From NCBI RefSeq assembly GCF_002197845.1, contig NZ_NIDE01000019.1, forward strand, positions 62,001 to 126,000: a stretch of 64,000 nt of DNA. The letters run 5' to 3'. The DNA comes from Fimbriiglobus ruber. GTDB taxonomy: Bacteria > Planctomycetota > Planctomycetia > Gemmatales > Gemmataceae. Positions 1 to 64,000 of the stretch are shown in pieces; the first letter of the stretch is position 1, and each line of letters opens with the position of its first letter. The translations under genes and the position numbers were made by a program. The notes under the pieces were generated by a model, which saw nothing but the letters and a program-made list of their open reading frames with translations, ran no database searches and had not been told where the DNA came from.

Positions 1-1128
1 AGCGCGGAGGCCGAACACCTTCAACCGGACGACCCGCGGTGGCCGTATTTTCAGGGCATCGTCCTTGCGAACCGTGGCGAGCGAGAAGCCGCGATACCGC
101 ACCTTGTTCGCGCCGGTGAAAAGTCCGAGAAGGTCAGTAAAGGCCGATCCGTTCCGCACCTCGCGCTGGCCGAGACGCTACTCGCGATAGGGCGGACGGA
201 CGAGGCCGAGGAATCCCTCCGCCGCGCGGCGAGTGTGGGACCGGACGACCCGCGGGTCCAGTTCGATTCGGGCTTGCTCGCGGTCGCCCGGGATGGTTGG
301 GCCGTCGCCCGGGATCGTTTCGTTGCGTGTCTCGGAAGCCCGTTCGCCCGCCGCAAGGCGCGGATCCAACTGGCGGCCGTTTACCGCCGCCTGGGCGAAA
401 CGGCGAAAGCGGAAGAAGCCCGGTCCGAAGCCGGGCGGATGCCGCCGGACGCTGACTGGCCCGACCCGTTCGTCACGGAATACCTGCGGCGAGCCGTTCG
501 GAAAATGAGCCGGTACAAGTCCGCGGAGAGTCTGGAAGCACAGGGCCGGTTGGCCGAGGCAATTCGCGTCGCCGAACCGATGACGGCGGAATTTCCGGAC
601 GACGATTTGCCGCAGCTCATGCTCGGCCGGTTTCTCGCCCAGACGGGAGATTTCGACCGCGCGGAACGGGCTCTGAGGCGGGCTCTGCGTCTAGCCCCGG
701 ACAAAATCCAGACGCATTACCTGCTCGGCCTTCTGCTTCAACAGCGTGGGGAACGGTCGGCGGCGGCGGGCGACAGTGCCCGGGCGGCCGAGGCGTTCCA
801 GGAAGGAATCGCCCTGTCCCGCCGGGCTCTCGTCCTTAAACCCGATTACGGCTTCGCACACATGGCTCTCGGGCTGTTACTGAAGCAGTCGGGGGATAAG
901 GCGGAAGCTCTGTCCGAGCTTCGCGAGGCCGTTCGGTGTAACCCGGAATACGCGGAAATTCACCTTCAACTTGCGGAACTTCTGGTCGACCTCGGGCACC
1001 GGGATGAGGCCGTTCCGCGGTACGAGCGAGCGCTCCTGCTCGCCCCGCCCGGTTCGCCCTGGATTCCGACCGCCGCCGCGAAGGTTAAAGAATTGAAAAA
1101 TGCTCTGGATCAGCCGGGTAAACAATGA
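1..1128 (+). CDS. TPR-repeat protein, 5' end outside window
   Basis: The reading frame is open from the first base of the window to a TGA at 1126-1128, so at least 375 residues are encoded and the true start lies upstream. The protein is built of helical repeats typical of tetratricopeptide (TPR) units, for example LAEAIRVAEPMTAEFPDDD and RALRRALRLAPDKIQTHYLL, with the usual spacing of small and aromatic residues and Pro near position 32. TPR proteins are protein-protein interaction scaffolds; no catalytic domain is visible in this part. An internal ATG at 235 is not a credible start because the repeat pattern continues upstream of it. In planctomycetes such TPR proteins often accompany CRTAC1/ASPIC-UnbV proteins, and one lies nearby at 2997-4745 on the other strand. 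The link is only an inference. Confidence 0.8.
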   Translation, partial: SAEAEHLQPDDPRWPYFQGIVLANRGEREAAIPHLVRAGEKSEKVSKGRSVPHLALAETLLAIGRTDEAEESLRRAASVGPDDPRVQFDSGLLAVARDGWAVARDRFVACLGSPFARRKARIQLAAVYRRLGETAKAEEARSEAGRMPPDADWPDPFVTEYLRRAVRKMSRYKSAESLEAQGRLAEAIRVAEPMTAEFPDDDLPQLMLGRFLAQTGDFDRAERALRRALRLAPDKIQTHYLLGLLLQQRGERSAAAGDSARAAEAFQEGIALSRRALVLKPDYGFAHMALGLLLKQSGDKAEALSELREAVRCNPEYAEIHLQLAELLVDLGHRDEAVPRYERALLLAPPGSPWIPTAAAKVKELKNALDQPGKQ

Positions 1129-1196
1129 GTGACCCGGCTTCGAAGCACGTCGCCTTCATGCTGCGCGGGCGGGCGAAACTCGGGAAAGAATAGCAA

Positions 1197-1625
1197 TCAC
1201 TTCGTGAGTTTGAGGTCATACGCGTTCGGCGGCGGGGTCGCCGTGACGTCGACCGTGAGCGTCGTTTTGGACGGCTCACTGAATTTCGAGTTGAAGTTTG
1301 TTTTCGGCATCTTGCCGTCCGCCGAGGGCATCATCACGGGCGTGACGGTGACCTTGTACTTCCCGACGGGGGCGCCGGCTTTGCCACCGGTGTAGATCAT
1401 GTACTCACCGTCTTTGATCGCTCCCCCCGAGGGTACTCCCACCCCTTCGCCGACAAAGGTGTAAGTCACCTGCCCGGCCGGGAGCGGGGTGCCGTCGACG
1501 GTAATTTTCCCGCTTACGGGGACTGTCGTGAAATTCGGACCCTGATTGCACCCCGGCCCGCAACAGATGACGACTACTGGCACGGCGAACGCCGTGATTC
1601 GCACGAGGAAAGGCGGCAAGTTCAT
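1197..1625 (-). CDS. Small exported, probably lipid-anchored protein with transthyretin-like fold
   Basis: A 142-residue protein. The start at 1625 is preceded by CGGAG with five bases of spacing; an upstream ATG at 1679 would add 18 residues that do not look like a signal. The N-terminus is a hydrophobic export signal followed by a Cys-rich stretch (ICCGPGCNQG) that could carry a lipid anchor, although the lipobox is not canonical. After it comes VPVSGKITVDGTPLPAGQV, the pattern of small beta-sandwich (transthyretin/carboxypeptidase-regulatory-like) proteins that are abundant in planctomycetes. The gene lies 222 bases downstream of a DUF1559 gene on the same strand, the usual arrangement of this pair; the same pairing recurs at 35401-36839. 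The specific role is unknown. Confidence 0.7.
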   Translation of the reverse strand: MNLPPFLVRITAFAVPVVVICCGPGCNQGPNFTTVPVSGKITVDGTPLPAGQVTYTFVGEGVGVPSGGAIKDGEYMIYTGGKAGAPVGKYKVTVTPVMMPSADGKMPKTNFNSKFSEPSKTTLTVDVTATPPPNAYDLKLTK

Positions 1626-1773
1626 TGAAACTCCGTTTACGTTCGCTCGGAATGGAGAAGCTGCGAGACCGAATATCAATCAATGCCAATGGTCGTCGGT
1701 TTCGACTTCATGATTTGGCGGACGAGTCATTCAGCCTACTTAAGGTTCTCAAAAATTCTGGTCTTTTCTGGCA

Positions 1774-1807
1774 GCCAATAGCCCGGACCAACGTTCGGGC
1801 TATTGGC
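1774..1807 (-). terminator. Hairpin downstream of the first DUF1559 gene
   Basis: GCCAATAGCCCG at 1774-1785 pairs with CGGGCTATTGGC at 1796-1807, giving a perfect 12-bp stem with a 10-base loop. It lies 40 bases beyond the stop codon of the DUF1559 gene and upstream of the small lipoprotein gene. No clear T-run follows on the minus strand, so it may attenuate or stabilise the mRNA rather than terminate fully. Confidence 0.5.
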
Positions 1808-1847
1808 GATGGATTGACACAATCCGGGACACTCGCGGGGCGGCGGG

Positions 1848-2864
1848 TTACCAGTCACTCCCGAGCGTGTTACCGTCGTTCGGCGTGCATGCGTTCATCC
1901 AGGTTTGGGCAGACATACTGCCGGAGACCGTCCGGACGCTGCCGTCGCCCATTCCGACGATCATACTTCCCGTGTGCCCGCCCTGGGTGACGTACCAGTT
2001 GCAAGCGGCGATCGACGGGCCGCCCTGGAACGCGATCGTGCCTGTCGTGATTGCGGACGCCGTGGCGAAGACCGGGTTAGTGATATTCGCCCCGCCGTCG
2101 TTCATATTGGGCGAGTTCGGAATCCCCGAGTTCTGCGACCCGAAGGTCGGGCTCGTCCACGGGTCGCCGCCGTTCACGGTGGTGTTCCAGGCCCAGGCTG
2201 GAAGAGTACACCCGCCGCCGTTGGCCGAGGTGGGCGAACAATTCTTGAACCGTTCCGCGAAGCAGACGGTGTTGGACGTCCCGTCCGGCATGGCGATCTG
2301 GATCGAAAGGGGGCCGCGCGGGTCGAAGACCATGACGTTGGCCGCGTAGCAGGCCGACCCGTACCCGTCCCGCTGGATATTTTCGGCTTGCATCACACCA
2401 CAGCCGGTGGGGGCCGAATTCTGAGACGCGTCGGACGGGCAGATGTACGTGTTTACGATGATGCCGGTCAAATTCATCGAGTTGCCATTGGCCTGCGTGT
2501 AGAGCGGGCCCTGCTCGATGTAGGGCAGGAGGTAGTAGAAGATGGAGCCCGCGGTCCCGTCCGGATTTTGGGTCGGGCGGTTGGTGTAAGGGTTGGTCTG
2601 GCCGTTGGCGGCGCCTTCGACCGGCGGGACTTTACCGTACGTACCCTGGAAGTTGTGGACGCCAATGCCGATCTGCTTGACGTTGTTTTGGCACCGGCTG
2701 CGGGCGGCGGCCTCGCGGACCTTCTGGACCGCGGGCAGGAGCAACCCGATCAGGATGGCAATGATCGCGATCACGACCAGCAGTTCGATCAGCGTGAACC
2801 CGGTTTTCCGAAGTGCGAATGATGCCAGCCCACTCCCCCGCGAACCCTTCTTTGCCTCGAACAC
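1848..2864 (-). CDS. DUF1559 family pseudopilin-like protein
   Basis: A 338-residue protein starting at a GTG (2864), with a GGGA-type ribosome site about ten bases upstream. Near residue 20 it has the prepilin cleavage/methylation signature [20 protein letters not shown] followed by [17 protein letters not shown], the hallmark of planctomycete DUF1559 proteins. The C-terminal part contains the H-x9-DG motif (His, nine residues, Asp-Gly, in [15 protein letters not shown]). The signal resembles that of type II secretion or type IV pilus pseudopilins, so the protein is expected to be membrane-inserted by its N-terminal helix with the rest exported. The function of the DUF1559 domain is unknown; these genes form very large paralogous families in Gemmataceae. 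Confidence 0.92.
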
Positions 2865-2996
2865 GGCACACCGTCCCTTTCAGAAAGAAAAAGGAAAGAC
2901 TCCTAGAATCGATCGGGCGACGAGCCCAGTGACAAATAATCCCGACCGGCTCCGGCCTCGTCGCGCCGGCCGCCGGTTCGACACCGTCGGGCGAAC

Positions 2997-4745
2997 TCAC
3001 TTCCGCGCGGGGCGGCCCGCGCCTTTCCGGAGTTCGACGCGACGGTCCGCGTCGCACCCCTCCTCGAAGACCTCCGCCGTTCCGTCCGGCCAGACCACTT
3101 CGATTTCGTCGACGCGGGCCGCCGTGCCCAATCCGAAGTGGGCGCGGGGCTCGCTGCTGCAAAGGTAACTTTCCGCGGGGTTGAGCCACGCGGTCCGCGT
3201 TTGATCGCCCGCGCGGACCCGGATTTCCGCCCCGTATGCGTCCCGCTTGAGTGCGGGATCGAACGCGCGTACGATCAGCCAGTGGCCCCGATTCGGGGCC
3301 ACGTTCCGGTACAGACGGGCCGGGCCGCCGACCGACGTCACCAAAAGATCCTGGGCGCCGTCGCCGTCAAAATCGCCGCGGAGCAGCCCGCGGGATATCG
3401 CGTACTGCCCGGAAAACGGTTGATTCGCTTCGGAAACGTCGCGGAAACGCCCCCGGCCGTCGCCGCGGAACAGTTGATTTCGGTCGCCGTACCGGCTCCA
3501 GAACGGCCCGAGTGACCAGTCGTCGACGGCCGCGCGGGCGGCCACCCGGCCGTTGACGACCGCCAGGTCGAGAGCTCCGTCGTGGTCGAAGTCCGCGAGG
3601 AGGGTTCCGAATCCGGTCGCCCGCCAGGTGGGAGTAATTAACCCGGCCGCGGCCGACTGGTCGCGGAAGAATCCGCGCGGTTTTTGCGTCCAGAGGGTGT
3701 TGGTTTCTTCCGCGAGGTGCGTTACGAACAGGTCGAACATGCCGTCGCCGTTGACGTCCCCGAGCGCGACGCCCATGCCGGCCTGAGACTGGCCCATGTT
3801 GTTGTACGCGAGGCTCCGCTCGACCGCTTCCTCCTTGAACGTCCCGTTCTTCTGATTCATCCAGAGGTGGTTGGCGGCCCCGTCGTTGGCCACGAAGATG
3901 TCCGGCCACCCGTCGCCGTCGAAGTCGGCACAGACGACCCCCAACCCGGGCCCCGGTGTCCGACCGAGGCCGCTGGTCTCGGTCACGTCTTCAAACCGGG
4001 CGCGGGCAGGCGTGTTGCTTCCGGGCGTCGCTGCGGGTCGGCCTCCGAGGTTGTGAAAGAGTCGGCTGACGCGCCCTTTGAAAGTCTTGGGGGCACAAAA
4101 GTCGCGAGTGCCGTTCGGGGCCTGACAGGGCCAGGTCGGATCGTAGTCGACGTAGCTCAGGACGACGAGGTCGAGCCACCCGTCGCGGTCGTAGTCGAAA
4201 AACGCCGCCGACGTGCCCCAGGCCGGGTTGTCGACGCCGGACTCGCGGGTCACGTCGGAAAACGTCCCGTCGCCGTTATTGAGCAAGAGCCGGAGGCCGG
4301 TGTACTGGGTGACGACGAGGTCCGGTCGGCCGTCGTTGTTGAAGTCGCCGACGGCCACGCCCATGTTGTGCCCGGCGAAATCCAGTCCCGAGCCGGCGCT
4401 CGCGTCGCGGAACGTTCCGTCGGGTTGTTGGAGGTAGAAGACATTCTTGGGTCCGTTCGGTCCGCCGTTCTGGAGCAGAAGGATGTCGAGCCGCCCGTCG
4501 CCGTCTGCGTCGAACGCGGCGGCCCCGGAGCCGACCTGCTGGGGCATGAAGTACGTGCCCGCCGGACCCGGGTCGTGAACGAAGCGAATGCCGGACGCCT
4601 CGGTCACGTCCGTAAACCATGTTGACTCTTCTGGTTTTACGAGATCGGGGGTCGGTCCCGGTGTCGGTTGACGCGCGTAAACATACGCGAGCAGACTTGC
4701 CGCGAACAGGCACAGACACAGGATGCCAAGACCGACGCGCCGCAT
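2997..4745 (-). CDS. CRTAC1-type FG-GAP/VCBS repeat protein with ASPIC/UnbV domain
   Basis: A 582-residue exported protein. I chose the ATG at 4745, which directly precedes MRRVGLGILCLCLFAASLLA, a signal peptide or N-terminal anchor; a GTG at 4760 would add five residues. The body is a series of FG-GAP/VCBS repeats with calcium-binding-like loops (DADGDGRLDILL, DFNNDGRPDLVV, DYDRDGWLDLVV, DFDGDGWPDIFV, DVNGDGMFDLFV, DFDHDGALDLAV, DFDGDGAQDLLV), expected to form a beta-propeller. The C-terminus carries the ASPIC/UnbV domain (GAEIRVRAGDQTRTAWL ... HFGLG ... VDEIEVVWPDG). The family is secreted or surface-attached and often paired with TPR proteins. Substrate and partner are unknown. Confidence 0.9.
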   Translation of the reverse strand: MRRVGLGILCLCLFAASLLAYVYARQPTPGPTPDLVKPEESTWFTDVTEASGIRFVHDPGPAGTYFMPQQVGSGAAAFDADGDGRLDILLLQNGGPNGPKNVFYLQQPDGTFRDASAGSGLDFAGHNMGVAVGDFNNDGRPDLVVTQYTGLRLLLNNGDGTFSDVTRESGVDNPAWGTSAAFFDYDRDGWLDLVVLSYVDYDPTWPCQAPNGTRDFCAPKTFKGRVSRLFHNLGGRPAATPGSNTPARARFEDVTETSGLGRTPGPGLGVVCADFDGDGWPDIFVANDGAANHLWMNQKNGTFKEEAVERSLAYNNMGQSQAGMGVALGDVNGDGMFDLFVTHLAEETNTLWTQKPRGFFRDQSAAAGLITPTWRATGFGTLLADFDHDGALDLAVVNGRVAARAAVDDWSLGPFWSRYGDRNQLFRGDGRGRFRDVSEANQPFSGQYAISRGLLRGDFDGDGAQDLLVTSVGGPARLYRNVAPNRGHWLIVRAFDPALKRDAYGAEIRVRAGDQTRTAWLNPAESYLCSSEPRAHFGLGTAARVDEIEVVWPDGTAEVFEEGCDADRRVELRKGAGRPARK

Positions 4746-5038
4746 AAAGGTCGCCTTCACAAGAGCCGAGCCGGAGCGAAAACCGGTCAGAAACCCGCGC
4801 GAGTACGGGCTCGCTGGCCAACCCGGTGAGGGCGGACAGCCTCAATCACACAATAGTTCTGCTAACCATCCGCGTGGGCGAAACGAACGGCCGCATTCAC
4901 ACCAATCAAACCGAGATGCGTAGCAAATCGGCAGGATGGTCCTTCAAATCGAGTCTTTAGGAGTCGTTAACAACTTGTGAATTCAACGCAAGAATAATGC
5001 CGGCAGTCCGTCCCTGTCAACGAGTATTTCATTAAAAG
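4746..5038. other. Intergenic stretch up to the insertion sequence
   Basis: About 290 bases between the start of the CRTAC1-type gene and the left target duplication of the ISKra4-type element. It probably holds the promoter of the minus-strand CRTAC1 gene. I see no convincing gene, RNA or repeat here. The sequence becomes more AT-rich toward the insertion site. Confidence 0.4.
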
Positions 5039-5047
5039 AATTCGGAT
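5039..5047. repeat. Left 9-bp target-site duplication of the ISKra4-type element
   Basis: AATTCGGAT here is identical to 7528-7536 and directly abuts the terminal inverted repeats. It marks the original insertion point in the intergenic region. Confidence 0.88.
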
Positions 5048-5143
5048 GGGTGGGCAGCTCAAAAGGGGGCGGATTTTTTGATACTCTAATGGTGGCATTT
5101 TGGTGAGGTTAAAAATCCCCGTCCGAACCCCCCGAGCCCCGTC

Positions 5144-5386
5144 ATGGACACACTCACTCTGACCCCGGAACAAGAGCAACGGGCCGACGAACTCTACCAG
5201 CGGTTCCAGGATCTGTTCTGCGAGGAAGCCAAGCGGGTCGCCCGCCTGTTCGCCAGTAAGTCCGACGATCAACTCCTCGGGAAGACCGAGTTCGAACTCC
5301 GGGATCGGGTCCACGAACTGGCCGCCCGGAGTCTTCAGACCGCTCTCGACGAGCGGAAAAAAGGGGGTACCAGGGGTCGACCATGA
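5144..5386 (+). CDS. ISKra4-family transposase, N-terminal frame
   Basis: An 80-residue frame that forms the upstream part of a two-frame transposase. It is rich in charged helical sequence (LTPEQEQRADELYQRFQDLF) and ends ...DERKKGGTRGRP. Its stop TGA (5384-5386) overlaps the ATG of the next frame (5383) as ATGA. The run A6G5 at 5357-5367 lies just before the end, and the downstream frame is open back through it, so a -1 shift on AAA-AAA would fuse the two frames into one protein of about 460 residues. Either translational coupling or programmed frameshifting is possible; ISKra4 relatives are known with one or two frames. Confidence 0.72.
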   Translation: MDTLTLTPEQEQRADELYQRFQDLFCEEAKRVARLFASKSDDQLLGKTEFELRDRVHELAARSLQTALDERKKGGTRGRP

Positions 5387-6552
5387 CGTGCCCGCACTGC
5401 CGGGAATCGGCCCGGTGCAAGGGATTCAAGTCCCGTCAATTGGTCAGCCTGTTCGGTCCGCTCGAGTACTCCCGGCACTACTACTTGTGCCGGCACTGCC
5501 ACCACGGGATATCGCCCCTGGACGGGGTGCTCGGGTTACGGGCTCACGACCTGACCCCGGCCGCCGACGAGGTCGTCTGCCTGTCCGGGTTGGAGGATAG
5601 TTTCGCCACGGCCGCCGACACGGTGTTGCCGCGGTTGGCCGGTCTGCGAGTGAGTGAGTCGACGGTCCAGCGGGCGACCGAGGCCGCCGGCGAGCGGTTG
5701 GCCGAAGCCCAACATGCGGGCCAGACGTTCGGCCCGTCGACCCCGTGGGCGTGGCACAAGGATGCCGACGGGAAAACGGTCGGTTACGTGTCGGTCGACG
5801 CCACCGGCGTCGGGCAACAAGGTTCCCGCGGTGCCAAGGCCGAGGGGCGGATGGCGTACATCGGGATGATTTACAACCCGGTCCCCGAGGAACGCCCACG
5901 GTGGGCGAATCCGACGGCGGCCAAGCGACCGGAGTGGAAGGCCCGGTACGTGTCCCAGGTGCGGTCGCTCGCGGAGTTGGCCGAGCCGTTGCGGCGACAA
6001 GCCTCCCAGGTGAATCTGGGCGGTGCCGATCGATGGGTCGCGTTGTCCGACGGGGGCATTGGGTTGGAGGACTTCCTGCGGGCGAATTTCCCCCGTGTGG
6101 AAGCCGTCATCTTGGACTTCTACCACGTGGCCGAATACGTCGCCAAACTGTCCCGCGTCCTGCATCCGGGGGACGCGGACGCGGACCGGCGATGGCGGGA
6201 GACGACGTGCGAGGAACTCAAGACCTCCGGCGGATCCGCCGTGCTAGAGAAGGTCCGGTCGTTGGATCTCGCCGACCGGGCCGGGGCGGCGAGTGTTCGT
6301 GCGGAGGTCGTGACGTACTTCACGAATCAGACCCATCGGATGGATTACCCGCACTACTTGGCCCAGGGCTGGCAGATCGGCAGTGGTCCGGTGGAGAGTG
6401 CCTGCAAGACGGTCATCGGGGAACGCATGAAGGGCGGGGGAATGCGTTGGGGCGAGGACGGCGCCGATGCGATGAGCCACTTGCGCGCGCTGTTTTGTAG
6501 CTCGGATAACCAGTGGGCGGCGTTTTGGTCTAAGAGGCTGTCCGAAAAGTGA
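5383..6552 (+). CDS. ISKra4-family transposase, main frame (C-terminus altered by nested IS)
   Basis: A 389-residue protein. The N-terminus is a zinc-ribbon-like segment with four Cys pairs (CPHC..., ARCKGF..., CRHCHHG), followed by a DDE-type transposase core with YVSVDATGVG (first acidic residue), the segment ending AVILDFYHVAEYVAKLSRVL (second), and the conserved GSGPVESACKTVIGERMKGGGMRW near the C-terminus (catalytic Glu). It starts at ATG 5383, inside the stop of the preceding frame. The last codons and stop (6550-6552) lie within the left end of the nested IS5-family element: the ancestral C-terminus was FWSKN, now FWSKRLSEK. The change affects only the extreme tail, so catalytic competence may be kept. 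Confidence 0.85.
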   Translation: MTCPHCRESARCKGFKSRQLVSLFGPLEYSRHYYLCRHCHHGISPLDGVLGLRAHDLTPAADEVVCLSGLEDSFATAADTVLPRLAGLRVSESTVQRATEAAGERLAEAQHAGQTFGPSTPWAWHKDADGKTVGYVSVDATGVGQQGSRGAKAEGRMAYIGMIYNPVPEERPRWANPTAAKRPEWKARYVSQVRSLAELAEPLRRQASQVNLGGADRWVALSDGGIGLEDFLRANFPRVEAVILDFYHVAEYVAKLSRVLHPGDADADRRWRETTCEELKTSGGSAVLEKVRSLDLADRAGAASVRAEVVTYFTNQTHRMDYPHYLAQGWQIGSGPVESACKTVIGERMKGGGMRWGEDGADAMSHLRALFCSSDNQWAAFWSKRLSEK

Positions 6553-7484
6553 CCTTGCTGTAAGTTGTGCGTCTCTTGTAAGTTAGTCGCTCCTTCGTAC
6601 TCGAGGAGCGAAGTCATGGATGCGACCGTTCGCAAACCGTATCCGACCGATTTGACCGACCTCCAATGGGAGATCATCCAGGTCGTCCTGCCGGCCGCCC
6701 GACCCGGAGGACGCCCCCGGTCGGTGGACCTCCGGGAGGTGCTGAACGCGATCGTGTACGTGAACCGGTCGGGGTGTCAGTGGTCGATGCTCCCGCACGA
6801 CTTCCCGGCCAAGAGTACGGTGTACGAATACTTCGCCCAGTGGCGGGACGATGGCACCTGGCAAGAACTCCTGGATGTCCTCCGGGAGGGGTATCGGGAA
6901 GTCCACGCCCCGAGTCACGAGCGGACCCCGAGTGCCGCGAGCATCGACAGCCAGTCGGTCAAAGGGACCGAACACGCGGGCGGGAACGGGTACGATGCGG
7001 GCAAGAAAATCCAGGGCCGGAAGCGGTCGATCGTGGTCGATACGCTGGGCCTGCTGATGGTCGTGGCGGTGACCGCCGGGCACGTCGACGACGCGGCCGC
7101 GGCCCCGACCGTACTCGAAGGGTTGGACCGTGACGCGTACCCGCGATTGAAGGTCGTGTGGGCCGACGGGAAGTACCACAACCATGCCCTGAACGGGTGG
7201 AAAGACGGCCACACGGAACTCGGATGGGAACTCGTCATCGTCCGCCGACCGGACGGGGTCAAGGGGTTCACCCTGTTACCCAAGCGGTGGGTCGTCGAGC
7301 GGACGTTCGGGTGGCTCGGGCGGGCCCGGCGGTTAAGTCGTAATTATGAGCGACTGAATAGTTCCAGCGAATCCATGATTCGTGTGCGGTCAATCCAGCT
7401 GATCCTCAATCGCATGGATCCACAAGAGCGTTATCCCCCGTTTAAATATAGAGTTGCATCAAAATAGTCTTCCCGGACAGGCTC
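6534..7484 (+). mobile_element. IS5-family insertion sequence (IS1031-like), nested
   Basis: A 951-bp element. The left end is 6534-6550 (GAGGCTGTCCGAAAAGT) and the right end 7468-7484, whose reverse complement begins GAGCCTGTCCG; 13 of 17 positions match. Each end is flanked by TAA (6531-6533 and 7485-7487), the 3-bp TNA target duplication typical of the IS1031 group. It contains one uninterrupted transposase gene and appears structurally complete. It landed in the last codons of the ISKra4-type transposase, in the same orientation. Confidence 0.88.
6616..7467 (+). CDS. IS5-family DDE transposase
   Basis: A 283-residue protein. I chose the ATG at 6616, which is preceded by GAGGAG at good spacing; an in-frame start at 6565 lacks one and would add 17 non-conserved residues. 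It begins RKPYPTDLTDLQWEIIQ..LP, the usual DUF4096-type N-terminal domain of these enzymes, with a GCQWSMLPHDFP motif. The catalytic acidic residues are visible in AASIDSQSVKG (Asp), VVWADGKYHN (Asp) and RWVVERTFGWLGRARRLSRN (Glu in the YREK-like signature). The gene is intact from start to stop, so the element may still move. It acts on its own terminal repeats at 6534-6550 and 7468-7484. Confidence 0.92.
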   Translation: MDATVRKPYPTDLTDLQWEIIQVVLPAARPGGRPRSVDLREVLNAIVYVNRSGCQWSMLPHDFPAKSTVYEYFAQWRDDGTWQELLDVLREGYREVHAPSHERTPSAASIDSQSVKGTEHAGGNGYDAGKKIQGRKRSIVVDTLGLLMVVAVTAGHVDDAAAAPTVLEGLDRDAYPRLKVVWADGKYHNHALNGWKDGHTELGWELVIVRRPDGVKGFTLLPKRWVVERTFGWLGRARRLSRNYERLNSSSESMIRVRSIQLILNRMDPQERYPPFKYRVASK

Positions 7485-7527
7485 TAAGAATTAGACCAGC
7501 TTCTGCCCCCTTACGTGACGCTCACCC

Positions 7528-7536
7528 AATTCGGAT
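7528..7536. repeat. Right 9-bp target-site duplication of the ISKra4-type element
   Basis: AATTCGGAT, identical to 5039-5047, begins at the base after the right terminal repeat. Two intact copies suggest the outer insertion has not been rearranged by deletion at either end. Confidence 0.88.
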
Positions 7537-7986
7537 GAGTTGTCTCGAAAGTCAACGAGAAATGAAGCTTATGTCATTTTTCGGTCGCGAACTGCCTGTG
7601 CGAATGACGATGTCGGTTCTGCTAACCGACCCGATATGGTCGAAGAAAACTCGGCCGTGAATTCTGGGAAACGTGGTCGCCTCCGCTGTCAGGTTACACG
7701 GCTCTGGCCGTAATACGTGTACTGTTACCGTTTACGCCTATCGGCAGTGGCATCCGGTCTTCCGCCCGAAAGATCGGGATTCTTGGACCCAGCGAGGTGG
7801 CGGCACCAGACCGTTCGAGAGACACGGGCTCGGAAGGCGTATCAGTGCGACTCGGTCAGCTGGCGAAACTGCCGCTCCGGATTCTCGTTGACGAGCGTCA
7901 GCAGTTCGGGTGAGATGCTTTAACTCGTGGAAAACACACTTTCTGGGCGTTGCAGACGATGGGTGTCTCGTTCGGTGAACTCCTTC
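7537..7986. other. Intergenic region between insertion sequence and dynamin-like operon
   Basis: About 450 bases. Short open frames at 7673-7923 show no recognisable family, no strong ribosome site and no codon bias like their neighbours, so I do not call genes. The promoter of the dynamin-like operon should lie in this region, but I cannot point to a specific box. Confidence 0.4.
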
Positions 7987-9645
7987 ATGGCCGGACCGAT
8001 GAGTGCGATCGCCGATGCCCTGGCCGACATAGAGGGGCAACTCCGGGCGGTCGGCGAGACGGAAGCCGCCGGTCGGCTTGCCGACCGGCGAACCGGGTTG
8101 GATGAGTCTGCTCTCCGGGTCGTGGTGTTCGGCGAATTCAACCGGGGCAAATCGACCCTCATCAACGCCCTACTCGGGCGCGTCGTTCTGGACGCCAAAC
8201 TCGTGCCGACGACCGGCCACGTCACGCGCGTCACCTACGGCCCCATCGATCAGGGCGTCGTCCGGTACGCCGACGATCGTTGTGAAACGTTCGACCTTGC
8301 CCGCCTCGGATCGTTCTCGACCCTCGACCTTCAGGGCCGGGCCCGGGTGGACGTGGCCGCCATCGTCGTCCGCGTCGCCGTTCCGTTGTTGGCGGACGGA
8401 CTGGTCCTGATCGATACGCCGGGCGTTTGTGAACAGGAGAGTCAGACCCGCCGGGCTTTGAACGCGATTGCCGAAGCCGACCTCGTTCTCCTCGTGTTGG
8501 ACGCCCGCCAAATGCTCGGCCAGATCGAGCGGGAGTACGCCGCCGACTGGTTGACGGAGAAACTCGGCAAGCCAGTCACCCCGGTCATCAACTTCATGGG
8601 ATTCATCGAGCCGGACGAACGCGGTGCCGTCCGCCAGGTTCTCGACCGGTGGTGCCACGGACGATTGCGCTCCGGACTCGGCCGGCCGTGGTTCGAGGTC
8701 GACGCCCTGGCCGCCCTCAAGCACGAACTCGGCCGGGGCGACCCGCCCGCGGACGATTACCAGACCCTCATCGATACCCTCGGCGGGTTCCGCGGCCCGA
8801 CCCGCTTAGCCGTTCAGTCCGCCAGCCGTCGGGCTCAGATTGCGGCTGACCTTCGGGACATCAGTCTGGCGAACGCGACCGTTCGCGAGCGTCTGCAAGT
8901 CGACGCGGCCCGGGTGACACGGGAGCGAGAAACGGCCCGGACCGACTTGCAGACCCGACACCAGCGGTTCGACGCCGAGGCGCGGTTGAAGCGAGATGAG
9001 CTGGCGGTCGCGGTACGGACGATCCTTGGGGATATGCTGGAGGTTTTGATCGGCATCTGGTTTACCGGCGAGACGAAACAAGGGCTGGAAGAAAACGCCA
9101 GCAAGTGGTACGCGGACCGTCTGGCGGAGGCAATTCGCGGTGTCGAGAAGGCCGCCCTCGCGAAGCTCCTCGAACTGGCCGGCGATTCCCTGGCCCGCCC
9201 GGAACCGCTGACGGTCGGCGAGCAGGTTCTGTTAACGACGCGGTTGAACGTGGGTACCCTGGCGAACACGCCGGCCGGCCAGAAAGAGATCGGGGCGGGG
9301 GCCGTCGTGGGTGGCTTGATCGGGACGTTCGCCGTGCCCGTGCCGATCGTTGGGACGGCCATCGGGGCCGCGGTCGGCGGGTGGCTGGTTAGCCGATTCG
9401 CCACGAAGGTGCCGGACTACGCGGAGGCGTACCGGTCCCAGGTCCGGGATCGGTGGGCGACGGACACCAAAACCGTCACCAATATTTTGTTCGCCCAGTT
9501 CGACGCCCGGGTGGAGGAACTCCGGCGGCAGATTGCCAGTCAACTGGCGGGTTCGGTTATCCTGGCTTCGCCGGTTGAACTTCCTCGTCGCGTGGCGTTG
9601 GACCGGGCCATCGCGGCGGCCGTCCGGCTTGCGGCCGACGGCTGA
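7987..9645 (+). CDS. Dynamin-like GTPase 1
   Basis: A 552-residue protein if the ATG at 7987 is used; a GTG at 7927 or ATG at 7999 are alternatives, as no start has a strong ribosome site. The N-terminal GTPase domain has a P-loop GEFNRGKST at about residues 49-57, a G2 threonine in LVPTTGHVTRV, G3 LIDTPGVCE and a G4-like segment near TPVINFMGF. A long Arg/Glu-rich helical stalk follows (ERLQVDAARVTRERETARTD). Near residues 430-470 a Gly/Val/Ala-rich hydrophobic stretch (GAVVGGLIGTFAVPVPIVG) resembles the membrane paddle of bacterial dynamin-like proteins. Such proteins remodel or tether membranes. It is the first of three consecutive genes, 120 bases upstream of the next. Confidence 0.88.
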   Translation: MAGPMSAIADALADIEGQLRAVGETEAAGRLADRRTGLDESALRVVVFGEFNRGKSTLINALLGRVVLDAKLVPTTGHVTRVTYGPIDQGVVRYADDRCETFDLARLGSFSTLDLQGRARVDVAAIVVRVAVPLLADGLVLIDTPGVCEQESQTRRALNAIAEADLVLLVLDARQMLGQIEREYAADWLTEKLGKPVTPVINFMGFIEPDERGAVRQVLDRWCHGRLRSGLGRPWFEVDALAALKHELGRGDPPADDYQTLIDTLGGFRGPTRLAVQSASRRAQIAADLRDISLANATVRERLQVDAARVTRERETARTDLQTRHQRFDAEARLKRDELAVAVRTILGDMLEVLIGIWFTGETKQGLEENASKWYADRLAEAIRGVEKAALAKLLELAGDSLARPEPLTVGEQVLLTTRLNVGTLANTPAGQKEIGAGAVVGGLIGTFAVPVPIVGTAIGAAVGGWLVSRFATKVPDYAEAYRSQVRDRWATDTKTVTNILFAQFDARVEELRRQIASQLAGSVILASPVELPRRVALDRAIAAAVRLAADG

Positions 9646-9765
9646 CAGTCGGGGTCATAAACTGTCCATGAATGGAGAAGGTGCGGGCCGGACGTTGTTC
9701 CCGAACCATCTCCCAATCATTCCTGCGGAAAAAGAACCAGTCGTCCCCTCAACCCCGGAGCATCG

Positions 9766-11286
9766 ATGCCGGAGTTCGCCCCGACCGATTGGGACGCTTT
9801 GACCGCCCTGGCTCTACGGCTCGGCTTGCCGGACGAGCGGGTCGCAGCCCTCCGGCGGCGGCTCGACCCGTCTTACCCCAGGCCGGGGGTTCCTTATACC
9901 CTCGTCGCCGGTCGGCCGGACGCGGGGATCGAACTCTTGCTCGGCCGGTGGCTGGGACCCGAGGTCGCAGACGCTCTTCTCGCCGCGGGTGGGAAGCCGC
10001 TCGTCGTCGGGCCGACGCCGGGCGAAGTTCGGCCGAAACTGGGGGCGTGGCCCGGGTACGCCAAGCCTGCGGCCGGTTCGGGACACCTCGTCGTCGTTCG
10101 ATCGGCCGGGAAGCCCGCGGCCGACGTTCTCGCCCAACTCGGCTCGGTCGGGTACTTCGACAAATTGGTGTTGGTGACCCGACTCGCGCAACCGTTCCAC
10201 GCCAGCGAACGGGAGTTGGCTCAATCCCTGTCCGGGCTCGCGGCGGCGGCTCAAGTCCTCGTCGTGGCCGTGCCCGGGGAAGAGCCTTCGGCCGACGACC
10301 TGGCCGAAGTGTGCGCGCTGGGTGTGGCCCAGACCGGGCAGGCCGGATTCGACGCCGGCCGGTCGCTCGGGGCGGCCGTCTGGTTTACCGGCAAAGAGCG
10401 GCCGCCTGGAACCCTGGAAGACGTTGGAAGCTACGTCGGTGCGACCGGGGCTGACACCGCGGCCGCCCACGCCGGGATGACCCGCCGGGCCGTTCGCGGA
10501 CTCCTGGCCGATCTCAGGCAGCGCGCGGAAGCGGCCCCTGCACCGTCGGCCGCGGCCGTTCCGGAAGACGAGCAGGATCGTCTGACCAGGGAACTGACCG
10601 GATACCTCGCCGACCTCGGTCGCGACCTCGACCGGCAGGTGGCCGGCGGGCGGGCGACGACCTCGGACCGCCTGCGGACACACGCCGCGGACGTGGTCCG
10701 CGGGTGGGGCGCGTATGTCGGCATTGAGGGACACTGGCTGAAGTACGTCGACCGGCTCCGGCCCGGCGCCCACGCGGCACTCCTCGAAGAAGTCCGGGCG
10801 GCCGTCTCCACAATCGAATACGACCCGGGCCGACCGGCCGACCCGGGCCGCGGGCCGGCCGCCGCGCCGGACTGGTTTACCGCCCGGGCGATGCGTGCCG
10901 GGATCGGGCTGGCGGCCGGGGTCGGGAGCTACATCCTCGTTTCCGTTTTGCTAACACGGGTGGCTGCGGTTGCGCTGCCTGACATCGCCGTGACGCTCCT
11001 GTCGTCCGTTGCGTTGGTCGCTGTTGGGGTGGTAGCCTATTCGGTCTCCCGCCGGTGGTTCCCCGATCCAACGTTGGAAGCCGTCGCCCGTGCCGCGGCC
11101 GTCGCTCCACCTGACCCGGGTGCCCCACCGGGCGTCCTCGGGTGGCAATCGGCCGAGCGGCGGGTGGCCGCCTGGTTCCGCGAGTTCATCCGCGCCCGGC
11201 CCGCGTCGCCGCCGACGAGTGTCGGGCGCTGGCCGTTCGGTTCGGCATTCCGGAGTACGCCTGATGACCACGCCCACGACGTTTGA
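9766..11286 (+). CDS. Membrane protein with degenerate GTPase-like N-terminal domain
   Basis: A 506-residue protein starting at ATG 9766 after GGAG. The order of secondary-structure-like blocks resembles a GTPase (hydrophobic strand YTLVAGRPDAGIELLLGRW where a P-loop would sit, then HLVVVRSAGKP, KLVLVTRLAQPF, VLVVAVPGEEP). The Lys-Ser/Thr of the P-loop, the DxxG and the NKxD motifs are all missing, so GTP hydrolysis is not expected. Two transmembrane helices are predicted by eye at about residues 390-430 (IGLAAGVGSYILVSVLL and VTLLSSVALVAVGVVAYSV). The 3' end overlaps the next gene by 23 bases, indicating co-translation with dynamin-like GTPase 2. I recognise no named family. A pseudo-GTPase or adaptor role for the two flanking GTPases is an inference from position. 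Confidence 0.72.
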   Translation: MPEFAPTDWDALTALALRLGLPDERVAALRRRLDPSYPRPGVPYTLVAGRPDAGIELLLGRWLGPEVADALLAAGGKPLVVGPTPGEVRPKLGAWPGYAKPAAGSGHLVVVRSAGKPAADVLAQLGSVGYFDKLVLVTRLAQPFHASERELAQSLSGLAAAAQVLVVAVPGEEPSADDLAEVCALGVAQTGQAGFDAGRSLGAAVWFTGKERPPGTLEDVGSYVGATGADTAAAHAGMTRRAVRGLLADLRQRAEAAPAPSAAAVPEDEQDRLTRELTGYLADLGRDLDRQVAGGRATTSDRLRTHAADVVRGWGAYVGIEGHWLKYVDRLRPGAHAALLEEVRAAVSTIEYDPGRPADPGRGPAAAPDWFTARAMRAGIGLAAGVGSYILVSVLLTRVAAVALPDIAVTLLSSVALVAVGVVAYSVSRRWFPDPTLEAVARAAAVAPPDPGAPPGVLGWQSAERRVAAWFREFIRARPASPPTSVGRWPFGSAFRSTPDDHAHDV

Positions 11287-13291
11287 AGACGCCCGGACCC
11301 GGGCCGCCCGGTTGGCCGACGGGTTGGAAGACATTGCCAGTGTGATTGGCGACCAACTCGACATGACCGACGAGGCGCGGCAACTCCGCGACAAGGCGCG
11401 ACATATCCGGGACGATCGGTTCCGGGTGGTGGTCGTCGGCGAATTCAAGCGGGGTAAGTCCACCCTCCTGAACGCCATGCTCGGCGGCGACGTCCTGCCA
11501 CGGAAAGTGACCGAGTGTACCGCCGTCATCACCATGATCCGGTACGCCTCCGCCCCGACGGTCCGCGTCGAGTTCGACACCGATCGGCCGGCCGACGACA
11601 TGTCGCTGGAGGAGTTTCGCAAGCACTACGAGTTGTCGGTCGACGACGCGGCCGCCCCGGCCGCCGCGGCCGAACGGTTCCTCCACGTCAAGCACGCCGT
11701 CATCAGTTACCCGATCGAACTCTGCCGGCAGGGCGTCGAGTTGGTCGACTCGCCGGGACTCGGGGCTCACGAGGCCCGGTCCAAACGGACGCAGAAGTTT
11801 CTTCCACAGGCCGACGCCGTGGTGTTCGTGCTGAACGCCAAACAGTTTCTCAGCCTGGAAGAAGTTCACTTTTTAGAGGCTGTTCTTCTGCCACTCGGCT
11901 TGCGGAACGTCTTCTTCGTCATCAACGGCTGGAACCTGATCGACGAGTCGGTCATCCGGCCGGAAGACGCCGATGTCGAGCGTGCGAACCTGGAAGCTCT
12001 CATCCGCCAGCGCCTCACCCCGTTTTGCGTCGTTGCCGGGAAAGACCGGTCGGCCGACCGGATCTTCCGGGTGAACGCGCTGGGGGCATTGAAGGCGCGG
12101 ATCCGAAAGCCCATTGCTGCCGCCATGTTGGAGGAGTCCGCGGTTCCGGAGTTCGAAAAGTCTCTGGAGAAGTTTCTGGTCGACGACCGCGCGAAGGCCC
12201 GGGCGGACGTCGTCCTCGGGGTCGTCCGGGCCGTAGCCGATGAGGCCGCCCGGTTCGTCAACACTCAGCTCGCGATGGCCGACAAGTCGGTCGCCGAGAT
12301 CGAAGCCGAGCGGATCGCCATCGAGCCGAAGCTCCAGCGACTCCGGGGCATCCGCGACCACATCGTCAATTTCCTTCAGAGTCAGTCGGCGGTCCTCCAA
12401 GACGTGTTAGTCACGTCCCTTCACGAACACATCAACCGGATCGAAAAGGATTTGCCGGACGAAGTCGCGAAGTTCGACATTTCGCCGATCACGAGCAAGT
12501 TTTTGGTGTGGGAAGGGATCAAGGACAAGATGCCGTGGCGGTCCGAGGAAGACCGCTTCCAGGCGCAAGTCGCCCGGTGTTTGAAGCCGCAGGTCCAGCG
12601 GATGCTTGAGCGGCGATTTGCCGACTGGCAGCAGGCGCTCGTTCGCAACGAGATGCGGGCCGTGATGATCGACGTCGAAAAGCATCTTCAGGAAGAGGCG
12701 GCCGAATACCAGCGGGTGATGCGCGAACTCGAAGACAAGATTGGGGCCCACGGCAGCCCGCTCCAGATCGAGGAGCAGGTGAAGCGGTGGCTCGGTTCGG
12801 AACAGGCGACCGGGCCGGGGACGTTCCAACTACCGGCTATGAACACGCTGGGCGAAGTGATCGGGTTGGTGATCATGGGGATCGTGGCCGAGGTTCTGGC
12901 CGAACTCGTTTTGCACGTCGCGACCGGCGGGATCACATTGGTGGTTAGCGGGATCACGGCCGTACTCCGGATGGGCTGGCGCGAGGCGAGCCTGCGGAAC
13001 CAGCTCCAGCAAGCGATCGTCACCGGGATCAAGGACGGCCTGAAAGACATGTGGATGAAGTACGCGGCCGACATCCGGACCCATGTGAAAGCCGGCTTCG
13101 AGGGCCTGGAGGGGAAAATCGCCGGAAGCATTGCCGAAGAGATCGCGCTGATCGACGCGAGCCTCCAGGCGATCATCGACAAGAAGAAGGAGCGGGAATA
13201 TTCGGCCGACCAGGAGCGGGCGCGACTGGAGGCGGCCCGGACGGCGATCGCCGACCGCGTTGCCAGACTGACGGCCGTTGCCGCTGGCTGA
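11264..13291 (+). CDS. Dynamin-like GTPase 2
   Basis: A 675-residue protein starting at ATG 11264, inside the 3' end of the preceding gene; a longer frame from 11090 would only add Arg/Pro-rich out-of-family sequence. Motifs: P-loop GEFKRGKSTLLNAMLGG at about residues 60-76, G2 threonine in KVTECTAVITMI, G3 LVDSPGLGAHEA, G4-like FFVINGWNLID. Long helical stalk segments follow, with a hydrophobic patch (GLVIMGIVAEVLAELVLHVATGG) at about residues 530-555 and a charged coiled-coil C-terminus (KKKEREYSADQERARLEAART). This matches large bacterial dynamin-like proteins, which often occur as adjacent pairs (for example DLP1/DLP2, or LeoA with LeoBC). It probably forms a complex with the protein encoded at 7987-9645. 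Confidence 0.88.
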   Translation: MTTPTTFEDARTRAARLADGLEDIASVIGDQLDMTDEARQLRDKARHIRDDRFRVVVVGEFKRGKSTLLNAMLGGDVLPRKVTECTAVITMIRYASAPTVRVEFDTDRPADDMSLEEFRKHYELSVDDAAAPAAAAERFLHVKHAVISYPIELCRQGVELVDSPGLGAHEARSKRTQKFLPQADAVVFVLNAKQFLSLEEVHFLEAVLLPLGLRNVFFVINGWNLIDESVIRPEDADVERANLEALIRQRLTPFCVVAGKDRSADRIFRVNALGALKARIRKPIAAAMLEESAVPEFEKSLEKFLVDDRAKARADVVLGVVRAVADEAARFVNTQLAMADKSVAEIEAERIAIEPKLQRLRGIRDHIVNFLQSQSAVLQDVLVTSLHEHINRIEKDLPDEVAKFDISPITSKFLVWEGIKDKMPWRSEEDRFQAQVARCLKPQVQRMLERRFADWQQALVRNEMRAVMIDVEKHLQEEAAEYQRVMRELEDKIGAHGSPLQIEEQVKRWLGSEQATGPGTFQLPAMNTLGEVIGLVIMGIVAEVLAELVLHVATGGITLVVSGITAVLRMGWREASLRNQLQQAIVTGIKDGLKDMWMKYAADIRTHVKAGFEGLEGKIAGSIAEEIALIDASLQAIIDKKKEREYSADQERARLEAARTAIADRVARLTAVAAG

Positions 13292-13468
13292 TCGTCGGCT
13301 ACCCGTTGTCGCACTTTCTAGGAGGCATGGTATTCACATTGGAATAAACACTCTGTTATGTTCGCAACGAGTTTACGGAGTGCTGTTGCACCGAATTGTG
13401 GGTTGTGATCCAATGCGATCGCTGGACAGGCAGACTCCACTTTGACTGAGTTGGCTGAGGGAATTCCA

Positions 13469-14332
13469 ATGCGACGAGGTGTAGTGCTAAGCCTCTTGTT
13501 GATCGCGTTGGCTTGTTCAATGGCTCTTGGGGGGGAGATCCTTTCCCTAAGCGATCCGATTGACGATGAGTGGTTGGTCGGCGCAGTGTCGGGACAGCCA
13601 CCTGTCAAGGAATTCGGCTCCGCTATCCATGAGTTGATTCGACCCGTTTGCGCTCTTAAGCAATTCCAGATCGAAAAGGTACTCGGCCGTCCTACCCCCA
13701 AAAAAGTAAAAGACTACGCCATGCCGATCGGCCAATCCCGAATGTGGTCACTGTCCGGCATTCGCTACGTAGACGAGAAGATGAACAAGGATCACACGAA
13801 ATTTTACCCGATCGATGACATAGCCGGGATTGAGGTGTGGTATGGGATCGATGGCGAAAGTCCCCAATTCGCTCTTTTGTATTTCAAGATCGACGAAACC
13901 TTCCCCAAATTAAAAAAGGTAGAAGAAAAGCATTCCGATCAGCCCGTAAAAAAAGTGGAGCGGCCGACCGCCCTTCGGAAGAACGGGATTGATTCTGAAC
14001 ATTGGAGCATGATGAAAACAGGTGTGAACAAAGAGGAGATTGAGAAACTCTTCTTGGTTCCCGCTGGTAATTACGCCCCAGGAACAGAGTACCTGACTCG
14101 AAGTTGGGGAATTCGTCGAGCCGGATATGGGAAAGTTCAAGAAACGCTAGAATGGCGGGGCGAAAAAGGATACATAGTCGTTGAATTCGACGAAAAGGGC
14201 ATTCTGCTCAACTCCGAATGCTTCCTTCCCGGCCGAGACCCTGTCACCAATGTTGCCGAGCGGCTCAAGTGGGATCGGTCGAAATTTGAGAAAGTGAAAA
14301 AGTACGTTGAAGGGCGGATGGCAGCGAAATGA
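13469..14332 (+). CDS. Exported protein of unknown function
   Basis: A 287-residue protein. The ATG at 13469 follows GAGGGA at seven bases; a start at 13442 has no signal sequence at its end. The N-terminus MRRGVVLSLLLIALACSMAL is a signal peptide; ALAC could be read as a weak lipobox, but the -3 residue is Ala, so I do not call a lipoprotein. The mature part is Lys-rich, with KFYPIDDIAGIEVWYGID and GEKGYIVVEFDEKGILLNSEC, mixed strand and helix. I recognise no family. The gene is clearly less GC-rich than its neighbours, with more A/T-ending codons, which may reflect recent transfer. It converges with the chemosensory operon across a 57-base gap. Confidence 0.7.
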   Translation: MRRGVVLSLLLIALACSMALGGEILSLSDPIDDEWLVGAVSGQPPVKEFGSAIHELIRPVCALKQFQIEKVLGRPTPKKVKDYAMPIGQSRMWSLSGIRYVDEKMNKDHTKFYPIDDIAGIEVWYGIDGESPQFALLYFKIDETFPKLKKVEEKHSDQPVKKVERPTALRKNGIDSEHWSMMKTGVNKEEIEKLFLVPAGNYAPGTEYLTRSWGIRRAGYGKVQETLEWRGEKGYIVVEFDEKGILLNSECFLPGRDPVTNVAERLKWDRSKFEKVKKYVEGRMAAK

Positions 14333-14389
14333 AAGAGGTGACCGACCCACCAGAGTGCCGGAAGGATCACTCCATCGGCCTGCCAATTT

Positions 14390-15613
14390 TCACTCGAAGT
14401 CGACTTCGAGCATCGAGAAGTCGTCGTCCAGCACGTCCGACCCGTTCAGTTCGCGGATGTGCTGGTGCAATGCGTCCATGACGGTCGTCGGCTCGGACGC
14501 TACGAAAGAGGTCAGCGCTTCGACGAATTCGGGCATGGTCCAGTCGCTGCCGTCGGTCTTGTGAATTTCCTGGGCGCCGTCGCTGTAAACGTATAGTCGG
14601 GCGGCCGACGGGATCTCGCGACGACCCGTCTCGAACGCGGGCCAGGGCATCATGCCGATCATTGGCCCCTGCGAATCGAGTTGGGTGGGCTCCTCCCGTC
14701 GACCGGCGCCGCCGGTGTAGAGCAATGCCGGCGGGTGGCCGCCGCCGGACCACGTCAGAACCCGGCTCGGTCCGTGATAGACGCCGTACCAAATCGTAAA
14801 GAACTTCTCCCCGTGTTTTTCGCAGGGAAACGCTTCGTTTAAGCCGAAAAGCACTTGACCCGGGTCGCGAAAGTCGGTGTTGGGGAGCGTCCCGGTCCGT
14901 AGCACGTTGAGGACCGTTACCCCGAGCAGGGCCGACGCTAGACCGTGCCCGGTCACGTCGAGCAGGTAAAGGGCGAGGTGGTCCGCGTCGATCCGGTGGT
15001 ACCCCAAAGCGTCGCCTCCCATTTCGGTGCAGGGGACGTACCGCCAGTCGATGCCGGAAACGGCTTTGTCGCGGCCTGATCGCCACGGGTTCGGGAGCAA
15101 CGAGCGGACGTAGCGAACACCGGCCGCGACTTCGTCCGCCAGTCGTTTCCGCCCGGCCGCGATCTCCTGGTACGCCGCGTTCCGCTGGAGTAGGTTGACG
15201 TACCCCTGGGAGTGGTAGCGGATGCGGGCGAGTAATTCGATCCGGTCCGGGAGTTTGACCAGGTAATCGTTGGCCCCGGCCGCGAAGGCGTCGGCCTTCG
15301 TCACCGCCTCCTCCTGACTCGACAGGACGATCATCGGCGTGTCGGCGGTGGTCGGGTTAGCCCGGAAGTAGCGGACGAGCATCAGCCCATCGATGTCCGG
15401 CATGACCAGGTCTTGCAGGATGACCGTCGGGCGGACGCGGTTCGCGGTCGGGATCGCGGCCTTCGGGTCCGGGCAGAAGTGGAACTCGATGCCCGCTTCC
15501 GGCGCGAGCATGCGGCGGACGGCTTCGCCGATCATCGGCTGGTCGTCGATCAGGAGGACGCGGGTCGTCCCGGTCGTGGGCGTACCGTTCGTGTGAATCG
15601 GCGGGCGGTTCAT
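14390..15613 (-). CDS. Response regulator with PP2C (SpoIIE/RsbU-like) phosphatase output
   Basis: A 407-residue protein; I chose the ATG at 15613, since the longer frame to 15667 adds sequence upstream of the domain. Residues 15-140 form a receiver domain (VLLIDDQPM, phospho-acceptor Asp in ILQDLVMPDIDG, conserved Lys in YLVKLPD). A short linker helix leads to a PP2C-type phosphatase domain with the metal-site motifs GGDALG, DVTGHGLASAL, SGGGHPPALL, YSDGAQE and DDDFSMLEV. In the RsbU/SpoIIE family such enzymes dephosphorylate a phospho-STAS anti-anti-sigma protein. It is the last gene of the chemosensory operon, at the position where wspR (diguanylate cyclase) sits in Wsp systems. Phosphorylation by the operon's CheA is the likely input. 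Confidence 0.9.
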   Translation of the reverse strand: MNRPPIHTNGTPTTGTTRVLLIDDQPMIGEAVRRMLAPEAGIEFHFCPDPKAAIPTANRVRPTVILQDLVMPDIDGLMLVRYFRANPTTADTPMIVLSSQEEAVTKADAFAAGANDYLVKLPDRIELLARIRYHSQGYVNLLQRNAAYQEIAAGRKRLADEVAAGVRYVRSLLPNPWRSGRDKAVSGIDWRYVPCTEMGGDALGYHRIDADHLALYLLDVTGHGLASALLGVTVLNVLRTGTLPNTDFRDPGQVLFGLNEAFPCEKHGEKFFTIWYGVYHGPSRVLTWSGGGHPPALLYTGGAGRREEPTQLDSQGPMIGMMPWPAFETGRREIPSAARLYVYSDGAQEIHKTDGSDWTMPEFVEALTSFVASEPTTVMDALHQHIRELNGSDVLDDDFSMLEVDFE

Positions 15614-15643
15614 GGCTGGTTCGCAACGGGACAATCGCGGAAT

Positions 15644-15692
15644 ATTTTTCGGCGCAGTTAAACGCAAATAAACGCGGATCAGAACAGAGATA
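15644..15692. repeat. Diverged single arm of a dispersed inverted-repeat family
   Basis: The sequence starting ATTTTTCGGCGCAG and ending AACGCGGATCAGAACAGAGA resembles the left arm of the perfect palindrome at 39527-39646 (ATTTTTCGCCGCAG ... AACGCGGATCAGAAGAGAT). Only one arm is present, in the gap between cheB and the REC/PP2C gene. It is probably a decayed copy of a genome-wide repeat. Confidence 0.55.
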
Positions 15693-15719
15693 AGAACGAG
15701 AAATCTTGAACCATCTCTT

Positions 15720-16733
15720 TCACCGCCTCAGCCGCGCCAGCACCATCCGGCCGATCTGGTCGGGCGGCATGACGTGGACGGCCGCGCCGAGTTTCGCGGC
15801 CGCGTCGGGCATGCCGAACACCACGGACGACTCGCGGTCCTGGGCGAACGTCGGCCACCCGGCCCGGCGGAGTTTGAGTAACCCCTCGGCGCCGTCGCGG
15901 CCCATTCCGGTGAGCAGCACGCCGGCGCCGGGCGCCGGCCAGTGGGCAGCCAGGCTATCAAACAACACGTCCACGTTCGGCCGGAACGGCGTGTCCGTCG
16001 GGTGAGCGGTGTAGGTCAACGTCCCGTCCGGGGTGACGACGAGGTGGTCGTCTTTCCCGGTGACGAGGGCGGTGCCGGGCTGCGGGGGCTCGCCGGCGCG
16101 GGCGAGCCGGATCGGAAGTCGGGTCTTCTGCCCGAGCCACTCGGCGAACCCGGAGGAAAATTCCGCGGTCAGGTGCTGGACGACCAGGACCGCCGCCGGG
16201 AACCCGGGCGGAAACTGGGCCAACACGCTCGCGATCGCCTGTGGCCCGCCGGTCGACGCGCCGATCGCAACCAAAGGCGGCAGACTTTGCGCGGGCTTCG
16301 TGCATGGAAACGACGGGCGTGCCCTCGCGCCCCCGTCCGGCCTGGCCTTCCGCGCCACCTGGGCAATCTTCGCGAGCAAGGCGTCGGCCCCGTAGGCAGC
16401 ACCGGCGCCGCCAAGGACCGGGGTGTTCACCGCGTCCACCGCCCCAGCTCCCAGTGCCTCGTACACGAGCCCGTAGTTCCCGGACACGGTCGCAGTCACG
16501 ATGAGAATCGGGCACGGGTTCGTCGCCATGATCCGGCGGGTCGCCTCGGCGCCGTTCAGCCCGGGCATGATCAGGTCCATCAAGATCACGTCCGGCCGGT
16601 CCGCCGTCGCCCGGCGAACGGCTTCTTCCCCGTCCCGGGCGACCCACGCGATCTGGTATCCCGGCACCCCAGTCACCACGCGGCGGACGGCTTCGACTGC
16701 CAACAATCGGTCGTCGACGATCGCGATCCTCAT
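15720..16733 (-). CDS. cheB: Chemotaxis-type protein-glutamate methylesterase CheB (WspF-like)
   Basis: A 337-residue protein. The N-terminal receiver runs to about residue 120 (IAIVDDRLLA, phospho-acceptor in VILMDLIMPGLNG, VTATVSG). The C-terminal methylesterase domain has the catalytic triad Ser in AIGASTGGPQA, His in VVQHLTAEF and Asp in LTGMGRDGAEG. It removes methyl groups from, or deamidates, receptor Glu residues and thereby sets receptor sensitivity; CheR (21333-22592) is its counterpart in the same operon. Its place after the CheA gene matches wspF. An unrelated REC/ATPase gene sits between cheA and cheB, which is not so in the canonical Wsp order. Confidence 0.95.
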   Translation of the reverse strand: MRIAIVDDRLLAVEAVRRVVTGVPGYQIAWVARDGEEAVRRATADRPDVILMDLIMPGLNGAEATRRIMATNPCPILIVTATVSGNYGLVYEALGAGAVDAVNTPVLGGAGAAYGADALLAKIAQVARKARPDGGARARPSFPCTKPAQSLPPLVAIGASTGGPQAIASVLAQFPPGFPAAVLVVQHLTAEFSSGFAEWLGQKTRLPIRLARAGEPPQPGTALVTGKDDHLVVTPDGTLTYTAHPTDTPFRPNVDVLFDSLAAHWPAPGAGVLLTGMGRDGAEGLLKLRRAGWPTFAQDRESSVVFGMPDAAAKLGAAVHVMPPDQIGRMVLARLRR

Positions 16734-16797
16734 TCACTCCCGCCTGTTCGGTCCCGGGCGACTTCCTGTTGCGCGGCGCGGTCACCCGCGCCGCCCT

Positions 16798-17682
16798 TCA
16801 CGCCGTGCGTTTAATCATGGTGATTTCGTTGCCGGTCGCGCTGTGTTCGATCGTGTCGAAAAACGTGCGGATCAGCAACAGGCCGCGGCCGCTCGCCTTG
16901 TCGAGATTCGCCGAGGCCGTCGGGTCCGGCAGTTTCTTCGGATCGAACCCCGGTCCCTCGTCCCGGACACGAATCTCGAGAACCGTGGACCGGGTGGCCC
17001 GAATCGCGATATGAACCCGGCGCCGGCTGTACGGCAGCTGCCGGGCCCGTGCCGCGACCAGGTCGTGATACGCCTGCCAGTTTCCTTCCTTCAGGTCCGA
17101 CCCGATTTCGAGGTTGCCGTGGACGATCGCGTTCACGACGGCCTCGTGGACCGCGATGCCGACCCGCATGTGGACCGACGGGTCGAACAAGTTCATTTGC
17201 CGCATGAGGGCTTCCGTGTGCCCGACGGCGTAGGGGATCAGATCGGTGTCGTTTTCGAGAGCGAACAGGTATTCCACGGACGTCATGCGGTCGAGGAACA
17301 GCGACTGCTTCCGCTGCGAAGCGGAGACCGAGAGGATCTCGTCCACGAGTTCGGCCACATCCCGCGCGAGGTTTCGTTTCGGGAGGTAGCTCGCGGCCCC
17401 GGCCCGGAGGGCACTGACGGCCAATTCCTCGCTGCCCGAATCGGTCGTGAGCAGGACCGGGAGGGCGGGAAATTCGGACCGTAAGGCGTGGACCAACGAG
17501 AGCCCGTTCATTTCGGGCATGTTCATGTCGGTGAGAACGAGGTCCGGCAGCGCCCGGCGGACGGCAGCCAGTCCCGCTACCCCGTTCCCGGCCAGTTCCA
17601 CCTTGTGTCCGGCTCCGAGGAGAATCCCTTCCAGGTGCTTCGCCTGGAACAGGCTGTCCTCCACCACCAGAATACTGGCCAC
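16798..17682 (-). CDS. Response regulator with RsbW-like HATPase (serine kinase) output
   Basis: A 294-residue protein. Residues 1-120 are a receiver (ILVVEDSLFQ, phospho-acceptor Asp in LVLTDMNMPEMNG, Lys in SYLPKRN). The C-terminal half is a GHKL ATPase of the RsbW/SpoIIAB kind rather than a full histidine kinase: N-box HEAVVNAIVHGN, G1 DEGPGFDP, G2 SGRGLLLIRTFFD, and no H-box. RsbW-type proteins phosphorylate a STAS anti-anti-sigma protein and may bind a sigma factor. It stands between cheA and cheB, about 110 bases after cheA. With the REC/PP2C protein of the same operon it makes an opposing kinase/phosphatase pair, each with its own receiver. Confidence 0.9.
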   Translation of the reverse strand: MASILVVEDSLFQAKHLEGILLGAGHKVELAGNGVAGLAAVRRALPDLVLTDMNMPEMNGLSLVHALRSEFPALPVLLTTDSGSEELAVSALRAGAASYLPKRNLARDVAELVDEILSVSASQRKQSLFLDRMTSVEYLFALENDTDLIPYAVGHTEALMRQMNLFDPSVHMRVGIAVHEAVVNAIVHGNLEIGSDLKEGNWQAYHDLVAARARQLPYSRRRVHIAIRATRSTVLEIRVRDEGPGFDPKKLPDPTASANLDKASGRGLLLIRTFFDTIEHSATGNEITMIKRTA

Positions 17683-17755
17683 GGGGAACCCTCCTCTCCC
17701 GAATGATTCACATGATCTAATGAGCCATCATATCCGATCACGCGACGGCCCGGGG

Positions 17756-17777
17756 CGGGCACGTGATTGCGTGCCCG
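17756..17777 (-). terminator. Intra-operon hairpin after cheA
   Basis: CGGGCACG (17756-17763) pairs with CGTGCCCG (17770-17777) around a six-base loop. It lies 15 bases beyond the cheA stop and before the REC/HATPase gene. There is no T-run. It could reduce expression of the three distal output genes relative to the core. Confidence 0.35.
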
Positions 17778-17791
17778 ACCGACTCGTTCGA

Positions 17792-20653
17792 TCAGTCGGC
17801 GTGGGAGCCGCCGATCAGATCCTCGATCGCCTGGATGAAGCGGCCGTCGTGAAAACTGCTCTTGGTCAGGTAATAGTTGGCCCCGACCTCCAGGCCGCGG
17901 TCGCGATCCTCTTTACGATCCTTATAGGATACGATGACGACCGGGAGAGCCTGGGTTTTCGGGTCCGAGCGGATTGTTCGGACGAGATCCAGGCCGGTCA
18001 TCCGCGGCATGTCGATGTCACTGACGATGAGGTCGTACCCGCCGCCGCGAACTGCGTTCCACCCGTCCGCACCGTCGACCGCGACGTCGACCTCGTACCC
18101 CTTGCCCTGGAGCATCTGGCGCTCGACTTCGCGGACGATCGCCGAGTCGTCGACGACGAGCACCCGTTTCTGTCGTGCGGTCGTCCGGCGCGAGGGCCGG
18201 CGGTATCTCAACTTGCCCTCGTGGACGAGTACGGACACCGACCGGATCATGTCGTCCACGTCCACAATCAGCACCGGCGATCCGTCTTCCAGGAGGGCCG
18301 CCGCCGCCACGTTCGGGACTTTGCCGAGCCGCGGGTCGAGGGGGCGGACCACGAGGTCTTGCTCGCCCAGGAACCCGTCGACGATCAGCCCGTATTGATT
18401 CGCCCGGTCCCCGATCAGCGCGACGGACAAGTCCGTCGCCCCCGGTTCCGGGGCCGGCTGGTCGAACACCAGGTGGGCCGGGACCAGCCCGATTTGGCGG
18501 CCGTCGGCTTCGAAGTGGGGCTTGCCTTCAAGTGTGCGGACCTGCGCCGTGGGCAACCGGAGCAGGCGGTCCGTCCGGTTGAGCGGGAGGGCGTACGGGT
18601 CGCCCGCGATCCGGACGAGGACCGCCCGGACGACCGAAAGCGTAATCGGAAGCTGGAGTTCAAAGGTCGTCCCGTGGCCGAGTCGGGTGGTCAGCCGGAC
18701 CGCGCCGCCGACGCCTTGCGCGAGGGCCTGAACGACGTCCAGACCGACCCCGCGGCCGGAAATGTCCGTGACGGTGTCCGCGGTGGAGAAACCGGGGAGG
18801 AACAGGAAATCGAGGAGTTCCGCGTCGCTCAGGCGGCTGGCCATGTCCGCGGAGGTCAACTTTTTGTCCACGACCTTGCGGCGCAACTGCTCCAGGTCGA
18901 TGCCCCGCCCGTCGTCCGTCACGGTGATATTCAGCGTCCCGGCGTGGTGTCGGGCCTCGACGCGGAGGGTGCCGCTTTCCGGCTTCCCGACCTCAACCCG
19001 TTCGGCCGGGAATTCCAGCCCGTGGTCGAGGGCGTTTCGCAGCATGTGGCCGAGCGGGGCTTCGAGCTTGTCGAGGATGTCGCGGTCGACGTCGGTCTCG
19101 TTCCCGGCGACTTCGAAGCGGACCTTCTTGCCCAGTTGCTTGGCCACGTCCCGGACCATGCGGGCGAGTCCGTGCGTGCCGTCGCCGAACGGTCGCATGC
19201 GGCTGGCAATGACTTCCCGGTACAGTCGGCTGTTCAAGTCGTCCGACCGGCGGGCGTGGGTCTCGAACTCGTCCACCCGTTCGGCCAGGATTTGTCGACA
19301 CACGACCAGGCGTTTGCGGGCGTCTTCGGCTGTGGCCCGTATCCGTCCTCCAGCCAAGCCGGCTGGCGACTCACCGGTCGGGCTGTTTCCCCCCGTGGCA
19401 CGGATGACGTCCTCGATCACATCGCCAAGATGGTCCTGGTGCTTTTTCAACTTGAGGAGGGACCGGGCGAACGGCTGGAGCCACCGGGCCTCGATCAACG
19501 ACTCCCCGGCCAACCCGAGTAGCCGGGTCAGGCTCAGCGCGCTGATCCGGACGACGCGGTCTTTCCCGTCGTGGCCGGCGACCTCGCTCTTGGCGGGCGG
19601 TTCGGGTTCCACGGGCGGTGGCGGTAAATGAATCGGTGTCGCGGAGATCTTGGCCGCCACGGTCGCGGGGGCGGCGTGAGCTTGTTCTGGAACCGGAACC
19701 GCAACCGGCGGACTGGTCGCGGGCGGAGGGGGAGTTCGAGGCGAGGGCGGCGGGGCCGCAACGGTTTCGTGATTCAAAATCGCGCGGATCGCCCCGACTG
19801 ATTCGGCCGCCCGCCCGGCATTATCCGCGGCCCACACGGCGATGTCGGTCTCGGCCAACTCCGCGAGCAGGTCGACGGCGGCGAGTAGCGTGTCGACGTT
19901 GCCCGGGGCGAACTGGAGCGCGCCTTTCTGGACGGCGACGAAAAACTCCTCCATGACGTGCGCGACGTCCACCGCCGGGTCGCAGCCGACGATGCGGGCT
20001 GCCCCTTTCATGGAATGCGAGGCCCGCATCAGCGGTTCGATCTTGCGCGGGTCCGGCGCGTCCCCTTCCAGGTCAACGATCCCCGATCCGAGTACCCCGC
20101 ACAGAGCCCGGACTTCCTCGCGGAATAAGTCGAGGAGGCTCGCCGCGTGGGGCTCGATCAACGCAGGTGGGGCAGGGGGCTGGGGCGGGGCCGGCGGACG
20201 GACGACAACTAGAGGAGGCGCGGGCGGCAGTGGGGCAACTGCTGGAGCGGGCTCGCCGTTATCGGCGGATAATTTCGCGAAGACGGCGGCGATCCGGTCG
20301 ACGGCCGGTCGGGGGCGCGACTCGTCCGCCGCGGCGTCGGCCACCTCTTTGATCGCGTCCACCGCGGCGAGCAGCGCGGTCACGCGGGCCGCGGTCAACG
20401 AAAGCCCGCCGGCGCGGGCGGCGGCGAAAGCGTCTTCGACCGCCCGCCCCAAGTCGGCGGCTGTCGTGACGCCGACGATCAGGGCGGACCCCTTGATTTG
20501 TCGGGCGGTTCGTTCCAGCGCGGGCAAATCCTCGACCCGGCCGGGGTCGACGGCGAGGCGGGCTAGCCCGTCGGCGAGGGTCTGAACGTGGGCCGTCGCG
20601 TCCCGGTGGAAGAGGGCAACGAGTGGGTCCGGTCCGTCGTCCGGAGGAGTCAT
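17792..20653 (-). CDS. cheA: Hybrid chemosensory histidine kinase CheA-REC (WspE-like)
   Basis: A 953-residue kinase. The start at 20653 is set by GGAGGAG six bases upstream and by ATGA overlap with the stop of the preceding cheW. Domains in order: a first HPt-like domain (residues 5-130), in which the phospho-His is replaced by Arg (ARQIKGSALIVG); a second HPt (about 190-300) with intact His (SHSMKGAARIVG); a Pro-rich linker; dimerisation; HATPase with HMLRNALDHGLEFP, DDGRGID and GRGVGLDVV; a CheW-like domain; and a C-terminal receiver (VLVVDDSAI, VSDIDMPRMTG, LTKSS). It autophosphorylates in response to the receptor and should pass phosphate to CheB and the two output regulators. The C-terminal receiver is as in WspE/FrzE. 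Confidence 0.95.
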   Translation of the reverse strand: MTPPDDGPDPLVALFHRDATAHVQTLADGLARLAVDPGRVEDLPALERTARQIKGSALIVGVTTAADLGRAVEDAFAAARAGGLSLTAARVTALLAAVDAIKEVADAAADESRPRPAVDRIAAVFAKLSADNGEPAPAVAPLPPAPPLVVVRPPAPPQPPAPPALIEPHAASLLDLFREEVRALCGVLGSGIVDLEGDAPDPRKIEPLMRASHSMKGAARIVGCDPAVDVAHVMEEFFVAVQKGALQFAPGNVDTLLAAVDLLAELAETDIAVWAADNAGRAAESVGAIRAILNHETVAAPPPSPRTPPPPATSPPVAVPVPEQAHAAPATVAAKISATPIHLPPPPVEPEPPAKSEVAGHDGKDRVVRISALSLTRLLGLAGESLIEARWLQPFARSLLKLKKHQDHLGDVIEDVIRATGGNSPTGESPAGLAGGRIRATAEDARKRLVVCRQILAERVDEFETHARRSDDLNSRLYREVIASRMRPFGDGTHGLARMVRDVAKQLGKKVRFEVAGNETDVDRDILDKLEAPLGHMLRNALDHGLEFPAERVEVGKPESGTLRVEARHHAGTLNITVTDDGRGIDLEQLRRKVVDKKLTSADMASRLSDAELLDFLFLPGFSTADTVTDISGRGVGLDVVQALAQGVGGAVRLTTRLGHGTTFELQLPITLSVVRAVLVRIAGDPYALPLNRTDRLLRLPTAQVRTLEGKPHFEADGRQIGLVPAHLVFDQPAPEPGATDLSVALIGDRANQYGLIVDGFLGEQDLVVRPLDPRLGKVPNVAAAALLEDGSPVLIVDVDDMIRSVSVLVHEGKLRYRRPSRRTTARQKRVLVVDDSAIVREVERQMLQGKGYEVDVAVDGADGWNAVRGGGYDLIVSDIDMPRMTGLDLVRTIRSDPKTQALPVVIVSYKDRKEDRDRGLEVGANYYLTKSSFHDGRFIQAIEDLIGGSHAD

Positions 20654-21336
20654 CGGAAACTCCTCCGGAGCGAGTGGAACAGGCGGTCTGGGTCGAGATA
20701 TCCGACAGCCCGGTTGCCCCACCGAAAGACGCCGCGGGTTAGCTTCGCCGTCCCGCTGGCGATGGTTGACGGCAGGCCGACGAGGTCGTCCGGGCGGAAG
20801 TGGTAGACGTCATGCACCTCGTCGACCGGAAACACCCACCGCACGCCGTCTTTTTCGGCGACCAGCAGCCGTTCCGCCGTCGTATTCGGACGGTCGCTCG
20901 CTTCCTCACCGGCGCGGAGCAGGTTCGCCAGAGAGACGGCAATCTGCAGTTCCCCGCGGATGTTCACGAGCCCGATCAACACTTCGTCCGACTGGTGCGG
21001 GACGCGGCGGACGGGGCGGACCGGGCCGACTTCGACGGTCAGTCCCACGTCGAGCGCGAGCAGTTCGCCGCCGACGCGGAAGATGACCACCGGAATCGTC
21101 CGTGCCGGTGGAGGTACGTCGGCCGCCGCGATCCGCTCGGTCCACTCTTCTGTGTACCCGGCCGGCGGCCGGCGCTCGTAGAGCGACTGGCCCGCCGCCG
21201 TAAACACGGGGCAGTTGCGGCAGTGCGTGACCCGGGGGAGTTCCGGGCAGGTGCCGGCCCCGTGGACGCCGATCCGATTCCAGCAGTCGCCCGCCGCGGC
21301 GCTCGCGGTCGGGAGTGAGACGGCGCCCGGGGTCAC
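20650..21336 (-). CDS. cheW: CheW-like coupling protein with N-terminal Cys motif (WspD-like)
   Basis: A 228-residue protein. The GTG at 21336 overlaps the cheR stop as GTGA and follows GGGAGGAG, so the start is secure. Residues 18-45 contain CWNRIGVHGAGTCPEL and HCRNCPVF, four Cys and one His spaced like a small metal-binding or redox element. A CheW domain follows (VVIFRVGGELLALDVGL, GLVNIRGELQIAVSLANLL, WVFPVDEVHDVYHF). It couples receptor to CheA. The N-terminal Cys segment is, from memory, a feature of WspD-type CheW proteins; its role is unknown. The 3' end overlaps cheA by four bases. Confidence 0.92.
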   Translation of the reverse strand: MTPGAVSLPTASAAAGDCWNRIGVHGAGTCPELPRVTHCRNCPVFTAAGQSLYERRPPAGYTEEWTERIAAADVPPPARTIPVVIFRVGGELLALDVGLTVEVGPVRPVRRVPHQSDEVLIGLVNIRGELQIAVSLANLLRAGEEASDRPNTTAERLLVAEKDGVRWVFPVDEVHDVYHFRPDDLVGLPSTIASGTAKLTRGVFRWGNRAVGYLDPDRLFHSLRRSFR

Positions 21337-22592
21337 GACTGCTCCTCCCGCCGCGCGGCGCGGCCGGCCCGCCGGCGGTAGTTGGCGGCGGCCGCGACGT
21401 CGCCGCGGTTTTGGGCGAGGATCATCATGTGGACGAGCGCGTCGTAGTGTCCGGGGTCGAGGTAGAGGGCGCGGGTGAAGTCCGCCTCGGCGTCGGCCGG
21501 CCGGCCGGCCATCCCGTTGACGATCCCACGGAGGGCGAGCGCGTCCGCGGACGGCCCGAGTTCTCGGAGCACGTGAGCGCAAATGGCAGCCGCCTCGGCC
21601 ACGTTCCCGGCGTCCGCGGCCGCCCGCGCGCGGCTCAAGACCGGGTCGAGAGGGGCAGGCGGGGGAAAGTCGGCTGTCTTCGTTGAGGGTGCCGGAGTTC
21701 GCGGCCCGGGCCGGATTTGGGGGACGGTGACGGGCGGCAGGAACGCCGGACCGTCGAACGGCCGGCGGATCGTCTCGGCCATCCGCACGATCGTCGACGC
21801 GGTTCTGGAAAACGCGAACGCTTGCGGCGGGAGTTCCGGGCGGAACCTCGGGTCGATCAAGCCGAGCGGTTCGGCGTGCCCCATGTACATGACTCCGCCC
21901 GGGGCCAACAAACGATCCAGCGTGGCGACCACGGTCCGCCGGGCGGCGTCCGTCAGGTAGATGAGAAGGTTCCGACAAAAGATCGCGTCGTAAGGTTGTT
22001 CGTTCGCCAGGCAGTGGGGGTCGGTCAAATTCGCCGTGCGAAAGAAGACGACCTTGCGGACCTCGTCGCGGATCGCGAACCCGTCGCCCGCTTCGGTGAA
22101 GAAGCCGTCCCGCGGGTACGGGTCGGCCCCGCGGAACGAATTCCGCCCGTACCGCCCGGCCCGCGCGACCCCGACCGCCCTCGTGCTCACGTCCGTCGCG
22201 TCGACGCGAAAAGCGTCGGGTGCGAGGCCGGTCGAGAAGAGAGTCATCGCGACGGAATAGGGTTCTTCCCCAGTCGAACACGGCGCGCATAGCACGCGGA
22301 ACGGGCGCGCGGGGGACGGCACGGGCTTGCGGGCGATCGCCATTTGGGCCAAATGTTTGAACGATTCCGGATACCGGTAGAACCACGTCTCGGCCACCAC
22401 CACGGCTTCGACGAGGCAGTCGAGTTCGCGGGCGTCGCCCGCCAGCCGCCGGGCGTAGTCGTCCGCGTCGGTGGTGCCGAGTTCCTTCATCCGGCGGGCC
22501 AGCGCGGATTCGATCATGCGGTCGCCCACGGCTCGCGCGGACAGGCCGACGCGGCGCTCGAGGAGGCCGACGATTTGTCCCGCGGTGGTCAT
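21333..22592 (-). CDS. cheR: CheR receptor methyltransferase with C-terminal TPR (WspC-like)
   Basis: A 419-residue protein starting at ATG 22592, which overlaps the preceding cheW stop by four bases (ATGA). The N-terminal helical domain and SAM-dependent methyltransferase domain are evident: VVVAETWFYRYPESF, RVLCAPCSTGEEPYSVAM (SAM motif), DAIFCRNLLIYL, GGVMYMGHAEPL. After a Pro-rich linker (about residues 290-335) there are TPR-type repeats (AAADAGNVAEAAAICAHVL, ADAEADFTRALYLDPGHYDAL). It methylates receptor Glu residues with S-adenosylmethionine. The TPR extension is characteristic of WspC-like CheR. It ends by overlapping the second cheW as GTGA. Confidence 0.95.
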   Translation of the reverse strand: MTTAGQIVGLLERRVGLSARAVGDRMIESALARRMKELGTTDADDYARRLAGDARELDCLVEAVVVAETWFYRYPESFKHLAQMAIARKPVPSPARPFRVLCAPCSTGEEPYSVAMTLFSTGLAPDAFRVDATDVSTRAVGVARAGRYGRNSFRGADPYPRDGFFTEAGDGFAIRDEVRKVVFFRTANLTDPHCLANEQPYDAIFCRNLLIYLTDAARRTVVATLDRLLAPGGVMYMGHAEPLGLIDPRFRPELPPQAFAFSRTASTIVRMAETIRRPFDGPAFLPPVTVPQIRPGPRTPAPSTKTADFPPPAPLDPVLSRARAAADAGNVAEAAAICAHVLRELGPSADALALRGIVNGMAGRPADAEADFTRALYLDPGHYDALVHMMILAQNRGDVAAAANYRRRAGRAARREEQS

Positions 22593-23053
22593 GGGGCCGG
22601 TCCCCCGCGGCGAGCGAACAGGGCGGAGCGATACGCCGCCGGGACGAGCCGGCTGACGTCCGGCAGCCGGAGCATGCCGTCGGCGTCGGCGACCAGGGGG
22701 CCGAGGTCCGGGCCGTCGGTCTCTTGCCGGCGGGCGGACCCGGCGCCGGTCGCGGCCAGCGGCTTCAGTTCGGTCACCCGCTCCGCCAGCAAACCGAGCG
22801 GGGCGGGGCCGTCGTCCGTCGCGTGCCCGACAACGACGATCCGCGCGCTCAGTTTGTCCGGGCAGGCCGTGCCGGTCACCAGTTGGTTCAGGTCGAGGAC
22901 CGGGGTGACCGCGCCGCGGAACACGAACACACCGGCGACCCACCGCGGGCCGCCTGCCAGTGGGTGCAGGCGGACGGCGGGGACGACTTCGATGACGGCG
23001 GCGGCGGGGACGGCGAACCGCTCGGTGCCCGCGCTGACGAACAAGCACAGCAC
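22589..23053 (-). CDS. cheW: CheW-like coupling protein (WspB-like)
   Basis: A 154-residue single-domain CheW. It starts with GTG at 23053, only four bases after the stop of the receptor gene, and ends overlapping cheR by four bases. Typical CheW features: LCLFVSAGTERFAVPAAAV, WVAGVFVFRGAVTPVLDLN and IVVVGHATDDG with APLGLLAERVTEL. It should bridge the receptor signalling tip and CheA. Two CheW proteins in one operon is the Wsp arrangement. Confidence 0.92.
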   Translation of the reverse strand: MLCLFVSAGTERFAVPAAAVIEVVPAVRLHPLAGGPRWVAGVFVFRGAVTPVLDLNQLVTGTACPDKLSARIVVVGHATDDGPAPLGLLAERVTELKPLAATGAGSARRQETDGPDLGPLVADADGMLRLPDVSRLVPAAYRSALFARRGGPAP

Positions 23054-23057
23054 GGGC

Positions 23058-24713
23058 TCACCCCGCTACGGTGAACTGGGAAACCTGGCTCTTAAGTACG
23101 TCGGCGGAGGCGTGGAGGTTGCCCGTCGCCGCGTGGAATTCCTTCAGGGCGGCCGACGTCTGCTCGACCCCGGCGGCCAGTTGGAGCATCGCCTCGTTGA
23201 TCTGGCTAGCCCCCGCCGACTGCTGCCCCATGCCCTCGTTGACCGCCTGGAACCGGTCGTTCAGGGCGTGGACCTGTTCGATGATCTGGCCCATCTGGGT
23301 GTTGATCTCGGACACCCGCGCGACCCCGGACCGGACCTCGTCCGTGAACTTGTCCATCTCCATCACGCCGGCGGACACGGCCCCTTGCATCTGCCGGACC
23401 ATGTTCTCGATGTCCAGGGTGGCCACGGCCGTCTGGTCGGCGAGCCGGCGGATCTCTCGGGCGACGACCAGGAACCCGCGGCCGTATTCGCCGGCCTTCT
23501 CGGCCTCAATGGCCGCGTTGATCGAGAGCAGGTTCGTTTGGTCGGCGACTTTGGTGATCGTCGTGACGACGGCGTTGATGTCGTGGGCTTTTTCCCGCAC
23601 CACGCCGAGCTTGGCCGAAATCGAACCCGTCGACTCGGCGAGCCGCTGCATGGTGGATTTCATCCCGCTGAGCCCGGCCCGCCCGGCCTCGGCCAGCGAA
23701 CCGGCTTGCTTGCCACCGTCGTTTACCGCGTTCATCGTCTGGGCGAGTTCGCGGGACGTGGCGGTGATTTCCTTCACGGCGGCCGCGATCTGGTTGGTCG
23801 ACGTGCCCAGGTTCTGCATCGTGGCCTCCTGCTGGCGGGCGGTCGCCGCGATCTCGGTCGAACTCGCGTACAGTTGGATGCTCGACTCGCGGACTTTTAC
23901 CACGAGGTCGTGGATACGGTGGACGACGGTGTTGATGGCGGTCGCGAGCCGGCCGATTTCGTCGTGCGTGCGCACCTGGACCCGGGCGGTCAGGTCGGTG
24001 GCCCCGGCCGACATGTCTTCCATCCGGGCGATCAACTCGTTCGTCGGCTCGACGATGCCGCGGGAGATCCACCAGCCGGCCGCGGTGAGGACGACCAAAA
24101 CGGTCGCCCCGACGATGACCAGGACGCGGTTCCAGAAGTGTACGGTTTCGTCGGCTTCCGCCGCGAAGCGGTCCACCGACTCGATCGCCAAGACTTTGAC
24201 TTTTTCGGTGCCGGCCTTCTGTTGCTTATAAAGGTCGCGGAGCCGGCCTTTCAGGATACCCTGCGCCTTCCCGGTCGCCGCCCCGCCTTCGAGAACGGCG
24301 GGTAAGAATTCCCGGTTCGCCACCTCGAAGAACTCGACCGCCGGGGCGTGGGCTTCGGACCGCAGCGTTTCCTTGATTTTTCCCTCGGGTAGCCGCCGGG
24401 ACCACTCGGCGTACTTTTCCTGGTATTCCTGTTCGGCTCGCCGGTACCGGGAGACGAGGTCACGCTGGCGATTCGGGTCCGTTTCGTGCCCGAGTTCGAG
24501 GGTGGCGAGGTACGGTTCGCGAATGAAGAGGACCGGCGGGTCGAGGCTATTCTGGAGATCCTGTTCGACCTGGATCTTGTCGTACAGCGGGCCTTTGATT
24601 TTAACCGTGTTCAGGGCGATCGACTGGATCACGGACGTGACGACCAATCCGGCCGCGAAGAGGCCGATCAAACTAAACAGCTTGCCTCGGAACCCGAAGC
24701 GGAGACCGCCCAT
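23058..24713 (-). CDS. Methyl-accepting chemotaxis protein (WspA-like receptor)
   Basis: A 551-residue membrane receptor, first gene of the chemosensory operon. There is a transmembrane helix at residues 10-32 ([20 protein letters not shown]), an all-helical periplasmic domain to about 185, a second helix near 190-212 ([20 protein letters not shown]), a HAMP domain ending near 265, then the coiled-coil signalling domain. The hairpin tip that binds CheA/CheW is [29 protein letters not shown], close to the consensus. Gln/Glu-rich adaptation sites are likely flanking it. The ligand is unknown; WspA-type receptors sense surface contact or envelope stress. Confidence 0.95.
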
Positions 24714-24980
24714 AGTTCACACGCGAGAGTTTTGCGGTGGGGAACACCGGCGAGTTCGGTCGGAAGATTTGAAGATCGTACCTCCCGGAAGGGCGGTGTG
24801 AAAGAGTTAACCGGTCCGGACCTTTGCACAGTCTGGGTTAAGCGGTCGGGTTGCATCGATTGCACGTCGTGTTCGGGCACGAATTCGCTGGCTCAGACTG
24901 GGCGGGCGAGATGATTCTGACGGTAGCGCGGGTGGCGACTCCGCTAGAATAACGGAAAGGCTTGGTCACGAGGGTAGGTC
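24714..24980. other. Divergent intergenic region, probable promoter of the chemosensory operon
   Basis: 267 bases between the receptor gene (minus) and a small membrane protein gene (plus). Both promoters must lie here. I cannot single out -35/-10 boxes with confidence and see no hairpin or operator-like repeat. Confidence 0.4.
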
Positions 24981-25334
24981 ATGAACGTCGGGATGATGCG
25001 GATCGGGTTCGCGATTTTCTGGCTCGGGATTGGGGTCGTTGCGTTTCTCCGCCACCAACTTCTGCCGCCGGAAATTGCGGAACGATTCGATTCGAGCAAC
25101 ATAACAATTGGCGGGCTGTTGGCGTTCGCCTTGGCCGGCTGGAATCTGACGCGCTGGTACCTCTCGCGCCGCCCCAGGCAGGACGAGGAACCGCTGGCCC
25201 GCCGCAAGCCGCTGGAGCGACGGGAGGACGAGCCGCGCCACGAAGAATACATTCCCGAACTGGATTTCACGCGGCCCGCGCCGGAAGCGCCCCGAGGTCA
25301 GGATACCGAGGCGCCCGGCGGTACGTCACGATAG
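24981..25334 (+). CDS. Small membrane protein of unknown function
   Basis: A 117-residue protein starting at ATG 24981 after GAGGGTAGG. Two hydrophobic segments (MRIGFAIFWLGIGVVAFL at about 6-23 and ITIGGLLAFALAGWNLTRWYL at about 41-61) flank a short loop. A charged, Arg/Glu-rich cytoplasmic tail follows (RRPRQDEEPLARRKPLERRE). No family recognised. The 3' end overlaps the convergent ygfZ-like gene by nine bases. Confidence 0.65.
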   Translation: MNVGMMRIGFAIFWLGIGVVAFLRHQLLPPEIAERFDSSNITIGGLLAFALAGWNLTRWYLSRRPRQDEEPLARRKPLERREDEPRHEEYIPELDFTRPAPEAPRGQDTEAPGGTSR

Positions 25335-26429
25335 CGCCGGCACGGGCGGGTATCCCACGACCTCGACGGCTTGCGGGCCCATTGGCGTTTCGGCTTCGAG
25401 GCGAGTCCCCACGTCGATGTGTTTCCAGTGAACGTATCCGAGGGCGAGGGGGGCGCTGAGGCGGGAGGTGGGTGTGGACGACGTCACCACGCCCACGTCT
25501 TGCCCGTCGCGGGTCAGCTTCGCGCCGGCCGGGACTGGCACGTCTCCCAGCACTTTGAGCCCCAGGAAACTCCGGTTCACGCGGCCGGCGCGGTCGCGGG
25601 CCATCACGATCGGCTCCTGGCCCGGGAAACAGCCCTTGGAGTAACTCACCGCCCGGGGGGCGCGGCCCACTTCCATGACGAACCGCGTGTCGTCAAAGTC
25701 CACGCCTTGCACGGGCGATCCGGCTTCGATGCGTAATTGTTCGTAGGTGTCCAATCCGGCCGGCACGCCACCCGCCGCGGCCAGCATTCGCCAGACGCCT
25801 TCGGCCCGTTCGTTCAGGCAGACGATGTCGTAGCCCGGGACGCCGAGCGGGTCGCGGCGGCGGAGCATGCACGTCGCGGACGCCCCGAACGTGCGTTCCA
25901 TGTGTTGGAACTCCGCCAGGTTCGGGAGCGAGTCCGCGATCGCACTTTCGAGAATCGCTTTCGCGTTCGGCCCCGCGACGTGGATTTGGGCGAACTGTTC
26001 GGTGACATCGGCCATCTCGACCGCTTCCGAAATCAGGAACTTATCGAGGTGTTTGATGAGGGCCGGCCCGCGCCCGGGTGTGGTTTCGAGCCAGAGGGCG
26101 TTCCGCCGGTCCGCGAGCCGGATGTGGTAGACCCAGGCCACGAACAGGGCGCGGGCGCGGGCGTCGCAAAAGTACGTCTCGCAGCCGCCGCCGAGGGGGA
26201 GTGATTTAACGTCGTTGGTGCTGATGTTGTGGACGAAGCCGGGCGCGTCGGGTCCGGTCAGTTCGAGTTTGGCGGCGTACGAGTAATCAAAGATCGCCGC
26301 CCCTTCTAACGCGGCCCGATATTCCGCGGCCGGGTTCTGATACCGCGCCGGGAGAGCGTAGCCGGCGTATTCGCCGAACACTGCGCCGGATCGTTCGGTG
26401 ATCGCATGGAGTGGACTGTGCTGTGCCAT
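25326..26429 (-). CDS. ygfZ: YgfZ/GcvT-type folate-binding protein
   Basis: A 367-residue protein starting at ATG 26429; the frame upstream to 26462 lies inside a repeat and is not used. The family is the aminomethyltransferase/COG0354 fold. The YgfZ signature K-G-C-[FY]-x-G-Q-E is present as KGCFPGQEPIVMARDR near residue 270, which separates it from true glycine-cleavage T proteins. YgfZ binds tetrahydrofolate and helps maintain or repair certain iron-sulfur enzymes. Other conserved blocks: AIFDYSYAAKLELTGPDAPGF and FVHNISTNDVKSLP. It is a single gene, convergent with the small membrane protein. Confidence 0.85.
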   Translation of the reverse strand: MAQHSPLHAITERSGAVFGEYAGYALPARYQNPAAEYRAALEGAAIFDYSYAAKLELTGPDAPGFVHNISTNDVKSLPLGGGCETYFCDARARALFVAWVYHIRLADRRNALWLETTPGRGPALIKHLDKFLISEAVEMADVTEQFAQIHVAGPNAKAILESAIADSLPNLAEFQHMERTFGASATCMLRRRDPLGVPGYDIVCLNERAEGVWRMLAAAGGVPAGLDTYEQLRIEAGSPVQGVDFDDTRFVMEVGRAPRAVSYSKGCFPGQEPIVMARDRAGRVNRSFLGLKVLGDVPVPAGAKLTRDGQDVGVVTSSTPTSRLSAPLALGYVHWKHIDVGTRLEAETPMGPQAVEVVGYPPVPALS

Positions 26430-26445
26430 CGAAAACCTTCTTATT

Positions 26446-26561
26446 GCCACAAAAAGGCACAAAAAGACACGAAAATTAAAACGGGGAGATCAGTAGGAGA
26501 CGGTACGCATGACCACTTCCCTGTTTTGTCGCTTCTGACCATTTTTGTGCCTTTTTGTGGC
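26446..26561. repeat. 20-bp perfect inverted repeat flanking a 76-base spacer
   Basis: GCCACAAAAAGGCACAAAAA at 26446-26465 is the exact reverse complement of 26542-26561. The pair occupies most of the gap between the ygfZ-like gene and the downstream end of the LarA-like gene. The AT-rich purine-biased arms differ from the surrounding GC-rich DNA, which suggests a dispersed repeat rather than a simple terminator. Confidence 0.75.
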
Positions 26562-26592
26562 CATTCTCTTCTGATTGCTGGTCGTGAGCGAA

Positions 26593-27804
26593 CTAAGCGA
26601 TTTCCACCATTGTCTTATTGGCGTCCGGAATGATCAGGACGCGCTCGGCTGCGTCGATGAGTCTCTGGACTTCAGCGGCTGATGCGACAGGCGTGGCGAA
26701 TAGCTCCTCGGTGACGTCTTCGGCCCAGCGGCTCGCCACGAACAGGCTCGCTTGTCGTGCGGCAAACGCCCAGAGGGCGGCGGCCGGCCAATCGTCCGGC
26801 TTGCGCTTTTGCAGGAGTCTGTCCACTTTGTCCGGGTCGCCCGCGCGGCGAAGGAGTTCCGCTCCTTCCTCAAGCGGCGGAGCTGCTGTCGTCAGAAGCA
26901 CGATCCGGCCGTCCGGCTGTACGACCCGCGCGGCACACGCGACAGCCGCCGCGAGCGCATGAAAATCGGTCCGCTCCGGCGCACCGGCTACCGCCGCGAC
27001 GACTAGATCCGGGCGGTCCTCCACCGTCCCTCGCCACCGCGCGTTTTGCCGGCGGACGCCTTCGGCCGTGCTGTCCGAAAGTCCGAGCAGGACGGCCTGG
27101 ATCGTGTCGCCAGCCCCTTCGATTACGTGCAGGTAAAATGGCGACAGTAGTTTGCCGACTTCGGCCGGTTCGCGGCGCGTGGCCGGGAGCTTTTCCCCCG
27201 GCGGGTCGGTCGTGAACCTGCCTACGAACTCGACCAGGGATTCCGGGTCAGCCAGGACGGGGAAGAGGGCGACTTCCGCCCCCGCATAGGCGAACGTCGG
27301 GTCGTACCGCCGGCCGGTGAGGACGATAACGCAATCGGATTCGACGAGCGTGCGGTTGAGGTACACCCGGCGGCCGGCCTTGGTCGTCGCGAGGTACGAG
27401 ATCTTCTGCCGGTCTTCGGGGTCGTGGACTTCCAGTTTGATGTCCGCGAATTCGTCCGGGAGTTCGTCCACCCAGCCGGCTCGACCGCCCCCGTGAGGAA
27501 CCAGGACGGTGATCGCGGTCGGCGCGATGCCGGCCGAGCCGAGGTGTTCGATGACGCCGGAGAGCAAGTCCGCGACGTGCGGCAACCGCTCGTCGAGAAC
27601 GATGGTGACGCGGTCGTCCGGGGTGATGGCGCGGCGCAGGGGCGCTTCAAAGCCGAACGGCTGTTCGAGCGCAGCCAGAACCAACTCCCGCGGCCCCCCT
27701 GCTGGTGGGGATACGGGCTGTCGCCGCAATTCGACGACCGTTTCCGGCCGCAGTTGAAGCTGCCACGTATCGGTGCCGACGCTGAGTGAGATCGGGGTCG
27801 TCAT
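26593..27804 (-). CDS. LarA/DUF2088-like protein
   Basis: A 403-residue protein starting at ATG 27804; the longer open frame upstream is spurious. The N-terminal half fits the DUF2088 (lactate racemase catalytic) family: VTIVLDERLPHVADLLSGVI, ITVLVPHGGGRAGW, EVHDPEDRQKISYL, VYLNRTLVESDCVIVLTGRR, HVIEGAGDTIQAVLLG. LarA is a nickel-pincer-cofactor racemase, but planctomycete homologues are mostly uncharacterised and no larB/C/E maturation genes are in the window, so racemase activity is not established. It is divergent from the aldehyde dehydrogenase gene across a 235-base gap. Confidence 0.8.
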   Translation of the reverse strand: MTTPISLSVGTDTWQLQLRPETVVELRRQPVSPPAGGPRELVLAALEQPFGFEAPLRRAITPDDRVTIVLDERLPHVADLLSGVIEHLGSAGIAPTAITVLVPHGGGRAGWVDELPDEFADIKLEVHDPEDRQKISYLATTKAGRRVYLNRTLVESDCVIVLTGRRYDPTFAYAGAEVALFPVLADPESLVEFVGRFTTDPPGEKLPATRREPAEVGKLLSPFYLHVIEGAGDTIQAVLLGLSDSTAEGVRRQNARWRGTVEDRPDLVVAAVAGAPERTDFHALAAAVACAARVVQPDGRIVLLTTAAPPLEEGAELLRRAGDPDKVDRLLQKRKPDDWPAAALWAFAARQASLFVASRWAEDVTEELFATPVASAAEVQRLIDAAERVLIIPDANKTMVEIA

Positions 27805-28039
27805 GCGGCTGGTCCGGTGCCGGAAAGAATGCAAGTCAGAATTATTATAACCCGCCGGCCGCTCGAACACCCCCGGAACGAGAATGTCCGGGCTATTGGG
27901 GGAACTGGTGCCGCGGGCGTAGAATGGGTACGCCGACGGCTGCGCACCGACACGTCTCTCGAAATCGCTGGAATGTAGCACACCGGCGCCGGCGGAAATC
28001 CGCCGGACCGAGCAGGACGAACGAAAGGGAGGAACGACC

Positions 28040-29533
28040 ATGACCCCGACCGTGGTTGGACGGCACGCGATCGGCGGGGAATGGCTCGCCCCGCGGGCCG
28101 ACTTCCCGAGTGCTAACCCGGCAAATCTCGCCGAGGCGGTCGGCCGGTTTCCGGCCGCGACGCCGGACGAAACGAGGCAGGCGGTCCAGGCCGCGCGCGC
28201 TGCGTACCCGGCCTGGCGGCGGGCCTCGCGGATTCACCGCGCCGAATGTTTCGACCGGCTCGCCCGACTGATCGACCGCGACACCGACGCCCTGGCTCAA
28301 CTCATGGCCCGGGAGTGTGGCAAGAACATCACCGAATGTCGGGCGGAGGTGGTCGAAGGGCTGCACATGGTGCAGTACGTCTTCGGCACGGGCCGCGGGC
28401 CGGTGGGGGAGATCGTCGCCTCCGAAATCACGGAAAAGGATGCGTATATTCGCCGCAAGCCGTGGGGCGTGGTCGCGGTGGTGACGCCGTGGAACTTCCC
28501 GTTCGCGGTCCCGCTCTGGATGCTCGGGCCGTCCCTGCTGGAAGGGAACACGGCCGTTTTCAAACCGAGCGAGGACACGCCAGCGGTCGGGCAGAAAATC
28601 GTCGAACTGTTCTTCGAGGCCGGCTTCCCGGCGGGCACCATTAATCTGGTCCACGGCGACGGCTCCGCGGGCGAAGCGCTCGTCAAAAACCCCGGCGTCA
28701 ACGTGGTGCTGTTCACCGGCAGTTACGAGGTCGGCAAACGCATCCAGATGGTGTCGGCGGAACTGCCCGACCGGATCGTGGCGGCGGAGATGGGCAGCAA
28801 GAGCGCGGTCATCGTCTGCGACGACGCGCGGTTCGACCTCGCGGTGTCGGCGGGTATCCTCAGCGCGTTCAAGACGACCGGCCAGCGGTGCGTCTCCGGC
28901 AGCCGAATTCTCGTCCACGAGTCGCTGATCGACCGGTACGCCAAGGCGTTCACCGACGTCGCCAGTCGGCTCAAGTTCGGTGATCCGCTCGACTCGCGTA
29001 ACTTCGCCGGTCCGGTGATTCACCAGGGGGCCGTGAAGAAGGTGCTGGAATACAACGCGCTGGCTAAAAAGGAAGGCGCGGCCGTGTTGCTCGACGGCGG
29101 CGAGTTCCAGCCGACGCCCGGCGTGACCGGCTGCTTTCTCGAACCGTTCGTTTACCGCATCCCTCACACGCCCACGGTCCGCTGTATACGCGAAGAGGTG
29201 TTCGGCCCGCACGTCGCCCTGATCCCGTTCCGGTCCGACGAGGACGCCGTGCGGATTTACAACGACACCGAATACGGCCTCTCGATGGCGGTCATCACCG
29301 AGAGTTACCGCCGGATGCGGTACTTTCGCGACGAATGCGAATACGGCATGGGCTACGTCAACCTCCCGTGCATCGGGGCCGAAGTTCACCTTCCGTTCGG
29401 TGGCGTCAAGAAGAGCGGCAACGGCCACCCGTCGGCCGCAGGGTTGGTCGAGGCCGTGACGCACAAAACCGCGTGGACGGTCAATCACGCGACCGAGATT
29501 AAAATGGCCCAGGGGTTATCCGCGGAGATTTAA
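28040..29533 (+). CDS. NAD(P)-dependent aldehyde dehydrogenase
   Basis: A 497-residue enzyme starting at ATG 28040, six bases after GGAGG. Motifs: VTPWNFPFAVPLWML (N169-type Asn), KPSEDTP, FTGSYEVGKRI (GxxxxG dinucleotide turn), AEMGSKSAVIV (general base Glu), TTGQRCVSGSRILVH (nucleophilic Cys) and EEVFGPHVALIPF. The Glu motif EMGSKS departs from the common ELGGK. It oxidises an aldehyde to the acid. The aminotransferase gene 113 bases downstream suggests the pair degrades an omega-amino acid (GABA or lysine type), the aminotransferase making the semialdehyde and this enzyme oxidising it. The exact substrate is an inference. Confidence 0.92.
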   Translation: MTPTVVGRHAIGGEWLAPRADFPSANPANLAEAVGRFPAATPDETRQAVQAARAAYPAWRRASRIHRAECFDRLARLIDRDTDALAQLMARECGKNITECRAEVVEGLHMVQYVFGTGRGPVGEIVASEITEKDAYIRRKPWGVVAVVTPWNFPFAVPLWMLGPSLLEGNTAVFKPSEDTPAVGQKIVELFFEAGFPAGTINLVHGDGSAGEALVKNPGVNVVLFTGSYEVGKRIQMVSAELPDRIVAAEMGSKSAVIVCDDARFDLAVSAGILSAFKTTGQRCVSGSRILVHESLIDRYAKAFTDVASRLKFGDPLDSRNFAGPVIHQGAVKKVLEYNALAKKEGAAVLLDGGEFQPTPGVTGCFLEPFVYRIPHTPTVRCIREEVFGPHVALIPFRSDEDAVRIYNDTEYGLSMAVITESYRRMRYFRDECEYGMGYVNLPCIGAEVHLPFGGVKKSGNGHPSAAGLVEAVTHKTAWTVNHATEIKMAQGLSAEI

Positions 29534-29646
29534 AGGCGAGGAAAGCAACCTCTCTGTATTTCCCACGAGTCGCGCGAGAGGATTGCGCGGCCAAATGTGC
29601 GTTAACGAGCCGGTCAAATCATGAGCCCAGTGGCGGAGGTGTCTGC

Positions 29647-31062
29647 ATGTTCGCGTTCGATAACCTGCCAGTGCCGGACGTGCGCACGCCTCTTCCCGGG
29701 CCTCGTGCATCGGAATGGCTCGCCCGCGATATCGAATTCGTCTCGCCGTCGTACACGCGGGTTTACCCGCTCGTTGTGGAGCGCGGCAGCGGTGCGGTGA
29801 TCGAGGACGTAGACGGGAATCGGTTCCTCGACTTCACGGCTGGGATCGCAGTGACGAACACGGGTCACTGCCACCCCGAAGTCGTCGCCGCGATCAAGGA
29901 TCAAGCCGAGCGGCTGATTCACATGAGCGGCACGGACTTCTACTACGCCCCGCAGATCGAACTCGCGGCCCGGCTCGCGGCCGCCGCGCCCGGCGCGTCA
30001 CCCAAGAAGGTGTTCTTCGCCAACAGCGGGGCCGAGGCGATCGAAGCCGCCCTGAAGTTGGCCCGCTGGCATACGGAGCGCAGCACGGCTATCGCGTTCT
30101 TCGGCGGGTTCCACGGGCGGACTTACGGGGCCATGTCGCTATCGGGTTCCAAGTTGGTCCATCGCCGCGGCTTTTCGCCCCTCGTGCCCAACATCCACCA
30201 CGTACCGTTCCCACGCGACTGCAGTGGGTGCGCGGGCCAGATGCGGTGCCGGTGTGTGTCGCAAGTCGAGGACACGCTGTTCCACCGCATTGCCCCGCCG
30301 GACGAGGTGGCGGCGATCTTCGTGGAGGTCGTGCAAGGGGAGGGGGGCTATCAGGTCGCGCCGCCCGGGTTTCTGGAGAACCTTCGGAAACTCTGCGACA
30401 AGCACGGGATTCTGCTCGTCGTCGACGAAATTCAGTCCGGCATGGGGCGGACGGGAAAGTTGTTTGCGGTCGAACACTTCGGAATCGAACCCGACATTAT
30501 CTGCCTGGCGAAGGGGATCGCGTCCGGCCTCCCGTTAGGGGCCATCATCACGCGGGCGGATGTCATGGATTGGCCGCCGGGGAGTCACGCCAGCACGTTC
30601 GGCGGCAACCCGATCGCGTGCCGGGCCGCGCTGGTCACACTCGATCTGCTTGAGCGCGAATACACGGCGAATGCGGCCGAGCGTGGCGAGCAACTTCGCG
30701 CCGGCCTGCGCGATCTCGCCACCAGGCACGACACCCTGTCTGACGTCCGCGGGCTCGGCCTCATGACGGCCGTTGACGTCGTCCACCCCGGCGACCCAAC
30801 CGCTCCGGCGCCGAGCGCGCGCGAACAAGTGATTCAAACCGCGTTCCACCACGGGCTGCTACTCTTGGGCTGCGGGGAAACGGGGCTGCGGTTCTGTCCG
30901 CCGCTGTGCGTGACGGCCGAACAAGTCGTGATTGCGCTGCGGATTCTGGACGAAGTGCTGACCGAAATACGGGGCGCCAAGCAGGCGGTTACAACGAGTG
31001 AGAGTGGGACGTGTCCCCCCATTCTGACTGCGACCGGCGAGCGGGGGACGTCAGTCCCCTGA
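29647..31062 (+). CDS. Class III PLP-dependent aminotransferase (GABA/ornithine type)
   Basis: A 471-residue enzyme starting at ATG 29647 after GGAGGTG. Features: DVDGNRFLDFTAGIAVTNTGH, FFANSGAEAIEAALKLAR, FFGGFHGRTYGAMSLSGSK, VEVVQGEGGY, LVVDEIQSGMGRTGK, and the PLP-binding Lys in CLAKGIASGLPLGA. The family includes 4-aminobutyrate, lysine-epsilon and acetylornithine aminotransferases. An unusual Cys-rich insert (PRDCSGCAGQMRCRC, about residues 190-205) is present. The last 20 or so residues (ESGTCPPILTATGERGTSVP) are encoded by the start of a repeat complex and look like a non-native tail. It probably works with the upstream dehydrogenase. Confidence 0.9.
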   Translation: MFAFDNLPVPDVRTPLPGPRASEWLARDIEFVSPSYTRVYPLVVERGSGAVIEDVDGNRFLDFTAGIAVTNTGHCHPEVVAAIKDQAERLIHMSGTDFYYAPQIELAARLAAAAPGASPKKVFFANSGAEAIEAALKLARWHTERSTAIAFFGGFHGRTYGAMSLSGSKLVHRRGFSPLVPNIHHVPFPRDCSGCAGQMRCRCVSQVEDTLFHRIAPPDEVAAIFVEVVQGEGGYQVAPPGFLENLRKLCDKHGILLVVDEIQSGMGRTGKLFAVEHFGIEPDIICLAKGIASGLPLGAIITRADVMDWPPGSHASTFGGNPIACRAALVTLDLLEREYTANAAERGEQLRAGLRDLATRHDTLSDVRGLGLMTAVDVVHPGDPTAPAPSAREQVIQTAFHHGLLLLGCGETGLRFCPPLCVTAEQVVIALRILDEVLTEIRGAKQAVTTSESGTCPPILTATGERGTSVP

Positions 31063-31207
31063 TTCTGTGAGACTGCCTATCGCTTGTAGATCAGTCTCTC
31101 GGAATTTGGAGTGCGGCGCTTTCCCGCCGCTTTGGTTTTTAAAAGCAAAAGCGGCGGGAAAGCGCCGCACTCCAAATTCCGAGAGACTGACGTCCCCCGC
31201 TCGCCGG
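31034..31207. repeat. Composite inverted repeat (43-bp and 23-bp perfect arms)
   Basis: The inner arms 31091-31133 and 31148-31190 are exact reverse complements (43 bp) around a 14-base spacer that is itself nearly self-complementary. An outer pair, 31034-31056 and 31185-31207, is also an exact 23-bp inverted repeat sharing six bases with the inner right arm. The left outer arm is inside the 3' end of the aminotransferase gene. Between the aminotransferase and the convergent DUF1501 gene it could act as a strong bidirectional hairpin, but its size and composite nature suggest a dispersed repeat or REP-like element. Confidence 0.85.
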
Positions 31208-31254
31208 TTTTTTGTGTGAATCGTGATGCTTCCAAACACGACTCACACACCATT

Positions 31255-32625
31255 TCACGCGAAGATGTCGCGCGCCACGCGCCCGGCTACGTCGGTCAGC
31301 CGGAACTCGCGGCCGGCGTACTTGTAGGTCAGCTTCTCGTGGTCTAGGCCCATCAGCGCGAGCAGGGTGGCGTGCAGGTCGTTGGTGTGCATCCGCCCTT
31401 CAACGGCTTTGATGCCGTACTCGTCGGTCGCCCCGTAGGTGAAGCCCTTCTTGACGCCCGCCCCCATCATGAACATCGGGTAGCCGGTGATGTTGTGGTC
31501 CCGGCCGTCGACGCCCTGGGCCGTCGGCAACCGGCCGAACTCGCTGCCGAACAGGACGAGCGTGTCTTCCAACAGGCCGCGCTGTTCGAGGTCGGCGAGC
31601 AGGGCGGAGGTCGGCTGGTCGACCGACTGGCAGCGGTCGATGAGGCCCTTGTGCAGGTTGTTGTGGTGGTCCCAGCCGGGCTGGCAGATTTCCACGAAGC
31701 GCACGCCGGCTTCGCTCAGGCGGCGGGCCATCAGGCACTGGCGGGCGAACGAACCGGCCGGCCCGGCTTTGATGCCGTAAGCGTCCTGTACGTGCTTCGG
31801 TTCCTTCGAGATGTCGAGCAGTTCCGGCACCTTGCCCTGCATCTGGAACGCGAGTTCGTAAGACTCGATGATGCCGTCGACTTGATCGGCCCCGCCAGGT
31901 GAGCCCGCGAGATCGCGGTTCATGGACTGGATCAGATCGAGTTGCTTGCGCTGGAGGTTCGTGGCTGTTTGCGGCTTCAGGTTCGGCAGGTCGCCCTGGT
32001 CATTGATCCGGGTGCCCTGGAAGTGGGCGGGCAGGAATGCGTTGCCGAAGTTCACGGCCCCGCCGAAGTTCGGCGGCGGGTTGATCGTGATGTACCCGGG
32101 CAAGTCCTGGTTTTCGGTACCGAGGCCGTAGAGCAGCCACGCGCCCATGCTCGGCCGGGTCAGGGCCGCGTTCGCGCTGCCCGTGTGCAGTTGCACGACG
32201 GCTTGCGGGTGGGCGGGGGTGTCCGTGTGCAGGCCGCGGAGCCAGCAGAGCTTGTCCGCGTGCTTGGCGATGTTCGGCAGCAGTTCTGAGAACCAGCTTC
32301 CGGTGCTGCCGTACTGCTTGAACTTAAACTTCGAGGCGGTAACTTTGCCGCCGCCCGGGCCGGCCTTGCCGTCGTCTTGCTGCACTTTTGCCTTGTATTC
32401 AAACGTGTCCATCTGGGAGATGGACCCTTGCATGAACACGAAGATGATTTTCTTGGCCTTGGGCGTGAAGTGCGGGGCCTTCGGGGCGAGCGGCTTCGGG
32501 CCGGCGGTGGCGGCCGCGGCCTTGCGACCGTCCTGGCCGAGGAGCCCGGCGAGCGCGACCATGCCGAAGCCGGCACTCGTCGTCTTCAGAGCGTGTCGGC
32601 GGGACACCGGCTGAGTCGGGAACAT
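31255..32625 (-). CDS. DUF1501 family exported protein
   Basis: A 456-residue protein of the sulfatase/alkaline-phosphatase-like DUF1501 family found in large numbers in planctomycetes. The N-terminus MFPTQPVSRRHALKTTSAGF has a twin-Arg (SRRHALK) motif followed by a hydrophobic stretch, so Tat export is likely. Characteristic blocks: KKIIFVFMQGSISQMDTFEYK, SPAHPQ-type WLRGLHTDTPAHPQAV, SMGAWLLYGLGTENQDLPGY, ARRLSEAGVRFVEICQPGWDHHNN, LVLFGSEFGRLPTAQG and GRDHNITGYPMFM. It lies downstream of the PSCyt1/DUF1549/DUF1553 gene in the same orientation, the standard planctomycete pair. The substrate is unknown. Confidence 0.93.
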   Translation of the reverse strand: MFPTQPVSRRHALKTTSAGFGMVALAGLLGQDGRKAAAATAGPKPLAPKAPHFTPKAKKIIFVFMQGSISQMDTFEYKAKVQQDDGKAGPGGGKVTASKFKFKQYGSTGSWFSELLPNIAKHADKLCWLRGLHTDTPAHPQAVVQLHTGSANAALTRPSMGAWLLYGLGTENQDLPGYITINPPPNFGGAVNFGNAFLPAHFQGTRINDQGDLPNLKPQTATNLQRKQLDLIQSMNRDLAGSPGGADQVDGIIESYELAFQMQGKVPELLDISKEPKHVQDAYGIKAGPAGSFARQCLMARRLSEAGVRFVEICQPGWDHHNNLHKGLIDRCQSVDQPTSALLADLEQRGLLEDTLVLFGSEFGRLPTAQGVDGRDHNITGYPMFMMGAGVKKGFTYGATDEYGIKAVEGRMHTNDLHATLLALMGLDHEKLTYKYAGREFRLTDVAGRVARDIFA

Positions 32626-32678
32626 GCGAGAACCTGGGGTATGGGTAGCTAAGTTATTTATTTGGTGTGCGGGGTAAC

Positions 32679-32706
32679 GGGCTCCCGCTTTGCGAAGCGG
32701 GAGCCC
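32679..32706 (-). terminator. Hairpin between the planctomycete cytochrome and DUF1501 genes
   Basis: GGGCTCCCGCTT (32679-32690) pairs perfectly with AAGCGGGAGCCC (32695-32706) around a TGCG tetraloop. It lies 17 bases past the stop of the upstream gene, within the two-gene operon. With no long T-run on the minus strand it more likely attenuates or protects mRNA ends than terminates completely. Confidence 0.55.
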
Positions 32707-32722
32707 AGATTCGTGGCAGGAC

Positions 32723-35335
32723 TTACTTCACGATGCGGAACTCGGCCGAGCCGTAGAGTGCTTGCACGAAGCCGAGCCATGCGGCCGTGCGGGCGTCTTT
32801 CGCCTGGACGACGGTTTCCGCGGTCGCCTCGCCGGTCTGGTCGATCTGGTCCGGGTCGTCCGGCGGCGGGGCGGCGGGCTTGGCCGGTTCGGGCTTGACG
32901 GTCTTCACCGGCTTGACCACCGTTGCGACCTGCGATCGGTACACCGACTCGTATTCGCCCAGGAACGCTCGCGCCCGATCGACTTCCGCGGCCGTCGGCG
33001 CCCGACCGAGCGCCCGGCGGTACGCGGTCTGAACGCGGGTCACGTCGTCGGCGTCTTTCTCCTTCAACAATTTCTCCGCGAGGGCGAGCGATTGTTGCCG
33101 CACGAACGAAGAGTTCAGCAGGAACAACGCCTGACCCGGAACCGTCGTCGTGTCCCGGCTGCCGGTCACGAGCGTTTGTTCGACGGGGTCGAACGCCACC
33201 AGCGAGTGTGGGGTGACGCCCCGCAGAAGCGGCAGGTAGACGCTCCGGTGCGTGCTGGTATCGGCCTTCTCGTTGATCGTCTTGGCCTCGGGGCCGTTGT
33301 CCCGCATTTCCACCATCCGGAGTTCTTTCGCGGGAGACGGGCCGGGTCGTTTCGGGTCGAGCTTCCCGGCCGCGACGAGGGCGGCGTCGCGGATCTCCTC
33401 GGCGTCCAGCCGCCGCGGGGTGTGCCGCCAGACGAGCTTGTTCGCCGGGTCGGCCACGCGATGAGTTTCCGGCACGTCCGAGCCGAGCTGGTAGGCGTGG
33501 GTCAGTACGACCGCACGCACCAGTTTCTTGATCGACCAGCCGTCGTGGACGAGCCGGTCAGCGAGATGGTCGAGGAGTTCGGGGTGCGAAGGGACGTCGC
33601 CCATCGTCCCGAAGTTATCGACTGTGTAAACGATCCCGCGGCCGAACAGGTGCTGCCACACGCGGTTCGCGATCACCCGCGAGGTGAGCGGGTTATTCGG
33701 GCTGGTGAGCCATTGGGCCAGTTCCAGACGGCCGCTCTGGGTCTTGTTCACCGTCGCCGCGCCGGGCACGTTGACGGTCGTCAGGAAGCCCCGGGGGACG
33801 GTCGGGCCGAGTTTTTCAGCTTCACCCCGGATACGAACGGCTGTGTCGCCGACCGTCTTCGCGTCCCGCGCACCGTGGACCGCGTGGCCGCGGGCGGCCG
33901 GGTCAGTCAGGGCCTGAAGGTCCGCTTGCAGGCGTTCGTACTTCAGGCGGAACGGACGCTGTGTGGGGAAGCCGTCGGCCGCTTTCGCGAGCCCCTTCGG
34001 GGTGCCGCGGATCGCGTCCCAATCCTTCTTGGCGGCCGCCACCTCGGCTTTCAGCTTCTCGATTTTCTCCGACGAGGCCGGGGCGTCTTTCGTGGTCAGT
34101 GCTACCAGCATGGCCGGGTTGTAATACGCCAGCCCCGCCCCGCCCATTTTGTTCCGCACCCCGGCACAGTTGTCGGTGCTGGTGAAGATGCCAGCGAGGG
34201 CGTAGTAGTCGGTCGTCGGGATCGGGTCAAACTTGTGGTCGTGGCAGCGGGCGCAACTGACGGTGAGAGCCAACACGGACCGGCTCACGGCGTCGATCTG
34301 TTCGTCCACGTTGTCCATGTCGAAACGGACTTTGAACCGCTGGTTGACGTCCTTTACGCCTAGAGCCAGGAACCCGGTCGCGGTGTTCAGCCGGTCGCGC
34401 TCCGCATCGGATTTCGCGGGGAGCAGGTCGCCGGCGATCTGCTCGCGGACGAATTGGTCATAGGGCAGGTCGGCGTTGACGGCGTCGATTACGTAGTCGC
34501 GGTACCGCCAGGCATGCGGGTACGGGACGTTCCGCGACGGCCCGGTCGATTCGCCGTAGCGGGCCACGTCCAGCCAATGGCGACCCCACCGCTCGCCGAA
34601 CGCCGGGGACGCGAGCAAGCGGTCGACCACCGTCGCGAACGCGGCCGGCGAGGTGTCCTTCACGAAGGCTTCGATCGCTTCCGGAGTCGGGGGCAGGCCG
34701 GTCAGGTCGAACGTCACGCGGCGGATTAATGTGACCTTGTCCGCGTCCGCGACCGGCGGAAGTCCCTTCGCTTCCAGCTTCGCGAGGAGGAACCGGTCGA
34801 TGTCGTCCCGCGCCCACGCCGCGTTTTTCACGGTCGGGACGGCCGGTGTTTTGTGCGGCTGCCAGGCCCAGTGATCTTTCTTGAGCTTTTCAATCTCCGG
34901 GTTGACCTGACCGAGCGAAGCCGGGATCTTGAGCGCCGGCCACACGGCCCCGTCCTTGATCCAGGTGGAGAGGACGGCGACCTGTTCGTCCGTCAGGTGT
35001 TGCCCTTCCAACGGCATACGCCGTTTCGCCTCCGCCTGGGAGACTCGTTTGATGAGCAGGCTCTTGTCCGGCTGGCCGGGCACGATGGCTGCCCCCACGT
35101 TCCCGCCCTGGAGCAACCCGTTCCGGTCGTCGACGCGCAGACCGCCGGCCGGCTTGGTGTCGGCCGAGTGGCAGGTGTAACAGTTGTCGACCAGGATGGG
35201 CCGGACCTTCTTCTCGAAGAACGCGAGCTTGGCCGCGTCGTCTTTGGCCGTCGGTTCGGCCGCACGTACCACGACGGGGCTGGCCGCCAACAGGGCGAGC
35301 GCGATCGAGACTCGCAGGCGGGGAGTCAGGGACAC
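32723..35335 (-). CDS. PSCyt1 / DUF1549 / DUF1553 planctomycete cytochrome protein
   Basis: An 870-residue exported protein. A signal peptide (LRVSIALALLAASPVVVRA) precedes the planctomycete cytochrome c domain with heme motif CYTCH near residue 53 and a distal Met in RRMPLEGQHLTDEQ. The DUF1549 domain (about 150-360: DDIDRFLLAKLEAKGLPP, TFDLTGLPPTPEAI, WGRHWLDVARYGES) and the DUF1553 domain (about 550-820: ELAQWLTSPNNPLTSRVIANR, FGTMGDVPSHPELLDHLA, RRLDAEEIRDA, FLLNSSFV) follow. A coiled-coil Lys/Ala-rich segment lies between. These multi-domain proteins are thought to act in periplasmic degradation of complex compounds; the reaction is unproven. It is followed by the DUF1501 gene. Confidence 0.95.
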   Translation of the reverse strand: MSLTPRLRVSIALALLAASPVVVRAAEPTAKDDAAKLAFFEKKVRPILVDNCYTCHSADTKPAGGLRVDDRNGLLQGGNVGAAIVPGQPDKSLLIKRVSQAEAKRRMPLEGQHLTDEQVAVLSTWIKDGAVWPALKIPASLGQVNPEIEKLKKDHWAWQPHKTPAVPTVKNAAWARDDIDRFLLAKLEAKGLPPVADADKVTLIRRVTFDLTGLPPTPEAIEAFVKDTSPAAFATVVDRLLASPAFGERWGRHWLDVARYGESTGPSRNVPYPHAWRYRDYVIDAVNADLPYDQFVREQIAGDLLPAKSDAERDRLNTATGFLALGVKDVNQRFKVRFDMDNVDEQIDAVSRSVLALTVSCARCHDHKFDPIPTTDYYALAGIFTSTDNCAGVRNKMGGAGLAYYNPAMLVALTTKDAPASSEKIEKLKAEVAAAKKDWDAIRGTPKGLAKAADGFPTQRPFRLKYERLQADLQALTDPAARGHAVHGARDAKTVGDTAVRIRGEAEKLGPTVPRGFLTTVNVPGAATVNKTQSGRLELAQWLTSPNNPLTSRVIANRVWQHLFGRGIVYTVDNFGTMGDVPSHPELLDHLADRLVHDGWSIKKLVRAVVLTHAYQLGSDVPETHRVADPANKLVWRHTPRRLDAEEIRDAALVAAGKLDPKRPGPSPAKELRMVEMRDNGPEAKTINEKADTSTHRSVYLPLLRGVTPHSLVAFDPVEQTLVTGSRDTTTVPGQALFLLNSSFVRQQSLALAEKLLKEKDADDVTRVQTAYRRALGRAPTAAEVDRARAFLGEYESVYRSQVATVVKPVKTVKPEPAKPAAPPPDDPDQIDQTGEATAETVVQAKDARTAAWLGFVQALYGSAEFRIVK

Positions 35336-35400
35336 GGGGGAAATCTCCTGAAATCGGTAACCGTGGATGATCGGCGGGACTGTCAGCCGAGGCCGGAGAG

Positions 35401-35838
35401 TTAGTGGGCTGTCAGCTTGAGATTGACCTCGCCACTGGCGGGAACCTGGAACGTCAACCCGGACGTTTCAAACCGGCGGTAGCGTGTGCCCATGGCCTGA
35501 ACGGCCCGGCGGCGGGCTTCTTTGTCGTCGTCGGTGGGGATAATTCGGACCAGATACTTGCCTTCGATGGCCCCCTTGTAGAGGACGCCGGCCTGGAGAG
35601 TCTCAACGGAAGCCGTCCCGTCGGCATGAATCTCACCGGACGCCCGTGTTGCGGGATCGTTCTCCCGCATCACCTCGATCGTGCTCCCCGCGAGAGAGGA
35701 AGGAGAGCCGCCGTCGATGTCCAGTTTCAGGGCGACCGGGTAGGTCTTCGGTCCGCTCTTCCCGCAGCCGGCAAGTCCGACCACACCGGCTGATACGATT
35801 AGTGCCAGGGTCGCACGAATTGTCTTGGAAATCAACAT
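35401..35838 (-). CDS. Small lipoprotein
   Basis: A 145-residue protein starting at ATG 35838, which directly precedes the signal MLISKTIRATLALIVSAGVV and a good lipobox, GLAGC, with Cys at residue 26; the frame further upstream has no signal. The mature part (LKLDIDGGSPSSLAGSTIEV, ASGEIHADGTASVETL, LTFQVPASGEVNLKLTAH) resembles a small beta-sandwich with the carrier-like layout of the protein at 1197-1625. It lies 68 bases downstream of a DUF1559 gene, the same pairing as in the first part of the window. No specific function known. Confidence 0.8.
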   Translation of the reverse strand: MLISKTIRATLALIVSAGVVGLAGCGKSGPKTYPVALKLDIDGGSPSSLAGSTIEVMRENDPATRASGEIHADGTASVETLQAGVLYKGAIEGKYLVRIIPTDDDKEARRRAVQAMGTRYRRFETSGLTFQVPASGEVNLKLTAH

Positions 35839-35906
35839 TTCACGCTCAGATTCTGCGGTGTTGGTACGATCGGGCGACGGAAGCCGATTCATCCGAAGGA
35901 CATCAC

Positions 35907-36839
35907 TCAATAGTTGGTCGAAATCACATTCCCGTCGTTGCGAGTGATGAGGTTCGAGAGAGTTTGCAAGTCGACTGACGTCTGGATCGCCTTCACACTT
36001 CCGTCGCAGAAGACGAACTGGCAGACGCCGGTGTGCGGGCTGCCGAAGCTTTCATTCGCGTTGGCCGTCGTCTGGGCGTTCGGCGGCATCAGGGGCCGCA
36101 CAACGCTGCTCGCGCCGTACCCGGCCATGCGGCGCATCGAGTTGTTTTGCCCGCCGAATACGCTCCGGTCTTCGTTCTTGCCTCGCAAGGAGTTCGGGCG
36201 AATGTGCTTCTCGCCGAACATCATGGTGTTGCTGGTCCCGTCGGTGATGCTCAACAGATTCAGTTGGCCCCGCCAGCCCGGTTTGACAATCGCATTGCCG
36301 CTCGAATCCGTGGTGGTAGACGTGGCCATGTTAGCGGTGGGGATGATCGCCCCGTTGGAGTTCGACCCGCTGGCTTCGGTCCCGAAGCAAGCGGCATAGT
36401 CACTGAGTCCGCCACCGGCGGGGACGAAATCCCCGATGCTGAGGACGAAGTCGGGCCGGGACGGGCAGTGGTACATTTTCAACTGCTGCTGGTAGGCCGC
36501 CGGCACCTGTTTCGACGCCAGGTAGTTCAGATTCCAGAGATTAAACACCGAAGACTGCTCAAGGTTCGGCAAAATCAGAACTCCCCACGGAGCCCAGCCG
36601 TCCGGGTCGTCCGCGTTACTTCCGATCCAGGACGGCGGGAGGTACAAGTTCTGATCGTGGTAATTGTGGCTCGCAAGGCCGATCTGCTTGAGGTTGTTTG
36701 CACAGGTAGCCCGTGCGGCCGCTTCGCGGACCTTTTGCACGGCCGGCAACAGCAAGCCGATGAGGATGGCGATGATCGCGATCACCACCAGGAGTTCGAT
36801 CAAAGTGAAACCGCGGCGCCCGTGAAGCTCTCGTGACAT
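35907..36839 (-). CDS. DUF1559 family pseudopilin-like protein
   Basis: A 310-residue protein starting at ATG 36839, four bases after GAGAGGGAG; the longer frame to 36878 is not needed. The prepilin-like signature [20 protein letters not shown] begins near residue 10, followed by [20 protein letters not shown]. The C-terminal H-x9-DG motif is present in [14 protein letters not shown]. It is a paralogue of the protein at 1848-2864, differing in the middle region (Ser/Thr/Asn-rich, with [17 protein letters not shown]). Export via an N-terminal helix is expected. Function unknown. Confidence 0.92.
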
Positions 36840-37519
36840 TTCGCTCCCTCTCTGAACCGACCCGCCTTCGTGAGCCAACTCTTTTCAGCGACTCGCAAAT
36901 ATCATCGGGCGACTGAAGCAGATTAACATCACAAATTCGATCCGAATAGATACGTACATGACGAAGTAGGCTTTTAGGGTGATCGCGTCGCAAAGTGCCA
37001 AAATTGCAAAACGAACCCAAATTGGATCGGTTTCGAGACAGGAAAATTGCGTCGACTAAGTCGTAAAATCAATAAGGGTAGCGAATTAAGAACAATATTA
37101 TTACGTTTATATAAATAACATATTTTATTTGCTTTTTCGCAAAAACCTCTGTGCCAGTGGGTTTTTGAACTTCCTACTTGGTCACGTCCAATTCGTGTGA
37201 TTTAAACACAACTAAATTAGTGATATTTACTGGAGTGATCATTGATGACCTGGAGTAGGTGTGGTTCATCTTTGGGGGTGTCGGGCTTTGGCTGAAAGTC
37301 ACAACGTCGTGACTCCCATACTCTGCGTGGCTTCCGCGGTCAGTGAGCGACGCGATTCCCGATCTAAAAACAGACTAACGTTGCTCGCTGCGTTGGGCGA
37401 AATCACGAAGTAGGAGTTCATCGACTTTCGGAACAGCCGTCGGATGTGCCCTTCGGGATCGGTTCGGCCTACATTGGCCACACTCGCCCTTGGACATCAC
37501 ACCCATCTCCGGTGACTCG
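36840..37519. other. AT-rich intergenic region
   Basis: About 680 bases between the second DUF1559 gene and the sulfatase gene. The part around 37070-37140 is strikingly AT-rich (runs such as TTATATAAATAACATATTTT) against the GC-rich background. A 60-codon frame at 37299-37481 (minus) has no ribosome site or recognisable family. Divergent promoters for both neighbours should lie here; the AT-rich part could be an upstream activating or nucleoid-protein-bound segment, or a remnant of transferred DNA. I see no gene that I can support. Confidence 0.5.
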
Positions 37520-39235
37520 ATGCGTTACTTGATTCTTCTCGCCCTCGTACCACTTGGGCTTTTCGCCCCGGTCGGTCGGGCAGCCGAACCCGTCCCGGCG
37601 CGGCCGAATGTCGTGGTGATCCTGTCCGACGACATGGGCTTTTCGGACCTCGGCTGTTACGGCAGCGAGATCGCCACGCCGAACCTCGACGCACTCGCAG
37701 CTGGCGGCTTGCGCTTCACCCAGTTCTACAACTCCGCCCGCTGCTGCCCGACGCGGGCTAGCCTGCTCACCGGTCTGCATCCCCACCAGGCCGGCGTCGG
37801 GCACATGCTCGCGGAAACGGGGAAGCCCGGCTACACGGGCGGGTTGAATTCGTCGTGCCGCACGATCGCGGAAGTGCTGAAGCCGGCCGGTTATCGCAAT
37901 TACGCGGTCGGCAAATGGCACGTCACCCGGCACGCCGCGAAGGACGGGCCGAAGGATAACTGGCCGCTCGGCCGGGGCTTCGATCGGTACTACGGCACGA
38001 TCCACGGGGCGGGCAGTTTTTACGACCCGTCGTCGCTCGTTCGGGACGACACGATGATCTCCCCATTCGCCGACCCGTCGTACAAGCCCGCGACCTACTA
38101 CTACACCGACGCGATCTCCGAACACGCCACCCGCTTCGTCGGCGACCACGCGAAGGACCACGCGGGCAAGCCGTTCTTCCTGTACGTCGCCTACACCGCG
38201 GCCCACTGGCCGATGCACGCGTTGCCGGAAGACGTCGCCAAATATCGCGGCAAGTACGACACCGGCTACGAACCCGTCCGCAAGGCCCGCTTCGAGAAGG
38301 CGGCCCAACTCGGCCTCATCGACCCGAAACAGCCTCTCTCGCCGCAAGCCGGCAACTGGGACGCCGTCAAGGATAAGCGGTGGGAGGCGGCCGGTATGGA
38401 AGTCTACGCGGCGATGATCGATCGCATGGACCAGGGCATCGGGAAGTTGGTCGCGGAATTGAAGCGAACCAACCAGTTCGACAACACGCTCATCCTGTTC
38501 CTTCAAGACAACGGCGGGTGCGCCGAGTTGATGGGGCGGACAGGGAACAAGGAACACCAGAACATCGACCGGCCGGAGAAGCCGACGTTCCCGGTCATGA
38601 AGCCGGAAGAGTTCGCCTTCGACGGCAGCGTGCCGAAACAGACGCGGGACGGCTATCCCGTGCGGATGGGGCCGAAGGCCATGCCCGGTGGCCCGGACAC
38701 TTACGTGGCCTACGGCCGCGGGTGGGCGAATGTGTCGAACACGCCATTCCGCGAATACAAGCACTGGGTCCACGAGGGCGGGATCAGCACGCCACTCATC
38801 GCCCACTGGCCCAAGGGGATCGCCGCGAAGGGCGAACTGCGGAAACAACCCGGCCACCTGATCGACATCGCCGCCACCTGCGTCGAGCTGTCCGGGGCCG
38901 AATACCCGAAGACGGTCGATGGCCACACAATTACCCCACTCGAAGGCAAGAGCCTGACCGCCGCGTTCGCGGACAAGCCGCTGACCCGCGACCTGTTCTG
39001 GGAACACGAAGGCAACCGGGCCGCCCGCTCTGGTGACTGGAAACTCGTCGCCAAGGGGCCTGGTGCGAAGTGGGAGCTGTACGACATCGCGGCGGACCGG
39101 GTGGAATCGACCGACCTGGCCACGAAGTACCCCGACCGGGTCAAAGAACTCGCCTACAAATGGGAAGCGTGGGCGACCCGCGCGAAGGTCATCCCGTGGA
39201 TCTCCAAGCCCGACTACGTTCCGGCCGCTGATTAA
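37520..39235 (+). CDS. Sulfatase (arylsulfatase A-like)
   Basis: A 571-residue exported enzyme; ATG 37520 precedes the signal MRYLILLALVPLGLFAPVGRA, and an upstream ATG at 37490 would place ten residues before it. The sulfatase core is clear: NVVVILSDDMGFSDLGCYG (metal-binding Asp pair), TPNLDALAAGGLRFTQFY, and the formylglycine motif C-C-P-T-R followed by ASLLTG (first Cys converted to formylglycine), YAVGKWHV, PFFLYVAYTAAHWPMHA, NTLILFLQDNGG. It hydrolyses sulfate esters in the periplasm, probably of algal or other sulfated polysaccharides. It needs a formylglycine-generating enzyme, not in this window. It stands alone. Confidence 0.95.
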   Translation: MRYLILLALVPLGLFAPVGRAAEPVPARPNVVVILSDDMGFSDLGCYGSEIATPNLDALAAGGLRFTQFYNSARCCPTRASLLTGLHPHQAGVGHMLAETGKPGYTGGLNSSCRTIAEVLKPAGYRNYAVGKWHVTRHAAKDGPKDNWPLGRGFDRYYGTIHGAGSFYDPSSLVRDDTMISPFADPSYKPATYYYTDAISEHATRFVGDHAKDHAGKPFFLYVAYTAAHWPMHALPEDVAKYRGKYDTGYEPVRKARFEKAAQLGLIDPKQPLSPQAGNWDAVKDKRWEAAGMEVYAAMIDRMDQGIGKLVAELKRTNQFDNTLILFLQDNGGCAELMGRTGNKEHQNIDRPEKPTFPVMKPEEFAFDGSVPKQTRDGYPVRMGPKAMPGGPDTYVAYGRGWANVSNTPFREYKHWVHEGGISTPLIAHWPKGIAAKGELRKQPGHLIDIAATCVELSGAEYPKTVDGHTITPLEGKSLTAAFADKPLTRDLFWEHEGNRAARSGDWKLVAKGPGAKWELYDIAADRVESTDLATKYPDRVKELAYKWEAWATRAKVIPWISKPDYVPAAD

Positions 39236-39285
39236 ATCCTTTGGCTCTTAAGGCGGCCGAGGTGGAAAAAGGGCATAACCATCCG

Positions 39286-39475
39286 GTCTCAATCGCTCCC
39301 TACCTGGGCGCTCGGCGCGGGTCTCCGACCCCGCCGCTCTTCGGACCGCAGGTCTCCCGACGCTCGCCTCCTCGGACACCGCCGCCTGCGCCAGGCTGGT
39401 GTGGGAGACCTGCGGTCCGAAGAGCGGCGGGGTCGGAGACCCGCGCCGAGCGCCCAGGCAGGGAGCGATTGAGAC
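39286..39475. repeat. 73-bp near-perfect inverted repeat
   Basis: 39286-39358 and 39403-39475 are reverse complements with a single mismatch, separated by 44 bases. The arms contain GTCTCCGACCCCGCCGCTCT and begin GTCTCAATCGCTCCC. The structure is far larger than a terminator and lies just after the sulfatase gene. It is probably a dispersed palindromic element; a transcript would fold into a very stable rod. Confidence 0.88.
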
Positions 39476-39526
39476 GGGAGACCGGCGGTCAGGCCGAAGC
39501 ACCTCTACCGCCTCATGAGCCAAATC

Positions 39527-39646
39527 ATTTTTCGCCGCAGATAGACGCCGATGAACGCGGATCAGAAGAGATTTAAGAGAATGATTTTTTGATCTTCTCA
39601 ATCTCTTCTGATCCGCGTTCATCGGCGTCTATCTGCGGCGAAAAAT
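39527..39646. repeat. 47-bp perfect inverted repeat
   Basis: 39527-39573 and 39600-39646 are exact reverse complements around a 26-base spacer. The arms read ATTTTTCGCCGCAG ... GACGCCGATGAACGCGGAT ... CAGAAGAGATT. A decayed single arm of the same family is seen at 15644-15692. It lies between the 73-bp repeat and the ECF sigma gene, so it may shape transcription in that gap. Confidence 0.88.
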
Positions 39647-39725
39647 CTTTTTTGGGAATCCTGCGGCGGTCTGGCCCGTGGTCCCGTTACCTTGATGAGA
39701 GACGGGATTTGAAACGGGAGCCGCC

Positions 39726-40331
39726 GTGACGACGGATGTAGACCGACTCATTCTCGATGCGCGGGCCGGCGACCCAGCCACACTCGGCCGCCTGTTGGAG
39801 CTGTATCGCAACTATTTGCGGCTACTGGCTCGGATCGAGATCGGCCGTCGACTCCAGGGGAAGGTCGACGCTTCGGACGTCGTTCAGGAAGTGTTTCTGG
39901 ACGCCCACAGATATTTCCCGTCGTTCCGCGGCGAAGCCGAGCCTCAGTTCGTTCACTGGTTGCGGGAAATCCTGGCCGGGACGCTCGCGAATCAGGTCCG
40001 CCGATACCTCGGAACGCGGGCACGAGATGCCCGGCTGGAGCGCGAGATCGGGGGCGACGTCAATCACTCGTCGTTCGCACTAGGCCTGATCCCCGCGGAC
40101 CGGGGGAGTTCGCCGAGCGAACACGCGTCCAAGGGCGAGCAAACGCTGCTGATCGCCGAGGCGTTGAGCCGGTTGCCCGAGGACTATCAGACCGTTATTG
40201 TTCTTCGCCACCTGGAAGGATTGAGCTTCCCGCAAATCGCGGAGCGGATGGGGCGGACCGTCGACAGCGTCGAGAAGTTGTGGCTCCGGGGGCTCACCAA
40301 GCTGCGGAAGGCGTTTGGGGCGGACCAATGA
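39726..40331 (+). CDS. ECF-type RNA polymerase sigma factor
   Basis: A 201-residue sigma-70 family protein starting at GTG 39726 after GGGAG. Sigma region 2 is seen in LLELYRNYLRLLARIEIG and DASDVVQEVFLDAHRYFPSF, followed by a core region-2.4-like helix (FVHWLREILAGTLANQVRRY). Region 4 is seen in LSRLPEDYQTVIVLRHLEGL and FPQIAERMGRTVDSVEKLWL, an HTH for -35 recognition. The gene ends ATGA, overlapping the start of a Ser/Thr kinase gene, so the two are translationally coupled. This matches the planctomycete ECF sigma groups encoded beside protein kinases, in which the kinase is thought to control the sigma factor in place of an anti-sigma factor. Confidence 0.92.
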   Translation: MTTDVDRLILDARAGDPATLGRLLELYRNYLRLLARIEIGRRLQGKVDASDVVQEVFLDAHRYFPSFRGEAEPQFVHWLREILAGTLANQVRRYLGTRARDARLEREIGGDVNHSSFALGLIPADRGSSPSEHASKGEQTLLIAEALSRLPEDYQTVIVLRHLEGLSFPQIAERMGRTVDSVEKLWLRGLTKLRKAFGADQ

Positions 40332-42544
40332 ACCAGACGAACGAAGACATCGCCGACGACCCCCGCGTCCTGGAAGCAGCCCGCGAGTACTTGGCCGTAC
40401 TCGAAGCCGGGCGGACGCCGAACCGAGACATTTACCTCTCTCGTCACCAGGACCTGGCCCCGGCGCTGGAAGAGTGTTTCGACGGGATTGATCTCGCACA
40501 CGCGGTTGGCGGCGGGCTCCGGCCGCCGTCCCCGCCTGAACGGACGGCCGAGCCGCTGGGGGATTTCCAGATCCTCCGCGAACTCGGCCGCGGTGGGATG
40601 GGTGTGGTGTATGAAGCCGTGCAACTGTCGCTTGGCCGGCGCGTCGCATTGAAGGTTCTTCCGTTCGCCGCGGGGATGGACGCCAAGCACCTGCGGCGGT
40701 TCCAGACGGAAGCACACGCGGCCGCCCAGCTGCACCACACGAACATCGTGCCCGTCTACGCCGTCGGCTGCGAACGCGGCGTTCACTATTACGCCATGCA
40801 ACTCATCGACGGCCGGCCGCTCGATGTCGTGATCTCGGGGCTTCGCGGTGACAACGGGATTGCCGGGAACAAAGTCGGCAGCACGGTCGAATTTCGGGCG
40901 GCTTCGACCACACCGCCCGAGACGCCGTCGGTGGCGCCGACCATCAGCCGAACAACGAAGGACCGCGAGAGTTTCCGCTCGGCCGCCTTGCTCGCGGTCC
41001 GGGTGGCCGAGGCGCTGGAATACGCCCACGACGCGGGCGTCGTCCACCGGGACATCAAGCCGGCCAACCTGCTGCTCGACGCGAAGGGCACCGTCTGGGT
41101 GACCGATTTCGGCCTCGCCCACGTGGCGGCCGACGTGGGGATGACTCAAACGGGCGACGTGTTCGGAACACTCCGGTACATGAGCCCGGAGCAGGCGGCC
41201 GGCCGGCGGGCGGAGGTCAGCATTCTGACGGACGTCTACTCGCTCGGAGCGACCCTGTACGAATTGCTAACGCTGGAACCGATCTTCCCCGGCCAGGACC
41301 GCCAGACGCTCCTGCACCAGATCCTTCACGACGACCCGCGGGCGCCGAAGGCGATCAACCGGTCGATCCCGGACGAGCTCGAAACGATCGTCCTGAAGGC
41401 CGTCGCCAAATCGCCTGCCGATCGGTATGCGACGGCGGGCGAGATGGCGGCCGATCTCCGCCGGTTCCTCGACGACCGGCCGATCCTGGCCCGCCGGCCG
41501 ACGCTCGTCGACCGCGCCCGGATGTGGGCCCGGCGACACCCCGCCTACGTCAACGCGGCGGCCGTAGTGGCTGGTCTGACCGTCGTTGGATTGGCCGCGT
41601 CGACGGCCCTGGTCGTCCGCGAGATGAACCGTACGGCGGCGGCCCTACAGGGCGAGAAAAAGCGGGCGGCCGAGGCCGAGCAGCGGTTCGATCTGGCCCG
41701 CCGGTCGGCCGACGAGATGATCCGCATCGCGGACGAGGAGTTGATCGACAACCCGATGGAGCGGAACCTCCGCCGCCGCCTGCTCGACGCCGCCCTGGCG
41801 TATTACCAGGAACTGATCGAATTACGGCGGGAAGACCCGGAAGGTCAGGCGGACCTCATCGAGACGCGGAGCCGGGTGAGCCTGATCGTGGCAGACTTGT
41901 CTCTCATGCAAAGCGCGTTTCGGCACGGGTTACTCGGTGAGCAGTCCGTACAGGACGATCTGAAGTTGACGGCCGACCAAAAGAAGCGTGTGTCTGTTGT
42001 TCTGCAGGATATCGGCGCCTATTTGCGACAGGACGGCGGGCGGGCGCGAAACGAAGACCGCCAGGCCAACATTCTGAACGAGATCAAGGCCCACGAATCG
42101 GCCATCGTTCGGATTCTGACTCCGGGCCAGAATCGTCGCCTGAGCGAAATCGCCCTCCAGGTACGTGGGTGCGGAGTCTTTCGCGACCCCGATGTCGTGT
42201 CCGAACTACACCTGACCCGCGACCAGCGCGACCAACTTCGGGCGCTCGACGACGGCCCTCCGTGGGGCGGTCCTCCGTGGGGGGGAGGACCGCCGCGGGG
42301 ACCGGGTGAAGATTCCAAAGGTCCGGGCGGCCCGCCGCCCGACCAACAGGGGCCGCCCGGCGGGCGGTTCGGCGACCGCCGGCACGGTCCGCCCCGGCGC
42401 GACTCCATAGCCGCGATGAACAAGGCTGTGGAAATTCTGACGCCCGAACAACGCGCCCGCTGGCGGGAGATGACCGGGGCGCCGTTCGCCGGGACGATCG
42501 ACAACGGTCGGCGGCCCGGCGGCCGGCCGGGTCGGCCGGGATGA
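40328..42544 (+). CDS. Membrane Ser/Thr protein kinase with LTxxQ-type C-terminal region
   Basis: A 738-residue protein starting at ATG 40328, overlapping the sigma gene stop. Kinase domain at about residues 80-390: LGRGGMGVVYEA (Gly loop), VALKVL (Lys), VHRDIKPANLLLD (catalytic loop), VTDFGLAHVA (DFG), GTLRYMSPEQ (activation segment end). A single transmembrane helix lies at about 405-427 (VNAAAVVAGLTVVGLAASTAL). The outer part has helices containing LTADQKKRVSVVLQD, LTPGQNRRLSEIAL, LTRDQRDQLRAL and LTPEQRARWREM, with a Gly/Pro-rich stretch between, all of the Spy/LTxxQ pattern. The same pattern recurs in the two small exported proteins downstream, so this region may sense or bind them. That is an inference. 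Confidence 0.9.
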   Translation: MNQTNEDIADDPRVLEAAREYLAVLEAGRTPNRDIYLSRHQDLAPALEECFDGIDLAHAVGGGLRPPSPPERTAEPLGDFQILRELGRGGMGVVYEAVQLSLGRRVALKVLPFAAGMDAKHLRRFQTEAHAAAQLHHTNIVPVYAVGCERGVHYYAMQLIDGRPLDVVISGLRGDNGIAGNKVGSTVEFRAASTTPPETPSVAPTISRTTKDRESFRSAALLAVRVAEALEYAHDAGVVHRDIKPANLLLDAKGTVWVTDFGLAHVAADVGMTQTGDVFGTLRYMSPEQAAGRRAEVSILTDVYSLGATLYELLTLEPIFPGQDRQTLLHQILHDDPRAPKAINRSIPDELETIVLKAVAKSPADRYATAGEMAADLRRFLDDRPILARRPTLVDRARMWARRHPAYVNAAAVVAGLTVVGLAASTALVVREMNRTAAALQGEKKRAAEAEQRFDLARRSADEMIRIADEELIDNPMERNLRRRLLDAALAYYQELIELRREDPEGQADLIETRSRVSLIVADLSLMQSAFRHGLLGEQSVQDDLKLTADQKKRVSVVLQDIGAYLRQDGGRARNEDRQANILNEIKAHESAIVRILTPGQNRRLSEIALQVRGCGVFRDPDVVSELHLTRDQRDQLRALDDGPPWGGPPWGGGPPRGPGEDSKGPGGPPPDQQGPPGGRFGDRRHGPPRRDSIAAMNKAVEILTPEQRARWREMTGAPFAGTIDNGRRPGGRPGRPG

Positions 42545-42657
42545 CGACTCAAGGGGTACGCCCGCGGTGGCGCGTTTCGCGCCGCGGCTCGGTGTGTGGG
42601 TGATAGGACACGAGTTTCGAAGATCAACGTCCGTCATTTATGACAGGAGATCAAGCT

Positions 42658-43356
42658 ATGGATTTCTTCCCGACGCGCCGCAATTTCCTCCGCGGGGGCA
42701 TGGTTCTCGGGGCCGCCGCGTTCGCTACGCCGGGGGCGTTCGCGGATCAACTTCTCCGCACGCCGCCGCAAACCGAGGGGCCGTTTTACCCGGACAAACT
42801 GCCGCTCGACACGGACAACGACCTCATCATCGTGAACAACAGCCTGACGCCCGCGGTCGGCGAGATCACCCACCTCACGGGCCGCATCCTCGACACGTCC
42901 GGGCAGCCGATCAAGAACGCGATCATCGAGATCTGGCAGTGCGACGCCAAGGCGGTGTACATCCACACGGCCGACAGCGGACACAAGCAGTCCCAGCAGG
43001 ACAAAAACTTCCAGGGCTTCGGCCGGTTCGCGACCAGTTCGAAGGGCGAATACTATTTCCGCACCATCAAGCCGGTGGCTTACCCCGGCCGCCCGGCGCC
43101 CCACATTCACTTCAAGATCAAGAAGGGCGGCCGCGATCTGCTCACGTCCCAGTTCTTCGTCGAGGGGCACCCGGGGAACGCCCGCGACGGCGTCGTCCGC
43201 GGGCTCCGCGACCCGATCGACCGGGAACTGACGATGGCGGTGTTTACACCCGTCAAGGAATCCAAAGTCGGCGAATTGGCGGCCAGCTTCGACATCGTCG
43301 TCGGGCGGACGCCCGACGAGGACCGGATGGAAGGCCGCCGGACCTCGAACCGCTAA
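42658..43356 (+). CDS. Intradiol ring-cleavage dioxygenase-like exported protein
   Basis: A 232-residue protein starting at ATG 42658 after AGGAG at eight bases. A twin-Arg signal TRRNFLRGGMVLGAAAF indicates Tat export. The fold matches protocatechuate 3,4-dioxygenase/intradiol dioxygenases: TEGPFYP, LTGRILDTSGQPIKNAIIEI, WQCDAKAVY, YYFRTIKPVAYPGRPAPHIH. The iron ligands of the family are two Tyr and two His; candidates are Tyr in AVYIH and YPGRP and the two His in PHIHFKI. An exported location is unusual for aromatic catabolism, and the true substrate is unknown. The gene lies 113 bases after the kinase gene and just before two LTxxQ proteins. Confidence 0.85.
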   Translation: MDFFPTRRNFLRGGMVLGAAAFATPGAFADQLLRTPPQTEGPFYPDKLPLDTDNDLIIVNNSLTPAVGEITHLTGRILDTSGQPIKNAIIEIWQCDAKAVYIHTADSGHKQSQQDKNFQGFGRFATSSKGEYYFRTIKPVAYPGRPAPHIHFKIKKGGRDLLTSQFFVEGHPGNARDGVVRGLRDPIDRELTMAVFTPVKESKVGELAASFDIVVGRTPDEDRMEGRRTSNR

Positions 43357-43402
43357 CGATCCGGTCGCATCCACGACCGCAAAATACTTGAGGAGTCACG
43401 GC

Positions 43403-43981
43403 ATGCGTTTACGTACCGGTTTCATCTTGGGCTTCGGGTCGCTCGCGATCCTGACGCCACTCGGGGCACAACCGCCGGGCGGTCGCGACCGTCCAGATCG
43501 CTCGACCGCCCAGGGCGACCCCGTCACCCGCATGATGGCGTTCGACGCGAACAAGGACGGCAAGCTGACCAGGGACGAAATCACCGACCCTCGACTGCTC
43601 CGCCTGTTCGACCGGGCGGACGCGAACAAGGACGGCGTCGTCACCAAGGAAGAACTCGCCGCCCTCTTTGCCAAGGAAGCACTGCCGGCCGGCGGCGGCC
43701 CGGGTGACTTTGGTGGCGGCCCGGGTGGACCCGGCGGCTTCGGCCCTCCCCGTCCCGGGCAGATCATGCCGCCGTTCCTCCAGGAAATACTCCAACTGAC
43801 CGACTCGCAGAAAAAGCAGATTGAAGCCGTCCAAAAGGAAGTCGACAATGGTTTGGAAAAAATCCTGACGGACGAGCAGAAAAAAGAACTGCGCGAGATG
43901 CGGATGCGGGGACCGGGCGGCGGTCCGCCGGGCGGTGGCGATGGTCCGCCACGTGGCCCCGGCCCCGGCCGGTCAGAGTAG
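43403..43981 (+). CDS. Exported EF-hand / LTxxQ-motif protein
   Basis: A 192-residue protein starting at ATG 43403, seven bases after GAGGAG. The signal MRLRTGFILGFGSLAILTPLGA is followed by two EF-hand calcium loops (DANKDGKLTRDE and DANKDGVVTKEE), then a Gly/Pro-rich spacer. A helical module LQLTDSQKKQIEAVQKEVDN ... ILTDEQKKELREM of the LTxxQ type follows, and the tail is Gly/Pro-rich. It is likely periplasmic and calcium-binding. The helical module nearly matches that of the next gene and resembles repeats in the kinase C-terminus. Confidence 0.82.
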   Translation: MRLRTGFILGFGSLAILTPLGAQPPGGRDRPDRSTAQGDPVTRMMAFDANKDGKLTRDEITDPRLLRLFDRADANKDGVVTKEELAALFAKEALPAGGGPGDFGGGPGGPGGFGPPRPGQIMPPFLQEILQLTDSQKKQIEAVQKEVDNGLEKILTDEQKKELREMRMRGPGGGPPGGGDGPPRGPGPGRSE

Positions 43982-44063
43982 TCTTTGTCCGAAGCCATTG
44001 AATTCAGACATCAGTGATTCAAATAGCAAAACTCAGAAACCTACTTGAACAGGGGAGATAACG

Positions 44064-44513
44064 ATGCGGATTATTGCTGGCCTGATGTTCCTGAGCGGTC
44101 TCTTGCTGACCGTCTCTCTCAGCGAAGCCCAACCGCCGGGTGGCGGCGGTGGTGGCAAGGGTGGCGGCGGTAAGGGCGGCCCGGGCGGCCCAGGTGGTCG
44201 GGGCGGCATGCCGCAACCGGGGCAGATTCTCCCGTCGTTTATGCAGGACGCCCTGAAACTGACCGACGACCAGAAGAAGCAACTCGACACGCTTCAGAAA
44301 GACGTCGACACCAAAATGGACAAGATTTTGACCGACGACCAGAAGAAGCAACTCAAGGACATGCGGAACCGCGGCCCGGGTCGCGGCGGCCCGGGTGGTC
44401 CTGGCGGCTTCGGTGGTGGCGGTCCAGGAGGTCCGGGCGGTGGTGGCCCTGGCGGTGGCGGTGGTCCGGGTGGCGGTGGCGGGAAAGGTGGTCCGCCGCC
44501 GAAAGACCAATAA
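44064..44513 (+). CDS. Small Gly-rich exported LTxxQ-motif protein
   Basis: A 149-residue protein starting at ATG 44064 after GGGGAG. Signal peptide MRIIAGLMFLSGLLLTVSLS, a Gly/Lys-rich stretch, then the helical module ALKLTDDQKKQLDTLQKDVD ... ILTDDQKKQLKDMRNRG, then a long Gly/Pro tail. Module and layout are paralogous to the second half of the preceding protein, lacking the EF-hands. Proteins with this pattern resemble Spy/CpxP-type periplasmic helical proteins in motif only; chaperone function is not shown. A strong terminator follows, so this is probably the last gene of the unit. Confidence 0.78.
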   Translation: MRIIAGLMFLSGLLLTVSLSEAQPPGGGGGGKGGGGKGGPGGPGGRGGMPQPGQILPSFMQDALKLTDDQKKQLDTLQKDVDTKMDKILTDDQKKQLKDMRNRGPGRGGPGGPGGFGGGGPGGPGGGGPGGGGGPGGGGGKGGPPPKDQ

Positions 44514-44538
44514 TCGCTGACCGAGCGCTCTACATATA

Positions 44539-44579
44539 AACCCGCCCCGCACACGTTTTTGATGTGTGCGGGGCGGGTT
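44539..44579 (+). terminator. Strong hairpin, probable terminator of the sigma-kinase locus
   Basis: AACCCGCCCCGCACAC (44539-44554) pairs perfectly with GTGTGCGGGGCGGGTT (44564-44579) around a nine-base loop. It lies 26 bases after the stop of the Gly-rich gene. A short T-containing stretch (CGTTTAT) follows. It separates this locus from the methyltransferase gene. Confidence 0.75.
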
Positions 44580-44642
44580 CGTTTATGCGCGTAAGATGGC
44601 ATTGTTGGATCGGGAAACTGTGTGGAGACGAAGGAGCATTCC

Positions 44643-45410
44643 ATGTGGGACGCGGCCACGTATCTGAAATTCTCCGATGAACGGTCGCGTCCGTTCGCCG
44701 ATTTGATGTCCCAGGTGCGCACGGCCGAGCCTGAATGGATCATCGACCTCGGCTGTGGAACGGGGGCGTTGGCAAAGACCTTATCCGAGCGCTGGCCCGG
44801 AGCCCGAGTGGTCGGAGTGGATAGCTCGAAAGAGATGTTGTCCCAGGCAACGCCCCTGGCGATCCCCGGTCGCCTGGAATACGAACAGGCCGACATTGCC
44901 ACCTGGTCGACCCAGCGCCCGCTCGATCTCGTCGTTAGCAACGCGGCGTTGCAGTGGGTCAACGATCACGACGGGGTTCTTACGCGGTTGGCGAAGATGC
45001 TGGTCCCCGGCGGTACGTTGGCGGTCCAGATGCCCGACCGATCTCACACCCCGAGCCAGGTGGCGGTCGAGGACGCCGTGGCGGACCCCAGATGGTCATC
45101 GACGCTTCAGAACGTCGGCTTGCACCGGAAATCCGTCGAACCGCTCGCGTGGTACGTCCACCACTTGCACGACCTGGGGTTCAAGGTCAACGCCTGGGAA
45201 ACGACCTACTATCACATCCTGACTGGCGAAAACCCCGTGTTGGAATGGCTCAAAGGGACGGCCCTCCGCCCGCTCTTGGCTTGTCTCCGAGGGGAGCAAA
45301 CGGAAGAGTTTCTTCGGGTACTCGGGAGCCGTTTGAAGGACGCCTATCCCGCGAGGGAAGGCATCACGGTATTCCCCATGCCCCGCGTGTTCTTCGTCGC
45401 GACTCGCTGA
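44643..45410 (+). CDS. tam: Trans-aconitate 2-methyltransferase-like enzyme
   Basis: A 255-residue SAM-dependent methyltransferase starting at ATG 44643 after AAGGAG. Motifs: IIDLGCGTGALAKTL (SAM motif I), VVGVDSSKEML (acidic loop), LDLVVSNAALQWV (motif IV, characteristic of Tam) and MLVPGGTLAVQMPD. The length and the NAALQWV segment fit Tam, which methylates trans-aconitate formed spontaneously from cis-aconitate. The start MWDAATYLKF matches the WDxxxYLKF pattern of the family. Function is inferred from family; other small-acid methyltransferases are alternatives. Confidence 0.88.
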   Translation: MWDAATYLKFSDERSRPFADLMSQVRTAEPEWIIDLGCGTGALAKTLSERWPGARVVGVDSSKEMLSQATPLAIPGRLEYEQADIATWSTQRPLDLVVSNAALQWVNDHDGVLTRLAKMLVPGGTLAVQMPDRSHTPSQVAVEDAVADPRWSSTLQNVGLHRKSVEPLAWYVHHLHDLGFKVNAWETTYYHILTGENPVLEWLKGTALRPLLACLRGEQTEEFLRVLGSRLKDAYPAREGITVFPMPRVFFVATR

Positions 45411-45480
45411 CGGCATCCGTTCAGGCGAACGCGGCCGAATCCGGTCTTCGCGATCCGGATTAAAGCTGATATCGAGTACG

Positions 45481-46128
45481 TTATTGCGTGCGGCCTTTAA
45501 CGGCAGAAGGGTGGATTTCCGGCACGTAGCCGGCCCGGATTGTCTCCACCGTCGATTTCGGCGTCAGCACGTTGGCCTCTTCACCCTTCGGCCGTCGTCG
45601 CCGCTCGCCGTAGCCGCCGGGCGACCAGGCCAGCAGGCGGTCGCCGTAAACCAGATAAGCCTGCTCTCCCCACTTTAGAACAGTCACGAACACCCCATCC
45701 GGCAACTCGTCCAGGTTCTCCCTGTAGGACCGCTTCGTGCGATCCGAGGTGAGCCGTTCGGCGTGAAGACGGTCGTCGATCATCCCGGCGGTACGCCGCG
45801 GCGCCTCATCATCAGTCGAGTTGCAGGTCCGCCACGCGTTGCAGAAATCGATGAAGCAGCCGTGGCGGCATTCCGCGCAGGGGCGGTGCCCGGCCGCCAA
45901 CGCGGTTGCCTCGTCCAGGAAAAACAGTTCCGTGTAGCGGTCCGGCGTCATCACCGACCGTTTCCGTCCTCGAAATTCCAGCACGCACACGATCCACCGC
46001 TTCACCTGCCAGGCTCGTTTGATCCGGCCTTCGCCATCGTGGAGGACGCCCCGGTTGCCCATGAAAGTGCCCCGTTCCGGGATGGCAACAAGATCGCCGA
46101 ACGGCGTGACCCGGTTCTGCTTGGCCAT
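45481..46128 (-). CDS. Uncharacterised protein with PCAEC Cys motif
   Basis: A 215-residue protein; I chose ATG 46128 because the conserved-looking sequence begins MAKQNRVTPFGDLVAIPERG, whereas the upstream frame to 46263 is not of this kind. Central features are TELFFLDEATALAAGHRPCAECRHGCFIDFCNAW, in which PCAEC resembles the zinc-site Cys of Ada-type domains, and ELPDGVFVTVLKWGEQAYLV toward the C-terminus. I recall similar proteins only as hypothetical. No operon partner is evident: it converges with the methyltransferase across 70 bases. Function not assigned. Confidence 0.68.
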   Translation of the reverse strand: MAKQNRVTPFGDLVAIPERGTFMGNRGVLHDGEGRIKRAWQVKRWIVCVLEFRGRKRSVMTPDRYTELFFLDEATALAAGHRPCAECRHGCFIDFCNAWRTCNSTDDEAPRRTAGMIDDRLHAERLTSDRTKRSYRENLDELPDGVFVTVLKWGEQAYLVYGDRLLAWSPGGYGERRRRPKGEEANVLTPKSTVETIRAGYVPEIHPSAVKGRTQ

Positions 46129-46365
46129 GGACGCTGTTCTCGGTTCTGCAGTCTGTCTACCCCATGTTTTTGTACCAATCCTCGAAAATACCAATAGTAA
46201 TGGCGTGTCGGGAACGACGTCCTGCCAAGACAGACTTGTTGCACATTCGGGAGTCTGGCTCATAATTTAACGAGATGCGTTGCCTCCGGCCGACTCTTGC
46301 CCGTATTCTCGTGCCGATTCCTTCAACACGTTGGCGAAGTCCGCGCCAGTCCCGAGATGTGCCCC

Positions 46366-46596
46366 ATGTCCACACTGAATCTTGACGACGCCCAGGCCCA
46401 TTTGCGGGAAATCGTGGCCGGGCTACAACCGGGTGAGGAAGTTGTGTTGACTGACAACGGCCAGCCCCTGGCCAAGATTGTCAAGACGTTGCGGACGAGT
46501 TGGCCGTGCAAGGCCGGCTCGGCGGCGGGCAAAATCCTCTACATGGCTCCGGACTTTAACGCCCCGCTGGACGAGTTCAAGGAGTACATGGAGTGA
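46366..46596 (+). CDS. Phd/YefM-type antitoxin (module 1)
   Basis: A 76-residue protein; ATG 46366 directly precedes the Phd-like start MSTLNLDDAQAHLREIVAGL, continuing PGEEVVLTDNGQPLAKIVK. The C-terminal tail MAPDFNAPLDEFKEYM is of the type that wraps the toxin. It is expected to bind its own promoter through the N-terminal domain and to neutralise the PIN-domain toxin encoded next, with which it overlaps by four bases (GTGA). Confidence 0.88.
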   Translation: MSTLNLDDAQAHLREIVAGLQPGEEVVLTDNGQPLAKIVKTLRTSWPCKAGSAAGKILYMAPDFNAPLDEFKEYME

Positions 46597-46979
46597 GGCT
46601 TCTGCTCGACACCCACGCGTTGCTCTGGTTTCTGGGAAACGACCCCGCACTGAGTTCGACGGCGCGGATTGCCATCGAAGACCCGACAAACCATAAATTG
46701 GTGAGTATCGTTACATGCTGGGAGATGTCGATTAAAGCCGGATTGAAGAAACTGGGCTTGGTCGAGCCGGTTGCGGTGTTCTTGGGACGGGAACTGCCTG
46801 CAAATGGCCTCGATCTACTCGACATTTCCCTCGCCCACGCAACGGCGGTAGAAACGTTACCTCATTACCACAAAGATCCTTTCGACAGGGTTCTGATAGC
46901 CCAAGCCCGAATCGAAGGCTTCCCGATTGTCAGCGTAGATGCAGCGTTCGATCCGTACGGCGTCAGCCGAATCTGGTGA
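46593..46979 (+). CDS. vapC: PIN-domain toxin, VapC type (module 1)
   Basis: A 128-residue PIN-domain ribonuclease starting at GTG 46593, overlapping the antitoxin stop. Acidic active-site positions: Asp in MRLLLDTHALLWFL, Glu in CWEMSIK, Asp in HKDPFDRVLIAQA, Asp in VSVDAAFDPYGV. VapC toxins cleave specific tRNA or rRNA. No frameshift or truncation is seen, so the module looks functional. The close relative at 48691-49086 suggests duplication or repeated acquisition. Confidence 0.9.
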   Translation: MRLLLDTHALLWFLGNDPALSSTARIAIEDPTNHKLVSIVTCWEMSIKAGLKKLGLVEPVAVFLGRELPANGLDLLDISLAHATAVETLPHYHKDPFDRVLIAQARIEGFPIVSVDAAFDPYGVSRIW

Positions 46980-47328
46980 CCGAAGACGGACGAGATATCC
47001 CACCCTGTAAACTGCGATTTGAACATGGCCACCGACCTCGGTTCCGAACATTTCTATAACGTCCCCTTTCTCATCGGCGGACGAGTTCGATACCGAAATA
47101 GGGAGTCAGGACGCTGTACCGCCTTGGTTGTGGTTGGGAACTGAATGTCCGACCCTCAAACCGAATCGGAGGCCTACGGCCGCCAAATGAATAGCTGGGA
47201 GTGTTACGGACGGTACACTTTTCCGGGGCGAAAAAGCGCGACCGCGGTGCAAAAAAGAGTGATTTGCGTTGGCGAGACGAGCGAACAAATATTGCAATGC
47301 AAGGTACTTAATAATAAGGAAATGACTC
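46980..47328. other. Intergenic region after toxin-antitoxin module 1
   Basis: About 350 bases. Two short frames follow each other here: 47024-47143 (39 codons plus stop) and one starting at 47145 that would run into the oxidoreductase gene in another frame. Neither has a recognisable family or strong ribosome site. The local composition is less GC-rich. They may be remnants of a former gene; I do not call them. Confidence 0.35.
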
Positions 47329-48351
47329 GTGATCCGCATCGGCATCGTCGGCATCGGCTTCATGGGCCGGATTCACTACCTCGCCGCCCGACACCTCCAG
47401 GGCGCACGCATCACGGCAGTCTGCAGCCGCGACAAGGAAAAGCTCGCGGGCGACTGGCGGAACACCCGGGGGAATTTCGGGCCGGAGCCGGGCCACGTTG
47501 ACCTCTCCGGGCTGAAAAAGTACGAGTGGTATGAAGACCTTCTAGCCGACCCGGAGATCGACCTGATCGACGTCTGCAACCCGACGCACTTGCACCCCGA
47601 GTTCGCCATCGCGGCCCTGAAGGCGGGCAAGCACGTCCTGGTCGAGAAGGCGATCGCGCTGCAACCCGAGCAGGCCGACGCGATGCTGGCGGCCGCGCGG
47701 TCCGCCAAGAAACTGCTCATGGTCGCCCACGTGCTACCGTTCTTCCCGGAGTTCCGCTTCGCGGCTGAGACGATCCGCGACGGGACTTACGGCAAGCTGG
47801 TCGCCGCCCACTTCCGCCGGGTGATCGCGATGCCCGACTGGTCGGCCGAGATCGCGGACGCCAGCAAGACCGGCGGCCCGGCGGTCGACCTGCACGTCCA
47901 CGACACGCACTTCATCGGCCTCGTCTGCGGGGTGCCGAAGCACGTGTTTTCGACCGGCACGGTAAACGGCGACGCGGTGAACTACCTGACGACCTCGTAC
48001 CTGTACGGCCCCGGCGGCCCGGTCGTGACGTGTTCCAGTGGGGCGGTGGCCTCGTCCGGCCGCCCGTTCGTCCACGGGTACGAGATCTACCTGGAGAAAG
48101 CGACGCTTTCCTACGCGTCCGACGGCAGCCCGCTGACCGTCTACACGAACGATGGCAAGTCGACTCAGCCGACGGTGCAGGGCGGGGGCGATCCGCTCGC
48201 GGCGTTCACGTCCGAAATCCAGGCGGCCGTCGAAGGCGTGCGCACGGGCCGGGAGCCGGACCTTCTGAGCGGGCAACTCGCGCGTGACGCACTCGTGCTG
48301 TGCTACAAGGAATGCGAATCCGTCCGGACGGGCCGCCAGGTGGCGATGTGA
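47329..48351 (+). CDS. Gfo/Idh/MocA family oxidoreductase
   Basis: A 340-residue NAD(P)-dependent enzyme starting at GTG 47329 after AAGGAAAT. The Rossmann domain begins IRIGIVGIGFMGRIHYLAA (GxGxxG variant), followed by ITAVCSRDKEKL, IDVCNPTHLHPEFAIAALKAG and HVLVEKAIAL. The usual catalytic EKP motif is EKA here, a small departure. The C-terminal domain has GGPAVDLHVHDTHFIGLVCG, the family's HDxH-type substrate/catalysis region. Members act on sugars or inositols; the substrate cannot be told from sequence. It lies between two toxin-antitoxin modules. Confidence 0.9.
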   Translation: MIRIGIVGIGFMGRIHYLAARHLQGARITAVCSRDKEKLAGDWRNTRGNFGPEPGHVDLSGLKKYEWYEDLLADPEIDLIDVCNPTHLHPEFAIAALKAGKHVLVEKAIALQPEQADAMLAAARSAKKLLMVAHVLPFFPEFRFAAETIRDGTYGKLVAAHFRRVIAMPDWSAEIADASKTGGPAVDLHVHDTHFIGLVCGVPKHVFSTGTVNGDAVNYLTTSYLYGPGGPVVTCSSGAVASSGRPFVHGYEIYLEKATLSYASDGSPLTVYTNDGKSTQPTVQGGGDPLAAFTSEIQAAVEGVRTGREPDLLSGQLARDALVLCYKECESVRTGRQVAM

Positions 48352-48466
48352 AACAACTTGGTGATCAGGACGGGGCGGATTCTTGGTAAGATTGATTAGC
48401 CCAAAAAGATGGTCCGGTCGCCCTACCAGGGTAATGGCGATGTTGACTTCCAATGAGGGGGTGGTG

Positions 48467-48694
48467 ATGCAAACGATCACGCTGGAAGAAGCCCAGAATC
48501 ATCTGGCTGACATTATTGAAAAGTTGGCCCCGGGCGAGGAAGTTGTCATTACCCGCGGTGTCCGACCGGTGGCCAAACTCGTCTTGACGCCGTGCGAAGC
48601 ACCGCAGCCGGTGCCGGGTCGCGGTAAGGGGATGTTGACCATCATCTCGGAAGATAATGATCATTTAAAAGATTTTGACGAGTATATGCCGTGA
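48467..48694 (+). CDS. Phd/YefM-type antitoxin (module 2)
   Basis: A 75-residue protein; ATG 48467 follows GAGGGGG and begins MQTITLEEAQNHLADIIEKL, continuing PGEEVVITRGVRPVAKLVL. The tail ISEDNDHLKDFDEYM is the toxin-binding part. The region upstream to 48383 is open in frame but not antitoxin-like. The gene overlaps the next by four bases (GTGA), the same layout as module 1, and the protein is clearly related to that antitoxin. Confidence 0.88.
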   Translation: MQTITLEEAQNHLADIIEKLAPGEEVVITRGVRPVAKLVLTPCEAPQPVPGRGKGMLTIISEDNDHLKDFDEYMP

Positions 48695-49086
48695 GATTAT
48701 TGTTAGATACACACACGGTACTGTGGTTCTATCTGGCTGACCCGCAGCTGACCGCGGCAGCCTCTGCGGCCGTCACGAACCCGGCGAACGAGAAATGGGT
48801 GAGCCCGGCAAGTTACTGGGAAGTCGCTATTAAAATCAGTACCGGGAAATACGTCATTTCCCAACCGTTCGAGGAGTTTTGGCGGAACGCCATCGATCTG
48901 AGTGCCTTTTTGATCCTCCCGATTCTTCCCAAGCATGCAGCCTTGGTGGCCGCATTGCCGTACCCGCCAAACAACCACCGCGACCCTTTCGACCGGTTGA
49001 TGGTCGCTCAGGCGTTGACCGAAGGTATGAGTGTCGTGAGTGCCGATCCGAAACTCGATGTGTATGGAATTACTCGCATCTGGTAG
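48691..49086 (+). CDS. vapC: PIN-domain toxin, VapC type (module 2)
   Basis: A 131-residue PIN-domain protein starting at GTG 48691. Active-site residues: Asp in MRLLLDTHTVLWFYL, Glu in YWEVAIK, Asp in HRDPFDRLMVAQA, Asp in VVSADPKLDVYGITRIW. It is paralogous to the toxin at 46593-46979 with the same ending pattern (YGxxRIW). It is an RNase neutralised by the antitoxin encoded just upstream. Confidence 0.9.
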   Translation: MRLLLDTHTVLWFYLADPQLTAAASAAVTNPANEKWVSPASYWEVAIKISTGKYVISQPFEEFWRNAIDLSAFLILPILPKHAALVAALPYPPNNHRDPFDRLMVAQALTEGMSVVSADPKLDVYGITRIW

Positions 49087-49135
49087 ACTGACGTAATTGA
49101 TTTTTCGAGACGCGGATTGTCGGGGTGGTAAAAAA

Positions 49136-49169
49136 GAGCGGCGGGGTGATTCCTATCACCCCGCCGCTC
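49136..49169 (-). terminator. Rho-independent terminator of the 49205-50818 gene
   Basis: A perfect 15-bp stem, GAGCGGCGGGGTGAT (49136-49150) with ATCACCCCGCCGCTC (49155-49169), loop TCCT. Read on the minus strand it is followed by a run of six T. It lies 35 bases beyond the stop of the minus-strand gene and also faces the end of toxin module 2. Confidence 0.9.
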
Positions 49170-49204
49170 GCGTTCAAAACGCTTCTTGTATGAAGCTGAC
49201 CCAA

Positions 49205-50818
49205 TCAGTTCTTTTTCTTGGCCTGATCCACCAGGATCGCCATCTTGAACCCTTTACCCTTCACATTGGCTCGGACGGCCAAGGAATCCCCGCCGGTCAA
49301 CTTGACCGTGACCGTGTCCTTACCCTCGGCGCCATCCCCGCCGAAAGCCTCAACGACCAGCTTTTTCACCTGGTCGGGCTTCAGGGCTTTGTCGTCGATC
49401 CCGAACATGCGCGCCAGAGACAATTCGCCTTCGGCCGGTTCGACCTTCGCGGGCTTGCTCTTCGCCGCGGTCTGTAGCAGCGACCCGTCGGCCTCAATGC
49501 TCAGCAAAATGAGCGCGTCACTCGTCCCCAGCCAGATGTTTTTCGTTCCGAATTTCTTCTCAATATCCTCGTTCGAGATTTCGATTTTGTGAATCGCCAC
49601 GTCGCCGGCTTTTTTCGCGTTGAGTTCGATCTGGGCCTTGTCGGCCGGAATGTGCGGTGCCAGTTCCTCCAACAACTTCGCGATGGCATTCCCGTCGGTC
49701 GTTTTCACGGCCGCCACGAGTTTAAGTTTTCCGTCCTCGTTCGGGCCGGTGACGGTCAGGCCGGCTTCGAACTTCCCCGCCTTAAGCGTCGGTGTTACGG
49801 CTTCCAGCACTTTCCGGGCGACATCCTTGTCCTTGGCCCCTTCAATCGCTTCCTCGATCAAGGCTTCGACGACCGGCTCCAGTTCTTTCTTGGAGTTCGG
49901 GGGCAGATCGAATTTGAGGCCGAGGGAAGCGAGCGGGTTTTTAACGGACCCGGCGACGGCCGCCGCCACACTGGACTGCGCGCCGATCGACGTGATCCAC
50001 TTCGCCAGCGTCGACCCTTCCTTGCCCGTGAAAATCACTTCCGCGGCAATGTCGTCGGATTTCGGGGTCACGGTGAGGCGAATGCCGAGGTCTTTTCCGT
50101 CCGCGAAAACGGTTTTGACGACCGACGTCAGCTGGTCCAAGGCCCAGACGCGGAGCTTCTTTTGAGCCGGGCTTTCGCCCGCGTCCTTTCGTGCCTTGGC
50201 GTCGTTCACCTTGAGCTCGAACTGGCCAAACACCGTCTTCTTCAGGTCGTCCGGCAGGCGGTCGAAGTGGACGAGGGCGGTGAGAATCGCGTCGTCCTTC
50301 TTCGAGAAAAACTCCTTCGGCGCGATCAATTTTTTCGGCGCGATCGCGGCGTCCGACTGGACCGTTATGTGGACGTATTCGTCCGCGAAGCGAAACAACA
50401 CCGGGACCGGAACATTTGGCACCTGGACCGTGTAGACCCCGTTCTCTTTTTTCGGGTCGAGGTTCAACTTGCCCGTCAGTAGATTCAGAAAGGCGGTCTC
50501 GTCCGCGATCGGAATCAGGACGACGATCGGGCTATCGACGACGTCCTTCGTGACGGACCCGTACAGCCCGATCGGCCGGGCCGGGTCGATGCCTTCGATC
50601 CCTTTCTTTTCGTCGGTAAATGCTTGAACGACGCCGACGAGTTGCTTCGCCTGTTCGGCCTGGTTGAGGACCCCGCCCAGGTAATCGAATTTGCCGACGA
50701 GATCGTTCACCGACCGGACCCGCACCTCAATAGTCGGGCCGGATTCCTGCGCGGCCGCCCGGCCGAGGGGCACGCACGCGGCGGTCGCCAGGGCGACCCA
50801 ACAGATCAGCTTTCGCAT
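49205..50818 (-). CDS. Exported protein of unknown function
   Basis: A 537-residue protein; the ATG at 50818 precedes the signal MRKLICWVALATAACVPLGR ending near AAAQ, while the frame further upstream is not signal-like. The mature protein is Lys/Asp-rich, with repeated beta-alpha units such as NGVYTVQVPNVPVPVLFRFA, ILTALVHFDRLPDDLKKTVF, ADGKDLGIRLTVTPKSDDI and FEAGLTVTGPNEDGKLKLVA. I recognise no named domain; I recall similar long exported proteins as hypothetical in Gemmataceae. It is monocistronic, with a clear terminator, and divergent from argH. Confidence 0.75.
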   Translation of the reverse strand: MRKLICWVALATAACVPLGRAAAQESGPTIEVRVRSVNDLVGKFDYLGGVLNQAEQAKQLVGVVQAFTDEKKGIEGIDPARPIGLYGSVTKDVVDSPIVVLIPIADETAFLNLLTGKLNLDPKKENGVYTVQVPNVPVPVLFRFADEYVHITVQSDAAIAPKKLIAPKEFFSKKDDAILTALVHFDRLPDDLKKTVFGQFELKVNDAKARKDAGESPAQKKLRVWALDQLTSVVKTVFADGKDLGIRLTVTPKSDDIAAEVIFTGKEGSTLAKWITSIGAQSSVAAAVAGSVKNPLASLGLKFDLPPNSKKELEPVVEALIEEAIEGAKDKDVARKVLEAVTPTLKAGKFEAGLTVTGPNEDGKLKLVAAVKTTDGNAIAKLLEELAPHIPADKAQIELNAKKAGDVAIHKIEISNEDIEKKFGTKNIWLGTSDALILLSIEADGSLLQTAAKSKPAKVEPAEGELSLARMFGIDDKALKPDQVKKLVVEAFGGDGAEGKDTVTVKLTGGDSLAVRANVKGKGFKMAILVDQAKKKN

Positions 50819-51009
50819 CGAGAGGTACTCCGGGTTTCGTCCCGTGATACGGGAGTGTCGTGGCCCGCACGCCGCGTCGGACCGGTAGGCAATATACCCG
50901 CCCCGGCCGCGTCCGGTGTCAGTGTCCGGCGCGGAATCCGGACGCGAACCCGCGCGGCCGATAAGACTACTCATAACTCCGAACGAGTGAACTCTGGAAG
51001 GCGTGAGCG

Positions 51010-52389
51010 ATGAGCCAGAAGACGTGGGGCGGGCGGTTCAGCGGGGACACGGACGCGCGGGTCGAGGCGTTCACCGAGTCGATCAGCATCGACAAACGGC
51101 TCTACCGGCACGACATCATCGCCAGCCAGGCGCACGCGCGCATGTTGGCCGAGGTCGGCCTGCTCGCGCCGGAGGAAGCCGACCGGATCGCGGCCACCCT
51201 GGACGAGATCGGGGCGGAGATCGAGGCCGGGAAGATGGAATACCGGATCGCCCTGGAAGACATCCACACGCACATCGAGCGTGCCCTCATCGCCCGCCTC
51301 GGGGACGTGGGCCGCAAACTCCACACCGCCCGCAGCCGGAACGATCAGGTCATCACCGACGTCAAGCTCTGGGTCCGGGACGCCATCGACGACCTCGACG
51401 GTTTGCTGGCGGACGTGCAGAAGTCCTTCATCGGCTCGGCCGAGCGCGAAGAGGGCGTGATGCTGCCGGGGTACACGCACCTCCAGCGGGCTCAGCCGGT
51501 TCTGGCGGCCCACTATTTCCTGGCCTACGTCGAGAAGTTTCAGCGGGACCGCGAGCGGCTAGCTGACTGCCGCAAGCGGGTGAACGTCCTTCCGCTCGGG
51601 ACCGCCGCCCTGGCCGGGAGTTCGCTCCCGATCGACCGGGAATCGGTCCGCGCGAAACTCGGCTTCGACAGTGTGGCTCGAAACAGCCTGGACGTGTCGA
51701 GCGACCGGGACTTCCTGATCGAGTTCGTGTTCGACCTGTCGATGATCGCCATCCACTTGAGCGGTTGGGCAGAGGAATGGGTGATCTGGTCGACGACCGA
51801 GTTCAATTTCCTCGAACTCCCGGACGCGTTCTGCACGGGTTCGAGCATCATGCCGCACAAGAAGAACCCGGATGTTCTCGAACTGACCCGCGGCAAGGCC
51901 GGTCGGGTCATCGGTAGCCTGCAACAGCTCCTGATCCTGGTAAAGGGGCTACCCCTCGCGTATAACCGCGACCTCCAGGAAGACAAGTGGTCGTTGTTCG
52001 ACGCCTTCGACACGGTGGCGGGGTGTTTATCGGTAGCCGCCCCGCTGGTCGCCCAGACCAAGTTGCGCCGCGAAGTGATCGCCGGGCGCCTGGAAGACGG
52101 CTTCCTGGACGCGACCACGCTGATGGAATTCTTCATCGCCCACGGCGTACCCATGCGGTCCGCACACGAGGCGGTCGGACGGTTAGTCAAGAAATGCGAA
52201 GAGGGCCGCACGCGGCTCGCCGACTTGCCCACGGCGGCGTTCGAGGAAGCCTGTCCGGGCTCGGGCGACAGGATCCGCTCCGTTCTCGGGGTGGCGAACG
52301 CCGTCGCCGCGTTCAAGAGCTACGGCTCGACCGCCCCGAGTGAAGTCGAAAGGCAGCTGCGGGAGTGGAAGAGCCGGATTGAGGGGTGA
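51010..52389 (+). CDS. argH: Argininosuccinate lyase
   Basis: A 459-residue enzyme starting at ATG 51010 after GGAAGG. Length and sequence match the family: [46 protein letters not shown]-type TYGYTHLQ (here [17 protein letters not shown]) and the signature loop [16 protein letters not shown], which carries the catalytic Ser. It cleaves argininosuccinate to arginine and fumarate, the last step of arginine synthesis. No other arg gene is adjacent; the aminotransferase at 29647 is far away and of a different type. It acts in the cytoplasm as a homotetramer. Confidence 0.97.
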
Positions 52390-52437
52390 ATCGATAGTGG
52401 CTTCCCCGAGCTTCGTCCTTCATACTGGAGTTGAACG

Positions 52438-52647
52438 ATGCTGTCGTCTGGTATCGCTTACCTTTTATGGTTTGGCTGGGTCGTTGGGTTCTGTGGCATT
52501 CACCGCTTCTACGCGGGTAAGCCGATAACGGGAATCATCTGGCTGCTTACCGTTGGCGTTTTCGGATTCGGTCAGTTGATCGATCTCTTGTTGATTCCCG
52601 GCATGATCGATGAAGCTAATCGCAAGCGGGGATATGGGCGTCCATAA
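52438..52647 (+). CDS. TM2-domain protein
   Basis: A 69-residue protein starting at ATG 52438 after GGAG. Two transmembrane helices ([20 protein letters not shown] and [20 protein letters not shown]) flank the short turn GKPITG. The motifs [19 protein letters not shown] and [16 protein letters not shown] are the TM2 signature. The role is unknown; TM2 proteins are common small membrane proteins. It follows argH by 48 bases and may be co-transcribed. Confidence 0.9.
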
Positions 52648-52695
52648 AGGTACAACCGAGCGCGGCTTTGGACCGAAGTACGATCGAGAGGTTCC

Positions 52696-53256
52696 ATGCA
52701 GACATTGAGCGCCGCCGACTTTGCATGGGACGGATCGGCATGGGAAGCGAGTACGCGCCTTTCCTGTTGGGGTGGCTTTCAGAGTCGCGGCGGGGCATAC
52801 GGAGCCCGCGATAATTCGCAGCCGTCCGATGGATCGGTTAGACTCGTTTACGCGCCAGAGGGACGAGACGCCGCGCCCATCCAAGATGCCGAAGTGGCGA
52901 TGGCTCGGTGGCCAATCGACCACGCTCAACAAATGCAAGAATGCCTTCTTGCCGCCCTGGTCGAACATTATGCGGGTATACGACCCAGGTACGCACAGTT
53001 CCTGGGAGCCCGGTACGACTCGGACATGCCGCCCGTGGGTGGCGGGATTGATTTTCGCCCGCTTTTGGGACTTCATACCATCTACGTTCATCAGGTGCAG
53101 AAGTCTGGCTTACCCTACGTTGGCTTCGAATTTGGTTGTTCTTGGGACATCGAACACGGGCTCGGCGTTCTTATGAACGGAACGCGGGTGGTGCAGATAA
53201 GTGGAGCAGACACCGCTTTTCTTCTTTGGATCGCCGAAGAAGACGCCGCGGGCTGA
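52696..53256 (+). CDS. DUF6985-like protein
   Basis: A 186-residue protein starting at ATG 52696 after AGAGG. It begins LSAADFAWDGSAWEASTRLS, with PYVGFEFGCSWDIEHGLGVL and a Gly-His-like end near TRVVQISGADTAF. This is the pattern I recall for DUF6985 proteins, which are often found near toxin or immunity genes; no toxin is visible nearby here. Cytoplasmic, no signal. Function unknown. It is a moderately confident family call. Confidence 0.7.
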   Translation: MQTLSAADFAWDGSAWEASTRLSCWGGFQSRGGAYGARDNSQPSDGSVRLVYAPEGRDAAPIQDAEVAMARWPIDHAQQMQECLLAALVEHYAGIRPRYAQFLGARYDSDMPPVGGGIDFRPLLGLHTIYVHQVQKSGLPYVGFEFGCSWDIEHGLGVLMNGTRVVQISGADTAFLLWIAEEDAAG

Positions 53257-53390
53257 ACCGTCCTCTCGGTCAGATGCCAGTTGAGGGCATCGCTGCAATC
53301 CCACAAGACCTCGCATAATATAACTTCACTCAGACTCGACACGCGGCTCGTAACGGGACCGCGCCGACAACCATTGTGGAAAGTGGATTC

Positions 53391-54674
53391 ATGGACCATT
53401 TTACCTACCGCGACCGCGTCCTCCATTGCGAAGACGTTCCTGTCCCGGAAATCGCCGAGAAGTACGGCACGCCGGTGTTCGTTTACAGTTCGGCAACGCT
53501 GTTACACCACCTGGCCTCGGTTCAACAGGCCTTCGCGTCGGCCGACCCGATCGTGGCGTATAGCATTAAAACGAACGGAAACCTCAGCATCTGCAAACTG
53601 ATGGCTGAGCACGGTTCGGGGTTCGACGTGACCTCGGGCGGTGAGTTGTATCGTGCCCTGAAGTCCGGCGGCACGGGGACCAAGATCGTGTACGCCGGGG
53701 TCGGGAAGACCGACGCCGAGATGAGGGATGGTTTGGAAAACGGCGTCTTTCTCTTCAACGTCGAAAGCGAGGAAGAACTCTACGCGCTCGGGGCGGTCGC
53801 GCAGTCGATGGGCAAGAAGGCGCCGGTCGCCCTGCGGGTGAACCCCGACCTGCCGCCCAAGACGCATGCCAAGACGGACACGAGCGTGAAGGGCGTGAAG
53901 TTCGGGCTCGACATTGAAGGCGTGTTGGAAGTGTCCGCCAAGGCCGTCGGGCACCCGGGCCTGGCGATCGTCGGGTTGCACATGCACCTCGGCTCGCCGA
54001 TCCTCTCGGCCGACCCGTACCGGGCCGGGGCCGCCAAGGCGGTCGCGCTCATCAAGGAGTTCCGCAAGCAGGGGCACGACATCCAGTATTTGAACATGGG
54101 CGGCGGCTTCGGCATCCACTACCGGAAGCAGGAAGCCCTCCCGGCTAGCGCCTTCGCCGAAGCGATCCTGCCGGCGGTCCGGGAAGTGGGCTGCAAGCTC
54201 GTGTTGGAGCCGGGCCGGTTCATCGTGGGCAACGCAGGCGTGCTGGTCAGCCGGGTGCTGTTCAACAAGGACACCGGCGGCAAGCACTACCTGATTCAAG
54301 ACGCGGCGATGAACGACCTCATCCGCCCGACCCTCTACGACTCGTTCCACCGCGTCTGGCCGGTCGCGCCGAAGGCAGGGGTACCCGAGCGGCCGGAGGA
54401 TTACGAAGCGGAGATCCCCGGCACCGTCAAGCAAGACGTGGTCGGGCCGGTGTGCGAATCCGGGGACTTCCTGGCGAAGGGGCGTAACCTGCCGCCGCTC
54501 GTCCGGGGCGACCTGCTCGCGGTTTTCAGCGCCGGGGCATACGGGATGGCGATGTCGTCTAACTACAACAGCCGGCTCCGGGCGGCCGAAGTCCTCGTTA
54601 CGGCCCGCACGCACCGATTGATCCGGCGCCGCGAAACATTCCGTGACCTCGTTGCGTGCGAAGAGGATTGCTAA
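53391..54674 (+). CDS. lysA: Diaminopimelate decarboxylase
   Basis: A 427-residue enzyme. I chose ATG 53391, where MDHFTYRDRVLHCEDVPVPE begins; an in-frame GTG at 53376 would add five residues. PLP-binding Lys in VAYSIKTNGNLSI; FDVTSGGEL; HMHLGSPI; the PLP phosphate-binding loop NMGGGFGIHY; EPGRFIVGNAGVL; and the catalytic-Cys segment CESGDFLAKGRNLP. It decarboxylates meso-diaminopimelate to lysine. It is in a gene group with small unrelated genes rather than a lysine operon. Confidence 0.96.
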   Translation: MDHFTYRDRVLHCEDVPVPEIAEKYGTPVFVYSSATLLHHLASVQQAFASADPIVAYSIKTNGNLSICKLMAEHGSGFDVTSGGELYRALKSGGTGTKIVYAGVGKTDAEMRDGLENGVFLFNVESEEELYALGAVAQSMGKKAPVALRVNPDLPPKTHAKTDTSVKGVKFGLDIEGVLEVSAKAVGHPGLAIVGLHMHLGSPILSADPYRAGAAKAVALIKEFRKQGHDIQYLNMGGGFGIHYRKQEALPASAFAEAILPAVREVGCKLVLEPGRFIVGNAGVLVSRVLFNKDTGGKHYLIQDAAMNDLIRPTLYDSFHRVWPVAPKAGVPERPEDYEAEIPGTVKQDVVGPVCESGDFLAKGRNLPPLVRGDLLAVFSAGAYGMAMSSNYNSRLRAAEVLVTARTHRLIRRRETFRDLVACEEDC

Positions 54675-54791
54675 CTGGTCGACGCCCGCGCACAATCAAT
54701 TTCATGAGACGCTCAGGGCCGGACCCTCATCCGGCCCGCCGCGCCCATTTCTCCGGCACCATTGATACGACCGCTACTGGAGGAGAATACG

Positions 54792-57677
54792 GTGGGACTG
54801 CGCACAACGACCCTCGCGCTGACCTGGGCCGTCTGCGGCCTCGCCTGCGCTCCCCTGGCCGCTCAGCCGCCGGCCGCGCCCCGACCGGGGGCCGGCGACG
54901 CGCCGAAGACGCCGGCAGAAATATTCCGGGCCGCCCGCGACCACATCCGCGAGGGGCGGTTCGATGTGGCCGCGGAAGCCCTCAAAGCGTTTCTCGCCGC
55001 GACGGCCAACTCCGACGCGGATTTGCTAAAGCTTCAGGAAAACGAGCCGACCGTCTTTTTGAAATTGCGGAACGTGCCCGTTTGGTCGGACGAGCCGCAA
55101 GCCCAGGCGGAGGCGAAAAAGACCGTCGAGGCGATCATCGCCCGGGCCGAAGAAGCGAATAAGAAGTTTTACCGAGACCCCAAGCGGATCGAGAAGTTCG
55201 TCCGGAACCTTGGGGCGACCTACGAAGAACGGGTCTACGCCGAAGACCAATTGAAAAAATCCGGCGACGCGGTCGTGCCGATCATGGTCGAGCTACTGCG
55301 CACGATCCCCGATTATGACACACGGACCGGCATCCTCGGGCTCATCACCAAGCTGGGTCGTGACACCGTCCCCGGCTTCCTGGCCGCGACCGACGGCCTC
55401 TCGGAAGACATCAAGCTCGGCATCTTCCGGGCGATCGCGAGCCGACCGGACGCCCTCGGTTTGACGACCGATGCGGATACCGATTTCGTCCCCTTCCTCT
55501 GGTACTACGCGTCGGCCCGCAACAACGACGCGCGGGCTCTCCAAGCGTTTTGCGCCGACTTGCTCGTCAAATTGATCGGCCCGAAGAGTGCCCAGCGGCC
55601 GGCGGAAGCCGAGTTGACCCGGATCGCGAGTACGTTCGTCGCCCGGACCGAGCGATTCCCCAGCGACCCGTTCAAACTCTGGACCTGGGACGCGGGCAAA
55701 CTGAACGTCGTCGAGAACACCGCCAACAAGTCGCAAGGTGAGGAATATTACGCGGTCCGCTACCTCCGTTGGGCGCTCGAACGGGACCAGAACTATATCC
55801 CGGCCCAGGAGCAATTCGTCACCCTGACGGTCGAACGGGCCGTGGAACGGGCTCGGTTCGGCGACCTCGCACAGGCCGACCCGAACCTCTACCGCGTCCT
55901 CTCGGCCGCCTCGTCGGACCTGCTCGTGGGCTTGCTCGACCGCGGGCTGACCGCCGGTCGCACGCCGCTCGTCCTCGGCCTGACGCAGATGCTCGCGTCG
56001 CGGTCCGATAAGCTTGCCGCTGCCGGCGCGGGGTCGGGTAAGCCGAGCGTTTTCGTTCGCGGACTGGATTACCCGGACCCCCGAGTCCAACTCGCGGCCG
56101 CGGTCGGCCTCCTGCGAGCGCCGATTCCCGCGACGCACGGGAAAACCGCACGTGTGATCGAAATCCTCCGCCGGGCCGCGGCGTCCGAGGCGCTGCCGCC
56201 GGAAGCCGGGAAGGAAGTGGGTCGCGCGTTGGTCGTCGACTCGAACGACATCCGCGCGAACAGACTGACGGACTACCTGCACCAGATCGGCTATCGCACC
56301 GAACGCCTGCTCAGTAGCCGGGAACTACTCCGGAGGGTAGCCGGGGCGTCGGATTTCGACCTCCTCGTGATCGACCGGCACGCCGTCAACCCGGAACTGC
56401 AGGATCTGCTCGTTCAACTTCGTGCGGACACGAACAACGCGCGGCGACCGGTCCTGGTGGTCGCGTCCACGGACAAGCCGAACCCGATTCCTTTGGTCAA
56501 CCAACTCCTCCGACTGGCATTACTCGTCGCGGCGACCGAAACGTCCGATATCAAAGTCCTTCCTCCGTTCGCCTTCGACCCGACCAAGCCGGACACCAAC
56601 CTCACGGAAGACCGGGCTCGCGTCCGCAAACTCCGGGATGCTCAACTGCAAGAACTGTTCGACCTCCGGTTGGCGCGACTCACGCGATTGGTTCATGCCG
56701 CCGACCTGCCCCAGTCCGACGACCTGCAGGGCCGCCTGACCCTGCGTCTGCCGCAACTGACCTATGCCGCCCTCGCGGCCGAATACCCGATCACGGCCGA
56801 CTCGGCGCCGGACATTGCGAAGCGCATTGAAACGCTCAACCAGGCGATCTTGAGCCAACCGAAACTGGCCCGCGGACTGCCGGGCGTCCAATCGGAGACC
56901 CTGGGCAAATTGATTGAAACGCTCTACGGCGCCCTCGACGCCGGCCGCCGGCAGCACTTTGAACAGATAGCGGCCCGAGTCAATGTGGAAGCTCTGGGCA
57001 TCCAACCAGCCACGTCGCGCGATCCCGAACTGGAAGAGCAGTTGGCGAAACTCGCCCGCTTTCTCCCGGGGCTGAAGGTCATCCCCGAGGCGTTTACCGT
57101 GGTCGGGCTGAGCGACGACATCGCGGCGGCCGCCCCCGACCCGGCCCAACTGCCCCGCGACCCGGCCGAAAAACGGAAGGCTGCGAAGATCGGGGTGGAA
57201 TGGCTCCGCCGCCTCGCGCTCGGCGAAGTGCCCGGCTACGACGTCCGCCCGGCCGAACCGGCTCTGCGGGAAGCCACCCGCGACGACGAACTGGCCGACG
57301 GCGCCCTCGACGCCCTCGCGAAGATCCAGACCGCCGAGGCGCAACAGGATATCTTGTCAGTCGCGTTGAACGTGACCCGACCGATCCCGATCCGCGTCAA
57401 AGCGGCAGACCGGGTCGTTCAGCACATTCAGACGTTCGGCAAGCTGATTCCGCCCAACCAGGCGCTGGGATTGTCCAAGGCCGCCGAGGAAGACGCGAAC
57501 ATCGAGATGAAAGCCCGGCTGCTCGTGATACAGGAATTGATTGTCGGCAAGCCGGGCGATCTCGGGGCGTTGATTTCCAAGTACCCCGTGCCCGCCCCGC
57601 AGGTCATGCCGGCGGCACCCATGCCCAAAGACCCCGCAGCCGCACCACAGCCGGCGCCGGTCGAGAAGGATAAGTAA
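54792..57677 (+). CDS. Large exported protein with alpha-helical repeats and a receiver-like segment
   Basis: A 961-residue protein starting at GTG 54792, seven bases after GGAGGAG; this start directly precedes the export signal GLRTTTLALTWAVCGLACAP. The body is Arg/Ala/Leu-rich helical repeats of HEAT-like appearance (GLITKLGRDTVPGFLAATDG, ARVIEILRRAAASEALPPEA). At about residues 478-582 there is a segment resembling a receiver domain: VVDSNDIRANRL, GYRTERLL, FDLLVIDRHAVNPEL (Asp in the phospho-acceptor position) and PVLVVASTDKPN. The usual acidic pair is only partly kept (DS), and the location after a signal peptide makes phosphorylation doubtful. I recognise no named family. Confidence 0.78.
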   Translation: MGLRTTTLALTWAVCGLACAPLAAQPPAAPRPGAGDAPKTPAEIFRAARDHIREGRFDVAAEALKAFLAATANSDADLLKLQENEPTVFLKLRNVPVWSDEPQAQAEAKKTVEAIIARAEEANKKFYRDPKRIEKFVRNLGATYEERVYAEDQLKKSGDAVVPIMVELLRTIPDYDTRTGILGLITKLGRDTVPGFLAATDGLSEDIKLGIFRAIASRPDALGLTTDADTDFVPFLWYYASARNNDARALQAFCADLLVKLIGPKSAQRPAEAELTRIASTFVARTERFPSDPFKLWTWDAGKLNVVENTANKSQGEEYYAVRYLRWALERDQNYIPAQEQFVTLTVERAVERARFGDLAQADPNLYRVLSAASSDLLVGLLDRGLTAGRTPLVLGLTQMLASRSDKLAAAGAGSGKPSVFVRGLDYPDPRVQLAAAVGLLRAPIPATHGKTARVIEILRRAAASEALPPEAGKEVGRALVVDSNDIRANRLTDYLHQIGYRTERLLSSRELLRRVAGASDFDLLVIDRHAVNPELQDLLVQLRADTNNARRPVLVVASTDKPNPIPLVNQLLRLALLVAATETSDIKVLPPFAFDPTKPDTNLTEDRARVRKLRDAQLQELFDLRLARLTRLVHAADLPQSDDLQGRLTLRLPQLTYAALAAEYPITADSAPDIAKRIETLNQAILSQPKLARGLPGVQSETLGKLIETLYGALDAGRRQHFEQIAARVNVEALGIQPATSRDPELEEQLAKLARFLPGLKVIPEAFTVVGLSDDIAAAAPDPAQLPRDPAEKRKAAKIGVEWLRRLALGEVPGYDVRPAEPALREATRDDELADGALDALAKIQTAEAQQDILSVALNVTRPIPIRVKAADRVVQHIQTFGKLIPPNQALGLSKAAEEDANIEMKARLLVIQELIVGKPGDLGALISKYPVPAPQVMPAAPMPKDPAAAPQPAPVEKDK

Positions 57678-57692
57678 GCGTGCATGCGACGG

Positions 57693-57730
57693 GAAGGGGG
57701 CGGGTGGCTTCAAGCCACCCGGCCCCCTTC
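57693..57730. terminator. Bidirectional terminator hairpin
   Basis: GAAGGGGGC-GGGTGGCTT pairs with AAGCCACCC-GGCCCCCTTC across 57693-57730, with a minimal loop. It lies between the convergent 961-residue protein gene and treS, 15 bases from the stop of the first, and is followed by GCTTTTA on the plus strand. Confidence 0.8.
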
Positions 57731-57734
57731 GCTT

Positions 57735-60700
57735 TTACGCACAGACGCCGTCAACACCGTCGGCGCTCATCAGGCGCGACACGGCCGCGAGCGGGATCAT
57801 GGCCCAGGCCGGGCGGACCGCCAGGTCGTAATCCACTTCGTGCAATGCCCGTTCGAGCATCAACGTGTTGAGCAACTTGGCGCGTGCGGCCACCGTTTCC
57901 GGCAGCAGCACGGGCGGGATCGCCGCTAGGTAAGCGTTCACGAACTCCCTGGCGACCCGCGTCCGCCAGGCGTCCGCCCACGGGGTTAAGGTCGCCACAT
58001 CTTCCGGGCGCACCAGGCCCGGGGTTCGCCCGCGGCCGTTCGACAAACCGTACAGGGCGGTACCGACCGCATAATCGAGCGACCGGATCAACGAGGCCAC
58101 GTCCATGAGCGGAGACCGCTTGATCCGCCGCTCGCCGGTCGTCCGGCTGGCGTCGCCTTCGAAGTCGACCAGGATGAAGTCCTTGCCCGTGTACATGAGC
58201 CGGCCGAGGTGGTAATCCCCGTGGCACCGGATGCGGGAGCCGGTGATGGCGGGATCGAGTACGTCCCGGACCTTGTGCGACAGATTCTGGTCGTCGATTC
58301 CCGCGGCGGCTGCCCGAACCGCGTCGGGCCAGTCGGCGCCCGGCTGCTTGAGGCGGCCGCAGACGCCTGCCGCCAGCGTTCGGAGCGACTGGTAAAGCGA
58401 CCGACGGTAGGTCCGCGTGAACGGCTCGGGAGCCCGCGTCGGTACCGTGTCGTCGGCCGCGAGGACGGCGTGCAGTGCGGCCGTCCGCTCGCCCAGGAGC
58501 CGCGCGGTCACCAGCGACGGGCCGACCAGTTCCTGCCACTCGGTCGTCGCGTCCCGCCGCTCGGGGTCGGGCCGCTCCCCGAACAACGGGGCGGGCGGCG
58601 GTGGCACCGGCGGCTGCTCCTTGGACAACGCCGCCACCCGCTCGAAGAATCGGCTCAACTGATCGAGGACGAGTTGCCACGCGTCGCCCTGGTGCGGGAT
58701 GTATCCGCGGAGAACCGCGAGCGTGATCGGCTCACCCCCACCGCGCCGCCGGTATTCCACGTACCCGACCAGCGGGGCGATCCCGGTGAACTGGCGGTCG
58801 GCCAGGTATCGTCCGATTTCCAGGTCCGGGTTCGTTCCGTCTTCGATCCGCCGGTACGTTTTCAAAACGAGTCGGTTGCCGAATGTGACGGTCAGGTTGT
58901 CGTAGTGCCCGTGAACCAGGACCGGCGGCCCTTCCCCCGGTTCCGCCTGAGCCAGATTTTCAAAGCCCGGCAGCGGGACGGCGACGAGGAACCCGTTCGG
59001 GGTCGGGAACGACTGCCCGGCGGCGACCGCGTGGGGCAGGGCGGTCGCGTATTCGGGTAACGCGATCGGTTCGCAAATCACTCCGGGGTGCGGGCCGCGA
59101 ACCCGCGCGATGCCGACGCGGGCGAGCGGCGCGAGCATCGTTTCGGCTCGATCTTCCGGCACGAACGTCATGGGTATGGAGATGATTTCGGGCAGTCTCG
59201 ACTGGTATTCGATCCGCACTGTCACCATTCGCACTTTCAGCCCGGCGATGCCCGTCGACAGGGTGCTCAGGATGCGGCACCCGGTGATTTCACCCCGGAC
59301 GTGCCCGGCGCGGCGGCCGTTGAGAACATCGGGAAGCACCCGCTCCAGGTCGTCGCGGCCGGGCCCTTCGACCAACTCGGTCCAGTCGTCGGCGACTCTC
59401 AGGGTCGGGAGTGCGGCGGCCGGCTCGACCGCCGCCGGTCCGCCGGGGGCGCGAGTGGCGGCGGAGAGCGAGAACCAGAAGAACCCGTGTGGCCCGAGCG
59501 TCAGCGGGTACGGGGCGTCCCCGACCGCGGGAAAGAGACTCCGCCCAAAGACCTCTTCAGGAACGATGCCGCGGAAATCGCGGAGGTCGATCGCGGCGTG
59601 TTGCACGAACCGCGACAGGTTGGCTACTACCAGTACGCACTCGGATTCAAATTTGCGCACGAACGCGAGGACTTTCGAGTTGTTCGCGGACACGAAATCG
59701 GTCGTCCCGCGGCCGAACGCGGTGAACCGTTTCCGCTGGGCGATCAGCCGTTTCATCCACCACAAGAGCGACGACGGGTTATTCTGTTGGGCCTCGACGT
59801 TGACGGCTTCGTAATGGAATTCGGGGTCGATGTTGATCGGCAGGTAGAGCTTCTGGGGGTTCGCCCGGCTGAACCCGGCGTTCCGGTCCGCGCTCCACTG
59901 CATCGGCGTCCGGACGCCGTTGCGGTCGCCGAGGTAAATGTTGTCGCCCATGCCGATTTCGTCGCCGTAATAGACGACCGGCGTTCCGGGCAACGAAAAC
60001 AACAAGGCGTTGAGCAGTTCAATCCGCCGGCGGTCGCTGCGGACGAGCGGGGCGAGCCGGTGCCGGATGCCGAGGAAGATGCGGGCCTGGCGTTCCTGGG
60101 CGTACGCCCGATACATGTAGTCCCGCTCCTCGTCCGTCACCATCGCCAGCGTCATTTCGTCGTGGTTCCGCAAGAACAGGCACCACTGGCAGGTATCCGG
60201 GATGGCCGGGGTCTGCGCGAACACGTCGACGATCGGAAAGCGGTCCTCCTGCTGCAACGCCATGAATAGCCGCGGCATCAGCGGGAAGTGGAACGCCATT
60301 TGGCACTCGTCGCCGGTGCCGAAGTAGTCGACCGCTTCTTCCGGCCAGACGTTCGCCTCAGCCAGGAACATCTTGTCCGGGAATCGGTCGTCCACGTGCT
60401 TTCGTAACGCTTTCAGGAAGGCGTGCGTCTCGGGTAGGTTTTCGCAGGCGGTCCCGTCCCGCTCGTACAGGTAGGGGACTGCGTCGAGCCGCATCCCGTC
60501 TACGCCCAAGCCGAACCAGAAATCCACGACGGGGAAGATCGCGTCCCAGACGGCCGGGTTGTCGTAGTTGAGGTCGGGCTGATGGCTGTAGAAGCGGTGC
60601 CAGACGTATTGCTTGGCGACCGGGTCCCAGGTCCAGTTCGACGTTTCGAAGCCGGGGAAGATGATCGGCACGCCCGGGTATTTGTCCGGCGTATCGCTCC

Positions 60701-61091
60701 AGACGTAGAAGTCGCGGTCCGGGTGGCCGAGCGGCGCCCGGCGGGCCCGCTGGAACCACGGGTGCTGATCGGACGTGTGATTGATAACCAGTTCCGTGAT
60801 GACGCGGATACCCCGTCGGTGGGCTTCAGCCAGGAAGGTTTTGAATTCGTCCAGCGAGCCGTACTGCGGGTTGACGGTGGTGTAATCCGCGATGTCGTAC
60901 CCGTCGTCCTTCAGCGGCGACGGGTAGAACGGGAGCAGCCAGATGGCCGTCACCCCGAGGTCTTCGAGGTAGTCGAGTTTCTTCGTCAACCCGTCGAAAT
61001 CGCCCACGCCGTCGCCGTCGCCGTCGTGGAAGGCCCGGACGTGGACCTCGTAGATAATCGCGTCTTTGTACCAGAGTGCGTCGGAGGACAT
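57735..61091 (-). CDS. treS: Trehalose synthase / maltokinase fusion
   Basis: An 1118-residue two-domain protein. Residues 1-540: GH13 family trehalose synthase (maltose alpha-glucosyltransferase), beginning WYKDAIIYEVHVRAFHDGDGDG, with nucleophile Asp in GVDGMRLDAVPYL, acid Glu in LAEANVWPEE and Asp in LRNHDEM; a C-terminal beta domain follows. Residues 600-1118: maltokinase (Pep2-like), with RCHGDYHLGRLMYTGKDFIL and VDFEGDASRTTGERR. TreS interconverts maltose and trehalose; the kinase makes maltose-1-phosphate for the GlgE route. The two activities are fused in many bacteria. A HAD/ATPase gene 92 bases upstream and a debranching-enzyme gene form the same carbohydrate locus. Confidence 0.96.
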   Translation of the reverse strand: MSSDALWYKDAIIYEVHVRAFHDGDGDGVGDFDGLTKKLDYLEDLGVTAIWLLPFYPSPLKDDGYDIADYTTVNPQYGSLDEFKTFLAEAHRRGIRVITELVINHTSDQHPWFQRARRAPLGHPDRDFYVWSDTPDKYPGVPIIFPGFETSNWTWDPVAKQYVWHRFYSHQPDLNYDNPAVWDAIFPVVDFWFGLGVDGMRLDAVPYLYERDGTACENLPETHAFLKALRKHVDDRFPDKMFLAEANVWPEEAVDYFGTGDECQMAFHFPLMPRLFMALQQEDRFPIVDVFAQTPAIPDTCQWCLFLRNHDEMTLAMVTDEERDYMYRAYAQERQARIFLGIRHRLAPLVRSDRRRIELLNALLFSLPGTPVVYYGDEIGMGDNIYLGDRNGVRTPMQWSADRNAGFSRANPQKLYLPINIDPEFHYEAVNVEAQQNNPSSLLWWMKRLIAQRKRFTAFGRGTTDFVSANNSKVLAFVRKFESECVLVVANLSRFVQHAAIDLRDFRGIVPEEVFGRSLFPAVGDAPYPLTLGPHGFFWFSLSAATRAPGGPAAVEPAAALPTLRVADDWTELVEGPGRDDLERVLPDVLNGRRAGHVRGEITGCRILSTLSTGIAGLKVRMVTVRIEYQSRLPEIISIPMTFVPEDRAETMLAPLARVGIARVRGPHPGVICEPIALPEYATALPHAVAAGQSFPTPNGFLVAVPLPGFENLAQAEPGEGPPVLVHGHYDNLTVTFGNRLVLKTYRRIEDGTNPDLEIGRYLADRQFTGIAPLVGYVEYRRRGGGEPITLAVLRGYIPHQGDAWQLVLDQLSRFFERVAALSKEQPPVPPPPAPLFGERPDPERRDATTEWQELVGPSLVTARLLGERTAALHAVLAADDTVPTRAPEPFTRTYRRSLYQSLRTLAAGVCGRLKQPGADWPDAVRAAAAGIDDQNLSHKVRDVLDPAITGSRIRCHGDYHLGRLMYTGKDFILVDFEGDASRTTGERRIKRSPLMDVASLIRSLDYAVGTALYGLSNGRGRTPGLVRPEDVATLTPWADAWRTRVAREFVNAYLAAIPPVLLPETVAARAKLLNTLMLERALHEVDYDLAVRPAWAMIPLAAVSRLMSADGVDGVCA

Positions 61092-61183
61092 CGGTGTCGT
61101 GTGCCTCGGTGGTAAATCCTGTCACCCGGAGAGCGCGTCGTGCGGTCGCCACGCAGCATCGTCGCGAAAGCACCCGCCCGTCG

Positions 61184-62911
61184 TCAATCCACTTTGCCCG
61201 AGGGGGCGTCGGTCGGCAGAGTATACTTGCGTTCGATGGCGGCCCGGATCTCGGCCCGGCTGTCTTTCGCGGACGTGTCGCCCGTCTCGATCGTCGCGAC
61301 CTCGTCCGCCAGGGCCGGGTCTTTCACCTTCGACCGCAGCCATTGCGAGTACTCGTTGTTGCCCCGGTGGAATTCCCAGGTGTCGTCGTCGACCCCGTTG
61401 GCGAGTTGGAGAAACGTGACCAGGTTGTGAGCTTTGAGGTTCAACTTGCCCGCCGGGCCGCGGAAGTAGAAACTGCGATCGGCCCCGAGATTTCCTTCGG
61501 AATACTTACGCAGGTGCCGTTTCCGTTCCGTCTTGGGCCGCTCGCTGTGGACGACCACTGTTTCGTTTGCCCCGCGCCGCCACAGGACGGCGTCGCCCGA
61601 CGGCAGCTTGTCGACCTCAATCACATCCGGGACGGGATCGCCGGACGCGGTGCAGAACTCCCGGACCGTCTTGGCCGGTTCGCCGCCGACGGCCAGAAGC
61701 GTGTTCACGAACCGGAGAACCGGCGGCGACAAACTCCCCGGATGGACCGTAATGAATAGCGCACCGGGGACGAAATCGGGCAGGGTGTGGCCGGTCGGCT
61801 CCCAGTTCGTCGGGATCAGGTGGTGGGCTTCGTCCACCACGATCCAGTGCGGCCGGCCGGTCCGCGTTCGCAGTTCGAGCAAGCGGGAGAGGAGTTCGGC
61901 GAAGTAAGCCGGGCGGTGATCGAGGGCGATGCCGAGCAAGTTTACCGCCGCGTTACGAGCCGGGTCGCGGAGGAGGTCGAGAACCTCGTCTGCCAGCGGA
62001 GCCCGCTCCGGGCTGCCGAGGGCGACCGCGAAATCGAGGGTCGAGTAGTCGCCCTCCGGGTCGATGACGACGAACTGGTGGCCGCTCGCCGCGAGCCGCT
62101 CCAGTAAACCGGTCGTGAGGGTCGACTTGCCGCTCCCCGAGGTGCCGCAGACCATGACGCTGCCGTCAGACGCGTCGACGCCCTCATCCCCACCGCCTTC
62201 CCGGTCGCCGATCCGCGTCCGGTGGCGGGTGAGGCGGACGTCCGCCAGGTCGTTGTCGATGATGCGGCCGATCAACTCCGAGACGCCGGCTCCGTGGTCT
62301 TTGGCGGTGACGATGTCGGCCCGTTCTTGCACCGGTGGCAAGGCGTTGGATACCGCGACCGCGCACTCGCAAGCGGCCAGGAACGCGTGGTCGTTCTCCG
62401 CGTCACCCGCGCCCACGACGTTGTGGGCGGATAAGCCCAATTCGGTCAGTGCGGCGGCGAGTCCGGTCGCCTTGTTGACGCCGGACGGCAGGATCATCAC
62501 GGCGCCTTTGTTGAAGATCACCTGGAGTTCCAGGCCGTGGTCGCGGATCACGCCGAGGACCGTTTCCTGATGGGGTTCCCACGTGGCGACGATGACGTGA
62601 CCCACCGAGATGGGTCCGACGCCCCGGGCTTTCAATTCCGCCACGAATTCCGGCGGCGGTGGGGCGGCAAGGTCGCGCGTCTCTTTGGTCGACGGGTCGT
62701 AAATGATGGCACCGTTCTCGGCGACGATGCGGTCGAATAGCTCAAAGTGAGAAAACGTCGTCGCCAGGTCTTCGATTTCGCGGCCGGTGACGAGTAAAAG
62801 CTTGCGCCCCGATTCTCGGAGTTTTTTCAGCGCGGCAATCGTGTCGTCGTCGACGCGGCCGTTGTGGGCGATGGTCCCGTCGTAATCGGTCGCGAGGGCG
62901 AAGTAACGCAA
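61184..62911 (-). CDS. HAD-IIB phosphatase fused to a HerA/DUF87-like ATPase
   Basis: A 575-residue protein with a TTG start (62911) after GGAG. Residues 1-225: HAD-IIB (Cof-type) phosphatase, with motif I DYDGT, motif II LLVTGR, the Lys of motif III in VNKATGL and motif IV GAGDAENDHAFL. Residues 250-430: P-loop ATPase with Walker A GTSGSGKST, VIDPEGDYS and Walker B HWIVVDEAHHLIP, in the HerA/DUF87 style. The HAD part suits a sugar-phosphate phosphatase of trehalose-6-phosphate type or similar. How the ATPase contributes is unknown. It lies upstream of treS on the same strand and may be co-transcribed. Confidence 0.9.
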   Translation of the reverse strand: MRYFALATDYDGTIAHNGRVDDDTIAALKKLRESGRKLLLVTGREIEDLATTFSHFELFDRIVAENGAIIYDPSTKETRDLAAPPPPEFVAELKARGVGPISVGHVIVATWEPHQETVLGVIRDHGLELQVIFNKGAVMILPSGVNKATGLAAALTELGLSAHNVVGAGDAENDHAFLAACECAVAVSNALPPVQERADIVTAKDHGAGVSELIGRIIDNDLADVRLTRHRTRIGDREGGGDEGVDASDGSVMVCGTSGSGKSTLTTGLLERLAASGHQFVVIDPEGDYSTLDFAVALGSPERAPLADEVLDLLRDPARNAAVNLLGIALDHRPAYFAELLSRLLELRTRTGRPHWIVVDEAHHLIPTNWEPTGHTLPDFVPGALFITVHPGSLSPPVLRFVNTLLAVGGEPAKTVREFCTASGDPVPDVIEVDKLPSGDAVLWRRGANETVVVHSERPKTERKRHLRKYSEGNLGADRSFYFRGPAGKLNLKAHNLVTFLQLANGVDDDTWEFHRGNNEYSQWLRSKVKDPALADEVATIETGDTSAKDSRAEIRAAIERKYTLPTDAPSGKVD

Positions 62912-63257
62912 AGGAATGCTCCGCGAAAGAAGAATTCAAATCATCCACACAGTGAGCAGCCAGTTGCGCGGCGCTGCGCATGCTCCGACCTGCAAACGTC
63001 GAGTTTTGTTCCCAACAACGCCCGGCTCAGTGCGAAGGCCTATAGGCAAAGATCATGCCTACTCGGGGCACCGGAATTGCGTCGTGCGATCAGCAAATGG
63101 AATCGTGAAGGCGGGAAGGGATGAAAGCAGATGAAAGCCTTTCCTTGCAAAAATGCGGCAGTGATGATTTACAATGAAATGCTGTCGGTTCAGATCGAGA
63201 CAGTGAGCGTCAAGAAATTTCAGGTCTGGATGTTCGTCACCCGTTCAGGGAGCCGTC
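62912..63257. other. Intergenic region upstream of the HAD/ATPase gene
   Basis: About 345 bases between the TTG-started HAD/ATPase gene (minus) and a small gene (plus). Short frames inside (62864-63134) show no recognisable protein or ribosome site. The promoters for both sides should be here. No repeat or RNA structure is recognised. Confidence 0.4.
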
Positions 63258-63467
63258 ATGGAAACGCAAAAAAGCCCAACGTCTTCGGCCACCCCGGAAG
63301 TTCATCCGGGTTTGCACGAAATACCGGGGCTGAATCGTATCATTGCGGAAACGCGAAACCGGCTTGGGCGAAGTGTGGAACCGGATGTCGTGCTTTCCGA
63401 CCTCCGCAACCGCGGTATTCACGCGACCCGGGAGCAAGTCGAGCAGTATTGGAATGAGCAGAACTGA
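63258..63467 (+). CDS. Small protein of unknown function
   Basis: A 69-residue protein starting at ATG 63258, five bases after AGGGAG. Sequence: an acidic/helical N-terminus (GLHEIPGLNRIIAETRNRLG) and a C-terminal helix (IHATREQVEQYWNEQN). The codon pattern and ribosome site support a real gene; no family recognised. It is encoded opposite to the glycogen/trehalose genes, and a 12-bp hairpin follows. Confidence 0.6.
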   Translation: METQKSPTSSATPEVHPGLHEIPGLNRIIAETRNRLGRSVEPDVVLSDLRNRGIHATREQVEQYWNEQN

Positions 63468-63478
63468 ATGGTCGTTAT

Positions 63479-63504
63479 GCCGGGGACGTTTCAACGTCCC
63501 CGGC
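63479..63504 (+). terminator. Palindromic hairpin after the small gene
   Basis: GCCGGGGACGTT (63479-63490) pairs exactly with AACGTCCCCGGC (63493-63504) around TC. It lies 11 bases past the stop of the small gene and before the convergent debranching-enzyme end. No T-run follows, so it may also be a repeat element. Confidence 0.6.
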
Positions 63505-63542
63505 AAACCTTCGGCCAGTGAAATATCGTGCGGTTTTGCTGT

Positions 63543-64000
63543 TCAGACGCCCCTCATTCTCTCATGATCGGGCTCCGTGAGTACCCAACACCGCAGCACC
63601 TCCGCCACGCTCCACGCCTGGGCCACACACCCACGGGCCGTGTAGGGAGCGTCCGCGTCGAACACCTCGCTAATCGACCCGATACACGCTTCGCTCAGGT
63701 GCTCGTCGAAGCCGGCTAGCCATTTCCGGCATTTCGCGTGGTCGCTGGGGTGTACCCGTAGCCACGCATCAATGAACGGGCCAATGAGCCAGGCCCAGAC
63801 TGTTCCCTGGTGGTAAGCCGCGTCGCGAGACCGCAGGTCGCCGTAATAGCGAGACTTGTAATCGGGGTGCCCTGGCGCGAGGGAGCGAAGGCCGACGGGC
63901 GTGAGGAGCCGGGTCCGGACCGTCTCCAACACCGTTTCCCACCGCGACTTGTCGAGGACGGGATTGGGGAGCGAGATGGCGAAGATTTGGTTCGGCCGGC
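63543..64000 (-). CDS. Glycogen debranching enzyme, C-terminal part (5' end outside window)
   Basis: The frame is open from the window edge (codons in frame from 63998) to the stop at 63543-63545; the true start is beyond 64000. The visible part begins [15 protein letters not shown], a conserved block of the amylo-alpha-1,6-glucosidase (GDE_C) domain, followed by [40 protein letters not shown] and [14 protein letters not shown], which includes the catalytic-site helices of the (alpha/alpha)6 barrel. It hydrolyses alpha-1,6 branch points in glycogen. It lies upstream of the HAD/ATPase and treS genes in the same orientation, consistent with a glycogen/trehalose locus. Confidence 0.93.

Follow-up and report, generated by a model that had tools for sequence, protein, structure and literature searches.

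In the window (the whole stretch of 64,000 nucleotides that was analysed), eight tightly packed genes on the minus strand, from 14390 to 24713, raise the question of what a chemosensory array controls when its genes follow the order of the Wsp system and the GGDEF effector of that system is missing. Judging from the sequences, what it controls is probably a switch based on protein phosphorylation, and not the biofilm messenger that operons of this type control in Pseudomonas.

The operon and its Wsp ancestry

The reading of open reading frames found every gene named in the first-pass annotation at the place given there, and Pfam bears out the order that it described, which is that of Wsp with a receiver-ATPase gene (REC-HATPase) before cheB and a receiver-phosphatase gene (REC-PP2C) at the end. 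The genes run MCP, CheW, CheR-TPR, CheW, CheA-REC, REC-HATPase_c_2, CheB, REC-PP2C:

23058..24713, minus strand: chemoreceptor, WspA position (Pfam MCPsignal 3.2e-34, HAMP 5.1e-11)
22589..23053, minus strand: CheW, WspB position (Pfam CheW 2.4e-17)
21333..22592, minus strand: CheR methyltransferase with C-terminal TPR, WspC position (Pfam CheR 2.2e-38)
20650..21339, minus strand: CheW with a Cys-rich N-terminal stretch, WspD position (Pfam CheW 7.8e-20)
17792..20653, minus strand: CheA-REC with two Hpt domains, WspE position (Pfam, alignment, tree)
16798..17682, minus strand: REC-HATPase_c_2, RsbW-like and LvrC-like, between cheA and cheB (Pfam, alignment, AF2 model)
15720..16733, minus strand: CheB methylesterase with receiver, WspF position (Pfam CheB_methylest 2.2e-56; NCBIfam NF009206 over cut-off)
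14390..15613, minus strand: REC-PP2C, a WspR-type receiver with a SpoIIE/RsbU-type phosphatase (Pfam SpoIIE 1.1e-32, Response_reg 1.2e-19)

The Pfam domain calls of the operon are above the cut-offs, except for the weak TPR_1 match of CheR (0.00057). CheA comprises two Hpt stretches, the first of them degenerate (His to Gln), together with HATPase_c, CheW and Response_reg, and CheB combines Response_reg with CheB_methylest. The Cys-rich stretch ahead of CheW in the second CheW protein was noticed by eye, and the REC-PP2C gene has an alternative TTG start at 15667. The gene spacing is operon-like, with a 4 nt overlap of the second cheW with cheA, and gaps of 109, 64 and 106 nt upstream of the REC-HATPase, cheB and REC-PP2C genes. 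A promoter scan returned 3 sites, against 1.0 expected, and does not enter the argument. According to Pfam, neither cheD nor an anti-sigma antagonist gene is among the eight genes.

In a quick tree with SH-aLRT support and no bootstrap, the CheA falls within a clade of 110 rows (SH-aLRT 100), which includes CheAs from wspR-bearing operons and excludes 14 other planctomycete CheAs. Inside this clade it belongs to a planctomycete subclade of 20 rows (support 95). The signalling part of the chemoreceptor is 39-62% (mostly 46-53%) identical to the MCPs that adjoin CheA in loci with GGDEF output. We assign the operon to the Wsp family because its CheA shares a clade with those from wspR-bearing operons and because the REC-PP2C receiver resembles that of WspR (below). 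The Wsp order from MCP to CheB is present, with REC-HATPase inserted between CheA and CheB, and Pfam places a SpoIIE domain in the role of the absent GGDEF effector. The operon is therefore classed as a Wsp-family variant, and not as a c-di-GMP Wsp system.

A WspR-type receiver on a phosphatase

The first-pass annotation had described WspR as absent. This holds for the GGDEF domain, but not for the receiver, which is found on REC-PP2C. The REC-PP2C receiver is identical in 92 of 152 residues (61%, E 1e-56) to that of structure 3bre, a solved WspR. Apart from two GGDEF regulators, its top match reaches only 1.3e-26. In view of the identity to the solved protein, REC-PP2C is best described as a retained WspR receiver that carries a SpoIIE-type phosphatase in place of the GGDEF domain. 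Residues D201, D219 and D345 of the phosphatase are intact. The phospho-acceptor aspartates, said in the first-pass annotation to be intact in both output receivers, are invariant in the alignments, D68 of REC-PP2C across 16 sequences and D52 of REC-HATPase across 32. Pfam detects HisKA in neither output protein, in agreement with the earlier description of REC-HATPase as lacking an H-box, and hence there is no receiver-histidine kinase fusion of the WspH type.

REC-PP2C is present in 14/14 related genomes that have the Wsp-type CheA, and in 2/27 that lack it; by this distribution it is a family-wide partner of the array. In the family loci read, the standard output is neither a GGDEF protein nor an already described STAS target: of the 14 genomes, 10 have the REC-PP2C gene inside the operon, and the other 4 (G001, G002, G033, G034) have it elsewhere, as assembled. 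Within the operon it precedes the MCP gene in eight cases, two of them joined across a contig break (G013, G025), and follows cheB in two. REC-PP2C is not bound to the Wsp-type CheA alone, since a protein of this kind with 55-57% identity adjoins another, non-Wsp cheA operon in G010 and G020. In G148, the gene for an NtrC-like regulator, a possible alternative output there, is located two genes past cheB.

REC-HATPase and its relation to the array

The first-pass annotation had proposed that REC-HATPase and REC-PP2C jointly replaced WspR. We abandon this proposal because the distributions differ: REC-PP2C occurs family-wide, and REC-HATPase is part of the operon in one genus only. It sits between cheA and cheB in 3/3 genomes of the genus, but in 0/9 family loci beyond it. 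A tracking of the Wsp-type CheA by REC-HATPase presence was likewise rejected (12/14 genomes versus 16/27, p 0.16, a value that ignores relatedness).

By Pfam, REC-HATPase consists of Response_reg and HATPase_c_2. The N-box residues E180 and N184 are intact. Its AF2 model has a mean pLDDT of 91.8 and a pTM of 0.69, with the mutual placement of the two domains unsure. Over its full length, a receiver followed by an RsbW-like Bergerat domain, the protein resembles LvrC-type regulators, and LvrC itself (9qih) is the best full-length solved match (profile E 9.2e-38, Foldseek rank 1). The name LvrC comes from the fold search, and the chain name SenB gave no result in the papers searched. The HATPase profile matches RsbW and SpoIIAB by sequence. 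A 94-residue piece of the HATPase domain, searched against the PDB, gave no match, and the VIA-align matches listed for REC-HATPase consist of receiver domains and LvrC, with RsbW absent among them. Members of the family occur in 35/59 relatives, the own genome counted (E <= 4.1e-37), mostly as standalone genes. On this evidence, REC-HATPase belongs to a family that is common among planctomycetes and closely related to LvrC of Leptospira, and its link to the Wsp-type CheA rests on gene position.

It is rather unlikely that only REC-PP2C is the Wsp output, and that REC-HATPase merely shares the operon and takes its input from a hybrid histidine kinase elsewhere. Such an arrangement would suit a family that is widespread and mostly standalone, in which co-presence with the Wsp-type CheA is not significant, and in which a hybrid kinase with REC-REC-Hpt precedes two closely read members (one in L036; in L074, the own paralogue). 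Against it stand the constant placement between cheA and cheB in the genus, with a 1-nt overlap of the REC-HATPase and cheB genes in both congeners, and receiver helix 1, which differs in the three congeners from that of the other aligned family members. In a second genus (G012, L118), moreover, a HATPase_c_2 open reading frame of like kind lies directly past cheB on the opposite strand, where a receiver fragment of the REC-HATPase family is found past a run of N. RsbW-type proteins can act both as kinases and as anti-sigma factors. REC-HATPase could be an anti-sigma factor under receiver control, in direct contact with a sigma factor, and not the kinase of the STAS protein that REC-PP2C would dephosphorylate. 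The likeness to LvrC, for which direct sigma factor binding has been proposed in the available description, speaks for this role, but the N-box Glu and Asn and the glycine loops, invariant in 32 aligned members, fit an active ATPase-kinase, and the operon contains no sigma gene. As an exclusive function it appears unlikely; since both activities can reside in one protein, it is compatible with partner switching.

Partner switching as the probable output

Of the features of an Rsb-type partner switch, the SpoIIE-type PP2C and the RsbW-type kinase are present, each fused to a receiver, and a STAS substrate encoded in the locus is absent. In accordance with the first-pass annotation, which had found no STAS protein in the window, a whole-genome search placed all four STAS matches of the genome on contigs 3, 8 and 11 and none on contig 19, to which the window belongs, so that a STAS gene hidden in the window was rejected. 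The family loci with the Wsp-type CheA likewise showed no STAS gene close to the output. The earlier suggestion of a partner-switching output finds backing, as to its type, in more distant loci. STAS and kinase-type genes adjoin orthologous REC-PP2C genes in L132, L148 and L224, and are linked more loosely in L244, where the end of an RsbW-type gene is 65 nt past REC-PP2C and the distance between the receiver and a STAS gene is 4.8 kb. Distant orthologues with such neighbours come from a small number of loci in planctomycetes, Desulfoferrobacter and cyanobacteria, a sample that does not allow firm statistics.

A kinase-type gene lies no more than 4 kb from the output gene in 5/37 PP2C loci, the window counted, versus 0/47 others; without the window the count is 4/36 versus 0/47 (p 0.03, ignoring relatedness). 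STAS linkage to the output (3/37 versus 0/47, p 0.08, again ignoring relatedness) is not significant. The profiles used for these counts were custom-made, some of them partly or wholly from L132, L148 and L224, and these loci therefore match by construction. A recount with independent profiles retains the kinase in L132, L224, L244 and the window (4/37 versus 0/47) and loses L148, and it gives 2/37 versus 1/47 (L146) for STAS.

A target of the phosphatase that is not a STAS protein, such as a Hanks-type kinase or its substrate, is decidedly unlikely. Planctomycetes have numerous Ser/Thr kinases, the search of the family loci gave no STAS gene near the output, and STAS linkage is rare elsewhere; yet the domain is of the SpoIIE type, and orthologous REC-PP2C genes do have STAS and kinase-type neighbours. 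An ordinary Wsp system, with its diguanylate cyclase encoded elsewhere and the two odd genes as passengers, would account for the gene order and the CheA, but is scarcely credible, since the receiver expected on WspR sits on the PP2C protein, and REC-PP2C accompanies the Wsp-type CheA in every related genome that has it.

Partner switching is the likely output of the array. Building on what can be read directly (the Wsp order, the ancestry of CheA and of the receiver, the intact catalytic residues, and the co-occurrence of REC-PP2C with CheA), we consider it fairly probable that a Wsp-family array with a WspR receiver on a SpoIIE/RsbU-type PP2C directs partner switching through a STAS protein. 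The input would control CheA, and phosphorylated CheA would in turn phosphorylate the REC-PP2C receiver as well as CheB. The phosphorylated form of REC-PP2C would be the active phosphatase. Its substrate would be a STAS protein of the RsbV type whose gene lies outside the locus, the most likely candidate being the RsbV member of the RsbV/RsbW pair on contig 11. Within the genus, the LvrC-like REC-RsbW protein is probably a second handle of the array, opposed to the first, on this STAS protein or a related one. A full push-pull, in which one CheA array phosphorylates the receivers of an opposing phosphatase and kinase for the same STAS protein, and which would have arisen stepwise (the WspR effector exchanged first, an LvrC-like kinase captured later in one genus), is a more tentative proposal, on which we lean towards doubt. 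If true, the output of this chemosensory system would be protein phosphorylation that is driven in both directions. The partner-switching mechanism itself would mean that chemosensory arrays can feed directly into partner-switching networks, and would give planctomycetes a defined entry point to the widely conserved RsbV/RsbW pair.

Comparison with known systems

PP2C phosphatases as chemosensory outputs are already listed in the available text of prior papers. For ACF clusters with CheR-TPR, the outputs given in the accessible part of PMC3447774 include fusions of a receiver with either a family 2C phosphatase or a nucleotide cyclase; that part of the survey draws no link to a WspR receiver, a STAS/RsbW partner or REC-HATPase. 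Among F7 chemosensory clusters, the che cluster of stage 1 includes a serine phosphatase together with anti-sigma factor antagonists (PMC7184735, in the part available), but it is of a different class, which has cheD and an Aer2-like receptor, and no WspR-type receiver is reported there on the phosphatase. In Nostoc punctiforme, the chemotaxis-like Hmp system and the partner switch HmpU, V, W are both required for hormogonia, and the available passages of PMC6495340 and PMC8256260 name them as separate systems.

In the partner switches HsbR/HsbA and CrsR/CrsA, as far as their descriptions are available, a receiver governs PP2C and RsbW-type activities towards one STAS protein, which resembles the arrangement predicted for the operon. 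According to the available text of PMC6482189, HsbR is a phosphatase when phosphorylated. In HsbR and CrsR, however, REC, PP2C and RsbW reside on one polypeptide, and HsbR is fed by HptB, whereas the operon has two separate genes, with cheB between them, under a CheA array. Leptospira LvrC shares with REC-HATPase the receiver and the RsbW-like Bergerat domain in a full-length match, but is phosphorylated by the kinase LvrB, and its available description contains no PP2C or cheA link.

The Wsp system known from Pseudomonas and Burkholderia (WspA-F plus WspR or WspH) has the same gene order, two CheWs, CheR-TPR, CheA-REC, CheB and a WspR-type receiver on the terminal regulator. The difference is in the effector, which is a SpoIIE-type PP2C here, and GGDEF (WspR) or a histidine kinase (WspH) there. 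The available text of PMC8552884 confines Wsp to beta- and gammaproteobacteria and its outputs to WspR or WspH, and the distribution of the array contradicts this exclusivity. In the loci read, the effectors on a WspR-type receiver are GGDEF, PP2C, nucleotide cyclase and hybrid kinase, which suggests that Wsp is a modular array extending well beyond the proteobacteria, with a constant WspR receiver and an exchanged effector.

The operon and its Wsp ancestry

The window carries a chemosensory cluster of eight genes:

24713 to 14390, minus strand: MCP, CheW, CheR, CheW, CheA, REC-HATPase (receiver and HATPase_c_2 domain), CheB and REC-PP2C (receiver and SpoIIE-type phosphatase), in this order

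The CheR has a weak C-terminal TPR match, the second CheW a Cys-rich N-terminus, and CheA combines Hpt domains with a C-terminal receiver. The first five genes overlap or almost touch, and gaps of 109, 64 and 106 nt precede REC-HATPase, CheB and REC-PP2C. As the first-pass annotation had claimed, alignments of the two output proteins place an intact phospho-acceptor Asp in both receivers, and the catalytic residues are kept in both enzyme domains. CheA (17792-20653) has two Hpt domains, and the His-bearing one varies by genus in the orthologue alignment A1: it is the second in the window, the first in loci L120, L121, L122 and L125, and both in L115. For the flanking ORFs 13442-14332 (+) and 24981-25334 (+), a Pfam search at E 0.01 gave nothing. 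ORF 11090-13291 (+) looks by eye like a dynamin-like GTPase (GEFKRGKSTLLNAML).

Twelve CheA orthologues (A1) were used to scan a collection of named genomes, and the best 80 loci among the matches listed were mapped with the domains of the window proteins. Many of these 80, some of which are broken off at contig ends, have the order MCP-CheW-CheR-CheW-CheA, mostly followed by CheB. This order is found in Burkholderia, Paraburkholderia, Caballeronia, Kaistia, Mesorhizobium, Desulfoferrobacter, verrucomicrobia and planctomycetes; the cyanobacterial loci have the same gene set, permuted. A quick tree built from 124 CheA cores puts the window CheA into a 110-row clade (SH-aLRT 100), apart from 14 other planctomycete CheAs, and into a 20-row planctomycete subclade (support 95). 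Genomes of family f1 and a named Fimbriiglobus MAG are in the window's clade, so that the host probably belongs to Gemmataceae. Output labels on the tree (33 PP2C, 30 GGDEF, 16 other; 45 unlabelled, including the 14 CheAs outside the clade) require at least 7 changes of output type. The domain map bears out the proposed Wsp gene order. The operon is conserved and real, and by these sequence criteria belongs to the Wsp family.

The REC-PP2C output

The receiver and linker of REC-PP2C match PDB chain 3bre, P. aeruginosa WspR, with E 1e-56 and 92 of 152 residues identical (receiver proper, 68% over 121 residues). The second-ranked PDB match of the receiver is 3i5a, named a GGDEF regulator (3.2e-53), followed by P. 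aeruginosa RssB, a REC-PP2C of a different kind (1.3e-26). WspR had been considered absent, which holds for its GGDEF effector, but the 3bre match indicates that a WspR-type receiver is retained on REC-PP2C. Judged from these matches, the terminal output is WspR with an exchanged effector domain. Since the invariant columns of the 16-protein alignment A4 lie mostly within the receiver, and the phosphatase of its two cyanobacterial members is divergent (the whole proteins are 35-36% identical to that of the window), the receiver-phosphatase fusion may have arisen more than once. Read with Pfam, four loci labelled "other" encode a nucleotide cyclase (L149, L135) or a hybrid histidine kinase (L161, L177). 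In the cyanobacterial L149 (13820-15310) and L135 (14302-15642), a WspR-type receiver is fused to an adenylate/guanylate cyclase domain, behind a Wsp-type cheA.

REC-PP2C goes with the Wsp-type CheA array. A CheA orthologue is present in 14 of the 41 genomes searched (best E <=2.8e-200; next best 3.4e-81), and a REC-PP2C orthologue (E <=1e-50) in all 14, compared with 2 of the 27 others (Fisher's test, 3.4e-9, relatedness of genomes ignored). In these two (G010 and G020; loci L253 and L254), REC-PP2C is 55-57% identical to the window's, and its gene stands next to a cheA operon of another, non-Wsp type, with divergent orientation. REC-PP2C is missing from four genomes beyond the 41 (G004, G006, G007, G036). 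Its gene lies upstream of the MCP gene in 8/14 (with the operon remainder in G013, or the receiver part in G025, on another contig), behind cheB in 2/14 (window, G016) and, as assembled, away from the operon in 4/14 (G001, G002, G033, G034). Phylum-wide, 18 of 392 genomes drawn, our own counted, have REC-PP2C at E <=1e-90.

Neighbouring genes point to partner switching. In Desulfoferrobacter suflitae (L132), REC-PP2C is the last Wsp operon gene and adjoins convergent RsbW-like and STAS genes (Pfam). In a Rhizonema MAG (L148), it is followed by same-strand genes of the slr1658 and slr1659 families (NCBIfam, above cut-off); the slr1658-family protein has weak likeness to SiaB kinases, and the slr1659-family protein reaches 16.4 bits for Pfam STAS, under the cut-off. 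The next gene (L148:10213-11865) has the look of an MscS-type channel by eye. Planctomycete G328 (L244) has a convergent RsbW-type gene 65 nt behind REC-PP2C and a STAS gene 4.8 kb from the receiver. L244:8091-9599 joins an RsbW-type domain to a long C-terminal part that looks GNAT-like by eye, without Pfam match at E 0.001. Planctomycete G148 has a run of REC-PP2C, STAS and RsbW (L224) with no cheA close by, and a Wsp-type operon at another site with no WspR-type output gene within the 19 kb read. TPR-like and NtrC-like regulator genes (L231:7432-9698, by eye) lie behind its cheB. Because the NtrC-like gene is two behind cheB, pairing this operon with the L224 REC-PP2C is guesswork.

With profiles that contain the linked genes themselves, a kinase gene lies no more than 4 kb from the output gene in 5/37 PP2C loci versus 0/47 others (p 0.014; 4/36 and p 0.03 leaving out the window), and a STAS gene in 3/37 versus 0/47 (p 0.08). 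With profiles free of the linked genes, the counts are 4/37 versus 0/47 for the kinase and 2/37 versus 1/47 (a stressosome-like pair in L146) for STAS. In view of these counts, the kinase linkage is suggestive, and the STAS linkage is a set of examples, without enrichment. In the alignment, a Ser occupies the phosphorylation site in the STAS proteins of L132, L148, L224 and L244 and in those encoded on contigs 11 and 8 of our own genome. A partner-switching output is likely.

The REC-HATPase and a candidate target

The HATPase profile of REC-HATPase matches RsbW (6m36, 6.1e-13) and SpoIIAB chains, and the whole protein matches LvrC of Leptospira (PDB entry released in 2026). LvrC is described, in the accessible part of PMC13269768, as an anti-sigma factor under receiver control that is phosphorylated by the histidine kinase LvrB. 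Homologues were counted in 35 of 59 relatives from the search listing. All 3 congeneric genomes (window, L055, L056) have it between cheA and cheB, as do 0/9 other loci with a window-type CheA holding both genes; among the best 80 named loci, no match to the HATPase part was left as best domain. In G012, a convergent homologue straight behind cheB, broken by a run of N, is a possible second association. Both standalone loci read have the homologue downstream of a hybrid kinase with REC-REC-Hpt. In one of them, L074 on contig 17 of our own genome, a paralogue lies straight behind a PAS hybrid kinase of this architecture. Receiver helix 1 of the three congeners is unlike the rest of the 32-sequence alignment A3. 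This fits a switch to another kinase without demonstrating it.

Our own genome (12.4 Mb) has four STAS and six SpoIIE matches. No STAS match is on contig 19, the window's contig, in agreement with the earlier statement that the window lacks a STAS protein. On contig 11, an RsbV-like protein adjoins an RsbW-like one of 163 residues; we infer that the RsbV-like protein is the best target candidate for REC-PP2C. It is matched (E <=1e-10) in 42/44 genomes, with or without Wsp CheA (weakest in G004 and G013, perhaps not orthologues), and is perhaps served by several phosphatases. The contig 8 STAS gene is alone, and both on contig 3 are within a stressosome-like group. This group (L052) comprises RsbR- and RsbS-like STAS genes, an extra HATPase_c_2 match and a HATPase_c_2-SpoIIE fusion, followed by a longer ORF likewise matching HATPase_c_2.

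Proposed switching and known systems

HsbR is a phosphatase when phosphorylated and a kinase when not, according to the part of PMC6482189 available. By analogy, CheA-P would turn REC-PP2C on and REC-HATPase off, and the STAS protein would be kept unphosphorylated; the direction of switching, the STAS target and the surface input are all ones that we infer. Push-pull via two receivers is possible.

Among the open-licence papers listed, mostly as titles and abstract openings, no description of a WspR-receiver phosphatase or of the REC-HATPase insertion was found, which does not prove that none exists. In the available portion of PMC8552884, Wsp is said to occur in beta- and gammaproteobacteria exclusively and to have WspR or WspH as its output; the loci described here contradict it, as far as that portion goes. 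Wsp gene names are mentioned for planctomycetes in the excerpt of PMC6461901, and that of PMC7184735 reports F7 clusters with anti-sigma antagonists and a serine phosphatase. The receiver outputs of CheR-TPR clusters include family 2C phosphatases and nucleotide cyclases in the accessible text of PMC3447774, and the window's REC-PP2C output resembles these clusters in its family 2C phosphatase.
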